Below are positions 1 through 64,000 of a DNA stretch of 64,000 nucleotides, in pieces; position 1 is the stretch's first letter, and each line of letters opens with the position of its first letter. The DNA is from Solibacillus sp. FSL R5-0449. GTDB taxonomy: Bacteria; Bacillota; Bacilli; Bacillales_A; Planococcaceae. A model generated the notes under the pieces. The model worked only from the letters and a program-made list of their open reading frames with translations. It had not been told where the DNA came from and did not search any database. A program made the position numbers and the translations under genes. The stretch is taken from positions 1,526,001 to 1,590,000 of the forward strand of contig NZ_CP150239.1 in assembly GCF_037975215.1 (NCBI RefSeq). Direction: 5' to 3'.

Positions 1-183
1 GATAGCAGCATTTGCAAGTGCTGAACTTTTCTTTACGATGGCAAATGCACGAATTAATTCAGGGTGCATTGTCATTTTAGTAATCGGGAAATTTTCTAAT
101 GCACGAGTTGTTTGAACGCCGTAATAAACGTCCTTTGGAATTTCTAATGTGCCTAAAAAGTCTTTTTCAATACGTGTACTCAT
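1..183 (-). CDS. aspA: Aspartate ammonia-lyase, N-terminal part (gene runs off the window)
   Basis: Only the first 61 codons are inside the window. The reading frame starts at ATG (183-181) with a GGAGGG ribosome binding site nine bases upstream. The N-terminus (IEKDFLGTLEIP, then DVYYGVQT and RALENFPI) is the fumarase/aspartase superfamily signature; the RALENFPIT and AIVKKSSALAN stretches resemble aspartate ammonia-lyases more than class II fumarases. The enzyme would convert aspartate to fumarate and ammonia in the cytoplasm. The catalytic SS loop lies outside the window, so fumarase remains a less likely alternative. Confidence 0.75.
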   Translation of the reverse strand, partial: MSTRIEKDFLGTLEIPKDVYYGVQTTRALENFPITKMTMHPELIRAFAIVKKSSALANAAI

Positions 184-390
184 TTGTACAAACCCTCCAA
201 GAGAATGGTGTAATAGTTGGATAAACAACTACATTATACGCCATATTATAATAAAAGCTTACTTGCTGAATTATTAGTTTATTTAACGTTCTCACGTAAG
301 TTTAAATTAACCAATATTAACAAATATAATGAGGGAAATTTCGAAACTTTTTTACTTTTTATACGACTAATTAGGAAAGGGATGAGGTGA

Positions 391-939
391 ATGTCAATGA
401 AGAGATGGTTAAGTTATATGCTGGTCATTGGAATGATCTTAGTTCTAGCGGCATGTAATACAAAAGAAAATGAAAATGAAACATCATCCGATCCAACCGA
501 ACCTGTACAGAAAGAAAATGATGAAAATAAAGTAGATTATGAATTACTGTTTCATTTAGATACGATACCTCCTGAGGTAGGTACGAGTATTTCAATTGTC
601 CAGGATGAAAAGCTGTATACGACTTGGGCCGATATTTTTGGCTTTGAATCCGTTCCACCTGTCGATTTTGAATCAGAGGAAGTACTGTTTGTCACAGGGT
701 ATTCGGATGGTTGTGGAAGAGAAATTGAAAAAATCGAAAAAGATGGGGATACTTTAGTCATTACGTTAAACTATCCGGAAGATCTTCGCAGTGAGGAAGA
801 CATCGCCTGCACAGAAATAGCTTTGGACAATACGTATGTTGTCAAAATGAAAAAAACCGACACAACAAAGGGTAAGCTGATCGATATCAATCGAACAATC
901 TATGAAGAGGATAAAACGGTTCAGGAAAAATTGAAGTAA
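391..939 (+). CDS. Putative lipoprotein of unknown function
   Basis: 182 aa. The protein begins with a basic residue pair, a hydrophobic stretch and a lipobox (LAAC, Cys22), so it should be a membrane-anchored extracellular lipoprotein. An acidic linker rich in Glu, Asn and Asp follows. The C-terminal 120 residues form a beta-rich domain with FESEEVLFVTGYSDGCGREI and two further cysteines, loosely resembling the protease-inhibitor-like domains of other Bacillus lipoproteins; I do not assign a function. The start is ATG 391 or ATG 397, both served by a GGATGAGGTGA stretch just upstream. The gene stands alone and is followed by a strong terminator. Confidence 0.75.
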   Translation: MSMKRWLSYMLVIGMILVLAACNTKENENETSSDPTEPVQKENDENKVDYELLFHLDTIPPEVGTSISIVQDEKLYTTWADIFGFESVPPVDFESEEVLFVTGYSDGCGREIEKIEKDGDTLVITLNYPEDLRSEEDIACTEIALDNTYVVKMKKTDTTKGKLIDINRTIYEEDKTVQEKLK

Positions 940-978
940 ACAAATACAGTAATACGAGGGCTACCAATTCCTCTATAT

Positions 979-1021
979 AATATTACACTGAAAATATTGA
1001 ATTTTCGGTGTAATATTTTTT
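979..1021 (+). terminator. Rho-independent terminator after the lipoprotein gene
   Basis: A 17-bp stem (979-995 with 1001-1017, one G-T pair) with a 5-base loop is followed by a run of T. It lies 40 bases after the lipoprotein stop codon. Confidence 0.85.
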
Positions 1022-1263
1022 TCGTCATGATTTTTCTGCAAGAAGAAAACATTATGTTGGGAATAAGGTTAAATTGCTATTTAGATAATAACCGGCTCCG
1101 AACTTCCATTGTAAGACGGGCAAAAAATTGGTAGTATGAATTATCGTACAATAATAGTATTGAACGCGAACTATAGGGAATTGGAAGATGCCAAGGACCT
1201 ATAGGCAACTAATTGCATACATATCAAGCGTTGATCGTCGTGGATAAAACTACTGGCGGGAGC

Positions 1264-1334
1264 AGTTTCTGGAGAGAGCGCGATAATCCGCGTCGCCGAA
1301 GGGTTCACAATCTCAGGCAAAAGGACAGAAGAGT
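1264..1334 (+). ncRNA. Glycine riboswitch, single aptamer
   Basis: The conserved core of the glycine aptamer is visible: CTGGAGAG (about 1269-1276), GCCGAAGG (1295-1302), and CTCAGGCAAAAGGACAG (1312-1328). A P1 helix can form between TTTCT (1266-1270) and AGAAG (1328-1332). Only one set of these motifs is present, so this is a singlet rather than the usual tandem; a small hairpin upstream (CTATAGG with CCTATAG, about 1171-1204) might act as a degenerate partner. It precedes an attenuator-like terminator at 1462 and the permease gene cycA, so it probably senses glycine to control glycine/alanine/serine uptake. Confidence 0.88.
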
Positions 1335-1461
1335 AATGAGAGACGCTTTTCTTTAATAGTGGATGTAAATTCATTGTTTATAGAAAGGTACTCGATAGAT
1401 GTCACAGATTTTTGAAATCTGGACGCGATTTTACAGAGGTGAAATCGATTATTCTTAGACA

Positions 1462-1492
1462 CAGGGACTGGCATAATATCAGTCCCTGTTTT
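1462..1492 (+). terminator. Terminator hairpin in the cycA leader (possible expression platform)
   Basis: Nine-base stem CAGGGACTG (1462-1470) with CAGTCCCTG (1480-1488), followed by TTTT. It lies between the glycine aptamer and cycA, about 130 bases after the aptamer, with two smaller hairpins in between (around 1408-1421 and 1427-1450). Its position suggests conditional termination of the leader transcript; a competing antiterminator was not worked out. Confidence 0.65.
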
Positions 1493-1587
1493 AATTCCAG
1501 AAAAATTTACTTGATGGACCGCGATGATGTACTTATTATTTTGCGCTGTGTAAACAGACAAAATACTTATCCTTTGGAGGAATCGTT

Positions 1588-2925
1588 TTGGAACAACAAG
1601 AATTAAAGCGCGATCTGAAAAATCGCCACGTTCAGTTAATCGCGATTGGAGGAACAATCGGAACGGGGTTGTTTTTAGGGTCAGGTAAAGCGATCTCACT
1701 TGCAGGACCTTCTATTATCTTTGCATACTTAATCGTTGGAACCGCACTATTTTTCGTCATGCGTGCACTTGGCGAATTGCTTTTATCAAAAGGCGGCTAT
1801 GCTTCATTTACCGAGTTCGCCACTGAATACTTAGGGGATTGGGCAGGTTATATTACCGGCTGGACTTACTGGTTCTGCTGGATTATGACGGCAATGGCGG
1901 ACATTATCGCTGTCGGCATGTACACGCAGTACTGGTTCGACATCCCGCAATGGGTACCGGCTATTGCATGTTTAGTTGTATTGCTTTTTTTGAACTTATT
2001 GACGGTCAAACTGTTCGGAGAGCTGGAATTTTGGTTTGCGTTGATTAAAATTATCACAATTGTGGCGTTGATCGCGATAGGTATTGTGTTATTGATCATT
2101 GGCTTTGAAACAGATACAGGCAAAGTGGCTGTATCGAATTTATGGGAGCATGGCGGATTATTCCCGAATGGTGCATTTGGATTTTTAATGGCGTTCCAAA
2201 TGGTAGTCTTTGCATTCGTTGGGGTTGAATTAGTAGGGGTAGCGGCTGCTGAAACGGCAAACCCGCCGAAGAACATCCCATCTGCGATTAATAAAATTCC
2301 CGTTCGAATACTGCTGTTTTATGTAGGGGCATTATTCGTCATTTTAACAATCAATCCGTGGGATACATTAAGCGCAGCAAGCTCGCCGTTCGTTCAGGTT
2401 TTCGCATTGGTAGGGATCCCGATTGCTGCAGGGTTAATTAACTTTGTTGTACTGACATCAGCTGCTTCTGCAGGGAATAGTGGGATGTTCTCAACGAGCC
2501 GAATGCTGTTCAGTTTAAGTAATAATAAACAAGCACCGAAAGCTTACGGTAAATTAAACAAAAATGCGGTGCCGCAAAATGGTCTGTTATTTTCTGCAGT
2601 TGTCGTTTCAATCGGTGCACTGCTAAGCTATATGATGCCGGACGATGCATTCAGTATCGTGACAACAATTAGTGCGATTTGTTTTATTTGGGTTTGGAGC
2701 ATTATTCTGATTTCGCATATTATTTACAAAAAGCGTCATCCGGATTTACATAAAACTTCAATTTTCAAAGCACCTTTAACACCATTCATCAACTATTTAA
2801 TATTGGCATTCTTTTTGTTTTTATTAATAATTATGGGCATTTCCGAGTCTACAAGAACTTCACTGCTCTTAACACCGTTATGGTTTATCGCGCTATTTGT
2901 TCTTTATAAGATTCGTAAGAAATAA
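1588..2925 (+). CDS. cycA: Amino acid permease, D-serine/D-alanine/glycine transporter family (CycA)
   Basis: 445 aa, 12 predicted membrane segments, APC superfamily. The N-terminus (LKNRHVQLIAIGG, then TGLFLGSG and ISLAGPSIIF) and the segments WAGYITGWTYWFCW and FVVLTSAASAGNSGMFSTSR match CycA proteins along the whole length. The start is TTG at 1588, chosen because GGAGG lies seven bases upstream and no ATG fits. It imports glycine, alanine and D-amino acids with protons in characterised relatives. Control by the upstream glycine riboswitch fits this substrate. Monocistronic, with a terminator directly downstream. Confidence 0.88.
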   Translation: MEQQELKRDLKNRHVQLIAIGGTIGTGLFLGSGKAISLAGPSIIFAYLIVGTALFFVMRALGELLLSKGGYASFTEFATEYLGDWAGYITGWTYWFCWIMTAMADIIAVGMYTQYWFDIPQWVPAIACLVVLLFLNLLTVKLFGELEFWFALIKIITIVALIAIGIVLLIIGFETDTGKVAVSNLWEHGGLFPNGAFGFLMAFQMVVFAFVGVELVGVAAAETANPPKNIPSAINKIPVRILLFYVGALFVILTINPWDTLSAASSPFVQVFALVGIPIAAGLINFVVLTSAASAGNSGMFSTSRMLFSLSNNKQAPKAYGKLNKNAVPQNGLLFSAVVVSIGALLSYMMPDDAFSIVTTISAICFIWVWSIILISHIIYKKRHPDLHKTSIFKAPLTPFINYLILAFFLFLLIIMGISESTRTSLLLTPLWFIALFVLYKIRKK

Positions 2926-2932
2926 AGAGTCG

Positions 2933-2968
2933 AAAAAAGCATTTTTCTTTTAGAAAGATGCTTTTTTT
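2933..2968 (+). terminator. Terminator after cycA
   Basis: Stem AAAAAAGCAT (2933-2942) with ATGCTTTTTT (2958-2967), extended by a partial inner stem; T-rich on the + strand. Confidence 0.8.
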
Positions 2969-3005
2969 CATTGTAAAATTGATTTCCATTCCGGGGGGCG
3001 GATTT

Positions 3006-3321
3006 TATTAGAACAATAGAGAGCTTTATTAGAAGAACCTTAAGTGATATTAGAAGAACCGGACAGGATATTAGAAAATCCTTAAATTTGAGGTCTAGAA
3101 CAGTCTATATAGCGGGTAAAATGGGCGAGAAGAAGCAGTGTCTGGATTTTATTAGAACATTTGAACGGTTTATTAGAAAATCGAGACAGGATATTAGAAG
3201 AAGTACATACTTTATTTGAACATCCTGGACACATATTAGAACAAACCGCACTTATATTAGAAAATCGGCAATATATTAGAACAAATAAAATTATATTGGA
3301 ACTTCTGTGGATATATTAGAA
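3006..3321 (+). repeat. Array A: about 13 copies of TATTAGAA at 21-bp pitch
   Basis: The octamer TATTAGAA (variants TATTTGAA, TATTGGAA) starts at 3006, 3027, 3048, 3069, (degenerate 3093), 3150, 3171, 3192, 3213, 3234, 3255, 3274, 3294 and 3314. Most steps are exactly 21 bp. The 12-13 bases between octamers vary in sequence. All copies have the same orientation. The array fills the gap between two convergent genes (cycA and the MFS gene). A second array of the same kind lies at 47100-47426. This is far too tight for CRISPR. Confidence 0.9.
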
Positions 3322-3384
3322 ATTCAGGCCCCTCTCCCCGCTGCACAAAAGTTTTACAGCAGTAGATAATAGTTCCATAAGTAA

Positions 3385-4593
3385 TCAAGTAAGCTCCTCC
3401 TTTATAAACAATGGTTTGTTGTTCAACAGATGGAAATAGACGATACATGCAATGACAACGCCAATCAAAGCGAAGATGCTTGTTGTCAGCTGAATTGTGT
3501 AGATTTCCGCCAAAAACCCGATGATTAAAGTTAAAGAGATTTGCATCAAGCTTTCAATCAATCCTAATGAACTGCCGAACCGTCCCATTATTTCAGTCGG
3601 GATTGTTTGCTGGTAAAATGTCGCGTAGCCTGCATTGCTGAACGCCATGAACAGTCCGAGTAGAATAAATGCAGCGACCGCAATCATTAGATTCGACGAA
3701 AAGTAAAATATAAAGTAGGAAAGTAATGTACATGTAAACCCGACGCCGATGTACGAGACGAGCGACAGTTTTTTCACGAATCGGGCAGCCAAATAGCCAC
3801 CGACAATGGCACCGATTCCTGTTATTCCTACAATGATGCCGTATACAGAATCCGTCACTTTATGAAAGTCTTTTAAAAATGACATTTCCTGTGAATCGAG
3901 TGAAAAACAAATCATCAGTGCTGTTGAATACAAAACGAAAAATTTAAGCAGCGATTTCTGTTGCGAGATAAATTCCCACACAGTCCTAAAATCATTTCGG
4001 ATAACAATAAGTGTAAGTACAGTTGACTGCGTGGATGACTTGATTTCCTGATTTGGCAGTAGATACATCATAAATGCGCTAAACAATAGCATAAACCCAT
4101 TCACCCACATCGCCGTCGCAGTACTGCTCATGGCGATTATGGCACCACTTAGCGCAGGCCCGATCATAAAGCTCCCTGAACCGAGCATGCTGTTGATCGC
4201 ATTAAAACGCAGGCGATCATTTGGCAAAACAAGTTTTGTAATCATAAATGTACTGCTCGGATTTGCAAAACAGACGGCGATATTGGCCAAAAAGATCAAA
4301 CAGTAAATAAGCCAAATTTCCGAAAGCAGCGGCATCAAAAAGACAATCCCGGCGCGGAAAACATCACAAACAATCAAGATCATCCTTTTATTCGTTCTGT
4401 CGACGATCGAGCCGGCAAAAAAGCTGCACAAAATGCGGGCAATCGGACCAATAATATAGATGCCCGCGACAGCAGCAGGTGACTCGGTCAAATGCCAGAC
4501 TAATAGATTGAGTGCGATCAAGTAAATCCAGCTGCCCAGTTTTGAAGCACCAAACCCGAACCACAAATAAAAATACTCTTTTTTTAACTCCAA
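3385..4593 (-). CDS. MFS exporter
   Basis: 402 aa with about 12 hydrophobic segments, typical of single-domain MFS drug or siderophore exporters (MFS_3/EntS-like). A loop between TM2 and TM3 carries a motif-A-like FAGSIVDRTNKR. The start is TTG 4593 preceded by GGGGG about eight bases upstream; no nearby ATG fits. It begins 11 bases after the stop of the helix-turn-helix/TPR regulator gene and is almost certainly cotranscribed with it, which suggests that the regulator controls export of a toxic compound or signal. The substrate cannot be told from sequence. Confidence 0.75.
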   Translation of the reverse strand: MELKKEYFYLWFGFGASKLGSWIYLIALNLLVWHLTESPAAVAGIYIIGPIARILCSFFAGSIVDRTNKRMILIVCDVFRAGIVFLMPLLSEIWLIYCLIFLANIAVCFANPSSTFMITKLVLPNDRLRFNAINSMLGSGSFMIGPALSGAIIAMSSTATAMWVNGFMLLFSAFMMYLLPNQEIKSSTQSTVLTLIVIRNDFRTVWEFISQQKSLLKFFVLYSTALMICFSLDSQEMSFLKDFHKVTDSVYGIIVGITGIGAIVGGYLAARFVKKLSLVSYIGVGFTCTLLSYFIFYFSSNLMIAVAAFILLGLFMAFSNAGYATFYQQTIPTEIMGRFGSSLGLIESLMQISLTLIIGFLAEIYTIQLTTSIFALIGVVIACIVYFHLLNNKPLFIKEELT

Positions 4594-4604
4594 ATCCTAA
4601 CCCC

Positions 4605-5876
4605 CTAGCTGCTCATTCGCTGCCGTATTTTTTCACTTGCATCTAGTGCCTGCTTAAAGCAGTGGCTTGCCTGTTTATAGGCGTGTAGCTGCTCGTAAAA
4701 CCCTGCCCATAATGGAGCATAGAACAGAGTTAATGAATAATACTGCTGTTCGCTGAAATGTGGAAAAGCTTCCTCCTCCAGCAATTTTAAGCCGCGGATC
4801 GTAATCTCATCTTCAACCGCATATGCTAGCAGTCTGCGCTGATAAATATGATGAGGTACAATAAATTGCTGTTCTTCATAGCGTTTCAACAGGATATGCA
4901 ACTGATCGAAATCCTTTTGCGCAAAGCATGTGCGCATCCAGTTAATGGCTGAATGCAAATCTTCATCATAGTCATTTGCCGATTTATAATGTTTGGCTGC
5001 TTCTGTAAAGTTTTCCTGGCATTCGTAACAATACGCAATATTGTTATGCAGTGAGCTCCATTGCATCGGTGTTTGAATGGAAGGGACATTCGCAAGCAGA
5101 TTGAGCCCTGCTTCAAACTCCTTTAGCGCTTCCTGGAATCGATGTGCATCATTGAAAATTACACCCTTCATGGAGTAAAGCTTCAGCTGAAACAACGGTT
5201 TATACTGGTGGGTGAAAAACTGCTGTGCCATTTCAATATGTTCGAGCGCTTTTTGCAACTTGTAGCTTCGGTGATTCGCAAAAGCGATATGATAATGGTA
5301 GTTAGCCAGTTCAAAAGGATGAGCATTGGATAAAAATTGTGACAGTTGATCGTTCTCTTCTTTAATAGACAACTGCTCAAATTCCTGAAAAGAAAGATGC
5401 CCGAAAGCGGTAATCGCTACAAATAGCTGGGTGATCCGGTCTTTCTTCCAGCTGATGAACGGTTCCATTTCAAGAAGGATTGTTCTCGCCTGATCATCTT
5501 CTTTTATCGAATATAGGAAGCGAGCATACACAAGCTTTGCCATCAGCTGCTGTTCAAGTGGATGTTCATCATTTTGCATAGCGGTTAATTGTTCAATTTC
5601 ATCTGCAGTAAGCTCTATATTCGACAATAATTTTTCGTATAACTGCTCCAAAAAAGTTGTTTGGCCTTGGAGCTGTTGTTCTAGCTTATTCAAATCGATG
5701 CCCAGATTTTTAAATAGCTGCTCATACATCGAATGCTCTGCGACGACGATTCCGTTTTCAATCCGGCTTAAATATGAAGGCGTACAGATGCCGAAAGCTA
5801 CGTCATCTTGTTTTTGCTTCTTTTTTTGCCGATAATATTTTAATAACTTTCCCCAAGCTTGTTCATTAGTTTCCAT
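4605..5876 (-). CDS. XRE-type helix-turn-helix regulator with C-terminal TPR-like repeats
   Basis: 423 aa. Residues 1-65 form an HTH_3 domain (LLKYYRQKKKQKQDDVA then SYLSRIENG). The rest is all-helical with repeated patterns such as HYHIAFANHRSYKLQKALEH and HNNIAYCYECQENFTEAAK, which are TPR-like. This layout is that of RRNPP regulators (Rap/NprR/PlcR/Rgg type), which bind short peptides in known members. No signal-peptide gene follows; instead an MFS exporter gene starts after 11 bases. ATG start with GAGGTG upstream. Peptide sensing is inference. Confidence 0.75.
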   Translation of the reverse strand: METNEQAWGKLLKYYRQKKKQKQDDVAFGICTPSYLSRIENGIVVAEHSMYEQLFKNLGIDLNKLEQQLQGQTTFLEQLYEKLLSNIELTADEIEQLTAMQNDEHPLEQQLMAKLVYARFLYSIKEDDQARTILLEMEPFISWKKDRITQLFVAITAFGHLSFQEFEQLSIKEENDQLSQFLSNAHPFELANYHYHIAFANHRSYKLQKALEHIEMAQQFFTHQYKPLFQLKLYSMKGVIFNDAHRFQEALKEFEAGLNLLANVPSIQTPMQWSSLHNNIAYCYECQENFTEAAKHYKSANDYDEDLHSAINWMRTCFAQKDFDQLHILLKRYEEQQFIVPHHIYQRRLLAYAVEDEITIRGLKLLEEEAFPHFSEQQYYSLTLFYAPLWAGFYEQLHAYKQASHCFKQALDASEKIRQRMSS

Positions 5877-5892
5877 AAAAACACCTCACCGT

Positions 5893-5973
5893 TAGTTTAC
5901 CAAAATAGTAAGCAGGAATATTGCGAATTTTCTTTAGAAAGTGCACAATTAACGGTACGAAAATGGTAAACTT
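5893..5973. promoter_or_regulatory. Candidate operator/promoter region of the regulator-exporter operon
   Basis: The 5' region of the regulator holds an inverted pair GTTTACC (about 5895) and GGTAAAC (about 5965), each flanked by AAAAT, and a further TGGTTTACAT about 20 bases beyond. The sequence around both halves is shared (GGTAAACT followed by AC). This could be an autoregulatory site. No experiment or family consensus was used. Confidence 0.3.
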
Positions 5974-6090
5974 ACACAAATCTTTAATGGTTTACATATT
6001 TTAATTGCATATTCGGAAATAGCTCTATATGATAAGAAAATAAAAAAGGGTTTATTGTTTTAAATGGGAGCTTAGATTGGAGAGATAGTA

Positions 6091-6639
6091 ATGTTCTTTT
6101 ATGAAGTAGATAATGAAATACAATTAAAATTAATTACACAAAATGATGCAGAAGAAATCTTTGCTTTCATTGACCGTTCACGTGATTATTTACGTGAGTG
6201 GCTTGGTTGGGTAGATAATACGAAGACTGTTGAAGATACACGTGATTTTGCCGCGATGAATTTAAATAAATTCGCAAAGCGTGAAGGTTTGGATACAGCG
6301 ATTTTTTATAAAGGGCAATTTGTCGGGAAAGTATCGATTAATACGATTAACTGGTCTCTGAAAAAATGCGAGATCGGCTATTTTTTAGATGAAGGATATC
6401 AAGGGGAAGGCATTATGACACGTGCTGTAAAAGGCATCATTGATATCGCCTTCAACGAATATAAGCTTGGAAAAGTCGAAATTCATGCTGCTGTTAACAA
6501 TACGAAAAGCCGTCATATTGCGGAGCGTCTTGGTTTTATGCATGAAGGAACAATCCGTCAGGCGGAATGGCTGTACAATCATTATGTCGATCATGCGGTC
6601 TATGGTCTGTTGAAAGATGAATGGGTTGGAGAATATTAA
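6091..6639 (+). CDS. GNAT acetyltransferase, RimJ/RimL (YdaF-like) type
   Basis: 182 aa, the usual length for the family. The acetyl-CoA binding region is recognisable as EIGYFLDEGYQGEGIMTRAV (about residues 96-115), and ANNTKSRHIAERLGF-type motif B follows (here VNNTKSRHIAERLGF). The first half contains REWLGWVDNT, typical of RimL/YdaF proteins that acetylate N-termini or small-molecule amines. ATG start with GGAGAG a few bases upstream. The gene stands alone; an IS1182-family element sits immediately behind its stop codon and may have replaced its own terminator. Confidence 0.85.
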   Translation: MFFYEVDNEIQLKLITQNDAEEIFAFIDRSRDYLREWLGWVDNTKTVEDTRDFAAMNLNKFAKREGLDTAIFYKGQFVGKVSINTINWSLKKCEIGYFLDEGYQGEGIMTRAVKGIIDIAFNEYKLGKVEIHAAVNNTKSRHIAERLGFMHEGTIRQAEWLYNHYVDHAVYGLLKDEWVGEY

Positions 6640-6680
6640 TAACGGGTTTCGGGGTTGGGACAGAATTAGTTCCAGTTCAC

Positions 6681-6720
6681 GCAAAAAGAGAAATTGCACA
6701 ATGCAATTTCTCTTTTTTGC
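6681..6720. terminator. Hairpin terminator inside the left IS end
   Basis: GCAAAAAGAGAAATTGC (6681-6697) pairs with the complementary GCAATTTCTC and TTTTTTGC up to 6720, loop ACAAT. T-rich on both strands, so it can stop transcription into and out of the element. Confidence 0.75.
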
Positions 6721-6749
6721 GTTTTATAAAGAAAATATTGGAAGAGGTG

Positions 6750-8318
6750 TTATCCTCTTACCGCATACTTCCTTAAATTTGTGGCCATTAATGCCAAACC
6801 TATTTCGTTAGTAACTTTCGATTTTCCACGAACAGAAAATCGACGGAAACACAAATTAGCCTTCAAGAATCCAAAAACTGGCTCCACGTCGATTTTACGT
6901 CGACGATAAATGGCAGCCGTTTTTTCTTCTGAAAGCTTCGCTCTTACTTCTTCTTTTTGTTTTTCCCATTTCTCATTAATCATGAGTCTTCGATTTTTAC
7001 CTTCTGCAGCTTTTGTACATTTTGTACGGAAAGGACACCCTGTACATTCCTCACATTCATAGATTTTAAATTCTCGTTGGAAACCTGCTTTATCCGTACG
7101 AACAGAATTGTATTGGAATCTTAATCTCTTTTCATTTGGACAAATGTAGACATCGTTTTCTTTCTCATACACCCAATTACTTGTCTTAAAAGGGTCATTT
7201 TTATATTTTCGCTTCTGTTCGTTCAAGTATTGATTAAATGTAATGAGTGGAGTTCGTTTGCGTTTGTTAAGAATATCATGGTAATTCTGTTCACTGCCGT
7301 ATCCGGCATCCGCTACAATATGTTTTGGTAACTCAAAATAATTTTCTTCAATTTGATTAAGAAATGGAATAAGTGTTTTCGTGTCTGTTGGATTTGGAAA
7401 TACATCATAAGCGAGTGTGTATTGACCTTCAGTAGCGATTTGTACATTATAACCTGGCTTCAATTGACCGTTTTGCATATAGTCATCTTTCATCCGCATG
7501 AATGTTGCTTCATGATCCGTCTTTGAATAACTGTTACGTGTGCCAAACACTTCAAAATCTTTTTGGTATTTCTGCTTTCTTATGATCCAATCATGTACTT
7601 GTTTGAGGATTTGCTTTGGTGTTTTTCGTTCGCTACGTAATCTTTTTCGCTCAATGACATCTTCAGAATGTTCTATTTTGCTTGTATAGTCGTCGACTAC
7701 TTCTTCTAGGTGATGTGCTACTTGAGTTAACTCTTCTATCGATAACTGCTCATCACTTTCACGTTTGATTTCAGGAATAATTTGATGTTCCAATAACTCA
7801 TCGTAAAGTTTATTTGATTTTTCTACGAGGTTGGTATGATGTTTTTCCACTGATTTTTTCCAAACAAATGTGAACTTATTGGCATTTGCCTCAATCTTTG
7901 TGCCATCGATAAAAATCGCTTCTTGATCGATGAGTTTTTCTTCAACTAGCTGACAACGAAATTGTACAAAACATTGGCGAATGAGTTCCTTCATATTGGG
8001 ATGTACACGAAAACGGTTAATAGTGCGATAACTTGGTTCATATCCTTGGGCAAGCCACATCATACGGATACTGTCTCTTGTCAGATCCTCTATTTTTCTT
8101 CCTGAAAAAGTGGATTGTGTGTAACCGCATAAAATCAGCTTTAGCATCATACGTGGATGATATGATGGACAACCAGTATGGTGAATAAAAGGAGCGAAAG
8201 CTTCGTTCGGAATGCTTTCGACCAAATGATGGATAGAAAAGGCAATATCATTTTTATGTAACTTTACTTCTAAATCTAGCGGTAATATAATTTGATTCAT
8301 GTTATAATCTTTAAACAT
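6750..8318 (-). CDS. IS1182-family transposase (DDE)
   Basis: 522 aa, full length for the family. N-terminal DUF772-type region (SYHPRMMLKLILCGYTQS, residues about 52-69). DDE candidates: Asp in FIDGTKIEAN, Asp in HIVADAGYGSEQN, and Glu in DVEPVFGFLKANLCFRRF. A cysteine cluster (CEECTGCPFRTKC) precedes the last catalytic Glu, as in IS1182/IS1272 relatives. The frame is open without stop or shift, so the element may be active. The start is ATG 8318 or the in-frame ATG 8300; neither has a strong Shine-Dalgarno sequence, as often in transposase genes. Confidence 0.9.
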   Translation of the reverse strand: MFKDYNMNQIILPLDLEVKLHKNDIAFSIHHLVESIPNEAFAPFIHHTGCPSYHPRMMLKLILCGYTQSTFSGRKIEDLTRDSIRMMWLAQGYEPSYRTINRFRVHPNMKELIRQCFVQFRCQLVEEKLIDQEAIFIDGTKIEANANKFTFVWKKSVEKHHTNLVEKSNKLYDELLEHQIIPEIKRESDEQLSIEELTQVAHHLEEVVDDYTSKIEHSEDVIERKRLRSERKTPKQILKQVHDWIIRKQKYQKDFEVFGTRNSYSKTDHEATFMRMKDDYMQNGQLKPGYNVQIATEGQYTLAYDVFPNPTDTKTLIPFLNQIEENYFELPKHIVADAGYGSEQNYHDILNKRKRTPLITFNQYLNEQKRKYKNDPFKTSNWVYEKENDVYICPNEKRLRFQYNSVRTDKAGFQREFKIYECEECTGCPFRTKCTKAAEGKNRRLMINEKWEKQKEEVRAKLSEEKTAAIYRRRKIDVEPVFGFLKANLCFRRFSVRGKSKVTNEIGLALMATNLRKYAVRG

Positions 8319-8433
8319 AGGGACACTTCTTTCGTTTGAAATTTGGTTGTAGGATACTTAAATTTTAACAGAGAATGTCCTTTTTTCATGCCTGAAATTA
8401 TGCAGAGATTTACTTGATATAGAAGAAAAATTA

Positions 8434-8537
8434 GTTGTTCGGAGTGAAGGCGGCGACTCCCAGGGGACAAGCACGTGGGAGAGACTACAGGCTCGAGCCG
8501 TGCCCCCAGGAAAGCGTCCGCCGTAACGGAGAACAAC
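8434..8537. repeat. Structured ~100-bp palindromic repeat, copy 1 (inside the IS end)
   Basis: The outer arms GTTGTTC (8434-8440) and GAACAAC (8531-8537) pair. Inside are GGCGG/CCGCC, GGGG/CCCC, GCACG/CGTGC and an apical GAG-ACTACAG-GCTC. The segments GGCGACTCC, GAGACTACAGGCTC and GGAAAGCGTCC are shared with a second copy at 53232-53331, whose outer arms differ but still pair. Similar repeats occur widely in Bacillaceae genomes as far as I recall; I know no established name or function. Confidence 0.8.
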
Positions 8538-8562
8538 GACTACATAGTAGACACATAATAAT

Positions 8563-8605
8563 AAAGCCGTTCAAACTTTACTCATCGTAAATTTGAACGG
8601 CTTTT
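8563..8605. terminator. Hairpin terminator inside the right IS end
   Basis: AAAGCCGTTCAAA (8563-8575) pairs with TTTGAACGGCTTT (8592-8604), followed by T-rich sequence. It mirrors the hairpin just inside the left end. Confidence 0.75.
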
Positions 8606-8797
8606 GATTTTGAGGCGGGTTTTGTCCCACCCCCTTTTTTTTTCGCCATAATTATATTTTCATGAAACTTTTTCCATACTCACCCAGTATAGTAATTAGA
8701 ATCTATTACATGTGAAGTCATTCGAGTCACTACATATAGCATCAAGGTACGCCAAGCAATGCTTGTAATAGAAGAAAAAGAAAGCAGGTGTGGACAA

Positions 8798-9703
8798 TTG
8801 TCACAGCCAATTGTGGAAATTAAAAATTTGAACAAAACAATCAAGGGCAAACACATTATTAAAGACTTGAACCTGGACTTTTATCCGGGTCAGATCACCG
8901 GATTTTTGGGGCCAAACGGGGCAGGCAAAACTACTACAATCCGCATGATGACGGGGTTAATGTACCCTTCAAAAGGAGAAGTAATCATCGATGGAAAACA
9001 GCTCTCGACAAATTATGAAGAAGCAATCAGTAACATTGGTGTAATCGTTGAAAACCCGGAAATGTATAAATATATGTCAGGGTATAAAAACTTGCAGCAC
9101 TTTGCCCGAATGCATAAAGGTGTAACAAAACAGCGTATTGATGAAGTTGTAGCGCAAGTTGGTCTGCAAAATCGTATTCATGAGAAAGTGAAAACGTATT
9201 CGTTAGGGATGCGTCAGCGTCTTGGACTGGCTCAGGCGATGCTGCACCGTCCAAAGTTCTTAATTTTGGATGAGCCGACAAATGGTCTGGATCCTGCCGG
9301 TATTCGTGAGTTCCGTATGTATTTACGTAAAATTGCCGCAGAAGATAATGTCGCAATCGTTGTATCGAGTCACCTTTTATCTGAAATTGAATTAATGGTA
9401 GACCGGATCGCGATTATTCAAAATGGTGAGCTCATTGATATTCGTGAACTGCAACATGTCGAGGCATCGCAATATTATATTGAAGTTGGTCAGCCGGATC
9501 AGCTCCTGGCGATGTTTGAAGAGCCGTTAACAAAAGAAAATGGCGGCTATGTCGTCAATCTGACAAAAGAAGAAGTGCCTGCACTTATTCGTAAACTAGT
9601 TGAATCGGGCATTGATCTGTATACGATCCAGCCGATTCAAAAACGTCTTGAAGATCAATTTATCGAGATGACAGGTGGAGGTGCAATCGATGCAATTCGT
9701 TAA
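8798..9703 (+). CDS. ABC transporter ATP-binding protein (BcrA/CcmA-type, ABC-2 exporter)
   Basis: About 301 aa from TTG 8798 (LSQPIVEIKNLNK), which has AGGTGTGG just upstream and gives the standard family N-terminus; an in-frame ATG at 8759 would add 13 unusual residues. Walker A is GPNGAGKTT, the signature is YSLGMRQRLGLAQAM, Walker B is FLILDEPTNGLDP, and the H-loop is SSHLL. The C-terminal accessory region (about 80 aa) is typical of bacitracin/lantibiotic or lipid exporters. It overlaps the permease gene by 14 bases, so the two form a transporter. The substrate is unknown. Confidence 0.88.
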   Translation: MSQPIVEIKNLNKTIKGKHIIKDLNLDFYPGQITGFLGPNGAGKTTTIRMMTGLMYPSKGEVIIDGKQLSTNYEEAISNIGVIVENPEMYKYMSGYKNLQHFARMHKGVTKQRIDEVVAQVGLQNRIHEKVKTYSLGMRQRLGLAQAMLHRPKFLILDEPTNGLDPAGIREFRMYLRKIAAEDNVAIVVSSHLLSEIELMVDRIAIIQNGELIDIRELQHVEASQYYIEVGQPDQLLAMFEEPLTKENGGYVVNLTKEEVPALIRKLVESGIDLYTIQPIQKRLEDQFIEMTGGGAIDAIR

Positions 9704-10628
9704 AAATGAATGGATCAAAATGTGGTCGCAAAAAAATGCATGGATTATGAGCGGTCTTTTAATCGTGTTAATCGTATTAGTTGCAGGAATGAACAAATAT
9801 TATGACGTGGATTCAAGCACAAAAGAAGCGCGTTTAGCAGCAAATGAAGAACTATTGGCACATCCGAAAGAAATGCTTGCTTCAGGAGAATTAATGCCGG
9901 AAGATGAGCAATATTTCAAGGAAGAAGTTGCGATGATTGAATACCGTATCGCCAATGATTTACCACCAACAAATGCAATGACTTTTACGGAGCATATGGA
10001 CTTATCGTTAACATTGACGATTATGGTAACAAGTATTTTCACTGTCGTTATTGCGGCAGGTATCGTTTCATCTGAGTTTGGTACTGGTACGATTAAAATG
10101 TTATTGACTCGCCCAGTAGCACGATGGAAGATTTTACTTTCAAAATTGGTTGCTTCGATTCTTTATGGTATTACATTATTTGCTGTTGGAATCATAGTGG
10201 CATTGATTGTCGGGATGGCATTTTTCGGAACGGACAGTGCTATTGCATTGTCGATTGTAGATGGGCAAGTTGTGCAGGAAACAGTGCAGAATACATTTGT
10301 CGAAACGACACTTTACTCACTGGGTTCGATTATCATGACGATCTTATTTGCATTCATGATCGGTACGATTTTTGGTTCAAGTACGTTAGCGGTAAGTTTA
10401 TCGTTGTTCATCTTATTGATGGGTTCTACAGCGACAATGTTTATCGCCCAATATGATTTTGCGAAATACATTTGGTTTGCGAATGATTTATCGTATTATG
10501 CACCGGGAAGTATGCCGATGATTGAAGGCTTAACGTTTACGTTCTCATTAATCGTTAACATCGTATATGCGATTGTCTTCCTGGCGATTACGTTCGGCTA
10601 CTTTATGAAGCGTGACGTGACAGCGTAA
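9690..10628 (+). CDS. ABC-2 family permease, partner of the preceding ATPase
   Basis: 312 aa from ATG 9690, which has GGTGGAGGTG upstream and overlaps the end of the ATPase gene. The topology is one N-terminal membrane segment (residues about 16-35), an extracytoplasmic acidic loop of about 85 residues, then five membrane segments. SSEFGTGTIKMLLTRPVARW is the ABC2_membrane_4-type motif that precedes the coupling region. It would form the channel of an export pump with the upstream ATPase. A terminator follows. Confidence 0.85.
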   Translation: MQFVKNEWIKMWSQKNAWIMSGLLIVLIVLVAGMNKYYDVDSSTKEARLAANEELLAHPKEMLASGELMPEDEQYFKEEVAMIEYRIANDLPPTNAMTFTEHMDLSLTLTIMVTSIFTVVIAAGIVSSEFGTGTIKMLLTRPVARWKILLSKLVASILYGITLFAVGIIVALIVGMAFFGTDSAIALSIVDGQVVQETVQNTFVETTLYSLGSIIMTILFAFMIGTIFGSSTLAVSLSLFILLMGSTATMFIAQYDFAKYIWFANDLSYYAPGSMPMIEGLTFTFSLIVNIVYAIVFLAITFGYFMKRDVTA

Positions 10629-10672
10629 AAATTTTTAAAATAATTCAATATAGCAAAAAAATATAATTGATG

Positions 10673-10722
10673 AAATTCCTCATTCCTTAATCTATAAAGA
10701 TTTAGGTAATGGGGAATTTTTA
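10673..10722 (+). terminator. Terminator after the ABC-2 operon
   Basis: Arms AAATTCCTCATTCCTTAATCT (10673-10693, shown in part) and AGATTTAGGTAATGGGGAATTT pair with small bulges; a T-rich stretch follows. Confidence 0.7.
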
Positions 10723-10886
10723 TTTTTATCATTTTTTGGAAATAATAGTGTGAAATATTATAGAAGAATCATATATTAGAAAATTCTGAAAACTTATTGT
10801 AATTAATGGAAACTATCCCTATAATCAACTTTACAAAGTGAACTGGTACGGACGTTATGATGTGCGGACCAATGGAGGTGGGTACG

Positions 10887-11618
10887 ATGAACTTTGAAAA
10901 TCATATTCCGTTACATATCCAGTTAAAGGATTTATTGAAAACTGAAATTGTTGAAGGGAAACATGTGGTGAAAATTCCGAGTGAACGTGAATTAATGGAG
11001 CGCTTTTCTGTCAGCCGGTCAACGGTGAGAGAGGCGGTAAAGCATTTGGTACATGATGGGGTACTGAAAAAAATTCATGGAAAAGGGACGTTTATTACGA
11101 AGAACAAGACGGTACATGACTGGCTGAATTCTTTGAACAGTTTTACAGATACGGTCAGGCAAATGGGGATGAAACCTGGTGCGAAGCTATTATATGCGAA
11201 AAATATTGATAACTTTCCGGAAGCAAGTGCGATATTAGGGCAATCCATATTATTTGGGATTTCCAGAGTACGAACAGCTGATGACCAGCCAATCTCCATC
11301 GAACGGCATTTTTATCATACGCACTTAGGAAATCAAATAGCCGCACACGATCTGAATGAAGCGACAATCTATGACATTATCGAAAAAGAATTGAATATTA
11401 CAATGGTCGAAGCTGAACAGACGATTCGCTGTAGCCCAATAAGTGAAGAAGATGCGGAATTGCTCGATTTGAAGCCGAATACGAATGTTTTAAATATTGA
11501 ACGGGTCATTTTAGGTGTGCGAGGTGAAGTGATCGAGTATTACAGTAGTTTGTTTCACCCGGAGCTATATATGTTGAAACTGAAAACTAAAAGAACAGCA
11601 GGAGGTGTGACTTCTTGA
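10887..11618 (+). CDS. GntR/HutC-family transcriptional regulator
   Basis: 243 aa from ATG 10887, which has GGAGGTG eight bases upstream; the longer in-frame ATG at 10857 lacks a ribosome binding site. The N-terminal winged helix contains PLHIQLKDLLKTEIVEG and SERELMERFSVSRSTVREAV (about residues 30-49). The C-terminal part is a UTRA effector domain (RVRTADDQPISIERHFYHT, TIYDIIEKEL). It is the first gene of a five-gene overlapping operon and presumably represses it in response to the substrate or an intermediate. Confidence 0.88.
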   Translation: MNFENHIPLHIQLKDLLKTEIVEGKHVVKIPSERELMERFSVSRSTVREAVKHLVHDGVLKKIHGKGTFITKNKTVHDWLNSLNSFTDTVRQMGMKPGAKLLYAKNIDNFPEASAILGQSILFGISRVRTADDQPISIERHFYHTHLGNQIAAHDLNEATIYDIIEKELNITMVEAEQTIRCSPISEEDAELLDLKPNTNVLNIERVILGVRGEVIEYYSSLFHPELYMLKLKTKRTAGGVTS

Positions 11619-12784
11619 TTAATGAACTGTTTCTACCGAAGAAAATTGTTACGGGAATCGATTCATTTCAACGATTATCAGCAGAAATTGCTCAACAAAA
11701 GATGAAGCGGCCATTCATTATTTACAGCAAAAGTGCATTAGGTGGTCAATTAAATAGTTTGAAGCAAGAACTACCGGATACGCACTTCTATGAAATTTCT
11801 AAAGGTGAGCCAACAACAGTTGAGCTGCAACGGGCATTAGCTGAACATGAAGTAAATAACTGTGATGGTGTTATAGCAATCGGTGGCGGGAGTGTCATTG
11901 ACTTAGCGAAAGCAGTGGCTGTTTTTGCGGTGAATCCGAACTTGAGCTTAAACGATATTCCGAATTTGACTGAATTACACCGCTTGCCGTTTATCGCCGT
12001 TCCTACTACGGCGGGGACGGGTTCTGAAGCGACAAAAGTAACGGTCATTACGGACGAAAAGCTTCAAAAAAAGCTTAATCCTGCACATCCGAGTTTTATT
12101 CCCGATGTCGTCATTTTAGATGCCATGCTTACGGTAGATGTGCCGCCATCCATTACTAGTTTTACTGCGCTTGATGCATTAACACATGCGATCGAAGCGT
12201 TTGTTTCAACGAAAGCGAATGCGATGAGTGACTTTTACGCGAAAGAAGCGATCTCCTGTATTTCAAAAAATATAGAGATGGTGTTTGAACAGCCGCACAA
12301 TTTAGAGGCGAGACAGCAATTATTAATGGGGAGCTTTTATGCGGGAATTGCGTTTTCCAACTCTTCAACAAATTTGGCACATGCAACAGGTCGTGCACTC
12401 GGTGTGAAATTTCATATGCCGCATGGACAGTGTGTTGCCCTGATGCACCCGTTTGTTATCCAATATTCACTTGAAAGTGCACATGAACGTTACGAGGAAA
12501 TAGCAAAAATTATCGGGTTGAATGGAACTCAATTTTTAAGCGGTTATTTGGATGAGTTGAACAGAAAACAGCACATTTGGAAAAGCGCACAACAGATTGG
12601 CCCATTATTGACTGATGAAGTGATCGAACAACTTGCGGAGCAGGCATTAGCCGGCAATGGCATTTTAACGAACAGGAAAGTACCGAGTAGTGAAGAGATT
12701 GAAGTGATTTTTAAACAATTAAGAAAGCGTTTACAAATTGAAGGGGGAATTATGGAATGGCAACAATGTCAGGTGGAGAAGTAG
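11615..12784 (+). CDS. Iron-containing alcohol dehydrogenase
   Basis: 389 aa, the family's usual length. It starts at TTG 11615 inside the regulator's stop codon (TTGA overlap), with AGGAGGTG upstream. NAD-binding GGGSVIDLAKA, the PTTAGTGSEATKV loop, and metal-ligand regions DALTHAIEAFVS and MPHGQCVALMHP are present. Such enzymes interconvert aldehydes and alcohols or hydroxy acids with NAD. Between a regulator and a ThDP enzyme it most likely handles the aldehyde made or used by that enzyme. The substrate is inferred only from context. Confidence 0.87.
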   Translation: MINELFLPKKIVTGIDSFQRLSAEIAQQKMKRPFIIYSKSALGGQLNSLKQELPDTHFYEISKGEPTTVELQRALAEHEVNNCDGVIAIGGGSVIDLAKAVAVFAVNPNLSLNDIPNLTELHRLPFIAVPTTAGTGSEATKVTVITDEKLQKKLNPAHPSFIPDVVILDAMLTVDVPPSITSFTALDALTHAIEAFVSTKANAMSDFYAKEAISCISKNIEMVFEQPHNLEARQQLLMGSFYAGIAFSNSSTNLAHATGRALGVKFHMPHGQCVALMHPFVIQYSLESAHERYEEIAKIIGLNGTQFLSGYLDELNRKQHIWKSAQQIGPLLTDEVIEQLAEQALAGNGILTNRKVPSSEEIEVIFKQLRKRLQIEGGIMEWQQCQVEK

Positions 12785-14505
12785 TAGCAAAAATGTTGGC
12801 AAAAGAAGGTGTGGATAACATCTTCGGGATTATTGACGGAACGTATTTCGGCTTTTATTCGAACTTGCAAAAGAATGGGATTGAGCTCATATCACCCCGT
12901 CACGAAACAAGTGCAGCACATATGGCAGGCGCTTATGCGCGGGTGACAAACCGCCTGGGTGTATGTATGGCAAGTAATGGCCCAGGTGTTGCCAACATTC
13001 TGCCGGGCTTGGTTGTAGAAGAAGCGGAAGGGAATCGCGTGTTGTGCATTACAAGTGCGAGACGAACAGGTATTATGTATCCGGATCGTGGCGGCACGTA
13101 TCAGTGTTTCGATCAGACTTCAACAATTAAACAGTTTGCCAAATGGAGTGAAGCAGTACCTTCATTTGACCGGATTCCTGAAATGCTGCGGATGGCCCTG
13201 CGCAAATGTTATGAAGGGCGTCCGGGTGTCGTTCATTTGGATATCCCGGAAAACATTATGAATACGAAAGTCAGCTGCGAATTGAATTTTTGGGAACCTT
13301 CCCAATACCGCATGCTGGAGCTGCCGAAAGCATCGAACTATCAGATCGAACGTACAGCCGAATTATTGAAGTCAGCTACATTCCCGATCATTCATGCAGG
13401 CAGTGGTGTCATCCATGCAGGTGCAAAAAGAGAACTGACTGAAGTGGCGGAAAAACTGCAGGCAATGGTTACGACGAGCTGGGCAGGGCGTGGTGCGATG
13501 AGCGAGGATAATCCGCTTATGATGCCAATGGTGCATATTGAAACAAATAATAATGTCCGAAACGATGCGGATGTGGTTTTAGTATTAGGATCCCGTCTCG
13601 GTGAAACGGACTGGTGGGGGAAAGCACCTTACTGGAATGCACACCAAACGGTCATTCAAGTAGATTTGGAGCCTTCCATCCTTGGGGCAAATAAACCTGC
13701 CGAACTATTGATACAGGCTGACATTAAAGCATTTCTCCAAGAGCTGTTAGTCGTTTTAAACCGAGATACGGAAACCGTAATGGATACCAATCGAAAACAG
13801 CTGATTGAAAAACATATTGCATCGAAAAGGGCGCACCGCAAAAAATTGAATGAGCATATAGCGGATAAAAATTCACCATTAAATCCGGCACAAATTCCGC
13901 ATATGGCCAATCAAATCTTCCCTAAAAATACACCACTTGTCATAGACGGCGGCAATACAGCCATTTGGTCGAACTTCTATTATGAAGTGAATGATGAGAT
14001 GCCGCTTTTATCGACATTTAAATTCGGCATGCTCGGTGCAGGTGTCGGTCAGGCACTCGGTGCAGCAGTTGCCAAGCCGGAACAGCCGGTTTTATGCATT
14101 ATCGGTGATGGGGCAATGGGCTTCCACCCTCAGGAAATCGAAACAGCTGTGCGCAATAATCTGCATGTCGTCTATATTGTGCTTTGTGATAAACAATGGG
14201 GCATGGTGAAAATGAATCAGCATTTTGCGCTAAGACCGATTAAAACGATGTTGAAAAAAACATTGGATCCGCATGAAAGTATTAATGCTGATTTAGGTGA
14301 GATTCGTTTTGACTTAGTTGCAAAAGCGATGGGGGCACACGGTGAATATGTAGAAACGTTTGACCAGCTGGAGCAGGCACTCTTAACTTCTATTTCAGTC
14401 GGAAAGTGTACCGTCATTCATACAGAAGTTGACCCGGTCAAGCATATGTGGGCGCCAGGGTTACGTTATTTCAAAGACATGCATGCCGAACCGAAAGGAA
14501 AATAA
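12757..14505 (+). CDS. Thiamine-diphosphate-dependent enzyme (acetolactate synthase/decarboxylase superfamily)
   Basis: 582 aa with the three domains of the family. The catalytic Glu lies in RHETSAAHMAGAYARVT (residues about 46-62). The C-terminal ThDP motif starts with GDGAMGFHPQEIETA, but where most relatives have NN the sequence is CDKQW (VLCDKQWGM), so an Asp could replace the usual Asn metal ligand. It starts at ATG 12757 with AAGGGGGA upstream and overlaps the dehydrogenase gene by 28 bases. It could be a 2-keto-acid decarboxylase, a lyase or a carboligase; the cluster suggests an aldehyde product. No regulatory small subunit is nearby, so biosynthetic acetolactate synthase is unlikely. 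Confidence 0.8.
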   Translation: MATMSGGEVVAKMLAKEGVDNIFGIIDGTYFGFYSNLQKNGIELISPRHETSAAHMAGAYARVTNRLGVCMASNGPGVANILPGLVVEEAEGNRVLCITSARRTGIMYPDRGGTYQCFDQTSTIKQFAKWSEAVPSFDRIPEMLRMALRKCYEGRPGVVHLDIPENIMNTKVSCELNFWEPSQYRMLELPKASNYQIERTAELLKSATFPIIHAGSGVIHAGAKRELTEVAEKLQAMVTTSWAGRGAMSEDNPLMMPMVHIETNNNVRNDADVVLVLGSRLGETDWWGKAPYWNAHQTVIQVDLEPSILGANKPAELLIQADIKAFLQELLVVLNRDTETVMDTNRKQLIEKHIASKRAHRKKLNEHIADKNSPLNPAQIPHMANQIFPKNTPLVIDGGNTAIWSNFYYEVNDEMPLLSTFKFGMLGAGVGQALGAAVAKPEQPVLCIIGDGAMGFHPQEIETAVRNNLHVVYIVLCDKQWGMVKMNQHFALRPIKTMLKKTLDPHESINADLGEIRFDLVAKAMGAHGEYVETFDQLEQALLTSISVGKCTVIHTEVDPVKHMWAPGLRYFKDMHAEPKGK

Positions 14506-14508
14506 TGT

Positions 14509-15438
14509 ATGGGAATCGATACTATTCAAATCAACTTTAATGAGACAGCCTTGTTAATTATGAACATCGTCATTGGATTTATCATGTTTGGCGTAGCGCT
14601 CGATCTGCAAGTTTCCGATTTTAAGAGATCGTTAAAGACACCTAAACCGGCATTAATCGGATTTGCTTGTCAATTTCTCCTGTTGCCGGCGATTACATTT
14701 GTTCTTGTCAGCATCATTCAGCCGATTCCGAGTATTGCGTTAGGATTATTTTTAGTCGCAGCTTGTCCGGGAGGGAATTTATCGAATTTTTTAACGCATT
14801 ATGCTAAGGGCAATACACCCTTGTCGATCAGCATGTCAGCCATTTCCACGGTTTTGGCGATTGTTATGACACCGCTCAATACAATGTTTTGGGCATCTTT
14901 ATACGGTCCGACAAAAGAAATTATGACATCGTTCAGTATTAGTGTTGTCGATATGTTCACGACAATTTTCTTCATGCTCGGTCTGCCGTTAATTATCGGG
15001 ATGTATATTCGAAAAAAATTCCCGAAGTTTGCAGCCCGTTTCAACCAGATCATGATGAAACTTTCGATTGTCATTTTCGTGCTCTTTGTTGTCATTATGG
15101 TAGCGAATAATTTCGATACATTTATTAATAATGTTGGGGCGGTTGTTTGGGTCGTGATCCTGCAAAATTTACTGGCGATTTGCATCGGCTATTTCTCTTC
15201 CCGTGCATTAAAAGTGAACGAGCGTGACAGAAGAGCGATCGCCATCGAGGTCGGTATTCAAAATTCGGGTCTTGGCCTTGTGCTCATCTTTACCTTCTTT
15301 GGAGGTTTAGGCGGTATGGCGCTTGTTGCGGCAATGTGGGGAATCTGGCATATTATTTCCGGATTAGCAATCGCAACATTCTGGTCAAGGCGCGCTCCCG
15401 AAGCGATTGTCACAGTTCAACAGGAGGTCCAGGCATGA
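14509..15438 (+). CDS. BASS-family sodium/organic anion symporter
   Basis: 309 aa, about 10 membrane segments. The crossover motifs of the bile acid:sodium symporter family are clear: AACPGGNLSNFLTHYAKGN (about residues 84-102) and AIEVGIQNSGLGLVL. Bacterial members carry pantoate, pyruvate-like keto acids or other organic anions with Na+. It starts three bases after the ThDP enzyme stop codon and its stop overlaps the next start (ATGA). It is the likely entry route for the operon's substrate. Confidence 0.87.
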   Translation: MGIDTIQINFNETALLIMNIVIGFIMFGVALDLQVSDFKRSLKTPKPALIGFACQFLLLPAITFVLVSIIQPIPSIALGLFLVAACPGGNLSNFLTHYAKGNTPLSISMSAISTVLAIVMTPLNTMFWASLYGPTKEIMTSFSISVVDMFTTIFFMLGLPLIIGMYIRKKFPKFAARFNQIMMKLSIVIFVLFVVIMVANNFDTFINNVGAVVWVVILQNLLAICIGYFSSRALKVNERDRRAIAIEVGIQNSGLGLVLIFTFFGGLGGMALVAAMWGIWHIISGLAIATFWSRRAPEAIVTVQQEVQA

Positions 15439-16388
15439 ACGTTTTAATTACTGGGGCGGGTGGTTATTTAGGTCAACAGCTCGTCCGTCATTTACTGGAG
15501 TCTACAAATCATTCCATTATAGCAGCGGATATTCGAGATACGTCTCCTTTTGAAGCGCATCCTAATCTGCACTATATCGTGTTGGATGTCCGCTCAGATG
15601 AAGCGAAGGAATATTTTGAACAATATGATGTGAATGTCGTTGTCCATTTAGCATCGATTGTTACCCCGGGTAAGAAAAGCAACCGGGAATTCGAATATTC
15701 TGTAGATGTATTAGGAACGAAAAATATTCTGGAAGCATGTGTCCAGACAAATGTTAAGCGGATTGTCGTTTCATCCAGTGGTGCGGCTTATGGCTACTAT
15801 GATACCAATGCGGAATGGATAGAAGAAACAGACCCAATCCGGGGCAATGAAGCATTTGCCTACTCTTATCATAAGCGGTTAGTGGAAGAGATGCTCGAGC
15901 AGTACCGCTCGCAATACCCGCAGCTTGAGCAGACAATTTTTAGGATCGGAACGATTTTAGGGAAGAATGTACGCAACCAAATTACGAATTTGTTCGAACA
16001 GAACATGGTACTTGGTGTAGCCAAATCAAAAAGTCCATTTGTCTTTATTTGGGACCAGGACGTCATTTCCTGTTTTGCGAAAGCCATTGACAGTGAGGTG
16101 ACAGGTATTTTCAATCTGGCGGGGGATGGTGCTGTCACAATTGATGAGCTTGGCATATTGCTGAATAAAAAAGTTGTGAAAATACCGGCACCGTTTATAA
16201 AAGGGAGTCTGTTTATATTAAAGAGGCTGAAGTTAAGTCAGTACGGAGAAGAACAGGTTGACTTCCTGCGTTATCGTCCGGTTCTGAACAATAAAAGACT
16301 GAAGGAAGTATTTCAGTATATTCCGCAAAAATCTTCGCTTGAGGTATTTGAATATTACTGGCAGCATCGAATGAAAGAGTTGAAATAG
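15435..16388 (+). CDS. NAD-dependent epimerase/dehydratase-family oxidoreductase (extended SDR)
   Basis: 317 aa from ATG 15435, preceded by GGAGGT and overlapping the symporter stop by four bases; the upstream in-frame ATG 15336 lies deep in the symporter gene and is rejected. N-terminal Rossmann motif TGAGGYLGQQL, then DVRSDEA, HLASIV, the SSSGAAYG strand and the catalytic YSYHK (YxxxK). Family members act on nucleotide sugars or on hydroxy/keto acids. As the last gene of the GntR operon it may reduce or oxidise an intermediate of the same pathway. Confidence 0.83.
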   Translation: MNVLITGAGGYLGQQLVRHLLESTNHSIIAADIRDTSPFEAHPNLHYIVLDVRSDEAKEYFEQYDVNVVVHLASIVTPGKKSNREFEYSVDVLGTKNILEACVQTNVKRIVVSSSGAAYGYYDTNAEWIEETDPIRGNEAFAYSYHKRLVEEMLEQYRSQYPQLEQTIFRIGTILGKNVRNQITNLFEQNMVLGVAKSKSPFVFIWDQDVISCFAKAIDSEVTGIFNLAGDGAVTIDELGILLNKKVVKIPAPFIKGSLFILKRLKLSQYGEEQVDFLRYRPVLNNKRLKEVFQYIPQKSSLEVFEYYWQHRMKELK

Positions 16389-16415
16389 CATAGATGGGGT
16401 TGAATATTGTGTTGA

Positions 16416-16450
16416 TCCGGAAGGTCAGATTTGTATCTGAAATTCCGGTT
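16416..16450 (+). terminator. Terminator of the GntR operon
   Basis: CCGGAA (16418-16423) and TTCCGG pair outside an inner TCAGAT/ATCTGA stem; a run of seven T follows. Confidence 0.85.
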
Positions 16451-16586
16451 TTTTTATATTTTGCTTTCTGTGGCATTGTAAACAAAGATTTTCCTCTGAT
16501 TTATTGAGTTCAGCGTTTACCCCGTACCAATAATAATGTAGTAAAATAGTATTCATAACAATCTGCTCAGTTTAGGAGGTGGGGAA

Positions 16587-17819
16587 ATGGCAGCGAGAAT
16601 TATTTTCCATTTAGATATGAATAGTTTTTATGCATCGGTCGAACAGGCCCATGATCCGAGTTTAAAAGGAAAGCCGATTGCTGTAGCAGGAAATGCTAAG
16701 GAACGACGAGGGATTATCGTAACAAGCTCTTATGAGGCTCGTGCGAAAGGAATTTATACGACGATGAATGTCGGGGAAGCAAAGCGTAAATGTCCTGAAC
16801 TGCTGTTACTGCCTCCTGATTTCCCAAAATACCGGGCAGCCAGTGCGGCAATCTTCTCCATACTCCGAAGCTATACGGATCTAGTCGAACCAGTATCAAT
16901 TGATGAAGGATATTTGGATGTGACGGAACGCTCGAAATCACAGCACCCGCTCCAGTTAGCCGAGGAAATTCAGCAGCGTATTTTACATGAGCTCGACTTG
17001 CCGTGTTCGATCGGTATTGCCCCTAACAAATTTCTCGCCAAAACGGCTTCTGACATGAAAAAACCGCTCGGAATTACGATTTTGAGGATTCGCGAACTGC
17101 CGGAGCTTTTATGGCCGCAGGAAGTCGTGACAATGCACGGGGTAGGGGAGAAAACAGCGAAGAAGTTAAATACGATGAATATTTTTACAATCGGTGATTT
17201 GGCGCAAGCGGATGAACGGCTGTTAATCCGGAATTTAGGGAAAAACGGGGCTCGACTTATCAAGCGTGCAAATGGTATTGATTCGCGTCCTGTTGACCCG
17301 AATGCTATTTTTGATACAAAAAGTGTCGGGAACTCGACGACACTTCCAAGAGATGAGACCGAATACTATATTTTAAAAGAAACGTTTGAAAAGCTGAGTA
17401 AAAGTGTATCAGAACGGCTGAAAGTAAAATATTTGGCTGGGACAACCGTGACGATTCAAATCCGAAATTTCGACTGGCAAAATGTATCGCGCAGTAAAAC
17501 ATTGCGAAACGCAATCAATCAGGCAGATGAAATATTTGAAATCGCGTGGAAGCTGTTTACCGAACACTGGGATGAAACGCCTGTCCGACTAATCGGCATT
17601 ACTGTTTCCAATGTTGTCGATCAGTCCGAATTGACCCAGCAGCTCAGTCTGTTTAATTTTGAGCAGCATATAAAAGACGAGCCGATTTTGGAACTGGTCG
17701 ATACGATTGAGAAGAAGTTCGGTAAAGGCGCCATTAAACGCGGTGTCCGGGTGAAATCAAAAAGCTATGCCTCGAAAACAAGCTTCAGCAAGGACTTCCT
17801 GGAAGATCATACGAAATGA
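16587..17819 (+). CDS. dinB: DNA polymerase IV (Y family)
   Basis: 410 aa. Catalytic Asp10 in FHLDMNSFYASVEQ and Asp106-Glu107 in SIDEGYLDVT, helix-hairpin-helix MHGVGEKTAKKL, and a little-finger domain are all present. A consensus beta-clamp binding pentapeptide QLSLF lies at residues 352-356, so the enzyme should dock on the sliding clamp. It copies damaged templates with low fidelity. ATG start with AGGAGGTGGGG upstream. I find no LexA-type box (CGAAC-n4-GTTCG) in the 150 bases upstream, so SOS control is not evident. Monocistronic. Confidence 0.93.
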   Translation: MAARIIFHLDMNSFYASVEQAHDPSLKGKPIAVAGNAKERRGIIVTSSYEARAKGIYTTMNVGEAKRKCPELLLLPPDFPKYRAASAAIFSILRSYTDLVEPVSIDEGYLDVTERSKSQHPLQLAEEIQQRILHELDLPCSIGIAPNKFLAKTASDMKKPLGITILRIRELPELLWPQEVVTMHGVGEKTAKKLNTMNIFTIGDLAQADERLLIRNLGKNGARLIKRANGIDSRPVDPNAIFDTKSVGNSTTLPRDETEYYILKETFEKLSKSVSERLKVKYLAGTTVTIQIRNFDWQNVSRSKTLRNAINQADEIFEIAWKLFTEHWDETPVRLIGITVSNVVDQSELTQQLSLFNFEQHIKDEPILELVDTIEKKFGKGAIKRGVRVKSKSYASKTSFSKDFLEDHTK

Positions 17820-17895
17820 ATGCAAGCTGCGTTAAAGTGGGAACTTCAACACAGCTTGCAATGTTTAACTTCTCCGAAACTTGTATATAGTATTA

Positions 17896-17910
17896 TGAGA
17901 ATAATTTTCA
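17896..17910. promoter_or_regulatory. Fur-box-like inverted repeat
   Basis: TGAGAAT-A-ATTTTCA fits the Bacillus Fur 7-1-7 site (TGATAAT-n-ATTATCA) at 12 of 14 positions. It lies about 65 bases upstream of the next gene's start codon, where a promoter is expected. Confidence 0.6.
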
Positions 17911-17976
17911 TTTAGTTAGGTAACTACGAAAGACCCATGCTATAATAGGGTTGATATTATGCATCAGGAGGACAAT

Positions 17977-19461
17977 ATGAGTTTACATCCGATCCGGTTT
18001 TTACGAATAATGGGCTTACTCGATGGGATTTCGCTCATTACGTTATTACTTATTTCGATGCCGCTTAAGTATTTCGCAGATTTACCGCAATTTGTGACGG
18101 TAAACGGCAGCGTACACGGCGGTATTTTTATGGTTTATTTTCTCGCAATCGTTATTGTACAATTGCGTATCCAATGGCATATCGGCTGGTCATTGTTAAG
18201 CGTGCTGGTCGCATTTATTCCATTTGGCAATTTTCTGCTCGACTATCGACTGAAAAAAATGCAACCAACCTTACATACAAAGCCATTTCCGAAACAATGG
18301 CTCGTTTATGCCATCATTTTCTTTTCATTTTTTGATTTGTTCGTCCAGCTGCCGATTATGAGTACATATGCCTTGTCGGTCGGCGCGACAACATTTATCG
18401 CGGGGATAGTCGTAGGACTTTATTCATTTATGAATACATTCGGCAATATCTTTTCCGGTATTTTTACCGATAGAATCGGCGCCTTTCGCATTTTGCTATT
18501 CGGCTTGTTAACGTCTGCGATTTCGCTATTATGCTACCAGCTTGTCGATAATGCGACGGCTCTTTTAATCGTCCGCTGTATTCACGGGTTTAGTAGCGGG
18601 TTTATTACTCCAGCGGCCTTTACATTGCTTGCGAATATGCGAGCAGCAAACGAACAGGGGAGCGGCAGCGCGGTGACAGGTTCATTTGTCGGCATTGCAG
18701 CGATTGTTGGTCCGGCTTCAAGCGGTATTCTAGCAAGTAAAATTTCAGTCCCAAATGTGCTTTCAATTGTTGCACTTTATGGAATTGTCCTATTGGTCGG
18801 CCTAGTGCTGTTTTTACGTAAATCACCGTTACCAAAACGGGAAAAGCAGCAGGCAAAAGAAAAGTTGAACTGGAACAGCGGTATTTTAAAAGCATTTGGC
18901 GGCGCATTTTTCCTCATGTTTTCACAAGGTGTTCTCGCCTATTTATTGCCGATTTATGTACAGGATCTAGGGTATGACTCCAGAGTATCTGGTACATTAC
19001 TAAGTGTATTCGGAATTGTTGCTGTTCTGATATTTATCTTACCGACGAACAAAATTTTCGATTATTTGAATCCGCAAGTGACATTGTTTGCGGGAGTGCT
19101 ATTACTTGGACTTGCTCAAATCGGAATCGGTCTGACATCTGAAATGACTTTGCTTTATGCAATACTGGCACTTTACGGAATCGGGTTTGCATTTTTATTC
19201 CCTTCTATTAATGCGATATTAATTGAAGCAACGACTGAACAGACGCGCGGCAAAGCGTACGGCTATTTTTATGCGTTTTTCTCGATTGGCGTAGTCGCAG
19301 GGTCTTCACTTTTAGGTGCACTAGATTTAGTAGGAACATCCGGCTTTGTATTTACAGGAACATTATTATTTAGTTTCTGTATGGTGGTGCTCTATTCATT
19401 TATGAAATCAGGCGCGGCATTTGTAAAGGTTCAGCATAAGGAAAAAATGCATCATTCATAA
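17977..19461 (+). CDS. DUF3817-MFS fusion transporter
   Basis: 494 aa from ATG 17977 (AGGAGG five bases upstream). Residues 1-95 are a DUF3817-like membrane module (FLRIMGLLDGISLITLLL, MPLKYFADLP, VHGGIFMVYF, IPFGNFLLDYRL). From about residue 105 an MFS exporter of 12 segments follows, with GIFTDRIGAFR as the TM2-3 loop motif. DUF3817 usually occurs as a separate small protein. The Fur-like box upstream suggests iron control and so a siderophore or metal-linked exporter; this is inference. No siderophore genes are nearby. Confidence 0.82.
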   Translation: MSLHPIRFLRIMGLLDGISLITLLLISMPLKYFADLPQFVTVNGSVHGGIFMVYFLAIVIVQLRIQWHIGWSLLSVLVAFIPFGNFLLDYRLKKMQPTLHTKPFPKQWLVYAIIFFSFFDLFVQLPIMSTYALSVGATTFIAGIVVGLYSFMNTFGNIFSGIFTDRIGAFRILLFGLLTSAISLLCYQLVDNATALLIVRCIHGFSSGFITPAAFTLLANMRAANEQGSGSAVTGSFVGIAAIVGPASSGILASKISVPNVLSIVALYGIVLLVGLVLFLRKSPLPKREKQQAKEKLNWNSGILKAFGGAFFLMFSQGVLAYLLPIYVQDLGYDSRVSGTLLSVFGIVAVLIFILPTNKIFDYLNPQVTLFAGVLLLGLAQIGIGLTSEMTLLYAILALYGIGFAFLFPSINAILIEATTEQTRGKAYGYFYAFFSIGVVAGSSLLGALDLVGTSGFVFTGTLLFSFCMVVLYSFMKSGAAFVKVQHKEKMHHS

Positions 19462-19579
19462 ATAGAAGGTTTTCCGTTTTGAAAGAAATTTCTTTCTAAT
19501 GCGCTTTAAACAATAGTCATGTATACTGGACTAGGTGATTTTTTAATGGGCGAATATGGAATCGAAAGGAATTATAAAC

Positions 19580-20029
19580 ATGGTACAATTACATTTAGAA
19601 GTATTAGAACGATGCAGTAAAGAAACAGAAGATACAATTACAGCGGAAAGTAATGCATTTGCATCAACACCGATCCACTATTTAAAGGACAATCAAGGGG
19701 AATTTATTTATGTGGAATGTGCACAATTCAACGATATTCGCATCGATGCGGTAGCACTTGAATTTGATGATGCATTTAATCTGTATACGGCATTATTCGG
19801 CTTGAAACTGCAAAAGAAACATGGTGAAGTCATCCGTCAATATTTAAAAGACAATGTCAAATCTGCATTAGGAAGCAGCAGTGCAGCGTTCTCCGGTCAA
19901 GAAGGTCTTTGGGAACTGAACATTGCGGTTGACTGCATAGAAGGCTTCCATGAGAAGATGACGATTACAGAAGTATGTGAAATGCTTTACCAATTTGTTG
20001 CGCAATTAATATCGATTGTCGAGAAATAA
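19580..20029 (+). CDS. Conserved protein of unknown function, paired with an RNA methylase
   Basis: 149 aa from ATG 19580; AAAGGA lies about nine bases upstream. An in-frame ATG at 19556 would add eight residues and lacks a ribosome binding site. The protein is soluble, acidic and mixed alpha/beta, with no motif that I recognise. Its stop codon is immediately followed by the ATG of the methylase gene, so the two are translationally coupled and probably work together. I do not assign a function. Confidence 0.7.
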   Translation: MVQLHLEVLERCSKETEDTITAESNAFASTPIHYLKDNQGEFIYVECAQFNDIRIDAVALEFDDAFNLYTALFGLKLQKKHGEVIRQYLKDNVKSALGSSSAAFSGQEGLWELNIAVDCIEGFHEKMTITEVCEMLYQFVAQLISIVEK

Positions 20030-20968
20030 ATGACGCAAAAATATTTATATAGTTTTACATGGCAAAGAGATGAATATGAACTTTCACGTTTGGAAATGCG
20101 CACATTTTTTAACTTTCAAGTTGAAGAAAATGTTCTGATCAGCCAAGAAAAAATAGAGCCGAGCCGTAGTCCGTATATGCGTTCAAGGTTAGCTGTATTC
20201 CTGGAAGCGAGTTCAATAGAGCAGCTGATAGAAATGGCGGCTAAGCTGGAGCTGGGACAAAATACGTTCAAAATTCACTGTTTAAATAATAGTGATGATG
20301 CGATTAAACCGAAACTTAACCGTGCGATTCGAAACGATTATATGATTCGCCTCAGCTCGGTCATCAATGCTGAACCGGAACTCGTAAAACCGGATGTAGT
20401 ATTGGGTCTTGTTCTTCACGAGGAGCGCTATTATTTAGGTGAACTTACATATGGGGAAGCAATTTGGCTGAAGCATATGCAAAAACCTGAAATGTATTCT
20501 ACGGCATTGAGTACACGGGATGCCCGTGCGATTGTCAATATTGCGGTACCGTTTCCGGACGGATTAAAGGTGATCGATCCTTGCTGTGGTATCGGTACAG
20601 TGCTTGTGGAAGCGATGAGTATGGGGATTGAAATTGAAGGTCGTGACATCAACAAACGGGTTGTATGGGGTTCCCGAATCAATCTTCGCCACTTCGGCTA
20701 CGAACCGAATGTAGAGATCGGTCCAATTGAAGAGGCAAGTGAAGGCTATGATGTGGCGATCATTGATATGCCGTACAATTTATTTACGCATATTACGGGT
20801 GAACTGCAGCAAAGCATCATTACAAATGCCCGTCGGATTGCAAAACGGGTCATCATTGTAACAATCGAATCGATGGATGATAAAATCGACGAAGCCGGTT
20901 TAACGATTATCGATCGAGCCGTTTTGAAAAAGGGTAAATTTGAACGCCAAGTTTTAATATGTGAATAG
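20030..20968 (+). CDS. RNA methylase, Trm11/UPF0020 family
   Basis: 312 aa. The SAM-binding motif I is VIDPCCGIGTVLVEA (about residues 181-195), followed by GIEIEGRDIN (acidic loop) and IIDMPYNLF, a variant of the DPPY/NPPY catalytic motif with Met in place of the first Pro. The N-terminal 150 residues are divergent and probably bind RNA. Relatives methylate guanosine N2 of tRNA or rRNA. The start is ATG 20030, directly abutting the preceding stop codon. A terminator follows. Confidence 0.78.
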   Translation: MTQKYLYSFTWQRDEYELSRLEMRTFFNFQVEENVLISQEKIEPSRSPYMRSRLAVFLEASSIEQLIEMAAKLELGQNTFKIHCLNNSDDAIKPKLNRAIRNDYMIRLSSVINAEPELVKPDVVLGLVLHEERYYLGELTYGEAIWLKHMQKPEMYSTALSTRDARAIVNIAVPFPDGLKVIDPCCGIGTVLVEAMSMGIEIEGRDINKRVVWGSRINLRHFGYEPNVEIGPIEEASEGYDVAIIDMPYNLFTHITGELQQSIITNARRIAKRVIIVTIESMDDKIDEAGLTIIDRAVLKKGKFERQVLICE

Positions 20969-20972
20969 AAGA

Positions 20973-21014
20973 GACGTTCCAACTCAGTGTAGTACTGATT
21001 TGGAACGTTTTTTA
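20973..21014 (+). terminator. Terminator after the RNA methylase gene
   Basis: ACGTTCCAA and TTGGAACGT pair around an inner CAGT/ACTG stem; six T follow. Confidence 0.85.
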
Positions 21015-21015
21015 A

Positions 21016-21064
21016 TTGACACTGTATTTTATACATGGTATATTTATCTCGAATTAAAGATAAA
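21016..21064 (+). promoter_or_regulatory. SigA promoter and MhqR-type operator of mhqR
   Basis: TTGACA (21016-21021), 17-bp spacer, TATATT (21039-21044). A perfect 7-bp inverted repeat TTTATCT (21043-21049) with AGATAAA (21058-21064) overlaps the -10 box and start region. Its ATCTCGAATT core matches the second operator at 21577, so autorepression is likely. Confidence 0.75.
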
Positions 21065-21096
21065 TGAATTCGTGATAACAGGAAGGAGGCAACTTT

Positions 21097-21531
21097 ATGA
21101 GTAAATATGACAAACATTTAAAAGCATTTACTGTTTTACATCGGGCTCAGACTTCCGTTCAAGAAGCAACGAAAAAAGATATCCAGCAGCATGATCTGAA
21201 TTTAACGGAATTTGCCGTGATGGAATTGCTTTATCATAAAGGAGATCAGCCTATCCAAATCATCGGTAAAAAAGTATTGATCGCTAGCAGCAGTATCACG
21301 TATGTCGTTGATAAACTGGAGAAGAAAAATCTCGTGGCACGTGTTGCCTGTCCGACAGATCGCCGGGTTACTTTTGTTTCGTTAACGGATGAAGGAAGAC
21401 AGATGATTGAATCGATTTTCCCGTCACATGAAAAGAAGATTGCATCGATTTTTGATGTGCTGTCGGATGAAGAACTGCAAAATTTAACAGACTATTTAAA
21501 GCGTGTGGGACACCATGCGAACAAATTTTAA
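21097..21531 (+). CDS. mhqR: MarR-family repressor, MhqR type
   Basis: 144 aa winged-helix protein of MarR type: LNLTEFAVMELLYHKGDQP, then ASSSITYVVDKLEKKNLVAR and the wing PTDRRVTFVSLTDEG. In Bacillus subtilis MhqR represses ring-cleaving dioxygenase and esterase genes and is released by quinones. Here it is followed directly by a dioxygenase and an MhqD-like esterase, and ATCTCGA-type operators lie upstream of both transcription units. ATG start with GGAAGGAGG upstream. The family is certain; the name rests on context. Confidence 0.85.
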   Translation: MSKYDKHLKAFTVLHRAQTSVQEATKKDIQQHDLNLTEFAVMELLYHKGDQPIQIIGKKVLIASSSITYVVDKLEKKNLVARVACPTDRRVTFVSLTDEGRQMIESIFPSHEKKIASIFDVLSDEELQNLTDYLKRVGHHANKF

Positions 21532-21576
21532 ATTGATTAAAAGCATCGGAATCGGTGCATTTTTCTTAAACTAATA

Positions 21577-21590
21577 TCTCGATATCGAGA
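21577..21590. promoter_or_regulatory. MhqR-type operator before the dioxygenase gene
   Basis: Perfect 14-bp palindrome TCTCGATATCGAGA, within ATATCTCGATATCGAGAAAA. This agrees with the ATCTCGAnnTCGAGAT type of site described for MhqR of B. subtilis. A short hairpin with a T-run just upstream (21543-21566) ends the mhqR transcript. Confidence 0.75.
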
Positions 21591-21608
21591 AAAATGGAGG
21601 CAATACAA

Positions 21609-22592
21609 ATGAATCACATTAAAGGAATCCACCACGTAACAGCCATTACAAGCAGTGCAGAAAAGAATTACGAATTTTTCACATATGTATTAGGAATGCG
21701 ACTAGTGAAAAAAACGGTTAACCAGGATGATATTCAAACATACCACCTGTTTTTCGCGGATGATAAAGGTTCTGCAGGAACAGATATGACTTTCTTTGAT
21801 TTCCCTGGAATCCCGAAAGGCCGTCACGGTACGGACGAAATTTACAAAACAGCTTTCCGTGTTCCAAACGATGCGGCACTGGACTATTGGGTAAAACGAT
21901 TCGATCGTCTGAAAGTACAACATGAAGGAATCAAACCATTGTTCGGTAAGCAAACATTATCATTCGTCGATTTCGATGACCAGCAATACATGCTTATTTC
22001 AGATGAAAACAATGAAGGAATCGCTTCAGGTACACCTTGGCAAAAAGGTCCGATTCCATTAGAGTTTGCGATTACAGGATTAGGTCCAATTCATGTACGT
22101 GTTTCAAATTTTGATTATTTCAAGGAAGTTCTTGAGAAAGTATTAGTGATGCGTCAAACAGGAAAAGAAGATTCATTGCACTTATTTGAAGTAGGGGAAG
22201 GCGGTAACGGAGCATCTGTAATTGTCGAGCATAATACAGTGCTGCAGCCAGGTCGTCAAGGTTTCGGTACAGTTCACCATGCAGCATTCCGTGTTGAAGA
22301 TACAGCCGTGTTGCGTGAATGGATCGGCCGTCTTGAAAGCTTCGGATTCGGTACGTCGGGCTATGTGGACCGCTTCTTCTTTGAATCACTTTATGCACGT
22401 GTCGCACCGGGGATTTTATTTGAATGGGCTACAGACGGACCAGGTTTCATGGGCGATGAGCCATATGAAACAGTAGGGGAAATCCTGTCATTACCACCGT
22501 TCCTGGAGAGTAAACGCGATTATATTGAAAGTGTTGTCCGACCGATTGATACGGTGCGTTCAACAAAAACAATCGAAAAAGAATACGAATAA
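21609..22592 (+). CDS. Ring-cleaving dioxygenase of the MhqA/MhqE/MhqO family (VOC fold)
   Basis: 327 aa from ATG 21609 (GGAGG eight bases upstream). Two vicinal-oxygen-chelate halves are visible. Candidate Fe(II) ligands are His in GIHHVTAITS (first half), His in TVHHAAFRV (second half) and Glu in PGILFEWATDGPGF, the triad used by glyoxalase-type extradiol dioxygenases. Relatives open hydroquinone or catechol rings and protect against quinones. It shares an operator with mhqR and forms an operon with the esterase gene downstream (33-base gap). Confidence 0.87.
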   Translation: MNHIKGIHHVTAITSSAEKNYEFFTYVLGMRLVKKTVNQDDIQTYHLFFADDKGSAGTDMTFFDFPGIPKGRHGTDEIYKTAFRVPNDAALDYWVKRFDRLKVQHEGIKPLFGKQTLSFVDFDDQQYMLISDENNEGIASGTPWQKGPIPLEFAITGLGPIHVRVSNFDYFKEVLEKVLVMRQTGKEDSLHLFEVGEGGNGASVIVEHNTVLQPGRQGFGTVHHAAFRVEDTAVLREWIGRLESFGFGTSGYVDRFFFESLYARVAPGILFEWATDGPGFMGDEPYETVGEILSLPPFLESKRDYIESVVRPIDTVRSTKTIEKEYE

Positions 22593-22625
22593 TTTGACTA
22601 ACAAACTGAGAATGGAGAATGTCCG

Positions 22626-23228
22626 ATGAACTATATTTTTAATCAAGGTAAAGAAGATAAGCCGGTATTTTTATTGTTACATGGTACTGGCGGGGATGAA
22701 AACAGTCTGCTTGCACTGGCAGAAATCATTGATCCGGAAGCTTCGGTTTTAAGTGTGCGCGGCAATATTTTAGAACATGGTATGCCACGATTTTTCCGCC
22801 GTTTAGCTGAAGGCGTGTTTGATATGGAAGATTTGGCTTTCCGTACGAAGGAACTGTATGAATTTATCGGCGAGAAAGCAAGTGAATACGGCTTTGACCG
22901 TCAAAACATTATTGCGATCGGTTATTCAAATGGTGCAAATATCGCAGCGAACCTGTTATTTGAATATGAAAATGCATTAAAAGGGGCGGTTTTGCATCAT
23001 CCAATGGTTCCGAATCATGATACAACTGTGGCGAAACAGAACGGCACACAAGTATTTATCGCAGCAGGAGTGAATGACCCGATTTGCCCGCAGCAAGAAG
23101 CAATCGATCTGGAGCGCTATTTAACAGACGCAGGAGCAAGCGTGACATTGGAATGGGAATCCAACGGTCACCAGCTGACAATGAATGAAGTACAAAAAGC
23201 GAAGGCATGGTATGAACGCACGTTTTAA
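22626..23228 (+). CDS. mhqD: Carboxylesterase/phospholipase, MhqD-like
   Basis: 200 aa alpha/beta hydrolase. The oxyanion loop is LLHGTGGDENSLL, the nucleophile Ser is in IAIGYSNGANIAANLL (GYSNG), Asp in GVNDPICP and His in ESNGHQLT. VLSVRGNILEHGMPRFFRR is highly characteristic of MhqD proteins. It is the second gene after the dioxygenase and should be induced by quinone-like electrophiles. ATG start at 22626; the gap to the dioxygenase gene is 33 bases. A terminator follows. Confidence 0.87.
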   Translation: MNYIFNQGKEDKPVFLLLHGTGGDENSLLALAEIIDPEASVLSVRGNILEHGMPRFFRRLAEGVFDMEDLAFRTKELYEFIGEKASEYGFDRQNIIAIGYSNGANIAANLLFEYENALKGAVLHHPMVPNHDTTVAKQNGTQVFIAAGVNDPICPQQEAIDLERYLTDAGASVTLEWESNGHQLTMNEVQKAKAWYERTF

Positions 23229-23273
23229 TTAAAGGTTGTTACAACAAAATATACTGTCATATTATGACTGTTC

Positions 23274-23306
23274 AAGACGGAATCCAACAGGGTTTCGTCT
23301 TTTGTT
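23274..23306 (+). terminator. Terminator after mhqD
   Basis: AAGACGGAATCC pairs with GGGTTTCGTCTT around AACA; T-rich tail. The small ORF 23236-23463 runs through it and is not accepted as a gene. Confidence 0.8.
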
Positions 23307-23489
23307 ATTCAATAATCGAGCCAAGATTGTGGAGGAGCATTTTTTCTTTGGGGGAGTGTTAAAAAGATGTAGATTTATAACGACAAAAGAATGGCTATAT
23401 AAGTTTTTATGCAAATTAAAGATAATACCCAGTAATCAAAAAGCCCTTATATCAAGGGTTTAGGAGACTTGCATAAAATAGTGTATAAA

Positions 23490-23582
23490 CAATGTTCAAT
23501 AAGAAAAGCGAGAAACGTTATTAAATCCTCGTTTCCCGCATTTTGGTGTATTCCCAAACTTTAATTTAGGAACGTTATTTAG
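23490..23582. repeat. Cassette-boundary module, copy 1 (minus-strand terminator plus palindrome)
   Basis: AACAATGTTC at 23490, a hairpin GCGAGAAACG (23508-23517) with CGTTTCCCGC (23530-23539), then TTCCCAAACTTTAATTTAGG and AACGTTATTTAG (23551-23582). Read on the minus strand the hairpin is followed by T-rich sequence and should terminate the gene at 23638. Nearly the same module recurs at 28528-28620 behind another minus-strand gene. Confidence 0.75.
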
Positions 23583-23637
23583 ATTTATTTTGCATATTTT
23601 ATAAAACCTTGTTGCGTTTAGTTAAAGGTAATATTTC

Positions 23638-24060
23638 TTATTGAGATAAATGTTTGTAGTCTATTATCTCAATTTCGAAACCGTGATTACATTTCTTCCT
23701 ATTAATCTTCTCACTATCACAGGACGGGGATATTCTTACCTTAACCAAATCTTCTTTAACATTTTCAACATTTTCATTAATGTCTTTTGAAGGAATCTCA
23801 ATTTTTACAGTAACATCATAGGAATGATTCTCGTTGTAAGTAATACCAACAATCCTTTTCCAGTGCCAAATAAGGCGATTATCTCCTCCATACTCTTTGA
23901 TAACTCTTTTATCAATAGTTGGGAAGATAATGTCTGAAATAATGTCCTCTGTTGTGACATACATTTCTTCTGCTTTTGGTATTGTTTCTGATTTTGCTAC
24001 TTGCATAGAAGTAAGAATAATCAATATAAATCCTAATAAGACTAAGTAATGCTTAACCAT
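23638..24060 (-). CDS. Secreted protein, DUF3888-like
   Basis: 140 aa from ATG 24060, which has GAGGTGA seven bases upstream; in-frame TTG and GTG codons just before it are less well spaced. An N-terminal hydrophobic stretch (HYLVLLGFILIILTSMQVA, then KSET) is a signal peptide or anchor. The remainder contains TTEDIISDIIFPTIDKRV and NENHSYDVTVKIEIPS, which resemble DUF3888 proteins of Bacillus; their function is unknown. Flanked by two copies of the CCAAA/TTTGG palindrome (23551 and 24159). Confidence 0.65.
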   Translation of the reverse strand: MVKHYLVLLGFILIILTSMQVAKSETIPKAEEMYVTTEDIISDIIFPTIDKRVIKEYGGDNRLIWHWKRIVGITYNENHSYDVTVKIEIPSKDINENVENVKEDLVKVRISPSCDSEKINRKKCNHGFEIEIIDYKHLSQ

Positions 24061-24158
24061 CAACACTCACCTCTGGTTTACGTTTACTCCTTATTCTTCG
24101 TATCTCTTGTTACTTTTTATTCAATAAACCTATCTCGTTAGTTGAATAAAATAAAGCA

Positions 24159-24182
24159 CTCAAAGCGTCCTTTGGGAACATT
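24159..24182. repeat. CCAAA/TTTGG palindrome, copy
   Basis: CTCAAAGCGTCCTTTGGGAA followed by CATT. It lies 99 bases 5' of the DUF3888-like gene. Member of the nine-copy family at 23.5-31.2 kb. Confidence 0.65.
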
Positions 24183-24287
24183 TCATTGAGATTCTATTTA
24201 TATGTTACCTCCATTCAGAACGAGTGAATTGAGCAGTCCTCTTTAAAATGATTTCTCGCAGTGTCTCAGAGCGTTATTTTCTAATAA

Positions 24288-24328
24288 AAACAGCGACAAA
24301 CACTGATTTACAGTGCTTGTCGCTGTTT
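24288..24328 (-). terminator. Strong terminator for the 24413 lipoprotein gene
   Basis: AAACAGCGACAAACACTG (24288-24305) pairs with CAGTGCTTGTCGCTGTTT (24311-24328), 18-bp stem with one mismatch and a 5-base loop. On the minus strand it is followed by TTTTTATT. Confidence 0.85.
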
Positions 24329-24335
24329 AAAATGT

Positions 24336-24365
24336 TACCAAGCTTTTATTTGGGAACGTTATTTT
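24336..24365. repeat. CCAAA/TTTGG palindrome, copy
   Basis: TACCAAGCTTTTATTTGGGA then ACGTTATTTT. It sits between the 3' end of the lipoprotein gene and its terminator, the same arrangement as at 23551 and 28595. Confidence 0.7.
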
Positions 24366-24412
24366 GAATGATACTGCATGTTATAACAATCTTAACTACG
24401 TAAAATCTAACT

Positions 24413-24928
24413 TTATAACGTTTCGATCATTTGAAAAATCTCTTTATAAAGACTATCTAACTCTTTTTCATTCTTTAAATAGAAATACCAAACATCTTCT
24501 CTATCGGCATCTATATCGGATAGATAAATTGTCGTATGAGAGCCATTATTTAAAGATTCCCAACGAGCCGTTTCATAGGTAGTTCCTTCGTTCGTAAACG
24601 GAAGATTCCTTTTTTCCGAATCAAAAAAGATAATAGGTATTTTAGAGTTATTATATACCTCAACAAATCTATCATTAGATGCTTCTTCAAACATCACAGG
24701 CGTTATCATCACAGCGTCAAAGTTTATTGAAATATGTACTGTATCTTCACCAAATTCATCTAAAGAAGTTGGTTCAAAATGAATTTTTTTGTTATTTAAT
24801 TCAGGAATATCACCAATTACAGCAATTTTTAAAGGTTCTCCCTCATATTTAACTTCATTATTTGAACACGCACTTAAAGTTAGTAAGAAAAAAATAGATA
24901 TAATACTTAAAATCATATTTAATCTCAT
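24413..24928 (-). CDS. Putative lipoprotein of unknown function
   Basis: 171 aa from ATG 24928 (AGGAGG seven bases upstream; the longer frame to 24952 is rejected). A short basic start, a hydrophobic core and a lipobox (LSAC) mark an extracellular lipoprotein. The body (PLKIAVIGDIPEL, FDAVMITPVMFEEAS, KIPIIFFDS) looks like a small alpha/beta domain; similar Bacillus lipoproteins are uncharacterised. Flanked by palindrome copies at 24336 and 25033, like a self-contained cassette. Confidence 0.72.
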   Translation of the reverse strand: MRLNMILSIISIFFLLTLSACSNNEVKYEGEPLKIAVIGDIPELNNKKIHFEPTSLDEFGEDTVHISINFDAVMITPVMFEEASNDRFVEVYNNSKIPIIFFDSEKRNLPFTNEGTTYETARWESLNNGSHTTIYLSDIDADREDVWYFYLKNEKELDSLYKEIFQMIETL

Positions 24929-25032
24929 CGTGATACCTCCTAAACAATACACACCCTCATATTACCATTTATGAGTTATTTTATATAGTTGCTGTTTGGG
25001 TGAATTACTATAATAATTGAAAATATAAACAT

Positions 25033-25063
25033 GCCCAAAGTATCATTTGGGAACGTTATTTAG
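25033..25063. repeat. CCCAAA/TTTGGG palindrome, best-formed copy
   Basis: GCCCAAAGTATCATTTGGGA followed by ACGTTATTTAG. The 20 bases after it (TTTAATTTGCATACTTTATA) match the flank of the copy at 23551 almost exactly, so the repeated unit extends beyond the palindrome. Confidence 0.8.
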
Positions 25064-25105
25064 GTTTAATTTGCATACTTTATAAATCATTGAGCTTCTT
25101 GTATT

Positions 25106-25441
25106 TTAATATCCATTTATTGTGAAATCGTATAAATTAAAGACAAACCACAAAAAGAGAAGAGAATTTGCTACGATGTTTAGTATGATTACAGATTTAT
25201 GAACGTGCTTTTTTTTCAAATATTTTAATATAAAATATATAAAAAGAACTTGTATCAAGAGCATAGGGATACTGAACATCAGAAAACTTACAATCTCCCC
25301 TTCATCCGTTAACATATATCCATTAAGTTCACTAAGTCTTTCTAGACTAACAAATAAATCAGAAATCATTAAAGATACCCATACAAAAATTATATTTATA
25401 ATGAAAAGTAAAAAAACAATTACTTTTGGGTGTTTATTCAA
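25106..25441 (-). CDS. Small membrane protein of unknown function
   Basis: 111 aa from TTG 25441 (LNKHPKVIVFLL), which has GGAGG eight bases upstream. The longer open frame to 25546 starts inside the palindrome region and has no ribosome binding site. Three to four hydrophobic segments: VIVFLLFIINIIFVWVSLM, SFLMFSIPMLLIQVLFIYF and SVIILNIVANSLLFLWFVF. No recognised family. Lies between palindrome copies at 25033 and 25493. Confidence 0.6.
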   Translation of the reverse strand: MNKHPKVIVFLLFIINIIFVWVSLMISDLFVSLERLSELNGYMLTDEGEIVSFLMFSIPMLLIQVLFIYFILKYLKKKHVHKSVIILNIVANSLLFLWFVFNLYDFTINGY

Positions 25442-25492
25442 AGTCTTTCCTCCTTCGAAACGCAAAACGCTCCCATTTATATCTGCATTATA

Positions 25493-25520
25493 CGTTCCCA
25501 AAGCGATGTTTGGGAATAAT
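25493..25520. repeat. CCCAAA/TTTGGG palindrome, copy
   Basis: CGTTCCCAAAGCGATGTTTG then GGAATAAT; a perfect TTCCCAAA/TTTGGGAA inverted repeat around GCGATG. Confidence 0.75.
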
Positions 25521-25551
25521 CTGCTCTTAACGTTGTAAATCCGCATTTTTC

Positions 25552-25640
25552 TGACGCTACCCCGATATGGTCCATAAATTTAGTAAATTCTAATGATACA
25601 TCGTACTTGTAATTCCGCATAAATCTGATGGGACCTCTTG
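25552..25640 (-). pseudogene. Degenerate fragment of the 30004-type gene
   Basis: On the minus strand this stretch encodes KYDVSLEFTKFMDHIGV, close to VSLEFTKFKEHIIV of the gene at 30004-30420. At DNA level AAATTTAGTAAATTCTAATG is shared exactly with 30066-30085. No start codon, signal sequence or complete C-terminus accompanies it, so it is a remnant. Confidence 0.55.
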
Positions 25641-25713
25641 ATGAATCTTTTTTGCTTTGGAATTCGTATAACAGATAAATGAAAATAATGCTAAAAAAGG
25701 AGGAAGATTGAAT

Positions 25714-26148
25714 ATGTCAAAAAAAACAGTGGTCATATTGCTTGGTGGGATATTATTTACTATAATTTTGGTATTTACTTTTCTGCAAAAGAACAACAAT
25801 GTTACAGCGGAATGGGAAGGATTTTATCTAGAACAAACAAGCAAAACAAGTTTTACGCAATACGCAATCGAATCTATTGATGGAACGCTCGAAATAAAAA
25901 ATTCATTTATACCCTCTCCCCGTATTGACGGTTCTACTAAAGAAGATTTCAACAAGGATATTACAATCACTGAAACGAAACTAATTCCTGGGGAGTATAA
26001 AAAGTACAGTGTATTAAAGAACAAAGACACTTATACAATTAAAGTAAAAGGAAATCCAAAATTCAGTTATACTTTAAATAAAGTTGCACCAAGAAAATAT
26101 ATAGGTGAAGATGGGATTGAATATTCGACTAGTTTATATTTGGAATAA
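25714..26148 (+). CDS. Membrane-anchored protein of unknown function
   Basis: 144 aa from ATG 25714; TTG 25708 in the same frame is an alternative, with AAGGAGG 10 or 4 bases upstream respectively. One N-terminal membrane segment (VVILLGGILFTIILVFTFL), then an extracellular beta-rich domain. Its end (PRKYIGEDGIEYS) resembles the end of the 30004 protein (IVDADGMEYIRK), suggesting distant paralogy. Lies between palindrome copies at 25493 and 26204. Confidence 0.65.
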   Translation: MSKKTVVILLGGILFTIILVFTFLQKNNNVTAEWEGFYLEQTSKTSFTQYAIESIDGTLEIKNSFIPSPRIDGSTKEDFNKDITITETKLIPGEYKKYSVLKNKDTYTIKVKGNPKFSYTLNKVAPRKYIGEDGIEYSTSLYLE

Positions 26149-26203
26149 CTGCCTCCCGAGAATTCACTTCCCATCGAGTAAATGAATTTAAGAAACGTAA
26201 ACA

Positions 26204-26230
26204 TTCCTAAACTGACGTTTGGTACATAAT
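26204..26230. repeat. CCAAA/TTTGG palindrome, diverged copy
   Basis: TTCCTAAACTGACGTTTGGT followed by ACATAAT. The order and spacing match the other copies although two arm bases differ. Confidence 0.55.
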
Positions 26231-26343
26231 TATCTAGTCCTGTACTCAAAATCGATAATGAATTCAAGATTGTTAAGGATTACACTTAAACTAACGAAGC
26301 ATTACTTAAAGAATTTAATAAGTTTAAAAGGGGGAGATTTGTT

Positions 26344-26757
26344 ATTATAAAAAATAATTTGCTATTACTACTATCATTGTTGGCTATATTTTTGGGAGGA
26401 TGTTCAAACAGCTTTTTTGTAAATGATACTACAATCACAAGTATTGAGATTCTGAAATTTGCAAGCGCATCACCAAGTCCAGAAGAATATAGCGAGCAAG
26501 AAGGTGAAGTTATTTCTGTCATTAAATCGAAAGAAGAAATAAAGCGAATTATAAATACGATTGAAAGAGCAGGACAAGAAAGTACAGAAAGCATGAATAT
26601 TGCATTGCCAAATCATTTAATTATATTTAAAGAAAACAAAAATGTGATCTTTACACTTGGGTATTACCCTAATATTAATAATGGTAATGATGAATTCCTT
26701 GATTTAGACAAAGATAAAATTTATAAAACCAACGCACTTAATTTAATTCAAAAGTGA
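26344..26757 (+). CDS. Putative lipoprotein with a non-canonical start codon
   Basis: 137 aa if translation begins at ATT 26344: this gives MIKNNLLLLLSLLAIFLGGC, a normal signal with basic residue and lipobox (LGGC), and puts the GGGGGAG ribosome binding site seven bases upstream. The first canonical codon, TTG 26359, is 22 bases from that site and loses the basic N-terminus. The body (INTIERAGQESTE, HLIIFKENKNVIFTLGYYP) resembles small Bacillus lipoproteins of unknown function. Either a rare ATT start is used or the start codon was lost. Confidence 0.55.
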   Translation: MIKNNLLLLLSLLAIFLGGCSNSFFVNDTTITSIEILKFASASPSPEEYSEQEGEVISVIKSKEEIKRIINTIERAGQESTESMNIALPNHLIIFKENKNVIFTLGYYPNINNGNDEFLDLDKDKIYKTNALNLIQK

Positions 26758-26811
26758 TGAATATTAATATCATCTTGTTGAACAAATAGATGTTTTTAGT
26801 TGAATAACGAT

Positions 26812-26862
26812 GTTCAACAATCTGGGCGCAATTCTGTAACAAGGATCAGCGCTTGCTTTTAT
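26812..26862 (+). terminator. Terminator-like hairpin after the 26344 gene
   Basis: TTCAACAATCTGGGCGCAAT leads into a GCGC-based hairpin closing at AGCGC and a T-rich tail. The same AACAATCTGG-GCG layout recurs after other + strand genes (27190, 33385, 38331). Confidence 0.6.
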
Positions 26863-26971
26863 TTGTAGAGGAAAATAAACCAAATTATATATAATATAAT
26901 TAAGATTGTGAAAGAAAGATTACGCTAAAACTATCGTTCAGGTTTTTTGAACAAGGACGAGGAGGTAACAT

Positions 26972-27142
26972 ATGAAATTTGTTCTATTAGGAATAGCAAT
27001 TATACTTTTTGGTATTGCCATTATATCGGCATATAGTTCAACGGGACTTGGATATTCAAGTGGAACAAAAATAGGATTTGGAATTTCTTTTTTAGGGTTA
27101 TTGATTTCAATAGGTGGGTGCTTTTTTAAATCTGAAAAATAA
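26972..27142 (+). CDS. Small membrane protein, 56 aa
   Basis: An ORF of 56 codons with an excellent ribosome binding site (GAGGAGGTAACAT before ATG 26972). It encodes two hydrophobic segments (FVLLGIAIILFGIAIISA and KIGFGISFLGLLISIGG) joined by a Gly/Ser turn, ending in FFKSEK. It has its own terminator at 27190. Unknown family. The coupling of ribosome binding site, topology and terminator supports a real gene. Confidence 0.65.
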   Translation: MKFVLLGIAIILFGIAIISAYSSTGLGYSSGTKIGFGISFLGLLISIGGCFFKSEK

Positions 27143-27189
27143 TTCTTATTGTACTTACAAAGGTGTTAATACAGTAATGGATATTCCAC

Positions 27190-27228
27190 AATCTGGACGG
27201 GATTCTTCAATAAGAAGATCGCGTTTTT
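27190..27228 (+). terminator. Terminator after the 56-aa membrane protein gene
   Basis: GGATTCTTC pairs with GAAGATC-type arm (ATTCTTCAATAAGAAGAT), extended by CGGG/CGCG, followed by TTTTT. Confidence 0.7.
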
Positions 27229-27361
27229 CCGTTATAGGCCAAATTGTTGTATAAGTAATTAGCTCTTATTTAAATTTAAATAAAATAGACAGTAGATAAA
27301 ATCGAGATCTTCGACATGTCTACCGTCTAAAGGAGACGAATAACTTTCGGCATTTTCACTC

Positions 27362-27961
27362 TCAACTGCTGGTTACGAATTTTTTTACTTCCGAAGCCTT
27401 ATTACCGTTTAATAAATGTGTCACACCATATACTTCACCTTTTCCCTTATGATTAATGGCTACGTCTAAATCATTGATAATTTGCTTCATGTAATCGAAT
27501 GCAATAAGCGTATTTTCATCAGTAGGTGCCCATTGATCAACTAAATCTGTTGATTCTATTGCTTCACCATTAGGATCTAAATGTACCGTTCGGGCAGCTT
27601 GTTTATTAGATATATAGCTGGTTAAAAGGAACAAAGTTGTATAATCTTCTTTCAATTCTTTATTTCCTTTAATTACATCGATTGGTGATTCTCTATCGAC
27701 TACTAGTGACTTCAAATAATACTCGAAACCTTCATCGTTATTTGCTTTTTTCAATTTTGGGTCGTTCAACGGTTCGGAAAGTAATACGTTCATCTTTGAA
27801 ACCCATTCTTTAATTTCAGCATGATAAATTTGAGATTCAGATGCTTCTACAATGTTTCTATTTGTTGCTTCATCTTCGTCACTTGAAAATTTAAGGACCC
27901 CACTGAGTGTAACCATAGTTATAACGACAATAGCAGAACCGAATAAAATTTTTGTTTTCAT
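27362..27961 (-). CDS. Membrane-anchored or secreted protein of unknown function
   Basis: 199 aa, ATG 27961 with AAAGGAG eight bases upstream. Residues 5-24 are hydrophobic (ILFGSAIVVITMVTLSGVL) and act as signal or anchor. The rest is a soluble, mostly helical acidic domain (YHAEIKEWVSKMNVLLSEP, EDYTTLFLLTSYISNKQA, AFDYMKQIINDLDVAINH). No family recognised. Single gene, no operon partner. Confidence 0.65.
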   Translation of the reverse strand: MKTKILFGSAIVVITMVTLSGVLKFSSDEDEATNRNIVEASESQIYHAEIKEWVSKMNVLLSEPLNDPKLKKANNDEGFEYYLKSLVVDRESPIDVIKGNKELKEDYTTLFLLTSYISNKQAARTVHLDPNGEAIESTDLVDQWAPTDENTLIAFDYMKQIINDLDVAINHKGKGEVYGVTHLLNGNKASEVKKFVTSS

Positions 27962-28167
27962 GCATAAACTCCTTTCCCTAACAAAGTTAGTATGACCAAG
28001 AATCGCGAGACAAAATTCAATTCTTCCATAAATTAAATGCTTTCTTCTCTATTCTTTATTTCTATGTGATTAGTATAGAAGGAATACTCTAAAATCTGAG
28101 CGGATTGTTCAAATTCTATGGCTATTTCTTGTTTAAAATATATCTATATTGTACCGGAATCTATTAT

Positions 28168-28371
28168 CTAATTTCCAACTTCATTAATAATTACTTCTTT
28201 ATCAACATCAGGGGACTTACTTTCAACAACTAAAAAACTCTCTTCAAAATAAATCCAATAAATTAAAAAAAATAATATAACCATAAAACCAATACCCAAT
28301 ACTTTAAGTGTTTGTTTTTTTACAGCTCTAATTTCTCCTTGAATCAATTTCTCACTATTTAAGTTATTCAT
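28168..28371 (-). CDS. Small single-pass membrane protein
   Basis: 67 aa. A charged N-terminus of about 22 residues, one membrane segment (VLGIGFMVILFFLIYWIYF) and an acidic 23-residue tail. The ribosome binding site (GTGGG) is weak, so confidence is moderate. No known family. Confidence 0.45.
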   Translation of the reverse strand: MNNLNSEKLIQGEIRAVKKQTLKVLGIGFMVILFFLIYWIYFEESFLVVESKSPDVDKEVIINEVGN

Positions 28372-28527
28372 TTAGAACCCACTTAAGACTCTAACCTAAC
28401 AGGGTTACAAGTCTCAAACGTGAAAATTAAAAAACATATTTCGCAAGAATAAGTAGAAAAACAATGCCGAACGTTTAATTAGAATGGTTTTTATGGAATT
28501 AAAGTTCTTCCACAATAAAATCACGAA

Positions 28528-28620
28528 TAAACAATGTTCGATAAGAAAAGCGAGAAACGTTATTATATCAACGTTTCCCGCTTTTTAGTGTATATCCAAA
28601 CTTTCATTTGGAAACGTTAT
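28528..28620. repeat. Cassette-boundary module, copy 2
   Basis: AACAATGTTC, hairpin GCGAGAAACG (28550-28559) with CGTTTCCCGC (28572-28581), then TCCAAACTTTCATTTGGAAA and CGTTAT (28595-28620). Near-identical to 23490-23582. On the minus strand the hairpin terminates the gene at 28650. Confidence 0.75.
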
Positions 28621-28649
28621 CTGAAAACAACTTGTATAAATTGGAACTG

Positions 28650-29051
28650 TTATTCATTAGACGACTCGACTTTAGAGATTACTCCACTATAAATTGCTTT
28701 CCAGCTACCGTCGTTTTCTATTTCAGCTTGATATAATTCTAGAGTACCTTTATATAAATGCCCTTCAACATCTTTTTTAAATTCGAAAAACTCAGGTTGT
28801 TGTCTTAATTCATCTAAGTTGGCATAATATACTTCCGTTTTATAAATAGGTAATCCAGAAGGTGTGTGTAAATTTTCTTCGGTAGTTAAGTAGGAAACAC
28901 CTTGGGCATCTAAAACTGTTAGAACCTCCGTAGAATAACTGTCATCCTTTAACTCTTTCAACTGTGTAATTGCATAAACATTATTTGAAAATGTAAAAAT
29001 ACCACAAGCCACTACTGCCGATAATAATAATAAACTTAATTTCTTTTTCAC
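28650..29051 (-). CDS. Secreted protein of unknown function
   Basis: 133 aa from GTG 29051, seven bases after GGAGGTG; the preceding TTG 29054 is too close. A typical Sec signal peptide (KKKLSLLLLSAVVACGIF, cleavage likely after NNVYA). The mature part of about 105 residues has the look of a small alpha/beta domain (LTVLDAQGVSYLTTEENL, AIYSGVISKVES). Unknown family. Flanked by palindrome copies at 28595 and 29112. Confidence 0.65.
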   Translation of the reverse strand: MKKKLSLLLLSAVVACGIFTFSNNVYAITQLKELKDDSYSTEVLTVLDAQGVSYLTTEENLHTPSGLPIYKTEVYYANLDELRQQPEFFEFKKDVEGHLYKGTLELYQAEIENDGSWKAIYSGVISKVESSNE

Positions 29052-29111
29052 CAATATCCACCTCCCAATAATTGTATATATCTATATTCCACTAGATAGA
29101 TTCAAAAACCT

Positions 29112-29138
29112 TCTCAAAGCAGAATTTGGTACATTTAT
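29112..29138. repeat. CCAAA/TTTGG palindrome, diverged copy
   Basis: TCTCAAAGCAGAATTTGGTA followed by CATTTAT, 60 bases 5' of the secreted-protein gene. Confidence 0.5.
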
Positions 29139-29297
29139 TGTATTTGAAATGTGTGGTTACAGAAGCTTAGTTACTCCTTCTTTCAACTGTGCGCTTTCTT
29201 GAATAAAAGAATTGGCCCTGTATGCGTTTTAAATTAACAGACAATATTTTGTAACTTTACTTTGAAAATGTCGACTAATTTAAAAAGGAGACATTTT

Positions 29298-29795
29298 ATG
29301 AATAATTTAATTCGATTGGGATTTTCATTAATGATGTTATTCACATTATTAGGTTGTAGTAATGTCGAAGAAGAGACATCTAAAAGTATTAGTAATAGCA
29401 ATATAATCACAGAGTCAAATAATCGTGAAAAACCACCAGCTATAAACTTAAAAATTGGCGAAAATGAGATTAAAACTTACCGTGGAACTTATAGTTGGAG
29501 TTATTTTGATAAAAGTACAGGGCAAGTAGTAACTGTGGAGGCAGATCATGCTCCCCCAAACGAGATGATGAATATCGAACAAGGAGTTAGTGTTAATCTG
29601 GCCGAAACTATAAAATTAGATTTTGAAAAAGAACCAACTCAATATGAGATAAGAGTCTGGGACAATAATAATGTGATTGCAACGTATAATACATTTGAAG
29701 AAATAAAAGAAAAAGGGAAATATATAGTTGAAATAGTAGGAACATGGGAAGGTAGTACCGCTACTTATGTAACTGCCTTTGATATTCAATATTAA
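29298..29795 (+). CDS. Putative lipoprotein of unknown function
   Basis: 165 aa from ATG 29298 (AAGGAGA upstream; the longer frame to 29262 is rejected because it would put basic residues before the signal). Lipobox LLGC at Cys20. A Ser/Asn-rich linker leads to a domain with YRGTYSWSYFDKSTGQVV and EADHAPPNEM, similar to uncharacterised Bacillus lipoproteins. Single gene; a remnant of the recurrent hairpin (GGGCGCGATTCT) lies downstream at 29857. Confidence 0.7.
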   Translation: MNNLIRLGFSLMMLFTLLGCSNVEEETSKSISNSNIITESNNREKPPAINLKIGENEIKTYRGTYSWSYFDKSTGQVVTVEADHAPPNEMMNIEQGVSVNLAETIKLDFEKEPTQYEIRVWDNNNVIATYNTFEEIKEKGKYIVEIVGTWEGSTATYVTAFDIQY

Positions 29796-29945
29796 TTAGA
29801 TAATGTTACACTCTAATCTCAGATATTAAATTAATGATTCTTAGTTATTCAATTAAAGGGCGCGATTCTATGAAAAGAAATTGTGACTTTTATAGTTTCC
29901 ACCATAAAAATGGTAAAAATGCTTAGTTGGGTTTCTAAAAATAAC

Positions 29946-29981
29946 GAAAGCCAGTATCTTTAAAAGGATTACTGGCTTTAT
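29946..29981. terminator. Terminator between convergent genes
   Basis: AAGCCAGTA and TACTGGCTT pair around TCTTTAAAAGGAT; T- and A-rich on both sides, so it can serve both the 29298 and 30004 genes. Confidence 0.7.
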
Positions 29982-30003
29982 TATCAACTATAATTCGTTT
30001 CGA

Positions 30004-30420
30004 TTATAAGGGCTTTGCCTTACGAATGTATTCCATTCCATCGGCATCCACAATGATATGTTCTTTAAATTTAGTAAATTCTAATGAAACACCGTCATCA
30101 GCTGTAATAATATATTTATCATCTTTGACTTCTACCTTAGCATTAGTATATTCTCTCTCAACATGGGAACTTTCCATATCTTCAGTTACTACAACCTTGT
30201 CAAGAATACTCTTTCTATCATCATTTACAAAAGTTCCATTAATTGTGAGTTCATTTTCATCCAAATAAATCATATATCGTTCGCTTTGATAATAATGTGA
30301 TTCAAAATCCTCAGCTTTTGCAACATTTTCAAGATTATTTGATGAACCTTGTTGATCACCTCCAAATAGCATTAAAGCGCAGCCAATACTAAGCATTGCT
30401 AACGAAAGTATTTTTTTCAT
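30004..30420 (-). CDS. Membrane-anchored protein of unknown function
   Basis: 138 aa from ATG 30420 (GGAGGG seven bases upstream). An N-terminal hydrophobic segment contains a Cys (LSIGCALMLFGG) but not a proper lipobox, so a signal anchor is more likely than lipid attachment. The extracellular part ends in VSLEFTKFKEHIIVDADGM then EYIRK. A degenerate copy of this region lies at 25552-25640, and the 25714 protein has a related end, so this is a small local paralogue family. Confidence 0.65.
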   Translation of the reverse strand: MKKILSLAMLSIGCALMLFGGDQQGSSNNLENVAKAEDFESHYYQSERYMIYLDENELTINGTFVNDDRKSILDKVVVTEDMESSHVEREYTNAKVEVKDDKYIITADDGVSLEFTKFKEHIIVDADGMEYIRKAKPL

Positions 30421-30600
30421 AAATTTCCCTCCCAATTTTTTAAAGTTAATTAGTCAATTTTATCAATCTAATTAGTTATACGGAAAAGAATACATGAAAG
30501 TTTCAATTTTCTGAATTCAAAACATAAATAGCACTTTAAGAACAACGGAACGCCTTTTAAATGTGTCCCTAAAGCGTTTATTAAATGTGGTAACGGATTT

Positions 30601-31077
30601 TTAATTCATCGTAAAAATAATGTCTTGCTGAAGTTTTGGTTTCACTTTTACATACTTCATTTCAATAATAGGACCAGTATTAACTAGGAGATAAGCGTTT
30701 TCAAATTCAAAAACAAGCGACCTTAAAATTTCATAATTTGTGTCTTTATAACCATAACCAATGACTTGATTAATGTTATTGTCATCAAAGCTGAATCTAG
30801 AATCAAGTATAAAATAATCGTTAGAAATAATTGGTTCTGTTGTAAACTTTAATGGTTCAGGAGTTTGTTGTTCATGAATGATTAATAAATCTTGTCCTTT
30901 GGCATCTTCAGACCATTCTAATCGCCAATACCAACTTTCCGATGTAACAGGATTTTTTAGGTTAATCACAAATTCACTAGATGTAAGTTCTAATTTCTCA
31001 TTAATAAAAAGTTGGTGTGCATAGATTCCTACAATTAAACAATTCTTTATATGTTTTTTAACGTGGCTTTGATTCAT
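30601..31077 (-). CDS. Protein of unknown function
   Basis: 158 aa from ATG 31077 (AAGGAGC about eight bases upstream). The longer open frame to 31158 starts within a palindrome copy and is rejected. A short hydrophobic region at residues 12-22 (NCLIVGIYAHQLF) is probably not a signal. Beta-rich with several aromatic residues (SESWYWRLEWSED, DYFILDSRFSFDD). No recognised family. Bounded on its 5' side by the palindrome at 31125. Confidence 0.6.
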   Translation of the reverse strand: MNQSHVKKHIKNCLIVGIYAHQLFINEKLELTSSEFVINLKNPVTSESWYWRLEWSEDAKGQDLLIIHEQQTPEPLKFTTEPIISNDYFILDSRFSFDDNNINQVIGYGYKDTNYEILRSLVFEFENAYLLVNTGPIIEMKYVKVKPKLQQDIIFTMN

Positions 31078-31124
31078 GAATCCTGCTCCTTTTGTTAAAC
31101 CATATTTAAATAAAATTTTAACAT

Positions 31125-31150
31125 TACCAAAGCGACATTTGGGAGTTGTA
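31125..31150. repeat. CCAAA/TTTGG palindrome, copy
   Basis: TACCAAAGCGACATTTGGGA followed by GTTGTA. Last copy of the nine-copy family in the window. Confidence 0.7.
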
Positions 31151-31318
31151 CTTATCAAATTTTATAATGCAAAGGTTTTTAATGTGGCAATAATTGGAGA
31201 TTCATATAAGATATAGTTTATAGAGTCTATAACCTGGCGGAATTACTGCAAAAAAATACGTCTACGAAATTAAATGGGCAAGTACTAAAGAAAGTTTATG
31301 AATTTTAGGGGGTATTTT

Positions 31319-31759
31319 ATGTTTGTTGTAAATGTAGAAGGGGCAATTCGTCGCAATGAGAAATGGCTTTTAATCCGCAGAAGTGAAAAGGAAGAGCATG
31401 CTGGTGGTGGTCTCTCATTAGTAGGAGGGAAGTGTGAAATTGAAGGTAATTCGTCAGATATTCTGGAAAGAACTTTAAAACGAGAAATTTTTGAAGAAGT
31501 AGGTAGCGAAATTACAGGCATTCAATATGTAAATAGCTCCTCCTTCGTGACAGAATCAGGGATAAATGTGATCGATATTGTTTTCCTATGTCATCATAAA
31601 TGTGGAGAACCTTATGCTAAAAGTACTGAAGAAGTGGATGATGTTATTTGGATGACTACATCAGAGATTCTTGCACATACGGAACTACCTTTATTTCTAA
31701 AAGAAAACATTAAACTTGCAGAGAAAATACTACAGGATAATTTGCAGGTGAAATATTAG
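31319..31759 (+). CDS. Nudix hydrolase
   Basis: 146 aa from ATG 31319 with GGGGG seven bases upstream. The Nudix region reads GGKCEIEGNSSDILERTLKR followed by EIFEEVG. The REIFEEVG half is canonical, while the first half is about four residues longer than the standard GX5EX7REUXEEXGU spacing. Family members hydrolyse nucleoside diphosphates linked to another moiety. Single gene in the accessory region. Confidence 0.78.
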   Translation: MFVVNVEGAIRRNEKWLLIRRSEKEEHAGGGLSLVGGKCEIEGNSSDILERTLKREIFEEVGSEITGIQYVNSSSFVTESGINVIDIVFLCHHKCGEPYAKSTEEVDDVIWMTTSEILAHTELPLFLKENIKLAEKILQDNLQVKY

Positions 31760-31920
31760 CTTAGTGGAAATATTAAGATTGAAGATCAACTACATTATCA
31801 AAACACGTTAATAAAAAGTAAATTTAATAAGATTATTTAACTGACCAACTAATAATAAATTTTGCTTAGGAACGAGATTTTATCGGAAATGAACTAGATA
31901 TTGTGAAACATTAAAATAGG

Positions 31921-31957
31921 TAAGAGCTATCCACAAAAGTTTGTAGGATAGCTCTTA
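31921..31957. terminator. Bidirectional hairpin between Nudix and coat protein genes
   Basis: TAAGAGCTATCC (31921-31932) pairs perfectly with GGATAGCTCTTA (31946-31957). Modest T-run; lies downstream of both convergent genes. Confidence 0.6.
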
Positions 31958-31989
31958 GTATTGCAAAACTTAAGCGTGTAAATTTCTAT

Positions 31990-32361
31990 TTAGGCAACTC
32001 TTAAAGCTAGTTGAGCTAATAGTTGGATAGCTGCTTGAACTACTACATCAATTTTAACTTCGGTTTGTCTTACAGTGATTGCATCAGAGTCAATAATAGT
32101 AACGTTTTGAATTTCAGTTTGAGTAACTTCTAAATTTTGAGCTATTCTTTGAAGATTGCTTATATCAGCATTTTCATTGGAGCCTAAAACTACAACGGCA
32201 GCTTCGATAGCAGCTTGTAGGGCAGCTTGAACTACCACAAGACCTTGAACTTCCGTTTGAGTTACGTCAACAGTATGAGAATTTTGAATAAATAATCCTT
32301 GATTTTGAGTTTGAATTACTTCTAGATTATCTTCAGTGTTTTGGTTTCCAGTAACCGGCAT
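31990..32361 (-). CDS. Spore coat protein, CotX/CotV family
   Basis: 123 aa with two copies of the Coat_X-type repeat: DVTQTEVQGLVVVQAALQAA (first) and TVRQTEVKIDVVVQAAIQLL (second), plus two further partial QTQ/QTE units. This Val/Gln/Ala-rich pattern is characteristic of insoluble-fraction coat proteins of Bacillus spores. ATG 32361 has AAAGGAGATGA upstream. A SigK-like promoter precedes it, as expected for a late mother-cell coat gene. It shows that the organism sporulates. Confidence 0.85.
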   Translation of the reverse strand: MPVTGNQNTEDNLEVIQTQNQGLFIQNSHTVDVTQTEVQGLVVVQAALQAAIEAAVVVLGSNENADISNLQRIAQNLEVTQTEIQNVTIIDSDAITVRQTEVKIDVVVQAAIQLLAQLALRVA

Positions 32362-32402
32362 AAATAATCATCTCCTTTCGGGTTTAATTGGTATTACGTC
32401 AC

Positions 32403-32433
32403 TAGATTATGCTTTAGTTGAAAAAGACTGTGG
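32403..32433 (-). promoter_or_regulatory. SigK-like promoter of the coat gene
   Basis: On the minus strand CATAATCTA (32411-32403) matches the SigK -10 consensus CATAnnnTA, with CCACA (32433-32429) 17 bases further upstream in place of the -35 element (AC core). Confidence 0.6.
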
Positions 32434-32776
32434 ACGAATATCTTAGGTAACTATGACTTTATTCAAATGGTGTTTAGCCTATTAGCCGATTAACTAGCTG
32501 CTTGAAATAATCTAGGCATTTAATTTATTAGATGAGTGTTTATATAGGTTTATGTTTAAGAGCGAGAGGAATATATTTGCCAACGTGGGTAGATATAAAA
32601 ATGTAATCGTGTATTGACGTTAAAGCAAAAGAAGTAGCTTTAAAAGTTCAGTCCTTATTTAATTAATAAGGGTGATATTATTCAATAATCGGTGCGTTTA
32701 TTGAAGGATGTAAAAATATTGTCGAGTTGTACATATGGTCTTTTTAAAGTAAGAAATTTAGACTTGGGGGATTTAT
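32434..32776. other. Gene-free stretch
   Basis: About 340 bp, AT-rich, with no ORF, hairpin or repeat that I can support. It separates the coat gene from the divergent nucleotidyltransferase pseudogene and should hold the latter's promoter. Confidence 0.5.
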
Positions 32777-33346
32777 ATGTCATTTGAACAATGCCAAAAT
32801 GTAACTTCTTTGATGGCAAAATTTAATAAAAATTGGTTCATCGCTGGAGGGTGGGCGATTGATCTTTTTATGGGGAAAGAAACAAGAGAACATAAAGATA
32901 TAGAGATTGCTATATTTCGAAAAGACCAATTAAATTTAAAGGCGTATCTAATAGAATGGGAGTTTAAGAAAGTAATTAAAAGTGAATTCCATAATTGGGG
33001 AAATGAATTTTTAGAGCTACCTATACACGAAATTCATGCTACCAATAAGTTAAATGGAGATAAAATTGAAGTACTTCTAAACGAAGCAAAAGATAATGAT
33101 TGGGAATTCAGAAGAGATTTGAGGATTTCCTTACCTCTAAATTCAATGTGGAGTTATTCTGATATGGGTATTCCTTATTTAAATCCAGAAATAGTCCTTT
33201 TATAAAAGGCGAAGAATACAAGAGAAAAAGACCATCAAGATTTTATTACAGTAAAGGACCATCTTGATTATAAGAAGAGACAATGGCTCAAATCTGCACT
33301 TGAACTTCACGAACCCGAGCACAAGTGGATTCAATTTTTAATCTAA
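32777..33346 (+). pseudogene. Nucleotidyltransferase (aminoglycoside/lincosamide adenylyltransferase-like), broken by a nonsense codon
   Basis: The first 142 codons encode a nucleotidyltransferase with GGWAIDLFMGKETREHKDIE (residues about 25-44), the usual active-site motif of this group. At codon 143 (33203-33205) TAA interrupts the frame. The same frame then continues without a stop for 46 codons to TAA 33344, encoding KAKNTREKDHQDF, DYKKRQWLKSAL and HKWIQFLI, the expected C-terminus. A single T-to-A change of a Tyr codon explains this. The shortened product would lack its last helix pair; a sequencing error is the alternative. Confidence 0.75.
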
Positions 33347-33384
33347 TATTTTTCAACTAACCAGTTAAATCATTTTCCACAAAC

Positions 33385-33421
33385 TGTGCGTGATCCTTCA
33401 AAAAGAAGATTGCGTTTTTTT
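33385..33421 (+). terminator. Terminator after the nucleotidyltransferase pseudogene
   Basis: GCGTGATCCTTC pairs with GAAGATTGCG around AAAAA; seven T follow. Same style as 27190. Confidence 0.7.
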
Positions 33422-33571
33422 ATGTAGTTGGGATTTTTATCATTCGCCTGGCCATTTCTTTTGCCGCGCCTTTTTTACTTTGCATAAACTTGTTTGCCAC
33501 CTATAATAAAGACAGCGATAGTAAAAAGCTTCTACATGAGGCAAACTAATCTCGTGTTAGGAGGAAATGAC

Positions 33572-34513
33572 ATGCAGATCCAATTTTTAGGTACCGGTGC
33601 AGGGATGCCTTCAAAAGAGCGCAATACGAGTTCGATCGCATTCAAATTGCTTGAAGAATGCGGCTCGATTTGGCTGTTTGACTGTGGAGAAGCGACCCAG
33701 CATCAAATTTTGCATACTACGATTAAACCGCGTAAAATCGATAAAATCTTTATTACGCATTTACACGGCGACCATATTTTCGGGCTGCCCGGATTTTTAA
33801 GCTCCCGGTCTTTTTTAGGCGGGGAGGACATGCTTACAATTTACGGGCCGGCCGGGTTACAGCAATGGATTGAACAAACATTGCAATTATCAAAAACCCA
33901 TTTAACGTATCCGATTGAATTTGTCGAAGTAAAAGATGGCATCGTGTTTGAAGATGAGCAGTTTACGGTACGTGCACTGCCGCTGCAGCATGTTGTCCCG
34001 TGCTTCGGTTATCGGATTGAACAAAAGCCGATGCAGGGCGAGCTGCTGATTGACAAGGCTTTGGCATTAGGTGTGCCAAAAGGTCCGCTATTAGGCCAAT
34101 TAAAAGCAGGTCATTCTGTGCAGCTGGAAGATGGCACTGTTGTCAAAAGCAGTGATGTAACGTCACCACCACAGCAAGGGTTCACGGTAGCCATTTTAGG
34201 GGATACGAAATATTGCGAAAACAGTATCCGTTTAGCACAAAACGCTGATGTTGTCGTACACGAAGCAACCTTTGACCATTCCACAATAGAACTGGCGGGC
34301 AAGTACGGACATGCGACAAATACGGAAGCGGCAACTGTCGCGAAAGAAGCACAAGCGAAACATTTACTGTTAAATCACATTAGCGCCCGTTTTTTAAAGC
34401 ATGATCTCATTCCGTTTTTGGAGGAAGCTCAAGCGATTTTTGAAAACAGTTATTTAGCAAATGATTTCAGCCAATTTGAGTGGCGGAAAAACGAATTGCT
34501 GGAAATTGAATAG
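33572..34513 (+). CDS. rnz: Ribonuclease Z
   Basis: 313 aa from ATG 33572 (TAGGAGG upstream; the longer frame to 33494 is rejected). Metallo-beta-lactamase fold with FLGTGAGMPSKERNTSSI at the N-terminus and the zinc motif HLHGDH at residues 63-68. PGFLSSRS, GDTKYCENS and HEATFDHS are further family hallmarks. The enzyme cuts the 3' trailer from tRNA precursors that lack an encoded CCA. Probably essential or important; a return to core genome after the accessory region. Confidence 0.93.
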   Translation: MQIQFLGTGAGMPSKERNTSSIAFKLLEECGSIWLFDCGEATQHQILHTTIKPRKIDKIFITHLHGDHIFGLPGFLSSRSFLGGEDMLTIYGPAGLQQWIEQTLQLSKTHLTYPIEFVEVKDGIVFEDEQFTVRALPLQHVVPCFGYRIEQKPMQGELLIDKALALGVPKGPLLGQLKAGHSVQLEDGTVVKSSDVTSPPQQGFTVAILGDTKYCENSIRLAQNADVVVHEATFDHSTIELAGKYGHATNTEAATVAKEAQAKHLLLNHISARFLKHDLIPFLEEAQAIFENSYLANDFSQFEWRKNELLEIE

Positions 34514-34632
34514 ATGAATTTATTCGAGGTGTATAGTAAACGGGGAAATGTTTACTATATGCCACTTTAATTTTTAAGAGAATTTTGTTCAATTGCAGAA
34601 ATATTCCGCTATAATGGAGAAAAGGGGGATGA

Positions 34633-34866
34633 ATGATGCAGCAACCGACAATTTCACCGAAAGTATTACGATTGCTAGTTATTTTTCCAAATGTCATGAG
34701 CTATATTCTGTTATTTGGGGTCGTTGTGTACATACGAACAAACTTGGACATGCTGAAGGCGACAGATGGCTTAACGATGTGGCTGATCATTGCCGCAGTA
34801 TTAGGTCCGATCTCGCTCTATACGACATTCAGTATTGTAAAGCGCATTAAGAATGGATTATTGTAA
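34633..34866 (+). CDS. Small membrane protein of unknown function
   Basis: 77 aa, two hydrophobic segments (LLVIFPNVMSYILLFGVVV and LTMWLIIAAVLGPISLYTTF). Two adjacent ATG codons (34633 and 34636) follow AAAGGGGGA. Ends in a basic KRIKNGLL tail. No recognised family. Terminator downstream at 34914. Confidence 0.6.
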   Translation: MMQQPTISPKVLRLLVIFPNVMSYILLFGVVVYIRTNLDMLKATDGLTMWLIIAAVLGPISLYTTFSIVKRIKNGLL

Positions 34867-34913
34867 AGATTCCGGTTCGCTTAAGGGGAAAATTAAATAA
34901 ATCATATGCCAAG

Positions 34914-34948
34914 GCACTCAGTTATTTTTTGAACTGAGTGTTTTTTGA
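34914..34948 (+). terminator. Terminator after the 34633 gene
   Basis: CACTCAGTT and AACTGAGTG pair; six T follow. Confidence 0.85.
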
Positions 34949-35046
34949 TTAGAGAAATCAGTCTGATAAGAACTGTTAAAATTTTGAAACTAATGGCAAT
35001 TTCAACCGTATATTAGTTATTATACAAGTTGGGACGGTGATGAAAG

Positions 35047-35268
35047 ATGATAGTGGTGATATTGTCATGGGCTTTGCTATACGGGGTTACGATTTGGACT
35101 TATGTAAACCCTAAGGAAAGCTTGTTATGGGGACGAAGAGGATTATACGAAGAAGAACCTGAGATCACTGAACGTGCTATTCAAAATACTAAAAAGAAAG
35201 CCTTAATTACGATTATCATACTTCCATTCATCGCTCTACTATTTTTTCTTTCTATTAAAATTTTATAA
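35047..35268 (+). CDS. Small membrane protein of unknown function
   Basis: 73 aa. One membrane segment at each end (VVILSWALLYGVTIWTYV and ALITIIILPFIALLFFLSI) with a charged middle (SLLWGRRGLYEEEPEIT). Proline- and glutamate-containing loops of this kind occur in small Bacillus membrane proteins, but no function is known. Start ATG 35047 after GGTGATGAAAG. Followed closely by two more small genes that may share its transcript. Confidence 0.55.
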   Translation: MIVVILSWALLYGVTIWTYVNPKESLLWGRRGLYEEEPEITERAIQNTKKKALITIIILPFIALLFFLSIKIL

Positions 35269-35299
35269 ATTGTAATTCTAGACTGCGGAGGGAAGGCTC

Positions 35300-35629
35300 T
35301 TGAAAAAAATAATTCTCTTTAACTTATTATTTTGTATAGTTGTGGTTTTTGTTGCTTTCAATTATTTTAATAGTAAATCTCGAGGCGCGGTTGTATTCCA
35401 TTATGTGGAGGACTACATGGAAACGAATTATGGAATTGAACGGGAAAATATCATTTTAGTAGAAAATAATTTCCGTAGAGGCATGGGGTTGTTTGAAATA
35501 GAAGTGAAAGATACCGTTACGGAAAACGACTACTTTTATGAAGTCGATATTCGAGATGACTATTCATTAATCTATATAAGAGATCTTTCAGAAATACACC
35601 GAAAAAATAAGGCGAATCAAGAAAGTTGA
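35300..35629 (+). CDS. Membrane-anchored protein, DUF3139-like
   Basis: 109 aa from TTG 35300 (GGAGGG eight bases upstream). One N-terminal membrane segment (ILFNLLFCIVVVFVAFNYF). The extracellular part (HYVEDYMETNYGIERENII, FYEVDIRDDYSLIYI) resembles DUF3139-type small proteins of Bacillus in layout. Function unknown. Lies 31 bases after the preceding gene and probably shares its operon. Confidence 0.6.
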   Translation: MKKIILFNLLFCIVVVFVAFNYFNSKSRGAVVFHYVEDYMETNYGIERENIILVENNFRRGMGLFEIEVKDTVTENDYFYEVDIRDDYSLIYIRDLSEIHRKNKANQES

Positions 35630-35639
35630 GAGGTGGGAA

Positions 35640-35705
35640 ATGATGAAGCAAATTTATGCTTTTGAAAGTATATGGGATTATGTTTCCGTTTCACCAAGTA
35701 ATTAA
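35640..35705 (+). CDS. Possible 21-aa peptide
   Basis: Tandem ATG codons at 35640 and 35643 follow GAGAGGTGGGAA, a convincing ribosome binding site, but the frame closes after 20-21 codons (MKQIYAFESIWDYVSVSPSN). It could be a leader peptide for the gene at 35753, a decayed gene start or chance. Confidence 0.25.
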   Translation: MMKQIYAFESIWDYVSVSPSN

Positions 35706-35752
35706 TCAGATTGTGTTAATATACTCCTAAGTCTTTATATCAGGAGGTTCAC

Positions 35753-36034
35753 ATGAATTTGATCGCGCAACATCCTTATTTTAAAGTAGAAAGAACTGTT
35801 ACAGGTACTGAACAGTTTGAAATAGAGCATGACCGAATCATTTACTTATACAATGACAAAGTGGTTACGCAGAATCGAGAATTTCCGATTAACATTGTGA
35901 TGGATTTTTCTTACCGGAAAATTGCCAATCAAGGGGGGATTCTATATTTACATACGCTTCAAGGGGTCTATACGTATATCGTGAAATCTTCACCGGAAGC
36001 GTTCATCCATGCATATAGAGCATACTTCAAGTGA
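35753..36034 (+). CDS. Small soluble protein of unknown function
   Basis: 93 aa, ATG 35753 after CAGGAGGTTCAC. All-beta pattern ending in a helix (FEIEHDRIIYLYNDKVVTQ, GILYLHTLQGVYTYIVKSS, PEAFIHAYRAYFK), which suggests a PH-like fold as seen in other small Bacillus proteins. No membrane segment. Function unknown. Confidence 0.65.
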   Translation: MNLIAQHPYFKVERTVTGTEQFEIEHDRIIYLYNDKVVTQNREFPINIVMDFSYRKIANQGGILYLHTLQGVYTYIVKSSPEAFIHAYRAYFK

Positions 36035-36129
36035 AAAGCAGTATTTAATGAATTGGATTTTTATGGTAGTATACGGAGTAAGTCTTGAATAAACACTAAA
36101 AGTATATTCGCATAACAAGGAGGAGAATT

Positions 36130-36825
36130 TTGTTATATTTAACACTATTGATAGCTTTGGTTATGGTCGTTTTGACGACGAAGCTTACTCAAAAATTTAA
36201 TTTATCAAGCAACTGGTTCATCGTCGTTCAAATTAGCGCATCATTATTCATCATATTGTTTGGTGATCTTGAAGTTAGTTATATTAATCAAATTGAATTA
36301 GGACTTTTGGCGATTCCATTTTCTTTATTATTCCTAGTAGGGTTCACTAATGTAATGAATATAGAAGAAGAACAGCAACCATTAATTTTGCTGTTACCTT
36401 GTATTTCTTTACTTTGTCTTTCCGCAGCTTCTTTTGTTATGGGGTACACATTTGTTTCGATCACCGGCCTATTTGCTGTATTAACAATTATGTTGTGTCG
36501 TTCAGTTATAGGAGAAAAGGTTTTAGAAAGATCCTTTACTACATCGATCGGTTTTGTAATGGCAGTATTATCCCTGATGCTATTTAAAAGTTCATTTATT
36601 ACAATTTACATACCGATTTTTACATTGGCATTACCGTTAGCAATTTATCTTATTTTACAAATGAAAATAACAAGTGCACAGGCAATGATAATTAGCGCTT
36701 CAATTGCTGTATTATTCGGATTACTAATGTTTATCATTCCGTTTAACGTAGTATGGTACTTGGTCGTTGGGGCAACAGTCGTTTTAGCTATTTCACAATT
36801 TTCGAGGAAGTATCGATTTATTTAG
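36130..36825 (+). CDS. Polytopic membrane protein of unknown function
   Basis: 231 aa, TTG start at 36130 preceded by AAGGAGGAG. About seven or eight hydrophobic segments cover nearly the entire length, separated by very short loops. No transporter motif or charged membrane residue pattern that I recognise. Single gene between a PH-like protein and a Nudix hydrolase. Confidence 0.6.
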   Translation: MLYLTLLIALVMVVLTTKLTQKFNLSSNWFIVVQISASLFIILFGDLEVSYINQIELGLLAIPFSLLFLVGFTNVMNIEEEQQPLILLLPCISLLCLSAASFVMGYTFVSITGLFAVLTIMLCRSVIGEKVLERSFTTSIGFVMAVLSLMLFKSSFITIYIPIFTLALPLAIYLILQMKITSAQAMIISASIAVLFGLLMFIIPFNVVWYLVVGATVVLAISQFSRKYRFI

Positions 36826-36866
36826 TGATTTTCAAGTTTCATTTAAACTAGTAGTAGGTGATGACT

Positions 36867-37316
36867 TTGGGATATATTATGGAATTGCGCAAAAAGATTG
36901 GTACTGATCCAATCATTATGGTGGGAGCTTGCGTTTTAATAGTGAATGAGAAGACACAGTTACTTCTACAACATAGAAAAGATAATAATAGCTGGGGACT
37001 TCCTGGTGGAGCGATGGAATTAGGTGAAAGCTTGGAAGAAGTGGCAGTGAGGGAAATGGAAGAGGAAACCGGATTAACCCCCACACGGTTGGAATTATTC
37101 AGAACATTTTCAGGTAAAGAGTTTTATTATAAATATCCTCATGGTGATGAAGTTTATAACGTTGTTACCGCCTTTATCTGTAAAAACTATGAAGGTTCGA
37201 TTAAATTCGATGAATCAGAAGCAACGGATATACGATTTTTCGATTTAACAGATTTACCGGTAATCAGTCCTCCAGATGATCCGGTAATTAAGGATTTCTT
37301 GAAAACTTGTAACTAA
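36867..37316 (+). CDS. Nudix hydrolase (MutT/ADP-ribose pyrophosphatase-like)
   Basis: 149 aa from TTG 36867, which yields the family N-terminus MGYIMELRKKIG; ATG 36861 would add two residues. The Nudix box is canonical: GGAMELGESLEEVAVREMEE followed by ETGL (residues about 51-74). Preceded by SWGLPGGA, typical for Nudix proteins of Bacillus that clean up modified or non-standard nucleotides. The substrate is unknown. A terminator follows. Confidence 0.88.
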   Translation: MGYIMELRKKIGTDPIIMVGACVLIVNEKTQLLLQHRKDNNSWGLPGGAMELGESLEEVAVREMEEETGLTPTRLELFRTFSGKEFYYKYPHGDEVYNVVTAFICKNYEGSIKFDESEATDIRFFDLTDLPVISPPDDPVIKDFLKTCN

Positions 37317-37333
37317 TAATATATAGCTAAAGT

Positions 37334-37365
37334 AAAACGCTCAGAAATAGAAATCTGAGCGTTTT
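37334..37365. terminator. Terminator between convergent genes
   Basis: AAAACGCTCAGA and TCTGAGCGTTTT pair around AATAGAAA; serves the Nudix gene and, on the other strand, the 37369 gene region. Confidence 0.8.
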
Positions 37366-37368
37366 TCA

Positions 37369-37917
37369 TCAATATTCTATAGAGAGACGATACTTAATGC
37401 GTTCTCCGATTTCATGTTCTTCATCGTTCATCGCATCATATAAAGCTTGCATATTATATCGAGTAAGGTCATTGATATCCTTAGCTATAAAACGTACTGC
37501 ATGGAGAACCTGAGATAAATCAGCCACTTGTTCTTCTGTAAGTGAACCTTTATCATCATAAGTTAAAAAATACCTATCTACCTTGGACAGTTTAGAATAC
37601 AATTCCGGATGGGCGGACTCAGTACGGAGTCTAAAAAAAAGGTTTTCCGATGCGGTATTAAATAATCTTGAAAGTCTAAAGATTTCATTTTTGTTTTCTT
37701 CAGTTATAGGCTGAGAAAAATCAAACATTAATAGCTGCTCTGCCGCATCTTCCCATAAATAGAGGTCGCTTCTATAATGATTACCAATTTGTTCTTCCAG
37801 GGTACTTACTTTTTCCTCTAATTGATTTGCTTCAATTTTTGTTGTGAGGTTAAACAAAACAACTGTTAAAAAAGCTACTACTATTACAAATCCAATTACA
37901 TACTTCAACCATTTCAC
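37369..37917 (-). CDS. Membrane-anchored helical protein of unknown function
   Basis: 182 aa from GTG 37917 (TGGAGTG about eight bases upstream; the frame opens with another GTG at 37932). One N-terminal membrane segment (YVIGFVIVVAFLTVVLF), then a long extracytoplasmic helical region beginning with a coiled-coil-like stretch (ANQLEEKVSTLEEQIG). No family recognised. Single gene. Confidence 0.6.
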   Translation of the reverse strand: MKWLKYVIGFVIVVAFLTVVLFNLTTKIEANQLEEKVSTLEEQIGNHYRSDLYLWEDAAEQLLMFDFSQPITEENKNEIFRLSRLFNTASENLFFRLRTESAHPELYSKLSKVDRYFLTYDDKGSLTEEQVADLSQVLHAVRFIAKDINDLTRYNMQALYDAMNDEEHEIGERIKYRLSIEY

Positions 37918-38124
37918 TTTATCACACTCCACTATTTATACATCAACAACAATTTTTAAACCTCTATAGCCCTAAATAAATATTTTCCAATTTAAATAAA
38001 TAAATGTTTTATATTACTATTTTAACATAAATAACCTAATGTGAATTGAAGTGATATAGGAGAGAGATAGAATTCTAGTGAGTTTCTCTAATGTAAAATG
38101 GTGAAAAGATATAGGAGGTAGAGA

Positions 38125-38298
38125 TTGAAAAAGTTACTTGGTTTAATAATAGGAACAGTTGCAGGTTGGCTAATATGGGGATACTTTACGGATGATTTTT
38201 CAGGGGAAAGGCTGTTCATGTTTTTAACGGGAATCATTATGGGGTATATAATCGGTAGAATTGTCCCCAAACGAAAAAAGGTTGATTTAGGAACTTGA
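38125..38298 (+). CDS. Small membrane protein, 57 aa
   Basis: TTG 38125 follows TAGGAGGTAGA. The product has two membrane segments (LLGLIIGTVAGWLIWGYF and FMFLTGIIMGYIIGRIV) and a basic tail (PKRKKVD). A perfect terminator follows at 38331. Too short for ordinary ORF cut-offs, but the ribosome binding site, topology and terminator support it. Confidence 0.65.
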   Translation: MKKLLGLIIGTVAGWLIWGYFTDDFSGERLFMFLTGIIMGYIIGRIVPKRKKVDLGT

Positions 38299-38330
38299 TG
38301 GTTGCTTATTTTTATAAGTATTTAATAAAT

Positions 38331-38367
38331 GGGGCGTGATTCTTAATTAAGAATTAGCGCCCTTTTA
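38331..38367 (+). terminator. Terminator after the 57-aa membrane protein gene
   Basis: GGGCG-TGATTCTT pairs with AAGAATTA-GCGCCC around AATT; TTTTATT follows. Member of the recurrent GCG-ATTCTT hairpin group. Confidence 0.8.
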
Positions 38368-38401
38368 TTATTGTGGAGCCCCATTATATAGGAGATATGA
38401 T

Positions 38402-38509
38402 ATGAATACTTGGGTTTTAGTAGAGGACAAAGTAGCGGTTTATCAAAAACCTATTGACTATGCATATTTCCTAACTAACAATAACCTTTATGCAAAAACT
38501 GAATCGTAA
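38402..38509 (+). CDS. Possible 35-aa protein upstream of the PBP gene
   Basis: ATG 38402 with GGAGA six bases upstream; 35 codons (MNTWVLVEDKVAVYQKPI, then DYAYFLTNN). It ends 20 bases before the PBP gene start. It may be a small real gene or an upstream peptide that couples translation. Confidence 0.35.
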   Translation: MNTWVLVEDKVAVYQKPIDYAYFLTNNNLYAKTES

Positions 38510-38529
38510 GACTAAAGGTGGAACGAAAC

Positions 38530-40743
38530 GTGAAAAGAGTGGAAAGAAGACAGCAGCAAAAATTAACCGGGCGGGTATGGCGTAAGGTTAAAGATAAAAA
38601 AATAATCATGAAAGTAATACTAGGACTTTCCATATTTTTATTGTGCTGTTTGCTCGTATTTAATATTTTTATATGGAAAAGTGATGTCAGTAAACTCGAA
38701 GAACCTACGCCGCAGCCAACGATTATTTATGATCAAAATGGAGAGGTAGCCAGTAAAGTAACAGGTTCCAAAATAGATGGCGTCAATATAGATCAAATTC
38801 CGGAACATCTGATTCATGCTGTAATTGCAACGGAAGACCAGAAGTTTTACATGCATAGTGGGATTAACATGATAGGAATTGTCCGTGCAATGACTCAAAA
38901 TACGATGAGTGGAGAAATTGTTGCTGGAGGAAGTACGATTACACAGCAGTTGGCTAAAAACGTCTTTCTAACACAAGAACGTACCTATACGAGGAAGTTT
39001 AAAGAGCTCATTTTGACGAAAAAAATTGAACGAACATATGAGAAAGACGAAATTATGGAACGCTATTTAAATCAGATCTATTTTGGTGAAGGAGCCTGGG
39101 GCGTACAGCGTGCTTCCCAAACATATTTCGGCAAAGACGTGAGTGAATTAACATTAGGCGAGTCGGCCATGCTTGCAGGTTTGATTAAAGCGCCTTCGAT
39201 ATTATCACCTATAAAAGATATGGATAAATCAGTTCAACGGAGAGACCTTGTTCTATCATTAATGGAAAAGGAAGGGTACATTACTCCAAATGAAGTGAAA
39301 GATGGAAAAGCACAACCTATCGTAGTAGAGGGTAAAAAATTTGATGAGTATAAGGGGAAATATCCTTATTATGTAGATCATATTATTGACGAAGCGATTA
39401 AACAATACGGGCTTACAGAAAATGAAGTTCTCTCAGGCGGACTTCATATCTATACAGAACTGAATCCTGCAATCCAAAATACAGTTGAACAGGTATATAA
39501 CGATAATGAACTATTTCCTGAAGGGCAATCTGATCAGCTCATCCAAAGTGGGGCAATATTTATCAATCCGTCAACTGGAGGAATCAGTGCTCTTGTTGGA
39601 GGAAGGGGAGACCATACTTTTAGAGGGTTTAATCAAGCAACTCAATTAAAACGTCAACCAGCATCCGCTATAAAACCATTGGCGGCATATACTCCTGCTC
39701 TGGAACAAGGCTATGGAATGTATGATAAATTACCAGATACACCGATTAATATTGACGGGTATCAGCCAATGAACTATGACAAACGATTCCATGGAGAAGT
39801 CACAATGTATGAAGCATTGGTAAATTCATACAATATCCCACCGGTATGGCTATTAAATAATATGGGATTGAAATCCGGTATTAATGCAGTGGAGCGTTTT
39901 GGCATTGAATTGAAAGAAGAGGATCATAATTTAAGTTTAGCACTTGGTGGTTTGAATGAAGGGGTTTCTCCTTTACAAATGGCTCAGGCATTTTCAACAT
40001 TTCCTAATGATGGGGTAATGGTAGAAGCTCATGCCATACAAAAAATTGAAGATGCAGACGGCAAGATCATTGCTAAGTGGGAGCACAATGAGACGAACGT
40101 GACAAAGCCCCTAGTTGCTCAAGAAATAACATATATGCTTAAAGGTGTTGTCGAAGAAGGTTCAGCGAAAAATGCTCAAGTAGATGGATGGGAAATAGCC
40201 GGCAAAACGGGCACATCAGAGCTTCCATTTGCGAATTCCGGTGGTGCAAAGGACCACTGGTTTGTTGGATATACACCGGAAATAGTGGGCGCAATCTGGA
40301 TGGGCTATGATCAAACAGATGAAAATCATTATTTATCAGGAACTGGCGGAATGACTGCCACAAAGGTTTTCAATGAAATTTTGACTGAATCGATTACTGA
40401 GTTTAACCAAAAAGAATTTGCCCTACCGCTACTGGTCAAACAGCTAAAAGAGCAGGAAAAGAAAGAGAAAGAGCAGAAGAAGCAAGAAATGAAAGAGATG
40501 GAGAAGAAGAAAGATAAAGAGAAAAAAGAAAGAGATAAAGGGAAGAAAGAAAAGGATAAAGAAAAGAAGGAAAAACAAAAAGAAAAGAAAGATATAAATA
40601 AAGATAAAGAAAAGAAAGAGAGAGATAAAGAGAAGAAGGACAAGGAAAAAGAGAAGAAAGAGAGGGATAAAGAAAAGCAAAAGGAGAAGCATGAGAAAGA
40701 TCAAGAAAAGAAAAAAGAGAAGAAAGACAAAGAACATGAGTAA
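38530..40743 (+). CDS. Class A penicillin-binding protein (transglycosylase/transpeptidase), PBP2C/PbpF-like, with a Lys/Glu-rich tail
   Basis: 737 aa from GTG 38530 (AGGTGGAA upstream). A short basic cytoplasmic part, one membrane anchor (MKVILGLSIFLLCCLLVFNI), a GT51 domain (ATEDQKFYMHSGIN, GGSTITQQLAKN) and a transpeptidase domain with SAIK (Ser379), SYN (433-435) and KTG (559-561). It polymerises and cross-links peptidoglycan outside the membrane. The last 100 residues (from about 638) are almost only Lys, Glu, Asp and Gln in KEK/KDK patterns, an unusually long charged tail. A terminator follows at 40786. Confidence 0.92.
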   Translation: MKRVERRQQQKLTGRVWRKVKDKKIIMKVILGLSIFLLCCLLVFNIFIWKSDVSKLEEPTPQPTIIYDQNGEVASKVTGSKIDGVNIDQIPEHLIHAVIATEDQKFYMHSGINMIGIVRAMTQNTMSGEIVAGGSTITQQLAKNVFLTQERTYTRKFKELILTKKIERTYEKDEIMERYLNQIYFGEGAWGVQRASQTYFGKDVSELTLGESAMLAGLIKAPSILSPIKDMDKSVQRRDLVLSLMEKEGYITPNEVKDGKAQPIVVEGKKFDEYKGKYPYYVDHIIDEAIKQYGLTENEVLSGGLHIYTELNPAIQNTVEQVYNDNELFPEGQSDQLIQSGAIFINPSTGGISALVGGRGDHTFRGFNQATQLKRQPASAIKPLAAYTPALEQGYGMYDKLPDTPINIDGYQPMNYDKRFHGEVTMYEALVNSYNIPPVWLLNNMGLKSGINAVERFGIELKEEDHNLSLALGGLNEGVSPLQMAQAFSTFPNDGVMVEAHAIQKIEDADGKIIAKWEHNETNVTKPLVAQEITYMLKGVVEEGSAKNAQVDGWEIAGKTGTSELPFANSGGAKDHWFVGYTPEIVGAIWMGYDQTDENHYLSGTGGMTATKVFNEILTESITEFNQKEFALPLLVKQLKEQEKKEKEQKKQEMKEMEKKKDKEKKERDKGKKEKDKEKKEKQKEKKDINKDKEKKERDKEKKDKEKEKKERDKEKQKEKHEKDQEKKKEKKDKEHE
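40441..40740 (+). repeat. Purine-rich low-complexity region coding the PBP tail
   Basis: Roughly 300 bp of AAAGA/GATAAAGA-type imperfect repeats, with AGAAAGAGAGAGATAAAGA-like units recurring. It is translated into the Lys/Glu tail of the PBP. Likely to vary in length by slippage. Confidence 0.8.
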
Positions 40744-40785
40744 AATAGGTTTCGACGATTTTACAGCATGGAAGTAATTATAAAA

Positions 40786-40818
40786 GGCAATCTTCAAAAA
40801 AATGAAGATTGCCAGTTT
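40786..40818 (+). terminator. Terminator after the PBP gene
   Basis: GGCAATCTTCA and TGAAGATTGCC pair around AAAAAA; TTTTT follows. Confidence 0.85.
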
Positions 40819-40876
40819 TTATTTGGACCCCCTATTATTAGGGGAGACCTTTTATGCAACAGTTTCAGATTCTTTG

Positions 40877-41083
40877 CTAGTGCTTCGGTGCCTCCAACGT
40901 ATAGGAAATCCTGCCTTTTCCAAAAAAGATCCACAAAAGCCCCATGATGATTGAGCCCATAAAGAAGTTATAAAAACTTGTTTCTATTTGTCCGATTGTT
41001 TTTCCTAGTTCTGCATAGATTGCGCCTTCAAAGCTAAGTGCGGCTCCAGCTAAAAAAGCAAATAGATAAAATATAAAGCGCAT
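40877..41083 (-). pseudogene. Truncated YdcZ-family (DMT) membrane protein
   Basis: 68 codons that match the first half of YdcZ/DUF606 proteins (FLAGAALSFEGAIYAELGKT, FFMGSIIMGLLWIFFGKGR, then LEAPKH and a stop). Complete members have about 140 residues and at least two more membrane segments. The homology ends abruptly at the stop codon, as expected after a deletion. It lies 78 bases after an ArsR-type gene and has its own copy of that gene's operator. Confidence 0.65.
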
Positions 41084-41112
41084 AGTTGAAATCCTCTTTT
41101 CGGTATAATTGT

Positions 41113-41132
41113 ATATCTAGATAAATCGATAT
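41113..41132. promoter_or_regulatory. ArsR-type operator, copy 2 (before the YdcZ fragment)
   Basis: ATATCTAGATAAATCGATAT, 16 of 20 bases identical to the site at 41488-41507, with identical outer arms. Confidence 0.65.
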
Positions 41133-41160
41133 ATTGATTGATAAAAAAACAGAAATCCTA

Positions 41161-41475
41161 TTAGATATCTGTTTTAAAGTATTCAGCTAACTGTTGAATA
41201 AAGTCTTCATTACGTCTGTAATACGTCCATTGGCCATGACGAATCGACTCAAGTAAACCAGCTTTTTGCATCATATTTAAGTAGCTCGAAATCGTGGATT
41301 GAGAAATTTTGGCTTTTTCCTGAATATCCCCAACACATACTCCACCTTTGTAACTTACCTCCTTTGGTAGGTGAGCGCCTTGCTTTGGAAAGTGTTTCTC
41401 GGGTTCCCTTAACCACTCCAGAATATTGAGTCTTGTTTCATTCGATAATGCTTTGAATACATCAATAGGTTCCAT
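41161..41475 (-). CDS. ArsR-family winged-helix regulator
   Basis: 104 aa. KALSNETRLNILEWLREPE at the N-terminus and the recognition helix region AKISQSTISSYLNMMQKAGL, then LLESIRHGQWTYYRRNE. It belongs to the ArsR/SmtB group; one Cys (GGVCVGD) is not enough to infer metal binding. It lies upstream of the truncated YdcZ gene, and identical 20-bp operators precede both genes, so it probably represses itself and that transporter. ATG at 41475. Confidence 0.82.
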   Translation of the reverse strand: MEPIDVFKALSNETRLNILEWLREPEKHFPKQGAHLPKEVSYKGGVCVGDIQEKAKISQSTISSYLNMMQKAGLLESIRHGQWTYYRRNEDFIQQLAEYFKTDI

Positions 41476-41481
41476 GCGGGT

Positions 41482-41514
41482 AATTATATATCTAGAATTC
41501 TCGATATGTCAAGG
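41482..41514 (-). promoter_or_regulatory. SigA promoter with embedded ArsR-type operator
   Basis: On the minus strand TTGACA (41511-41506), 18 bp, TATAAT. The spacer is filled by the near-palindrome ATATCGAGAATTCTAGATAT (41507-41488). Binding there would block RNA polymerase directly. Confidence 0.7.
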
Positions 41515-41561
41515 TAAGGTAATCATGGTATTTCCCAGGAAAAGTAAATGATCACAAAGAG

Positions 41562-41600
41562 AAAAAGCTTGATTCTTTTTGAGGAATCAAGCTTTTTGAA
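41562..41600. terminator. Hairpin terminator between the ArsR region and proC
   Basis: AAAAAGCTTGATTC and GAATCAAGCTTTTT pair around TTTTTGAG. Placed downstream of proC (minus strand). Confidence 0.8.
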
Positions 41601-41682
41601 GATTGGGTTGCTGAAAATTAAGTTCATCAGGAGCCCTCTAGTATTTAAAGTTATATGCTACAAATAAGTTCAACGAGTATGT

Positions 41683-42489
41683 TTATTCCCCGCGCGCTAG
41701 TTCTCTTGAGCGGTTTTCCGCACTTCGAACACAGTTCACAATCGCTTCGTTAAAGGACATCGATTCAAGTGCTTTAATACCGGCTTCTGTCGTGCCGCCC
41801 GGACTTGTCACTTTTCTGCGCAATATAGAAGGCTCCACGTTTCCGGATTTCAGCATTTCCGCTGAACCGGCTATTGTCTGTACCATCAGTTCCCGCACGA
41901 CTTCTTTTGATAGCCCAAACTCAGCACCGGCCTGTTCAAATGCTTCAACCAAATAGTATAAGTAGGCAGGTCCGCTTCCAGCAAGTGCTGTAACAGCATG
42001 CAGTTTCTCTTCTTCCACTTCAATGACAATGCCGATCGCTTCAAGCATTTGAATATAAAGTGAACGCTGCACGTCTGTAACATGCGGATTGAACGCGATA
42101 CCGGATGCAGACATGCCGATTTGTGCGGATGTGTTTGGCATGACACGAGCTATCGATCGGTTGCCGAGATACTGTTCAATTGTTTCAATCGTTACACCGG
42201 CGAGCACCGAAATAATAGCCGTATCTGCTCCTAAATGTGGTGCGATTATTTCCATCGCAGCGCGGGCATCTTTTGGTTTCATTGCCAAAATGACAAGATC
42301 CGCATCCTGCAATTGAGTATGGTCCTCCAACAGTTTAACATCGTAGCTTTCGACCAATTCTTTAAGGCGTTCTTTATTGGACCGATTGGATATAAACAGG
42401 GAATGTGGATGGATGACATTCTTTTTGGTCCAACCGTGAATAAGCGCTTCTGCCATCGATCCTGCGCCGATAAAAATAATTTTTTGCAT
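41683..42489 (-). CDS. proC: Pyrroline-5-carboxylate reductase
   Basis: 268 aa from ATG 42489 (GGAGGG seven bases upstream; the longer open frame to 42612 runs into the T-box and is rejected). NADP-binding FIGAGSMAEALIHGW at the N-terminus, ILAMKPKDA, and the ProC signature near the C-terminus (RKVTSPGGTTEAGIKALE). It makes the last step of proline synthesis. A T-box leader with a likely proline specifier precedes it. Confidence 0.93.
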   Translation of the reverse strand: MQKIIFIGAGSMAEALIHGWTKKNVIHPHSLFISNRSNKERLKELVESYDVKLLEDHTQLQDADLVILAMKPKDARAAMEIIAPHLGADTAIISVLAGVTIETIEQYLGNRSIARVMPNTSAQIGMSASGIAFNPHVTDVQRSLYIQMLEAIGIVIEVEEEKLHAVTALAGSGPAYLYYLVEAFEQAGAEFGLSKEVVRELMVQTIAGSAEMLKSGNVEPSILRRKVTSPGGTTEAGIKALESMSFNEAIVNCVRSAENRSRELARGE

Positions 42490-42539
42490 ATTATATCCCT
42501 CCGATTTTTTAATCCGATTCCATTTTGCATTAAGACTTC

Positions 42540-42780
42540 GTTTAACAAATAAAAAAGCATCTCCATCCCTACTAATGTAAGGACGAAAATGCATAAATTT
42601 CCGCGGTACCACCTTTGTTCACACATAATGTGTGCAGCTTCAGCCTTTTTATCGCAAAGGATACGGTTATGTTGTCATAACGGCTCAAAAGGAGGTTCAA
42701 TTATTTCAGCGGGTTATGCCGATTTCAGCAAAGACGGCACTCTCTAAAACCTTAAAATAATTTACTTGGCTTTTTCATTG
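42540..42780 (-). ncRNA. T-box riboswitch (proline-type) of proC
   Basis: On the minus strand the leader contains the T-box/antiterminator sequence AAAGGTGGTACCGCGG (about 42616-42601), followed by a terminator stem and TTTTTT (about 42585-42546). The stem I region (AGAGAGTGCCGTC ... CGGC) ends in GAA-CCT-CC, where CCT would be the specifier codon for tRNA-Pro. It should raise proC expression when uncharged tRNA-Pro accumulates. The promoter TTGACA-17-TATAAT lies just upstream. Confidence 0.88.
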
Positions 42781-42804
42781 CCTGTAAATTTTGAATTATC
42801 CAAA

Positions 42805-42835
42805 ATTATAGTGCTGTATTGAAAAACTGTCAACC
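42805..42835 (-). promoter_or_regulatory. SigA promoter of the proC T-box transcript
   Basis: On the minus strand TTGACA, a 17-bp spacer (GTTTTTCAATACAGCAC) and TATAAT: both hexamers are perfect consensus. Confidence 0.8.
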
Positions 42836-42885
42836 TTTGACGTGACGAATGAAGAAAAAAGAGTTAAAATAAATGAATAGTCATT

Positions 42886-43035
42886 CATTGCGAGCGAATC
42901 GATTACGTCTCGACGTAATTGGCGTCCAGATTTTTTGAGTTGAGACCAACAGGACGTGGGTCAGTCAGCCGTTGTCGCAGGATGCGGTGTTTTAGGCTGA
43001 CTTCCTCTTAAATTCCTCTTAAATTCCTTTTAAAA
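42886..43035. repeat. Possible dispersed structured repeat
   Basis: A GC-richer block in an AT-rich gap. It contains AGTCAGCC (42963-42970) paired with GGCTGACT (42995-43002) around GTTGTCGCAGGATGCGGTGT, an inverted TTACGTC/GACGTAA at about 42903, and then a 12-bp tandem repeat (CCTCTTAAATT units, 43004-43030). Sequences like CAGTCAGCCGTTGTCGCAGG seem familiar from Lysinibacillus-group intergenic regions, but this is memory, not a search. No gene is present. Confidence 0.4.
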
Positions 43036-43167
43036 TCTGCGTCACCTGCCAGAGGCTTATCTTTATTCAGCTGGCTTTTTGTCCAGCAGCTGGGTTAAAC
43101 AAAACAAGCAGTAAACACTACTTGAAGAGGTAAGTGATTGCTGAATTAAGATAAAGGGGATTAAACT

Positions 43168-44166
43168 ATGGAAGTACATAAAATTGTTATACCTACACCA
43201 TATGCAGTGGGAGATGTAAATGCTTTTTTAGTAAAGGGAGATGCGCTGACATTATTTGATGCAGGTCCGAAAACCGAAGAAGCGTATGAAGCGATCAAAT
43301 GGGGACTGCGCGCTGCAGGTTATGATATGAAAGATGTAGAACAAGTCGTCTTAACGCACCATCATCCGGATCATGCCGGTTGGATCGATGCATTTCCAGG
43401 GGCGGAAGTATTAGGCCATCAATATGTTGATTACTGGATGAAAAAAGAGCCGGAATTTCTGCAGTATCATGAGCGATTTTTCAAAAAGCTCTTAATCGAG
43501 CAAGGGGTGCCTGAAAAATATGTAGACCGGATATTACATGTTAAAGGGGAAATTGAGCTATTCGGTACGATTCCGTTGACGGGTTATTTAAAAGAAGGCG
43601 ATGAAGTGCCGGGCCATCCTGGTATGAAAGTTTATGAAACATCCGGGCATGCGCAAAGCCATCTGATCTTTGTTGAAGAGAATACCCGTGAATGCATTGG
43701 CGGTGATTTACTGCTGGAACGCACATCGTCGAATCCATTAGTCGAACCACCGCTTGATTTATCGATGGAGCGACCTAAATCATTGCTGCAATATAATGAA
43801 TCACTTAAACGCCTGAAAAATTTAGATATCTCAAAAGTATATACAGGTCATGGCGCAGAACTGACAAATATCGAACCACTCATTGATGAACGGTTGGAGA
43901 AACAAAGACAACGCGCATTAAAAGTTTACGGTATGCTCGATACACCAAAAACCAACTTTGAAATGACCACTCAATTATTCGAACGCATTTATCAGCAGCA
44001 ATTAGGCCTGACATTATCTGAAACATTAGGGCAGTTTGATTATTTGATAGATCAAGGTATGGTCGAGATTGAAGAACGTGACGGGATTCAGTTTTATAAG
44101 AAAAGTGATATTACTCTACATGCTTCAAGAGAAGCGAATAAATCATTAAATAAAACTGGGTATTAA
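43168..44166 (+). CDS. Metallo-beta-lactamase-fold hydrolase
   Basis: 332 aa. Zinc-binding motif THHHPDHAG (His/Asp ligands, about residues 63-71), a further His in ETSGHAQSHLIF, Asp in CIGGDLLLE and His in VYTGHGAEL. The C-terminal 80 residues form an extra winged-helix-like domain, as in YobT/LACTB2-like proteins of Bacillus. Possible substrates are thioesters or lactones; not determinable here. ATG start at 43168. The gene after it begins three bases downstream. Confidence 0.82.
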   Translation: MEVHKIVIPTPYAVGDVNAFLVKGDALTLFDAGPKTEEAYEAIKWGLRAAGYDMKDVEQVVLTHHHPDHAGWIDAFPGAEVLGHQYVDYWMKKEPEFLQYHERFFKKLLIEQGVPEKYVDRILHVKGEIELFGTIPLTGYLKEGDEVPGHPGMKVYETSGHAQSHLIFVEENTRECIGGDLLLERTSSNPLVEPPLDLSMERPKSLLQYNESLKRLKNLDISKVYTGHGAELTNIEPLIDERLEKQRQRALKVYGMLDTPKTNFEMTTQLFERIYQQQLGLTLSETLGQFDYLIDQGMVEIEERDGIQFYKKSDITLHASREANKSLNKTGY

Positions 44167-44168
44167 TA

Positions 44169-44645
44169 ATGAAAAACCTAACTGATATTCCTTATTTATT
44201 AGAGCACAGAGTAAATGGATGGGAAATATCTTCTTTAGATATTAACTATTTTGCTGAAATGATTTCTCTACTAGTTGAAAGTGTGTCAGGCCAAAATATT
44301 ATTAAAACGTATGTTACTTTTAAAGAAGTTCTTTCGTATTATATTTATCAAGAAACAGTAGTGTATGATCAAGAGGCAAATAACACCTATAGATTAAATA
44401 CTCGCAAATTTAATGATACTAGTTTTGTCAGCGAAATTGGCTATCATCAAAATGGTTTTGGGAAAGTAAAAATTGAAACATTAAATCCAGATTTAAGAGT
44501 GATTGAAGATATCAGTTCTAAAACAAACTTTTATTTCCAAGTTAATAATAAAGATCATTTTTTTATTGAAGCTAACCAAGTTCAAATCAATGATGAAACA
44601 TTTTGTGATCTACTTCAAAGCAGTGAAAGTCTTAAAATTCAATAG
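44169..44645 (+). CDS. Protein of unknown function
   Basis: 158 aa, AT-rich, starting three bases after the MBL gene stop. No clear ribosome binding site, so translation is probably coupled. Soluble, with mixed helix and strand and many Asn/Ile residues. Codon use is more AT-rich than the preceding gene, hinting at a later acquisition. No recognised family. A strong terminator follows. Confidence 0.6.
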   Translation: MKNLTDIPYLLEHRVNGWEISSLDINYFAEMISLLVESVSGQNIIKTYVTFKEVLSYYIYQETVVYDQEANNTYRLNTRKFNDTSFVSEIGYHQNGFGKVKIETLNPDLRVIEDISSKTNFYFQVNNKDHFFIEANQVQINDETFCDLLQSSESLKIQ

Positions 44646-44651
44646 TTGGAA

Positions 44652-44683
44652 CGCCTCCTAAAAAAATAGTTAGGAGGTTTTTT
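44652..44683 (+). terminator. Terminator after the 44169 gene
   Basis: CGCCTCCTAA and TTAGGAGG pair around AAAAATAG; six T follow. Confidence 0.85.
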
Positions 44684-45375
44684 GTTGAATAAAACAATAA
44701 ATCAAAGCCTATAAGATAACCGACATATTATTTTGCTTATTGTAGTATTTATTGTGATCTTCAATCTGAACTGAAAAGTTTGTTGAACAATTTATTACTT
44801 TTTGCATGTTCCCGCCTCCATTTGTGTGCTTACTCACTTGCCTTATATATGTCTTTAAAAATCTAAAAAGGGGACAATCGGTTCAAAATAATAATTTTCA
44901 TTGCCAGGATATTAAAAGCCACAAAGAAAAAATCCACCCGGTTGCGTTTTAACGCAACAATATATATTTTTTAAATTATTTAAAAAATATTAAATCTTTT
45001 TGAGCGGACTTTTCTGGACACGTGTGGAGAGGCTTTAACTGGTCTGTTCCAGAAGGTATTGAAACGGTCGATGAAGGGGACTTATTTTAACGTGAGACAA
45101 GAAGGGGAAATCAGCTATTATTTTGTTGGAATATACCAGGGTTTTCTTATTTTAAGATAATAAATCAATATTAGTTGGGGGGAGGAATCTATTTTCTGAA
45201 ATACTAATCAAACTAAAGAAAAAAAGGCGATTATTTACACTGCGGTATTATGTCAGTGGCTAAGTTATGAAATAATCAACTGCCATTTATACTAATACTT
45301 AGATAAGATGAAAATAATGGGAGTAAATGATTCAGCATTTCTAAGATAAAGACAAAGAACTATAGGGGGAAAGAT
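44684..45375. other. Gene-free 690-bp stretch
   Basis: AT-rich, no ORF with a ribosome binding site. Short fragments such as TTTTTTAAATTATTTAAAAAA (44967-44987, A/T palindrome) are the only structure seen. It may contain decayed genes; I cannot identify any. Confidence 0.5.
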
Positions 45376-45612
45376 ATGGAGTTTATTGAATATTTACAGC
45401 AAAAACATGTGCTAAAAAAAGGTGAAAGAAAACTTAAGGAAATTTCAATCAATCAGTATGTTAATAGATTAGAGAGCATGCGTCGTAAAGGGATTTATAA
45501 TGAAGAAAAACAAATTGATTCCATATTAGAAGCGAAAATTCAAAAATGTTATTGCGATTGGAAAACATATGTTACCACGATTGAGCATTACTTAGCTTCT
45601 AAAAATTATTAA
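45376..45612 (+). CDS. Small protein of unknown function
   Basis: 78 aa, ATG 45376 with GGGGGAAAG upstream. Basic, helical (FIEYLQQKHVLKKGERKL, EISINQYVNRLESMRRKGIY). ISINQYVNRLESMRRKG resembles the SAM-like N-terminal helix bundle of tyrosine recombinases, but the protein has no catalytic domain. It stands alone between two long gene-free stretches. Confidence 0.5.
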   Translation: MEFIEYLQQKHVLKKGERKLKEISINQYVNRLESMRRKGIYNEEKQIDSILEAKIQKCYCDWKTYVTTIEHYLASKNY

Positions 45613-46030
45613 TGTTAGGGAGAATCGGTAAGTTCATTATTAATACAAGATTAGGATAATAATGAATAGTATTGAAATTAGAGAAAAGTTAATGGGTGTA
45701 TTGATTTTTCACATAAATATTATGAAAACCAGATTAATAAATAATTAAGTATTTAACCTAAACGTCAAAACCTTTCATAAAAAATTGGTTTTGACGTTTT
45801 TGACATTCAATTGTTATCATCCGTTTGTTGTAAAAGCTCATAAAATGTTTACAATTACTTGATGAAAAATCGAAATATTAAGAATTCGTTATATTGAGTA
45901 GAAAATGTGTCATTTTTCACTAAGAACTAGAGCGCATTAATCTTGTTTTATCAGTATAATATTCCCATGTGAGAACATAACGAGTCAGCACAATGTCATA
46001 AAAGAAATAAAAAGAAACAGGAGGCTGTTT
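45613..46030. other. Intergenic stretch with one terminator
   Basis: No ORF. It contains the hairpin AACGTCAAAACC (45761-45772) with GGTTTTGACGTT (45787-45798) and a T-run to 45801, then the promoter region of the HD-GYP gene. Confidence 0.55.
45761..45801 (+). terminator. Terminator 150 bases after the 45376 gene
   Basis: Twelve-base perfect stem followed by TTTTT. Confidence 0.8.
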
Positions 46031-47020
46031 ATGAAAACGATGCTGCAGTTACCTTTCCAACTAAAAGGCTTTTTGGAATTAGGAGATGCTGTACTGATAA
46101 CAGACAGTGACCATATTATTCTAGAAGTCAATGATACATATCAAGAGGTAACAGGGTTTGATAGAAATAAAATAATCGGAGTGAAAGCGGGCTTTATTAA
46201 ATCGAATCTTACGAGTAAAGAAACGTATCGTGCAATGAAAGATTCACTAAAGCAGCATATCCCTTGGTCTGGAATTTTTGTAAATCGAAAGAAATCCGGG
46301 GAACTTTGGCATTCTTCTATTACGATCACACCGTTCAAAATTGAGGAAGAATTGTTTTATATAGGCGTTTTTCGTGCGCTGGAACAATTGGAAGAAGGCT
46401 TATACTTATCGGAAGACAAAAAGGTAGAAGTTCAGAGAGAGCTTTTGAAAGTGCTGGCCATCTCCTGTGAAATTCGTGATCCCGGAACGGAAGAACATCT
46501 AATAAGAGTTCAGGTATTGACGGAAAAACTTTTGAAGGCACACAATGAGAAAAACAACCTCCAATTAGAATCGAATTATATGCATAATGTGATTCATTCC
46601 AGTATATTGCATGACATCGGGAAAGCGGGGATGCCAGAAGGAATTTTATATAAACCCGGAGCATTGTCCATTTATGAAAGAAAAATAATCGAAATGCATC
46701 CATTAACAGGGGCGGATATTCTAAATAAAATGTCGAAGGAAATCAATTATGATTTTATAAAGAGTATGGAAGTCGCCGAAAATATCATATTGTATCACCA
46801 TGAAAAATGGGATGGAACGGGCTACCCGTTCCAGTTAAAAGGCGAGCAGATTCCTCTTGAAGCGAGAGTCGTATCGATTGTCGATGTATTTGATGCGTTA
46901 ACGACGCGCAGACCGTATAAAGATTCATGGTCGGAAGAAAAAGCATTGGCCTTTATTGATGAAAACAAAGGGAAACATTTTGACCCGTTAATTGCGGAAA
47001 CGTTTATCAGCCTGTTTTAA
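46031..47020 (+). CDS. PAS domain/HD-GYP phosphodiesterase
   Basis: 329 aa. Residues 15-125 form a PAS domain (GDAVLITDSDHIILEVNDTY, EVTGFDRNKIIG, ITITPF). Residues 140-329 form an HD-GYP domain with HDIGKAG, HPLTGADIL, YHHEKWDGTGYP (GYP intact), and VVSIVDVFDALTTRRPYKD. Such proteins hydrolyse cyclic di-GMP. No membrane segment, so cytoplasmic; the PAS domain may bind a small ligand or redox cofactor. ATG with AACAGGAGG upstream. Confidence 0.9.
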   Translation: MKTMLQLPFQLKGFLELGDAVLITDSDHIILEVNDTYQEVTGFDRNKIIGVKAGFIKSNLTSKETYRAMKDSLKQHIPWSGIFVNRKKSGELWHSSITITPFKIEEELFYIGVFRALEQLEEGLYLSEDKKVEVQRELLKVLAISCEIRDPGTEEHLIRVQVLTEKLLKAHNEKNNLQLESNYMHNVIHSSILHDIGKAGMPEGILYKPGALSIYERKIIEMHPLTGADILNKMSKEINYDFIKSMEVAENIILYHHEKWDGTGYPFQLKGEQIPLEARVVSIVDVFDALTTRRPYKDSWSEEKALAFIDENKGKHFDPLIAETFISLF

Positions 47021-47099
47021 AAATGAGTCCGGTATTACACCGGACTCAAATTTATCTTTAATAGCTGCTGAAATAGTAGAAAATGCGTTTTGCTGCGTA

Positions 47100-47426
47100 T
47101 ATTAGAACTTCCCCCGATATATTAGAACATCCCAACACAAATATTAGAAGTTCTCGGCAGCTTATTAGAGCAGCGCACTAACTTATTAGAAAACCGGCGC
47201 ACCATCTCATTAAAACTTCACGATTGCATATTAGAAAATGTGGTCTGCTGCTTATATTAGAACTTTCCCCGATATATTAGAACATCCGACTCACATATTT
47301 GAACTTCTCGACCTCTTATTAGAAGACCTCGACCACTTATTTGAACATCGGCGACTTATATTAGAAGATCGGTGTTTTATTAGAACTTTTACGTGCTTAT
47401 TAGAACATCTCACCAATTTATTAGAA
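47100..47426 (+). repeat. Array B: 16 copies of TATTAGAA at about 21-bp pitch
   Basis: Octamers (TATTAGAA, TATTTGAA, one TATTAGAG, one CATTAAAA) start at 47100, 47120, 47142, 47163, 47184, 47208, 47229, 47255, 47275, 47296, 47317, 47338, 47359, 47378, 47398 and 47419. Spacing is 19-22 bp except for 24 and 26 once each. The unit AACTTCCCCCGATA / AACTTTCCCCGATA occurs twice, so part of the array arose by a duplication of about 155 bp. Same orientation as array A, and again between two convergent genes. Confidence 0.9.
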
Positions 47427-47525
47427 ACATAATCAGTCAATTTAAATGAGGAAAACTTTCAGGTTATCAAGGGATTTGTTTCAAGATTAGATCAGCCATA
47501 TTTAATGAGAACGGGGAAAGCAAAA

Positions 47526-47566
47526 AAACAGTCACCGGTATGGATACCGGCAACTGGCTGTTTTTT
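47526..47566. terminator. Bidirectional terminator between array B and hmp
   Basis: AACAG...CTGTT outer pairs with inner CCGGTAT/ATACCGG; T-run on the + strand and AAAAAAA (T on the minus strand) on the other side. Serves hmp. Confidence 0.8.
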
Positions 47567-47596
47567 CTTCGTACTAAATAAAAGCTTTGCTATAAG

Positions 47597-48757
47597 TTAA
47601 GCTGTCTTCTTAATCTGTAACGCCATCGCTGCACCGAAGAATTCATAATGAATCTTCTCAGCAGGTACACCTAGTTCAACTAAGTATTGAATGACCGTTT
47701 CCATGAATACTGTTGGGCCACATACGTACACTTCCGTACCAGGTTCCAGGAATTCCTCGATTTGCGCTTTTGTAATATAGCCGTCTAAATCTGAATAAAC
47801 CGCTTTATATTTCCCGTCTGTCGCTGCAACGTTTTCTTCGATTGTTTCTTTAAATGCCGCGACATTTTCGTTGCGTGCACATTGGATAAATGATGCTTGA
47901 CGTCCTTCAATAGTTTTTAGCATTCCTTGTAATGGTGTTACACCAACACCACCGCTGATGAATAGAACTGGGCTGTCATTTTCCACTAATGTGAACACAC
48001 CTGCAGGAGCACTTACGTCCACTTTTGTACCGATTTCTGCGTTGTGCAGGAAGTTTGAAACAATTCCGTTTGGTGTGACATCATCTTCACGTTTTACAGA
48101 AATGCGGAAATAATTTTCCGAACCGTCAGTTAATGTATATTGGCGGTTCATTAAGTATTGTTCGCCAGGTACTTGTGTACGTAATGTAATGAATTGTCCT
48201 GCTTTGAATGCAGGTAATTTCTCGCCGTTAACTGGTTTTAAATAGAATGATTTTACCGCTTCGCTTTCTTCTACTACTTCTGCAATAGTAAATTCTTTGA
48301 ATGCGCGCCAGCCGCCAGCATTTTCTGCTGCTTTGTATAAATCTTCTTCCACTGAAATGAAGACATCCGCAATCACGCCGTAAGCTTTACCCCAAGCGTC
48401 GATAATTTCATCTGTTGCTGCATCTCCTAGAACTTCTTTGATTGCTTCCAATAAATATTTGCCGACAATCGGATAATGCTCCGGTAAAATTCCTAAACTA
48501 ACGTGTTTATGTGCAATTTGAACAACTGCCGGAACGATGGCTTCCAAGTTATCGATGTGTACTGCTGCTGCATAAACCGTGTTTGCTAAAGCTGTTTGCT
48601 GACGATCTTTCTTTTGGTTTGTATGGTTGAAAATGTTTAGTAATTCAGGGTTTTCTCTGAATAAGTTTGAATAGAAAGTTTTAGTAATGGCTAATCCGTG
48701 TACCTCCAATACAGGTACTGTTGATTTAATAATATTGATTGTTTGTTGTGCTAACAT
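47597..48757 (-). CDS. hmp: Flavohemoglobin (nitric oxide dioxygenase)
   Basis: 386 aa from ATG 48757 (GAGGGG 11 bases upstream; the in-frame GTG 48766 is too close to it). N-terminal globin domain with proximal His in [10 protein letters not shown], middle FAD domain ([18 protein letters not shown]) and C-terminal NAD domain ([25 protein letters not shown]). It converts NO to nitrate with O2 and NAD(P)H. Divergent from nsrR, its likely repressor, with repeated NsrR-like half-sites in between. Confidence 0.95.
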
Positions 48758-48835
48758 ACTTTGCACGTCCCCTCAAATTTGGTTGTTTGTTACTTGCACC
48801 ATCAATATACTGCTAAAAAAATGCTAAAGCAATAT

Positions 48836-48893
48836 CAAAAATACATCTTTAACAGTTCTGTCACAAAGATATAACAAAAATACATCTTTAACA
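48836..48893. promoter_or_regulatory. Two identical 19-bp direct repeats, candidate NsrR sites
   Basis: CAAAAATACATCTTTAACA occurs at 48836-48854 and again, without a mismatch, at 48875-48893. The AAATACATCTT core is one half of the NsrR motif known from Bacillus. A partial inverted half (AAGATATA) lies between them. Placed in the hmp-nsrR intergenic region. Confidence 0.65.
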
Positions 48894-49000
48894 AAATGGA
48901 CACAAAACTATATAATGAATTCATCGATAAACATAAGCCGTTCTATTCGAACATTTTTGTTTAAATGTTATACTTAAGTTGTAGAAAGATGGTGAACAGC

Positions 49001-49450
49001 GTGCGGTTAACAGTATATACAGATTATTCTTTACGTACGCTCATGTATTTAGGTGTACGGGGCAGAGAGAATTTAGTTACGATTCAGGAAATAGCGAATG
49101 CGTATCAAATTTCGAAAAACCATTTAATGAAAGTAACCCATGATTTAGGGAAACATGGCTATATCGAAACGATTCGCGGACGCGGTGGCGGCATACGTCT
49201 GGCACTTGAACCTGAGCAAATCAATATTGGTGATGTCGTCCGCAAAACAGAAGATGACTTTCACCTTGTTGAATGTTTCAATCCGGAAGGGAATCTTTGC
49301 AAAATATCTCCCGAGTGCAGGCTTAAATTTGCTTTAGGTGAAGCATTAACTGCTTATTTGGCTGTGCTTGATACCTATACATTGGCGGATGTGCTCGTAT
49401 CAAAAGACATATTAAGTGAATTATTCGGCATTACCCAAACTAGTAAATAG
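49001..49450 (+). CDS. nsrR: Rrf2-family NO-sensing repressor NsrR
   Basis: 149 aa from GTG 49001 (MRLTVYTDYSLRTLMYLG, the standard family start); the longer frame to 48965 is rejected. Winged helix with TIQEIANAYQISKNHLMKV and the wing RGRGGGIRLA. Cys92, Cys100 and Cys106 (ECFNPEGNLC then PEC) are the [Fe-S] cluster ligands of NsrR. NO damages the cluster and releases target genes such as the divergent hmp. Confidence 0.9.
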   Translation: MRLTVYTDYSLRTLMYLGVRGRENLVTIQEIANAYQISKNHLMKVTHDLGKHGYIETIRGRGGGIRLALEPEQINIGDVVRKTEDDFHLVECFNPEGNLCKISPECRLKFALGEALTAYLAVLDTYTLADVLVSKDILSELFGITQTSK

Positions 49451-49502
49451 CCATTTACTAGTTTTTATATTACCTAAAAATAAGATAATAAAGAGGGAAG
49501 CT

Positions 49503-50249
49503 ATGAAAAAAACAGTTTTTATTACAGGTGCGACAAGCGGTATTGGGCGCATCGTAACAGAAATGCTAGTAAAAGAAGGATATACCGTTTATGCGACGGG
49601 TAGAAATGACAGTGCGATTAACTATTTAAATGGGATAGGGGCGGTTGCCTACAAAGCGGATATAAGAGTTCCCTCGCAAATAGATGAAGTCGTTTCGCAA
49701 CTTCCGCCAATCGATATCGCTATTTTAAACGCCGGATTAGGTTATTTTGAAAATGCCGTAGATTTAGCTGATCAGGAAATTGATCAAATGCTTGATGTCA
49801 ATGTACGTGCGCCTATCTACTTGGCAAAACGTCTGGCACCGGCAATGATCGACAGAAAGAATGGCCATTTGATCTTTGTCGGTTCACAGGCAGGGAAGGT
49901 TGCTACGAAAAAAGCGAGTGTTTATGCAGCGAGTAAACATGCAATTACCGGTTTTGTAAATGGGCTTCGTCTGGAGCTGGCAGAATACAATATACAAGTT
50001 ACCGGAATTTATCCTGGACCAATCGATACACCGTTTATTCAGAAAGCCGATGCATCGAACGCTTATAAGGATGCAATCGGGAAATTCCTGTTACCGCCTG
50101 AAAAAGTCGCGAAAGAAGTTGTCCAAGCAATCGTGAAACGTCCGCGCGAAGTGAACCTGCCACGTATTATGGCAGTAACGAGTAAATTATATGCAGTAGC
50201 GCCAGCACTTGTGGAATTTGTCGGCAAAGGTTTCTTTAATAAGAAGTAA
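49503..50249 (+). CDS. Short-chain dehydrogenase/reductase
   Basis: 248 aa from ATG 49503 (GAGGGA upstream; the open frame reaches back to 49416 within nsrR and is rejected). NAD(P)-binding TGATSGIG at residues 8-15, NAG in ILNAGLGYF, catalytic Ser in IFVGSQAGK, Tyr141 and Lys145 in SVYAASK. Classical SDR of the DltE/YqjQ type. The substrate is unknown. It lies 50 bases after nsrR and might be cotranscribed; a terminator follows. Confidence 0.85.
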   Translation: MKKTVFITGATSGIGRIVTEMLVKEGYTVYATGRNDSAINYLNGIGAVAYKADIRVPSQIDEVVSQLPPIDIAILNAGLGYFENAVDLADQEIDQMLDVNVRAPIYLAKRLAPAMIDRKNGHLIFVGSQAGKVATKKASVYAASKHAITGFVNGLRLELAEYNIQVTGIYPGPIDTPFIQKADASNAYKDAIGKFLLPPEKVAKEVVQAIVKRPREVNLPRIMAVTSKLYAVAPALVEFVGKGFFNKK

Positions 50250-50252
50250 GTT

Positions 50253-50299
50253 TGAGAGCATTCGATTTTTATCCTATAAAAATTGAAATGCTCTCTTTT
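50253..50299 (+). terminator. Terminator after the SDR gene
   Basis: GAGAGCATTCGATTTTTAT pairs with ATAAAAATTGAAATGCTCTC (one base offset); TTTTG follows. Confidence 0.85.
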
Positions 50300-50496
50300 G
50301 AAATGTCTAGCAATAAATAGCATATTTATGCATGAACGAGAGCCTGTGAAAACTTCCGAAATGATTGTTTTTAGATTGTATGAAAAAGTGAAAAAATTTA
50401 TATAAATGCAGTTGCGTTTATTTTTATAACGTGTTACTATTCGTGTATAAACTATTAATTCAATGTATAAACATACATCATTTGGGGGCAATTAAC

Positions 50497-51711
50497 ATGG
50501 CGAACAAAAAAGTCGTATTAGCATATTCAGGTGGTCTTGATACATCAGTAGCAATTCCATGGTTAAAAGAACAAGGTTGGGACGTAATCGCAGTATGTCT
50601 TGATGTTGGTGAAGGTAAAGACTTAGAATTTATCCGTAACAAAGCACTTCAAGTAGGTGCTGTTGAATCATATATGATCGATGCAAAAGATGAGTTTGCA
50701 GAGGACTTCGCATTAATCTCATTACAAGGACATACTTGGTATGAGCAAAAGTATCCATTAGTTTCTGCATTATCTCGTCCATTAATTTCAAAAAAATTAG
50801 TAGAAATCGCGAATGAAACAAATGCCGATGCAGTAGCACACGGTTGTACTGGTAAAGGGAATGACCAAGTACGTTTTGAAGTGTCAATCAAAGCATTAAA
50901 TCCGGATCTTGAAGTTTTAGCACCTGTACGTGAGTGGGGCTGGAGCCGTGACGAAGAAATCGAATATGCGGCAAAACATGGTGTTCCGATTCCTGCAACA
51001 CTTGATTCACCATTCTCAATCGACCAAAACTTATGGGGCCGTGCAAACGAAGCTGGTGTAATGGAAGATCCTTGGGTTGCACCACCTGAAGAAGCATACG
51101 GTTTAACAGTTTCATTGGAAGAAGCACCGGATACACCGGAATACGTTGAAATCGAATTCGTTGAAGGTAAACCAGTTTCGATTAACGGTATTCAAATGAA
51201 ACTGGCAGACTTAATTCAAGAATTAAATAAAATTGCCGGTGAACACGGTATTGGACGTATCGACCACGTTGAAAACCGTCTAGTTGGTATTAAATCTCGT
51301 GAAGTATATGAAATTCCAGGTGCGAAAGTATTATTAACAGCGCATAAAGAATTAGAAGATATTACATTAGTAAAAGAGTTGGCACATTTCAAACCAATCA
51401 TTGAACAAAAACTATCTGAAATTATCTATAACGGTCTTTGGTTCAACCCAATCCGTACAGCACTTCAAGCGTTCTTAAAAGAAACGCAAAAGTATGTAAA
51501 CGGAACAGTTCGTGTAAAACTTTACAAAGGCCATGCGATTGTTGAAGGACGTAAATCTCCAAATTCTCTATACTCTGAAGAATTGGCGACATATTCAAAA
51601 CATGACCAATTCAACCACGCTTCTGCTGTAGGCTTTATCGAATTATGGGGTATGCCAACAGTTGTTGCATCAGAAGTAGCAAAAAGCACAAAACAAACAG
51701 TAAATAAATAA
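50497..51711 (+). CDS. argG: Argininosuccinate synthase
   Basis: 404 aa from ATG 50497 with GGGGGC upstream (the longer frame to 50431 is rejected). ATP-binding [15 protein letters not shown] (residues 8-22), [12 protein letters not shown] and [15 protein letters not shown] are family signatures. It joins citrulline and aspartate. argH follows after 87 bases, with a hairpin in the gap that may reduce read-through. Codon use is strongly biased, as in highly expressed genes. I see no ARG box that matches the known consensus well. Confidence 0.96.
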
Positions 51712-51728
51712 TTAGATATACGGTTATT

Positions 51729-51762
51729 GAAGTGAGCGATTCGGAACCCGAGTCGCTTCTTC
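51729..51762 (+). terminator. Hairpin between argG and argH
   Basis: GAAG-GAGCGA-TTCGG pairs with CCGAG-TCGCTTC with small mismatches; TTCT rather than a clean T-run follows, so it may be a partial terminator or a processing site. Confidence 0.5.
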
Positions 51763-51798
51763 TATTATTCGGAACATAAGTTGAGGAGTGAAACTACT

Positions 51799-53172
51799 AT
51801 GGCAAAATTATGGGGCGGTCGTTTCCAAAAGTCTGCAGAAAGCTGGGTTGACGAGTTCGGGGCATCGATTGGCTTTGATCAGCAGTTAGTATTGGAAGAT
51901 ATTGAAGGTTCTGTAGCACATGTCACAATGCTAGGTGCACAAAATATTTTACCAAAAGAAGATGTCGAGAAAATTCTGGACGGTCTTGCACAATTAAAAG
52001 TAAAAGCCGAAGCGGGTGAACTGGAGTTTTCGGTTTCAAATGAAGACATCCATTTAAATCTTGAGAAAATGCTGATTGATCTGATCGGTCCTGTTGGCGG
52101 AAAGCTTCATACTGGACGCTCACGTAATGACCAGGTTGCAACAGATATGCACTTATTCCTGAAAAAGCGCGTACCTGAAGTAATCGGCTTAATCGAACAT
52201 TTCCAAAAAACGATTGTTGAGCAGGCAGAACAGAATGTGGATACGATTGCGCCTGGCTATACGCATTTACAGCGTGCACAGCCGATTAGTTTTGCACATC
52301 ACTTAATGGTTTACTTCTGGCAGCTGCAACGTGATAAAGAGCGTTTCACTGAATCGATGAAACGCATTGATATTTTACCGTTAGGTGCCGGCGCGATGGC
52401 AGGTACAACATTCCCGATTGACCGTTTAAAATCGGCTGAACTGCTTGGATTTGCGGAAGTGTATGCCAATTCTATGGATGCGGTAAGTGACCGTGACTTT
52501 ATCGTTGAATTTTTATCCAATTCAGCATTATTAATGACACACTTATCACGTTTCGCGGAAGAAATCATTATTTGGTCTACGGATGAATTTAAATTCATTG
52601 AGCTGGATGATGCATTCTCAACAGGGTCATCCATTATGCCACAAAAGAAAAATCCGGATATGGCAGAATTGATCCGCGGAAAAACAGGTCGTGCATACGG
52701 GAACTTAATGGGGCTGTTAACGGTATTAAAAGGTACGCCGTTAACGTACAACAAAGATATGCAGGAAGATAAAGAGGGCATGTTCGACACGATGGAAACG
52801 GTATTAGGTTCACTGAAAATTTTCGAAGGTATGGTTCGTACAATGACGGTCAACAAAGCGCGTCTTCACAGTGCGGTACATTCAGATTTTTCAAATGCGA
52901 CAGAGCTTGCGGATTACTTGGCGACAAAAGGGATGCCGTTCCGTGAAGCGCATGAAGTAACAGGGAAGCTTGTATTTACATGTATCCAGCAAGGAATCTA
53001 TTTACTGGATCTGCCGTTGGAAGAAATGCAGAAAGAATCCGCATTAATTGAAGAAGATATTTACGCAGTACTTGCACCGGAAGCTGCTGTTAGCCGACGA
53101 AATTCATTAGGCGGCACAGGCTTTGAGCAAGTGGCACTTCAAATTCAAAACGCAAAACAATTATTAGTATAG
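51799..53172 (+). CDS. argH: Argininosuccinate lyase
   Basis: 457 aa from ATG 51799 (GAGGAG about 11 bases upstream). KLWGGRFQK start, [25 protein letters not shown]-type motif ([18 protein letters not shown]) and the superfamily signature [12 protein letters not shown] at about residues 276-287. It splits argininosuccinate into arginine and fumarate, completing the arginine pathway with ArgG. Followed by a structured repeat and a terminator. Confidence 0.96.
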
Positions 53173-53231
53173 ACAGGGATGAGGCTAGGAAATCAGAAGA
53201 AACCCTTATTAAGAAATGTATATTTAATAAA

Positions 53232-53331
53232 ATTGATTGGAATGGAGGGCGACTCCTGCGGGAACAGCACGACGCCTGAGACTACAGGCTCAGGCCGTGC
53301 CCGCGGAAAGCGTCCCGGAATGGAAATCAAT
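53232..53331. repeat. Structured ~100-bp palindromic repeat, copy 2
   Basis: Outer arms ATTGATT (53232-53238) and AATCAAT (53325-53331); inner CTGCGGG/CCGCGG, GCACG/CGTGC and apical GCCTGAG/CTCAGGC. It shares GGCGACTCC, GAGACTACAGGCTC and GGAAAGCGTCC with copy 1 (8434-8537). Base pairs in the outer stem differ between the copies but are kept complementary. Confidence 0.8.
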
Positions 53332-53344
53332 TTTTAACGCATAA

Positions 53345-53385
53345 AAAAGTACCATTTTCTCAGGTAGGAAAATGGTACTTTTTGG
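53345..53385 (+). terminator. Terminator after argH
   Basis: AAAAGTACCATTTTC and GAAAATGGTACTTTTT pair around TCAGGTAG. Confidence 0.85.
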
Positions 53386-53492
53386 GTTATTGGCCTTCCT
53401 TGATTTTTGTACCTAAAAATGGTATTTTTTCTTATACAAATTAAAAATTAGCAGTATAATAATAGATACTTTAAATAGAAAGGTGTCTTTTT

Positions 53493-55106
53493 ATGACAAA
53501 TACAAAGACTTCGCAATCATGGGTGCTTACATTATTTGCACTTGGCGTATTTATGGCCGCACTGGATAACGGAATTATCAGTGCTGCACTGACAACGATC
53601 AACAGCTCGTTTAATGTCGAAGCAAACTGGGGAGCCTGGGGTGTTACACTGTACACACTTGGCTTAGCAATCAGTGTTCCGATTGTAGGGAAACTTTCGG
53701 ACCGTTATGGACGCAAGAAACTGTTTATTGTGGAAATTGCGTTGTTTGGTCTGGGATCGCTGCTTGTGGCACTTAGCCCGAACTTTACATTTTATTTAAT
53801 TTCCCGTTTCATCCAGGCGATGGGCGGAGGCGGTATTTTTATTATCGGTACTTCGTATGTCGTTAGTACACTGCCTGCGGAAAAGCAAGGGAAAGCGTTG
53901 GGATTACTTGGTGGTATGAATGGGATTGCCGCTGTTTTAGGTCCGAATATCGGAAGTATCATTCTGGATTTGACAGGCAGCTGGCATTGGCTGTTTTTAA
54001 TTAATGTGCCAATCGCAATTTTCCTAGTCATCATGGGTTTTCTTAAACTGGAAGAAACGAAAGACGCAGCACCCGGCAAGCTTGATATGACGGGTACGGT
54101 TTTACTTTCTGTTGCAATTTTAGGCATTATGTACGGACTGACAAATATTGAGGGTGTAAACTTTTTCAGCTCTCTTATCGAACCGACAGTCTATCCATAT
54201 TTACTAGCTGGAATGATCGTACTAGTGATTCTTTATTTCTATGAAACACGCCTTGAGCGTCGTGGAGGGGACCCGATTTTACCGGTAGGGTTAATGCGTC
54301 AGCCGACTTATTTACTGACATTACTGTTAGGTCTTCTATCTGGTGCAATGCTTGCTGCAATGATCTTCATTCCGGCCTTCTCTGAGCAAGTACTGGGTAT
54401 TAAATCCGAGCATGCGGGCTACTGGATGACACCGCTTGCACTGGCTGCAGGAGTAGGGGCAGCAGTTGGCGGTATTTTAGTCGATAAAAGAGGTCCGATT
54501 TTAGCTGTTCTGTTTTCAGGTCTTGCAGCCGCAATTGGTTTCTTCCTGTTCCCGGCATGGATTGATGCAAAATGGCAGTTTGTCATTGCATCTGTTATTG
54601 GCGGTGTCGGCATTGGGGTACTTCTTGGAGCACCACTGAATATTTTAGCAACAGAAAAACTTGAAGCGAATAAAGGGACGGCATTAGCGTCATTATCATT
54701 AATCCGAACAATCGGGATGACAATCGCGCCGACGATTTATGCCGGGTTTATCGCACGCGGCTTCAGTGAAATTCCGTCATTATTTAAAAACGATTTCCAA
54801 GGAATTTTACAGCAAAATTTACAACAGGCGAATCTATCGGAAGAGGCAACTGCAGAACTTGCTCAAGTAGGCAGTCAGTTTGCAGCAGGCGGTCAGTTTT
54901 CCGAGGAACAAATGATGAGTGTCGTTCAAAATATTCAAGATCCGACGTTAAAAGAGGTCATTTTGAATTCTGTCAATGAAGTAACGGTCATGGCAGCACA
55001 AAACGGCTATGGCGGTCTATTTTACTCGGCGGTTGTCATTGCCATCATTATTTTTGTAGTTGGATTGATTTTAAAACCAATTCGAAAAAAATCTATGGAA
55101 ATTTAA
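53493..55106 (+). CDS. MFS multidrug exporter, DHA2 (EmrB/QacA) family
   Basis: 537 aa with 14 predicted membrane segments. LDNGIISAALTTI (motif D1), GKLSDRYGRKKLF (motif A, about residues 67-79) and GIAAVLGPNIGSII (motif C) define the DHA2 drug:H+ antiporters. A soluble insertion of about 75 residues lies before the last segment (Gln-rich, QGILQQNLQQANLSEEATAE). ATG 53493 with AAAGGTG upstream. No local regulator gene. A terminator-like hairpin follows at 55204. Confidence 0.88.
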   Translation: MTNTKTSQSWVLTLFALGVFMAALDNGIISAALTTINSSFNVEANWGAWGVTLYTLGLAISVPIVGKLSDRYGRKKLFIVEIALFGLGSLLVALSPNFTFYLISRFIQAMGGGGIFIIGTSYVVSTLPAEKQGKALGLLGGMNGIAAVLGPNIGSIILDLTGSWHWLFLINVPIAIFLVIMGFLKLEETKDAAPGKLDMTGTVLLSVAILGIMYGLTNIEGVNFFSSLIEPTVYPYLLAGMIVLVILYFYETRLERRGGDPILPVGLMRQPTYLLTLLLGLLSGAMLAAMIFIPAFSEQVLGIKSEHAGYWMTPLALAAGVGAAVGGILVDKRGPILAVLFSGLAAAIGFFLFPAWIDAKWQFVIASVIGGVGIGVLLGAPLNILATEKLEANKGTALASLSLIRTIGMTIAPTIYAGFIARGFSEIPSLFKNDFQGILQQNLQQANLSEEATAELAQVGSQFAAGGQFSEEQMMSVVQNIQDPTLKEVILNSVNEVTVMAAQNGYGGLFYSAVVIAIIIFVVGLILKPIRKKSMEI

Positions 55107-55203
55107 AAAAGTGTTTTAGGTTGTACGATTTAGGGTAATTTATCTTTAGACTCATGCAAAGCTTGTGTGGGTGTTGAAGTCTCTCCCCCAATAGTAGACT
55201 TAC

Positions 55204-55240
55204 AAAAAGTGTCCTTTTGCGCATAAAAGGGCATTTTTTG
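55204..55240 (+). terminator. Terminator after the drug exporter gene
   Basis: AAAAAGTGTCCTTTT pairs with AAAAGGGCATTTTTT around GCGCAT. Confidence 0.75.
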
Positions 55241-55384
55241 TGTCTAAAAGCGATGCATTTATTTTCAATCGGTCTCAAATTAGAAAATTCGCAATGTTTT
55301 GCGTTATAATTAGCATCAAGTGCATGAAACTTTTCATCAAAAATTACGTAAATACTAGTACTACATAGAATGGGGGAATCGAAC

Positions 55385-56536
55385 ATGGCTGAAAATCCAT
55401 TATTTGAAGATTTAAATAAACGTGCTGAGCAAGAGCCCGCTCAAACGACTGATCTAGTCGAACAACCACAAAAACAACTCGTTTCGGAACAGGAGCTTTC
55501 TCAAATCCGTCAACGTCAGGAACAGTTAAAACAACAGCCTCAAGTTCAACAGCTTGCTGAAAAAATTGATGTGAAAAACCAGATCGCGGTTCTTGAATTC
55601 GGGAAAGAAACGGCTCAGGGAATTTCAACATTTTCAGACCGAATGCTTGCAACGATTAAGCAAAGCAATCTGGAAAAGTCGACAACGTTACTGAACAATT
55701 TAAATAAAATTATGGACCGCTTTGATCCTCAGGATTTCCAGGAGGAACAGAAAAAGGGCTTCCTGAAAAAGCTGTTCTCAAAAAGCAAAGAGCAATTGGA
55801 GCGTATTTTATCCAAATACGACACGATGAATAAAGAAGTCGATGCCGTTTATAACGAAATTCAGAAGTACGAAGTGGAAATGAAAAGAAACACGGTACAG
55901 CTGGAACAAATGTATGATGAAAATTTAAACTACTTCCATACGTTAAGCGAACATATTGCGGCGATCGATATTAAAGTTAATGATCTACGTCAACAACTGC
56001 CGGCATTGTCGGCTAGAGCGGATTCCGGTGACCATGAAGCCATTATGGAGCTGGAAACGGTAACACGTGGAATCGAGCTATTGGAACAACGAGGCTACGA
56101 CCTTGAAATGGCCCAGCAAGTATCATTCCAGTCAGCGCCGCAAATCCGTTTAATGCAGCAAGGGAACAACCATTTAATCGGTAAGATCAACTCGGCATTC
56201 GTGACGACTATTCCGATCTTCAAACAAGGTCTGATTCATGCCGTTACAATGCAGCGACAAAAACTTGTTTCGGATTCGATGGCTGAACTCGACCGCCGTA
56301 CGAATGAAATGCTCGTACGAAATGCAGAAAATGTCCGTCAAAATTCAGTGAACATTGCACGTCAGGCAGGCAGTCCAAGCATCAAAGTCGAAACAATTGA
56401 AACGACTTGGAAAACGATCATTTCCGGTATTGAAGAAACAAAACAAATTCAGGCAGAAACGGTGCGCAATCGTGAAGAAGGACGTAAGCGCATTGAACAA
56501 TTACAGCTTGAATATGAAAAATTAAAGAGCATGTAA
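55385..56536 (+). CDS. TelA/KlaA-family toxic anion resistance protein
   Basis: 383 aa from ATG 55385 (GGGGGAATCG upstream). Soluble and almost all helical. VKNQIAVLEFGKETAQGIST, LKKLFSKSKEQLERIL and PSIKVETIETTWKTI are typical of the TelA family (YceH of B. subtilis). First linked to tellurite resistance, these proteins act in envelope stress; the mechanism is unclear. The Ter partners (TerD-like) usual in Bacillus are not next to it here. A terminator follows. Confidence 0.88.
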   Translation: MAENPLFEDLNKRAEQEPAQTTDLVEQPQKQLVSEQELSQIRQRQEQLKQQPQVQQLAEKIDVKNQIAVLEFGKETAQGISTFSDRMLATIKQSNLEKSTTLLNNLNKIMDRFDPQDFQEEQKKGFLKKLFSKSKEQLERILSKYDTMNKEVDAVYNEIQKYEVEMKRNTVQLEQMYDENLNYFHTLSEHIAAIDIKVNDLRQQLPALSARADSGDHEAIMELETVTRGIELLEQRGYDLEMAQQVSFQSAPQIRLMQQGNNHLIGKINSAFVTTIPIFKQGLIHAVTMQRQKLVSDSMAELDRRTNEMLVRNAENVRQNSVNIARQAGSPSIKVETIETTWKTIISGIEETKQIQAETVRNREEGRKRIEQLQLEYEKLKSM

Positions 56537-56546
56537 GCTGTATTCT

Positions 56547-56582
56547 GAGGCATCGAGTATCCTTTGCTCGATGCCTTTTATC
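56547..56582 (+). terminator. Terminator after the TelA-family gene
   Basis: GGCATCGAG and CTCGATGCC pair around TATCCTTTG; TTTTAT follows. Confidence 0.85.
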
Positions 56583-56612
56583 ATCTTTTTCGAACACTAT
56601 AGGGGGAGTTTT

Positions 56613-56999
56613 ATGCAAGTTTTAAGTCGTAAGTTTACAGTAGCACTCGTGTCAACATTTCTTTTCAGTTTTCTGTTAGCCATTATCGAGACAATGACGG
56701 CGAGTGAACAGTATCTGTCTTTTGGCATGACCGTTCTGACATTTATCGTATTAAGCGCACCAATGTTTCTCGTTTTAGGGGTTGCCGTATCGTTTCTGTT
56801 TGAAAAAAATCTGCGTTCTGAAAAAATGAAATGGATCAGCTATATTGTCATTGGTGCGGTATTTACGGTTCCATACGCCCTCTACTCTTTTGAAGATGCG
56901 AATCTATTACTATTCTCAATGATAGGTGGGTTGGGGGCAGCCCTCTTTTGTGGGATACATCTAATATTTGATAAATATATATTCAAAAATACGGATTAA
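56613..56999 (+). CDS. Membrane protein of unknown function
   Basis: 128 aa from ATG 56613 (AGGGGGAG upstream). Four hydrophobic segments (VALVSTFLFSFLLAIIE, FGMTVLTFIVLSAPMFLVL, ISYIVIGAVFTVPYALYSF, LLLFSMIGGLGAALFCGIHL). No recognised family. It lies 77 bases behind the TelA-family gene but is separated from it by a terminator. Confidence 0.65.
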   Translation: MQVLSRKFTVALVSTFLFSFLLAIIETMTASEQYLSFGMTVLTFIVLSAPMFLVLGVAVSFLFEKNLRSEKMKWISYIVIGAVFTVPYALYSFEDANLLLFSMIGGLGAALFCGIHLIFDKYIFKNTD

Positions 57000-57147
57000 C
57001 AAACAATTTAAAAGCTTGTGAAATTAAGCTTAGAAGTGGTCTAAAATTTCCTCTTGGTGATTAATTAGGGGTGAATTTGGTGAAATTGGGTAAATAACAG
57101 CAAAAGAGATTTACACAAGTATTGCCATGAGGGAAAGGAAGACAAAG

Positions 57148-57444
57148 ATGGAAAAGAACTTAATGAAAATCGACGAATTTCTAAAAATGCCGAAAAGTGT
57201 TATACGCAGAGCAAATGAACGAGACGTATTGAGTATAAAAAATGAGCTCCTTATATTAATGAATGAGAAAAGCGACATGTATGATAAAGCGCATATCCGA
57301 AAGTTAATCAACGAAATTCAATTTTTAAATGTGTTTGTAGTAAAGGAAGATTTTGATAAAACCATATTTTCCTACGAACCTCCAAAATACGCATCACCCC
57401 GCGTAACGATCAAAGAAAGCGGCTGGATCGAACTAATCAAATAA
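57148..57444 (+). CDS. Small soluble protein of unknown function
   Basis: 98 aa from ATG 57148 (AAAGGAAG upstream); ATG 57127 in the same frame is less well placed. Charged and helical in the first 60 residues (MPKSVIRRANERDVLSIKNE, DKAHIRKLINEIQFL), ending in a beta-like tail (PRVTIKESGWIELIK). No known motif. Confidence 0.6.
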   Translation: MEKNLMKIDEFLKMPKSVIRRANERDVLSIKNELLILMNEKSDMYDKAHIRKLINEIQFLNVFVVKEDFDKTIFSYEPPKYASPRVTIKESGWIELIK

Positions 57445-57519
57445 GAAGTAGTCTATTCCCAACATTGGAATCATGATAAAATTTTATTATGAATAGATGG
57501 TTGGAAGAAGGTAGTAATT

Positions 57520-58431
57520 GTGGAACGATTGAAAGGCATAGCGATGATTATTGTAGGTTCGATGTTTTGGGGGGCTACCGGTCCGATGATGGAATGGCTA
57601 CTTCAAACAACGTCCATGACCGCTGAGTTTATGCTAGCAGTACGGTTAATGATCGCAGGCGTTTTAATTCTTACGATTGTAGCTATGCAGAAAAAACCGG
57701 TATTCTCCATTTGGAAAAACCGGAACTATTCGGTGCAATTACTGATTTTCAGTGTAATCGGAATGGTAGGGTTACAATTTACGTTTGTGAAGTCGATTGA
57801 AGTGAGTAATGCAATAATTGCAACACTCCTGCAGTTTTTAGCGCCAATCTTCATCGTCATCTATACATCGGTTATTGGGAAGGTTCTTCCACCGCGCAGT
57901 CAATTGATCGGTATTTTTGGTACACTTGTCGGATTGTTTCTATTGCTGACAAATGGCTCGGTTTCAGAGTTGCTGGTTAGTAAGGAAGCACTTGTCTGGG
58001 GACTGCTGTTAGGATTTACGTATGCGTTTTATACACTGTATCCTGCTCGGCTGATGGCTGAAGTAGGGGTCATCATTATTATTGGCTGGGGTATGATAAT
58101 CGGCGGACTTATCTTCTCGGTAACGGGACAGCTTTGGAAGCCGGAGCAATGGCTGTTGCTGCTGGATCCAGTGAATGTCGTCATCATTATTGCTACGGGT
58201 ATTTTAGGATCCTTCGCGTATATTTTATTTTTAACAAGCCTGAAATACATATCCCCAGTTGAAACGAGTATCTTATCGAGTATTGAACCATTGACAGCGA
58301 TGGCGATTTCCGTTGTCTGGCTCGGTGCAACTTTGTATAACTGGCAATATGTCGGAACTTTATTAATGCTCGTTTTTGTCGCCTATTTATCAATTGCCGG
58401 GAGCAAAAAGTCTCCCAATTCGAATGTCTAA
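57520..58431 (+). CDS. EamA-family (DMT) transporter
   Basis: 303 aa, GTG start at 57520 with GGAAGAAGG upstream. Ten membrane segments formed by two EamA repeats. GSMFWGATGPMMEWLL, NAIIATLLQFLAPIFIVIYT and SPVETSILSSIEPLTAMAIS are the duplicated family motifs. Usually exporters of amino acids or metabolites. A terminator hairpin directly follows and overlaps the leader of the peptidase gene. Confidence 0.87.
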   Translation: MERLKGIAMIIVGSMFWGATGPMMEWLLQTTSMTAEFMLAVRLMIAGVLILTIVAMQKKPVFSIWKNRNYSVQLLIFSVIGMVGLQFTFVKSIEVSNAIIATLLQFLAPIFIVIYTSVIGKVLPPRSQLIGIFGTLVGLFLLLTNGSVSELLVSKEALVWGLLLGFTYAFYTLYPARLMAEVGVIIIIGWGMIIGGLIFSVTGQLWKPEQWLLLLDPVNVVIIIATGILGSFAYILFLTSLKYISPVETSILSSIEPLTAMAISVVWLGATLYNWQYVGTLLMLVFVAYLSIAGSKKSPNSNV

Positions 58432-58455
58432 GTGAATGTCACTTAGGCATTTTTG
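58424..58455 (+). terminator. Terminator after the EamA gene
   Basis: ATGTCTAAGTG and CACTTAGGCAT pair around AATGT; TTTTT follows. Confidence 0.8.
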
Positions 58456-58482
58456 GGTATAGAAAATGAAGGAGGCGTTGTT

Positions 58483-59640
58483 ATGGAAGCATTCGATTTT
58501 TTCACATTGCATGAAAAAGATATAAAAGATGATATTAAACGCTTAGTATTAGCCGATTCACCTTCGCAAAACAAAGAGCTGCTTGATTTGTGCAAAGATG
58601 TACTCCAGTCGATGTTTTATGACTATTTTCATGTAAAGGCAACAGAATATGCGATGGAGCATAACGGCAATCATCTCCGCTTTGAAATGGGCGAAGGAAC
58701 CGAACAGATTTTAATGATCGGTCATTATGATACTGTTTGGGATAAAGGGGCTTTGCCATATCGGGAGGAAGAAGATAAAATTTTCGGTCCGGGTATTTTG
58801 GATATGAAATCAGGTCTCGTCAGTGCGATTTGGTTTTTTAAATATGTTCAAAAAATGAATCTGCCTTTGAAGCGCCGCGTTGTATTTTTCCTGAACAGTG
58901 ATGAAGAAATCGGAAGCCCAACGTCGAGAGCGCTGATCGAAGCAGAGGCCAAAAAATCGGTAGCCGCTTTTATACTGGAGCCTGCAGTTACCGTTTCAGG
59001 TGAACTGAAAATTGCGCGAAAAGGGACATCCAGGTATTTGCTGAACATTCACGGACTTGCATCACACGCGGGGAATAATCCGCGCGATGGTGTCAGCGCA
59101 ATTACGGAAGCGGCAAGGCAAATTCTGAATATCGATGCGCTCAACGACTATGAAAAGGGGACAACACTCAATGTCGGGATGATCCAGGGCGGCGGCAAAT
59201 TGAACGTGATTCCCGATGAGGCGCATGTAGGGGTCGATGTCCGATCGGTTACACGGACAGAGCAGGAGCGGATCGACGATTATTTCGAGGCGCTTAAACC
59301 ATACGATCAGCGCACGAAAATCGAAATCGATGGGGGAATTAACCGGCCACCGATGGAACGAGATGAAGAAAGTGAAGAACTGTTCGAAATTGCGCAGGAA
59401 GAAGCGGAAGATCTTGGTTTTGATGTGGATGAAGCATCAGTCGGCGGTGCAAGTGACGGCAATTTCACGTCGTTATATACGCCGACATTGGATGGTCTGG
59501 GCCTTGTAGGGGACGGTATTCATGCAGAACATGAGCATATTTTAAAAGAGCATATCATTGAACGCTTCGCACTTTTAACGAATACATTGCTGGAAGTTGT
59601 CAATGAGATTGAGATGGAGGGAATTCAGGATGACGGCTGA
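58483..59640 (+). CDS. M20-family metallopeptidase (CPG2-like carboxypeptidase)
   Basis: 385 aa from ATG 58483 (AAGGAGG seven bases upstream). First metal His in MIGHYDTVWD, bridging Asp in GILDMKSGL, catalytic Glu pair in DEEIGSPTSR, and the dimerisation domain between about residues 190 and 300 (HGLASHAGNNPRDGVSAITE). The last ligand His lies in GDGIHAEHEHI. It cleaves C-terminal amino acids such as glutamate from substrates in characterised relatives. Its end overlaps the sirtuin gene start by 11 bases, so they form an operon. Confidence 0.88.
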   Translation: MEAFDFFTLHEKDIKDDIKRLVLADSPSQNKELLDLCKDVLQSMFYDYFHVKATEYAMEHNGNHLRFEMGEGTEQILMIGHYDTVWDKGALPYREEEDKIFGPGILDMKSGLVSAIWFFKYVQKMNLPLKRRVVFFLNSDEEIGSPTSRALIEAEAKKSVAAFILEPAVTVSGELKIARKGTSRYLLNIHGLASHAGNNPRDGVSAITEAARQILNIDALNDYEKGTTLNVGMIQGGGKLNVIPDEAHVGVDVRSVTRTEQERIDDYFEALKPYDQRTKIEIDGGINRPPMERDEESEELFEIAQEEAEDLGFDVDEASVGGASDGNFTSLYTPTLDGLGLVGDGIHAEHEHILKEHIIERFALLTNTLLEVVNEIEMEGIQDDG

Positions 59641-60361
59641 AACATTGGCGCACTTGATGAAACAATCGAATCGTACGGTCGTGCTGACTGGTGCCGGGAT
59701 GTCGATTGAATCGGGCATACCGGATTTTCGCTCGTCGACAGGCTTGTGGCAAAGTATCGATCCTCATATAGTTGCCTCTACCGAAAGTCTGCAAAAGAAC
59801 TATGAACAGTTCCGCGAGTTTTACCAGATGAGAATTACCGCGCTAGAAAACTGTAATCCCCATCAAGGACATCTAGTTTTGGCGGACTTCGAAAAGCGCG
59901 GACTTGTTTCATTGATCGCGACTCAAAATGTCGACCAACTGCATCAGCAGGCAGGTAGTAAAAATGTGGCCGAACTTCACGGCAATATCGTATCCATTCG
60001 CTGCCAAAAATGCGGCAAACCACATGCAAAAGAGCAGTTTTTGAATAATAGTATTTGCACCTATTGTTCCGGGAAACTACGGCCGAATGTCGTGCTGTTT
60101 GGGGAAACTTTGCCGGCAGAGGCATGGGACCAGACACTGCATGAAATACACGATGCAGACCTTGTGATTGTAATCGGAACAAGTTTGGAAGTATACCCTG
60201 TCAACCAGCTGCCTAGCATGTCAAGAGGGAAGCTCATCTATATCAACCGTGAGCAAACGTCCACAAGTGCACATTATTCATTTGACTTAGTGTTGGAAGG
60301 GTCGGCCGGAGAGATTTTGGCGGAAGTACATCGTGAGCTGGAGGGTATTGAGAAGTTATAA
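59630..60361 (+). CDS. NAD-dependent protein deacylase (Sir2 family)
   Basis: 243 aa from ATG 59630 (GGAGGG about nine bases upstream), overlapping the peptidase gene. NAD-binding GAGMSIESGIPDFRS at residues 21-35, TQNVDQLHQQAG, catalytic His in ELHGN, two Cys pairs (CQKC, CTYC) for zinc, RPNVVLFGE and GTSLEVYP. A class of sirtuin similar to B. subtilis SrtN. It removes acyl groups from lysines using NAD. Confidence 0.92.
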   Translation: MTAETLAHLMKQSNRTVVLTGAGMSIESGIPDFRSSTGLWQSIDPHIVASTESLQKNYEQFREFYQMRITALENCNPHQGHLVLADFEKRGLVSLIATQNVDQLHQQAGSKNVAELHGNIVSIRCQKCGKPHAKEQFLNNSICTYCSGKLRPNVVLFGETLPAEAWDQTLHEIHDADLVIVIGTSLEVYPVNQLPSMSRGKLIYINREQTSTSAHYSFDLVLEGSAGEILAEVHRELEGIEKL

Positions 60362-60537
60362 TAACGCATGTGTGAAATATAGGATTGTTTCGTTATGTTC
60401 TGGTTTGCATTACTAGTATAAAATGAAGGATGACAAAAAATAGGCACGAAATATTGAAATAACAATATTCGTGCTTTACCGTTCTAATTCCGAATTCGTA
60501 TAAGGGAACCTATTGGTGAATTCATTTATTGCGTTCT

Positions 60538-60735
60538 TTACTGACAATTTTCACAAAGTACACTATTGGCAGTTCTTGCAATTGCATTATCTAATCTTGA
60601 AACCATCATATTTTTTTCGGAGGGCATCGTAATATTGGCTGTAAAGCGTTGCCCTTCTTCGATCTTTCTTCCGCAATTTGAACAAGCTAATTGCTTGGAT
60701 GTAAACGAATCCTTTAATTTATCAAACAAATTCAC
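60538..60735 (-). CDS. Small zinc-ribbon protein
   Basis: 65 aa from GTG 60735 (AGGAGT a few bases upstream; TTG 60738 is too close). Two CxxC motifs (CSNCGRKIEEGQRF and CENC at the end) would bind one zinc. The segment between them is KNMMVSRLDNAIARTANSV. It resembles zinc-ribbon regions of FusB-type and other small Bacillus proteins. Function unknown. Single gene. Confidence 0.65.
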   Translation of the reverse strand: MNLFDKLKDSFTSKQLACSNCGRKIEEGQRFTANITMPSEKNMMVSRLDNAIARTANSVLCENCQ

Positions 60736-60860
60736 CAACTCCTGACTAAAATAAAAAATCCTTTAAATCCCATTATATAACTTTTATGTATATTTTAAAA
60801 ATAGATAGCCATTTCCAAAAATCCTTGAATATTATTTTAGAAATATTATGTATGGTGAAG

Positions 60861-61310
60861 TTATGTAAGTACATATTCCATAAGGGGATATATTCTCCCC
60901 GGTATGACTGCTGATTCAACATAAATGATTCTTTTTGCACCCATTTTCAAGTAAAATTCATATGCATTTGGATCACTATTAAATTGGAAGCTACTCAATC
61001 CATATTCTGTTGCCTTCAGTAAAATATCTTTCCATAAAATTTTTCCTAATCCTTGTCCTATGTATATAGGAACTACAAAGAAATTCTCTAATTTTTTCGT
61101 TTCGGTACATAAACAGTAGAACCCTTTAATCGCCTTCTCTTCTTCTAGCACGTAAATCACTTTTGACTGGATATCGTCTGTTGTAATGGTTAAAGTATCT
61201 TTCCAAGCATTCATAAAATCCTCTGAATACCCCCAAGAGCCTTTTGCATTAATAGCTATATCCGTCAGTATCACTGCGTCCTCGACAGTTGCTTTTCTTA
61301 TCTTATTCAT
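60861..61310 (-). CDS. GNAT acetyltransferase
   Basis: 149 aa, ATG 61310 with GAGG upstream. IRKATVEDAVILTDIAINAK at the N-terminus, motif A FFVVPIYIGQGLGKILWKDI (about residues 77-96) with the Q/R-x-x-G-x-G/A-type acetyl-CoA loop, and NAYEFYLKMGAKRI as motif B. Substrate unknown. One of three or four GNAT genes or remnants in the window. Confidence 0.85.
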   Translation of the reverse strand: MNKIRKATVEDAVILTDIAINAKGSWGYSEDFMNAWKDTLTITTDDIQSKVIYVLEEEKAIKGFYCLCTETKKLENFFVVPIYIGQGLGKILWKDILLKATEYGLSSFQFNSDPNAYEFYLKMGAKRIIYVESAVIPGRIYPLMEYVLT

Positions 61311-61643
61311 TACTTATTCCTCTTGTTTCATAATTTCAATTTATTACTCAATCAATCTTCTACGCCAATAGCTTCATGCCAGTGTAAGCCCATTCATGAA
61401 TGTAAGAATTTTCTTCTCATTTTTAATCTCCTTTAATTCGGAATGCCACGTACAGACGTAAAAAATGAGGAATAGTTTCACATTCTTTTAAGAATAATTC
61501 AGGAAAATACTGGTTATTAATTGTAAAATGGTAAGAGATAGAGCGCATTATTTTATTTTCAACATAAATCAGTTAAACAGAATAAAATATCAGATTTGTC
61601 TTTTTCTTTGTAAGCATTAAAAATTTCGGATTCAGGAGGAAAA
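61311..61643. other. Intergenic stretch
   Basis: No gene-like ORF, clear hairpin or repeat. It holds the divergent promoters for the acetyltransferase (minus) and the membrane protein gene (plus). Confidence 0.5.
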
Positions 61644-62069
61644 ATGAAAAACAAAAATACGCTAAAAACGATAAACTGGGTGACATTCATTTTCATTGTA
61701 TTGGTCGGAATTATTACAGCCTGGATGATTCTCTATGACTTAAATACACAGGTTGCCTTTGGTGAAGAAGGGCAGTCTCGCGCAGGTTTCCGTTGGGGTA
61801 TATTCCACAATATCATTTTAGTTACAATAATCTTGTCAGCTTCCTTTTTAGGGTTTGCGTGGAAATTCTTATTTCCCTTTAATGTACCCATTGCAATAAT
61901 AATAGCTGGTTTATGCTATCAACTATTTTTCCTTACGTTCACTATCGGATGGGTCGGCTTGAATGGCACATTCGGTCTCCTTATCGCATTTCTAATTGGG
62001 ATAGTATTGATTATTTCTTATGCGGTTATTAAATTTCTGGAAAGCCGTAAACCTATCGAAACGAAATAA
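61644..62069 (+). CDS. Membrane protein of unknown function
   Basis: 141 aa, ATG 61644 after CAGGAGG. Four membrane segments (WVTFIFIVLVGIITAWMIL, HNIILVTIILSASFLGFAW, PFNVPIAIIIAGLCYQLFFL, TFGLLIAFLIGIVLIISYAV). First of three consecutive small genes with similar style. Unknown family. Confidence 0.65.
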   Translation: MKNKNTLKTINWVTFIFIVLVGIITAWMILYDLNTQVAFGEEGQSRAGFRWGIFHNIILVTIILSASFLGFAWKFLFPFNVPIAIIIAGLCYQLFFLTFTIGWVGLNGTFGLLIAFLIGIVLIISYAVIKFLESRKPIETK

Positions 62070-62097
62070 TAGGTTCAACGCCAATTAGGGGGAAGTC

Positions 62098-62691
62098 ATG
62101 AAACAGAGACGTTTACTGTTAAAAGGCATCATAATAGGCTTTCCCATCACTGTATTCCTATTATGGATTACCGGTGCCATTAATCTATGGTTTTATGACA
62201 TCGGTGATATTGCTAATAACGAAAAGTTTTATTCCTTCGAATTAAAGCCTATAGAGGGTGAGTATTCGGTATTAATTGATTTAAGGGACCTTGAAAGTAA
62301 TGTAGGTAAGACACTTTATGATGATGGTAAACATCAGATTTACGTATCGAATGTCTTTATTTCAGATGATGCAAATTACGACGTGTCTTTTAGATCAAGT
62401 GGTAAATATAATTTATATGGCGCGACATTGGTATCAGGTATTGTACATGAACGAGTACAGGGTGGGATTTCTTTCGGATTAAGAGCAAATGCCAAAGCAA
62501 CTTATCGAGGCAGCACTTTCAAAATATATACATCTGGAAGTGGATTAAACTATAAAGATGGCGATTCTTTTGGGTTTTATGTAATCCCACATGATAGAGA
62601 GGTAACTTTAAATATTGCTGAAGATCCTATTATAGAAATTACACTTTCTGACCTGGTTATGCACAAATGGTCAAGTAAATATGGCTTATAA
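62098..62691 (+). CDS. Membrane-anchored protein of unknown function
   Basis: 197 aa. One N-terminal membrane segment (GIIIGFPITVFLLWITGAI), then an extracellular beta-rich domain of about 160 residues (FYSFELKPIEGEYSVLIDLR, VSNVFISDDANYDVSFRSS, GSTFKIYTSGSGLNYK). ATG 62098 with AGGGGGAAG upstream, 28 bases after the preceding gene, so probably in one operon with it. Confidence 0.65.
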   Translation: MKQRRLLLKGIIIGFPITVFLLWITGAINLWFYDIGDIANNEKFYSFELKPIEGEYSVLIDLRDLESNVGKTLYDDGKHQIYVSNVFISDDANYDVSFRSSGKYNLYGATLVSGIVHERVQGGISFGLRANAKATYRGSTFKIYTSGSGLNYKDGDSFGFYVIPHDREVTLNIAEDPIIEITLSDLVMHKWSSKYGL

Positions 62692-62737
62692 TTGAAAAAC
62701 TGAACCGATTTGCTGCTTTTTAAGAAAGGGGATTTTT

Positions 62738-63121
62738 ATGGGTGGAGATGCTATTGTATGGCTGGTGATCTTATTGTCTATTTTAATTTGTGATGGATTA
62801 GCAGTGTATTTATACCGTAAAAGGAACTTTCCTTTATGGACTTCGGCAATTATTATAGCCCTTTTAGTTCCGGTGATTGTTTATAGTTTTGTAGCTTTAG
62901 GAATTAATTATTTTAACAGAACGAATACCGATCCCGATAGTACAGGAGAAGGAATCGCTTTTGCAGGAGGTTTTATTGCGATAATACTGGCATTCAATGC
63001 GATTGTGATGTTTGTTATTGGCGTGATTTTAACTATCTACACTTTCATTAAAAAGAAGCGTTGGAAAGACACTGCAAATAAATCGGGGGATGAAAGTGAA
63101 ATTACTAAGGAGGGAAAGTAG
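62738..63121 (+). CDS. Membrane protein of unknown function
   Basis: 127 aa, ATG 62738 with AAAGGGGA upstream. Three membrane segments (AIVWLVILLSILICDGLAVY, WTSAIIIALLVPVIVYSFVA, AGGFIAIILAFNAIVMFVIG) and a charged C-terminal tail. Its last codons overlap the remnant of an acetyltransferase gene in another frame, so its C-terminus may have been created by a deletion. Confidence 0.6.
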   Translation: MGGDAIVWLVILLSILICDGLAVYLYRKRNFPLWTSAIIIALLVPVIVYSFVALGINYFNRTNTDPDSTGEGIAFAGGFIAIILAFNAIVMFVIGVILTIYTFIKKKRWKDTANKSGDESEITKEGK

Positions 63122-63254
63122 TGAACCTGCATTTGAAGTAAATGAAAATGCGCGGCGATTTTATGAAAAAAACGGCTTTAAAATCAAATCCAGAGGGCAC
63201 GAAAACGAAGAGAATTTACCAGATATTCTTTATGAATGGATTTCCAATAAATAA
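63090..63254 (+). pseudogene. C-terminal remnant of a GNAT acetyltransferase gene
   Basis: In this frame the DNA encodes SSEPAFEVNENARRFYEKNG, then FKIKSRG and LYEWISNK to TAA 63254. ENARRFYEKNGF is the typical motif B end of GNAT proteins. The domain's first 120 residues are missing; upstream the frame runs into the membrane protein gene. A chance ATG (63090) opens it but has no proper ribosome binding site. Confidence 0.7.
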
Positions 63255-63283
63255 TTTAATGGAGAGAATGGGGTGTTGGTTAG

Positions 63284-63559
63284 TTGAGAGTAATTTTTTC
63301 AGTCATTTCCGCAATTATTTGTTTGGCATTAATTTCCTTGTTGAATAAAATGCCTTTTCGTTTGGAGGAAAAGATTTTTAACTTAATTGTTGCTCCTAAT
63401 TTATACTTACCATTCGGAATAGGGGTTTTAGGTTTATTATTTGCTCTGTTTGGTGTGAAAGGGTATATCAGACTTACATTATTCGGACTAAATATTATTG
63501 GTTTGATTGGCTATCTTATCATATTTGTAATGGCAACAGCGGGTTTTCAAGAACCATAA
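63284..63559 (+). CDS. Small membrane protein of unknown function
   Basis: 91 aa, TTG start at 63284 with only a GGGGTG stretch about 14 bases upstream, so the start is uncertain. Three hydrophobic segments (VIFSVISAIICLALISLL, YLPFGIGVLGLLFALFG, LFGLNIIGLIGYLIIFVMAT). Unknown family. Confidence 0.55.
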   Translation: MRVIFSVISAIICLALISLLNKMPFRLEEKIFNLIVAPNLYLPFGIGVLGLLFALFGVKGYIRLTLFGLNIIGLIGYLIIFVMATAGFQEP

Positions 63560-63613
63560 TGAGAAATATTTTTATTAGTATGTAAAATCTAGCAATGCAT
63601 GGGGGCATCGCAA

Positions 63614-64000
63614 TTGTATCAATATTATAATGGTTTCGTTATTAGAGAAGGTACTAAAGGAATTCCAGCTGATTTTGTTGAGTACTTATTTAAAGACGCT
63701 GGATGGGCAAAAAATATTCCATCTTGGCAAAAAGAAAAGTACTCACTCATCTTTGAAAATTCAACTTGGGCATTTACGGTTTGGGACCATGAGAGAATGA
63801 TTGCGATGGTGAGAGTGATATCAGATCAAATCATGGCGGCAAATATTATGGATTTAGTCGTTTTATCAGAATATAGAGGTAAAGGGATCGGAAAAAAACT
63901 TGTTGAGTTATGTATTCAAAAGCTTCCGCATGGAGATTGGTTTGCGCACACTTCAGCAAATAATTTCAAATTTTATGAGAACTGCGGAATGGAAGTAAAA
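63614..64000 (+). CDS. GNAT acetyltransferase, incomplete at the window end
   Basis: 129 codons inside the window, from TTG 63614 (GGGGGC seven bases upstream; YQYYNGFVIREGTKGIP). Motif A is MDLVVLSEYRGKGIGKKLVE, with the standard RGKGIG acetyl-CoA loop, and motif B begins ANNFKFYENCGME. Only the last residues of a typical 140-aa protein are cut off. It is close in type to the YjgM/PaiA-like acetyltransferases of Bacillus; substrate unknown. Confidence 0.82.
   Translation, partial: MYQYYNGFVIREGTKGIPADFVEYLFKDAGWAKNIPSWQKEKYSLIFENSTWAFTVWDHERMIAMVRVISDQIMAANIMDLVVLSEYRGKGIGKKLVELCIQKLPHGDWFAHTSANNFKFYENCGMEVK

Follow-up and report, generated by a model that had tools for sequence, protein, structure and literature searches.

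Palindromic sites as probable recombination boundaries in a chromosomal gene-cassette array of Solibacillus

Nine palindromic sites in the window (the whole 64-kb stretch of DNA that was analysed) are probably core sites of a site-specific recombination system which moves single-gene modules and is run by a tyrosine recombinase. This proposal draws on sequence comparisons, which showed the sites and their two classes, a polarity, junctions of homology at the sites (one of them inside a spacer) and the co-occurrence of a recombinase.

Palindromic sites and extent of the array

The nine palindromes described in a sequence-only reading of this DNA are real, each of the positions given there being matched by an 18-nt core within 1 to 4 nt (Table 1). 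The core is CCCAAA-N6-TTTGGG and the outer arms are conserved in part; the one-base spacer of the initial description (CCCAAA-n-TTTGGG) had no match, the actual spacer being 6 nt long. The full AACGTTAT arm was found in four of the nine copies (23553, 24337, 25034 and 28595), while AACATT, TACATAAT and similar sequences occupied its place elsewhere. A common orientation of all copies had also been claimed; this holds as a polarity, but two classes of site, A and B, can be told apart by their spacers. The restriction of the palindromes to this region was borne out, as no other site of this type scored above 13 bits across the 64 kb.

Genome-wide, 13 strand matches (8 + 5) were obtained with at most two mismatches, against none for the reversed control pattern, a perfect palindrome being counted on both strands in such totals. 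With a near-identical pattern at up to three mismatches, the same genome gave 20 matches against 6 in the control. The score matrix, run on the loci it had been trained on and on the window (686 kb together), called 192 sites, and 3 when the sequence was reversed; for 370 kb of non-training loci, picked because they contained pattern matches, the corresponding numbers were 189 and 1. No match in the array was found with Rfam at gathering threshold, and matches to phage records were limited to 38 bp in two of them.

Table 1. Features of the array region, in window positions
Feature	Position	Strand	Remarks
Accessory region (cassette array), absent or replaced in relatives	23241..33430	.	flank comparison
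Short attC-like element, arms without inner hairpin	23302..23333	+	left array end; by eye; not called by HMM
Palindromic site, class A	23553..23570	+	CCCAAA.CTTTAA.TTTAGG
Module gene, small protein, N-terminal hydrophobic stretch	23638..24066	-	between A 23553 and B 24159; no Pfam/NCBIfam match at E<=0.001
Palindromic site, class B	24159..24176	-	spacer GGACGC
Palindromic site, class A	24337..24354	+	spacer CTTTTA; homology junction with L234, L244
Module gene, lipoprotein-like	24413..24952	-	between A 24337 and A 25034; homologue in L022 flanked by one A and one B site
Palindromic site, class A	25034..25051	+	spacer GTATCA
Module gene, membrane protein	25106..25546	-	between A 25034 and B 25497; ORF as listed overlaps B 25497, true start likely later
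Palindromic site, class B	25497..25514	-	spacer CATCGC
Gene	25708..26148	+	between B 25497 and B 26206
Palindromic site, B-like, degenerate	26206..26223	-	spacer CGTCAG; 14.6 bits
Lipoprotein-like gene	26359..26757	+	between B 26206 and Q 26812
attC-like Q, partial	26812..26863	+	nhmmer 30.1 bits
attC-like Q, full length	27182..27252	+	nhmmer 58.6 bits; covariance-model match G000:C1:1553182-1553252, this copy being itself part of the model's alignment
Cassette gene	27362..27961	-	adjoins Q 27182; homologous stretches in L227, L216
Small gene	28168..28371	-	homologous stretch with same neighbour in L227, L216
Palindromic site, class A	28595..28612	+	spacer CTTTCA
Module gene, exported-protein-like	28650..29054	-	between A 28595 and B 29113; homologous stretches in L233, L235, L245
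Palindromic site, class B	29113..29130	-	spacer TTCTGC; homology junction with L233, L235
Lipoprotein-like cassette gene	29262..29795	+	homologous stretch in L219
Small exported-protein-like gene	30004..30435	-
Gene	30601..31158	-	ORF as listed overlaps B 31126
Palindromic site, class B by spacer	31126..31143	-	TGTCGC on - strand; matrix called '+'
Gene past the earlier end of the region	31298..31759	+	presumably NUDIX-like; homologous stretches at other loci (L217, L243, L247)
Gene	32777..33205	+	taken to be nucleotidyltransferase-like; homologous stretches at other loci (L243, L247, L236)
attC-like Q, partial	33375..33420	+	right array end; nhmmer 31.2 bits

The limits initially proposed for the region (23490..31150) were too narrow, since it runs to about 33430. 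In three relatives (G132, G083 and G138; loci L209, L210 and L211) the array is missing, and flanks corresponding to window positions up to 23240 (23234 in one of them) and from 33430 onwards lie 284 to 290 bp apart. The same locus has other contents in G126, G101, G013 and G048, and pieces of the array were found at other loci of relatives. The cassette proteins of the window were left unnamed by Pfam (10 scanned) and by NCBIfam (8 of those 10).

Spacer classes and homology junctions

Inverted neighbouring sites belong one to class A and the other to class B, and tandem neighbours share a class. This rule was kept in 63/63 classed pairs having no Q element (see below) between them, in a first set that had been seen before the classes were defined, and in 60/61 such pairs from loci not used for setting the rule; 32 and 53 Q-free pairs, respectively, were dropped for an unclassed spacer, and the cut for pair counts was 16 bits, so that site 26206 falls below it. 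Tandem pairs of one class numbered 24 in the first set and 25 in the independent one. Pairs spanning a Q element break the rule, with 3/7 conforming in the first set and 0/1 in the independent set. A typical module has a B site 5' of its gene and an A site 3', the better conserved arms pointing inwards. Gene orientations, previously described as mixed, are not free, as 42 of 44 modules run from B to A. In the window, the four A sites scored on the + strand of the matrix and the B sites 24159, 25497, 26206 and 29113 on the - strand; site 31126 is B by its spacer, yet '+' by the matrix. Spacers are variable inside one class, a point against the recombination model, as canonical tyrosine recombinases cope badly with such variation.

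Ends of homology between loci fell in palindromes in 51 of 570 cases, against 11.6 expected, in the first locus set, and in 57 of 425, against 13.3 expected, in a second set from three further species of the genus, an enrichment of about 4.3-fold in both. The excess was located at the core and the 8 bp around it, and in aligned junctions homology switches at the palindromes. Among outer-homologous strict junctions (27/51), identity at spacer bases 1 to 3 was 0.78, 0.85 and 0.89, compared with 0.57, 0.74 and 0.65 in random same-class pairs, and at bases 4 to 6 it was 0.63, 0.44 and 0.70, compared with 0.56, 0.54 and 0.72; the spacer signal of inner-homologous strict junctions (16/26) was not above background. 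The comparison of strains called for by the sequence-only reading thus turned out in its favour, with the array absent in three relatives, its pieces elsewhere and homology ends enriched at the palindromes; its view of the locus as exchangeable cassettes with recombination boundaries is supported by these ends and by the aligned junctions.

A class-A palindrome also precedes the bcrABC genes for resistance to disinfectants (benzalkonium) on plasmids of Listeria and Exiguobacterium. Five plasmid records (L249, L250, L252, L253 and L254) are identical across 50 nt right of the site, while their left flanks are of four kinds (L252 = L254) and end at the core. The spacer is GAGTTA in L253 and CTTTTA in the other four, and the switch lies inside these 6 bp. 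Contrary to the 42/44 rule, this A site is 5' of the genes; no B site was scored beside bcrABC, and a short Q-like match lies downstream in three of the five records. In the available part of PMC8508797, the mobility of bcrABC is attributed to a putative composite transposon, an IS1216 one in two plasmids, and the string 'palindrom' appears nowhere in its main text. These Listeria plasmids resemble palindrome modules in the preceding class-A site and the variable left flanks, and differ in the composite-transposon explanation given in that part of the paper. A cassette system would account for the way in which the left edge of bcrABC varies among Listeria plasmids.

Candidate recombinases and the Q element

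The genome search for a palindrome-associated tyrosine recombinase, which the sequence-only reading had suggested, found one gene outside the window (G000:C1:1700130-1701068), about 140 kb from the array, with a perfect-armed copy of the palindrome upstream of its start. In 25 of the 30 loci read, among them that of this genome, the gene has a palindrome just upstream, with 57 to 88 bp between core and start codon in the loci measured; the five loci with no palindrome close upstream all belong to genus g18, and no upstream palindrome was found for distant relatives of the recombinase from Aneurinibacillus (53.5% identity) and Geobacillus (42.8%). Of 261 genomes, 95 contain the recombinase, each with one match, and every one of these also has palindrome matches, a co-occurrence which is partly built in, as the promoter copy itself scored as a palindrome, usually twice, and whose Fisher values are inflated by shared ancestry, the 261 genomes being one family. 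It was present in 58/58 genomes with at least four palindrome strand matches and missing from 15 genomes with one to three matches. Catalytic R-K-HxxR-H-Y motifs were found in 30/30 orthologues with the first motif loosened, and in 20/30 with a stricter version. The protein scored 139.6 bits against Pfam PF00589 and 83.2 bits against the integron integrase model TIGR02249, under its cut-off of 265. It belongs to the same protein superfamily as housekeeping XerC and XerD, yet it scored below both equivalog cut-offs (224.1 of 335.15 bits and 219.5 of 329.6 bits, respectively), and one other Xer-like protein encoded in this genome shares 29.5% identity with it. The co-occurrence points to a recombinase other than host XerC/XerD for the palindromes.

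In the mechanism that we propose, each site consists of two 6-nt half-sites in inverted arrangement that flank a 6-bp spacer and are bordered by outer arms of partial conservation, and the chromosomal recombinase very probably binds these sites. In this genome a single palindrome lies beside the recombinase, the neighbouring genes are unrelated and neither array nor cassette occurs there; because of this lack of a cassette, the promoter-region copy may be an autoregulatory operator. Strand exchange would take place within the spacer or at its edge. The spacers differ between the classes, so that recombination should pair A with A and B with B, and modules would be swapped in fixed polarity, presumably by a double exchange resembling a natural form of recombinase-mediated cassette exchange.

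The region is also cut into cassettes by a second, attC-like repeat, Q, which is interleaved with the palindromes. Among four folded Q copies, two had z below -5 and two, including the window copy, about -2. Left arms TTCAAC and TTCCAC are both common, and covariation between Q arms was looked for and not found (same-site complementarity 8.31 versus 8.40 at random). A XerA-type protein scored 101.6 bits against TIGR02249, under the cut-off of 265 for integron integrases, and 227.8 bits against NF040815 (XerA / integron integrase), over its cut-off of 220. The XerA-type recombinase lying 0.8 kb from a palindrome array in L022 was the first to be considered as the palindrome enzyme and was rejected: of 80 named loci around its relatives, no more than 3 contain a palindrome (4 sites; 9 in reversed sequence as control), and its matches at E<=1e-60 cover 5 of 16 genomes of the window's genus (in a sample of 200). 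The XerA-type recombinase fits Q better than the palindromes, and we think that both systems operate in the window.

Alternative explanations and known systems

It is unlikely that the palindromes are only operators or terminators and that the mosaic stems from ordinary homologous recombination in repeated non-coding sequence around them. The copy in a promoter region and the class-A sites at the 3' side of genes would suit such roles, for which two spacer classes with fixed polarity would be needless. Three palindromes were stabler than shuffles when folded, two window copies weakly so (z -2.4 and -2.7), but separate hairpins with T-runs were seen by eye outside the A sites, and these swap with the outer flank at junctions. 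Similarly, a repeat of about 300 bp, ending at a palindrome, recurs in several arrays and could feed homologous recombination, whereas the homology ends are concentrated at the core and within 8 bp of it, and four bcrABC left flanks stop at the core.

A mobile unit defined by Q and its own XerA-type recombinase, with the palindromes as passengers within Q cassettes, is very unlikely, even though the window array starts and ends with Q-like elements (the left one by eye), Q edges carry 96 of 570 homology ends against 18.0 expected, with sharp switches within Q, and Q is present near XerA-type recombinases (46 of 80 loci) and, across the family, in 113 of 200 genomes, some from genera without the palindrome-linked recombinase. 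In G032, G073 and G144, however, 370 kb of loci hold 189 palindromes and only 10 Q, and homology ends there lie 57 times on palindromes (13.3 expected) and once on Q (0.8 expected), so that the palindrome system stands alone. Small transposon-like modules, with A and B palindromes as ends and another enzyme moving them, are the least probable of these possibilities: two distinct inward-facing ends and a fixed gene polarity would agree with them, but modules adjoin and share sites rather than occupying scattered targets, the switch can occur inside the spacer (bcrABC) and the recombinase co-occurrence would require another reason. Site-specific recombination at the palindromes remains our preferred reading.

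Comparison with known systems concerned mainly integrons and dif modules. The boxes of attC sites are RYYYAAC and GTTRRRY. An identification of the palindromes as attC was dropped, as they have no R boxes and consist of CCCAAA-N6-TTTGGG with AACGTTAT-type arms. With integrons and CALIN arrays (attC, IntI), the palindrome arrays share small and mostly unknown genes, a fixed polarity and a tyrosine recombinase, but their sites are short, and an IntI-type integrase, attC boxes and, as judged in this genome, cassettes at attI beside the integrase are absent. Integrons are reported to be very rare in Firmicutes, where IntegronFinder 2.0 gave one complete integron (Limnochorda pilosa) and a few CALIN according to the available part of PMC9024848; a review, PMC8618304, likewise seen in part, counts Firmicutes among the phyla with integrons. 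Given this rarity, a dedicated system with short searchable sites makes it testable how small accessory genes are gained and shuffled in Firmicutes.

Acinetobacter plasmids carry dif (pdif) modules, which XerC/XerD move. These are similar in that genes lie between inverted short sites with a 6-bp spacer, relatives differ by module replacements whose crossovers fall at the sites, and an Xer-like tyrosine recombinase is involved (excerpts of PMC13141974). Inversely oriented sites with 6-bp spacers flanking a gene were found here as well. The pdif half-sites, however, are unlike each other (XerC site ATTTCGTATAA, XerD site TTATGTTAAAT) and bind two host enzymes, C and D modules alternating (same excerpts), whereas palindrome half-sites are inverted copies of one sequence, module ends belong to two spacer classes in fixed polarity, and a third recombinase, with a copy of the site upstream of its gene, co-occurs with them. 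No description of a palindrome-bounded cassette system was found in our literature search, and the system is apparently undescribed. Two heterospecific site classes that keep polarity would be the natural counterpart of a principle known from engineering, and new recombination tools might be derived from them. With roughly even chances, the palindromes may belong to a bacterial gene-cassette platform of a third kind, next to integrons and dif modules. In it, a chromosomal tyrosine recombinase that is inherited vertically, and is probably under the control of its own site, would swap genes among dispersed arrays by exchange at palindromes of two heterospecific classes, the polarity being fixed. 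Such a platform would have supplied plasmids of Listeria and other genera with one resistance cassette or more, bcrABC among them, and would in some species be interleaved with a second, integron-like system.

Site anatomy and distribution of the palindromes

All nine palindromes that a sequence-only reading had located in the window were recovered close to where it had placed them, and no further site of this kind scored in the 64 kb, as it had also claimed. Its half-sites, CCCAAA and TTTGGG, stood, but the spacer between them, which it had written as one base, is 6 nt long. The whole genome (G000) yielded 13 strand hits at up to two mismatches versus 0 for a reversed control, and 20 versus 6 at up to three, a perfect palindrome being scored twice, once per strand. 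Other copies formed clusters at about 1.970-1.977 Mb and at 2.795-2.798 Mb; a smaller number lay at 1.210-1.226 Mb, and singletons elsewhere.

The consensus over 173 sites (at least 16 bits) comprised the core CCCAAA-N6-TTTGGG and a better conserved arm, AACGTTAT, on one side. Each site was oriented by its arms alone, before the spacers were sorted into class A (CTTTGA, CTTTCA, GTGTCA and similar) and class B (CGTCGC, CATCGC, GGACGC and similar); 42 of the 173 spacers belonged to neither. Pairs were counted among neighbours 100-2500 bp apart with both spacers classed. In the first set of loci (G000 and five relatives), all 39 inverted pairs without Q, a second, attC-like element, between them joined A to B and all 24 tandem ones were of the same class, 32 Q-free pairs with an unclassed spacer being excluded, and only 3 of 7 classed pairs with Q between them followed this rule. 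The rule, formulated after inspection of these spacers, was applied unchanged to a second set fetched afterwards (G032, G073 and G144, three more congeneric species). There, 35 of 36 inverted and all 25 tandem Q-free pairs obeyed it (53 excluded), and the sole classed pair across Q broke it. Modules between A and B palindromes were mostly 0.4-1 kb long; 44 of 52 distinct ones contained an open frame of 60 aa or more, directed from B to A in 42 of these 44.

Apparent exchange of array contents and position of the switch

Comparison of relatives favoured the proposal of exchangeable cassettes: the array was absent in three of them (L209, L210, L211), where the flanks (up to 23240 and from 33430) were separated by just 284-290 bp, pieces of it lay at other places in relatives' genomes, and ends of homology were enriched at palindromes. 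The other four relatives examined carried different contents between these flanks. The plasmid best matching the array was Solibacillus silvestris pSSIL1, 82% identical across 6% of the query.

First-set array loci were compared all against all, excluding the empty-site loci L209-L215 as well as L025 and L026. The 298 matches (at least 85% identity, 300-4000 bp) gave 570 homology ends, of which 51 lay in palindromes against 11.6 expected from their share of sequence, 96 in Q against 18.0, and 423 outside both. When the second set was compared with all loci (at least 84% identity, 200-4000 bp), palindromes held 57 of 425 ends (13.3 expected), Q held one (0.8 expected) and 367 lay outside both; such ends are not independent, because a single junction meets several partners.

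Aligned junctions showed homology on one side only, the switch falling in the palindrome core or close to it. At 27 strict outer-homologous junctions, identity exceeded that of random same-class pairs up to spacer base 3 and equalled it thereafter; the same comparison at 16 strict inner-homologous junctions gave no such signal. The clearest case of a switch at the palindrome comes from plasmids carrying bcrABC. Five records had a class-A site upstream of these genes, with the 50 nt displayed to the right of the site identical in all and left flanks of four kinds; four had the core ACCAAA or TCCAAA with spacer CTTTTA, and L253 had CCCAAT with GAGTTA. A 171-bp query around the site matched 30 plasmid records, 24 of them of Listeria, and in 26, matched at 94% or more, the match started at query base 1, 43, 55 (the first core base) or 64 (the fourth spacer base). 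bcrABC departs from the usual module: its A site is 5' of the genes, and in the plasmid records read no neighbouring B site scored.

Several other features were recorded in and around the array and on plasmids (see table). The 38-bp segment looks like a terminal inverted repeat as carried by Tn3-family transposons of the Tn1546 type, and is perhaps a solo transposon end.

Features located in the window and in related records
Feature	Location	Remarks
Window	G000:C1:1526001-1590000	within 3.58-Mb genome
Array piece	window 23308-24370	95% match in L234, at another place in that relative's genome
Array piece	window 28515-29159	94% match in L233, at another place in that relative's genome
Non-coding repeat, about 300 bp	window 23301-23608; L021, L022, L023	Q half to class-A palindrome, with hairpin; in several arrays
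38-bp segment	window 25526-25563	94.7% match to the same 38 bp of two 5,009-bp Listeria phage-labelled records
Glycine riboswitch (Rfam)	window 1259-1338	ordinary feature outside array
T-box leader (Rfam)	window 42576-42787	ordinary feature outside array
Bacillaceae-1 RNA (Rfam)	window 42946-43011	ordinary feature outside array
P-type metal-transporting ATPase gene and ArsR-family regulator	pSSIL1 (L251) 6594-9309	between class-A and class-B palindromes; 14.9-kb plasmid also carrying two integrase genes
Palindromes of both classes flanking genes	L255 (Acinetobacter variabilis plasmid NZ_CP060813.1) 4000 and 5625	Gram-negative host; weak Q-like matches adjoining
XerA-type recombinase family	L022:11589-12440; named loci L032-L111	attC-like Q around genes

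The palindrome-linked recombinase and element Q

A search for a tyrosine recombinase next to the palindrome, suggested by the sequence-only reading, led to a 313-aa protein of G000, with a perfect-armed copy about 50 bp upstream of its gene and directly 5' of a TATAAT box. NCBIfam cut-offs ruled out XerC, XerD and integron integrase as its identity. Two overlapping samples contained orthologues, at one match per genome: 91 of the 200 genomes in one and 95 of the 261 in the other. Catalytic motifs were present in 30 of 30 orthologues, the first in loosened form. The palindrome lay just upstream of the recombinase start in 25 of the 30 loci read, G000 included; the other five all belonged to genus g18, one of them (L189) having a copy 1 kb upstream, at 3425. 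Among the 261 genomes, all 95 with the recombinase had palindrome hits, all 58 with at least four strand hits had the recombinase, and 15 lacking it had 1-3 hits each; the Fisher value overstates this co-occurrence, since the promoter copy is itself counted and all 261 genomes are of one family. Together, co-occurrence and promoter copy suggest that the recombinase acts on the palindromes.

Element Q (72 nt) cuts the same arrays, with 159 hits versus 0 in reversed sequence over the 686 kb of loci on which its model had itself been built up. Homology switches inside it, mostly in the left arm. Of 80 named loci around relatives of a XerA-type recombinase of many Bacillaceae, 46 contained Q (131 hits at E<=1e-3 versus 0 reversed), and in 16 of the 80 a copy lay no more than 250 bp 5' of the gene (by eye, E<=0.01). 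Among 200 family genomes 113 had Q, some of them in genera g3, g11 and g12, where the palindrome-linked recombinase was absent among the genomes searched. These distributions point to Q as another system, integron-like and distinct from the palindromes, with which it is interleaved in the array.

Relation to known cassette systems

The most economical account of the palindromes is a dedicated cassette system with its own recombinase, two site classes, fixed polarity and spacer exchange. Exchange would take place within the spacer, by the dedicated recombinase, and the two spacer classes argue for a double exchange, A and B sites each pairing with their own class. No published description of such a system was found in the literature searched, in which coverage of subscription papers was slight.

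Q is like attC in its arms, such as ATTCAAC and GTTGAAT, and its inner hairpin, and with the XerA-type recombinases it forms a candidate integron-like system in Bacillota; because its arms showed no covariation when tested and its GTT core varies, it was not filed as an integron. The palindromes, for their part, appear to work like dif modules and like integron sites, yet they lack tested defining features of both.
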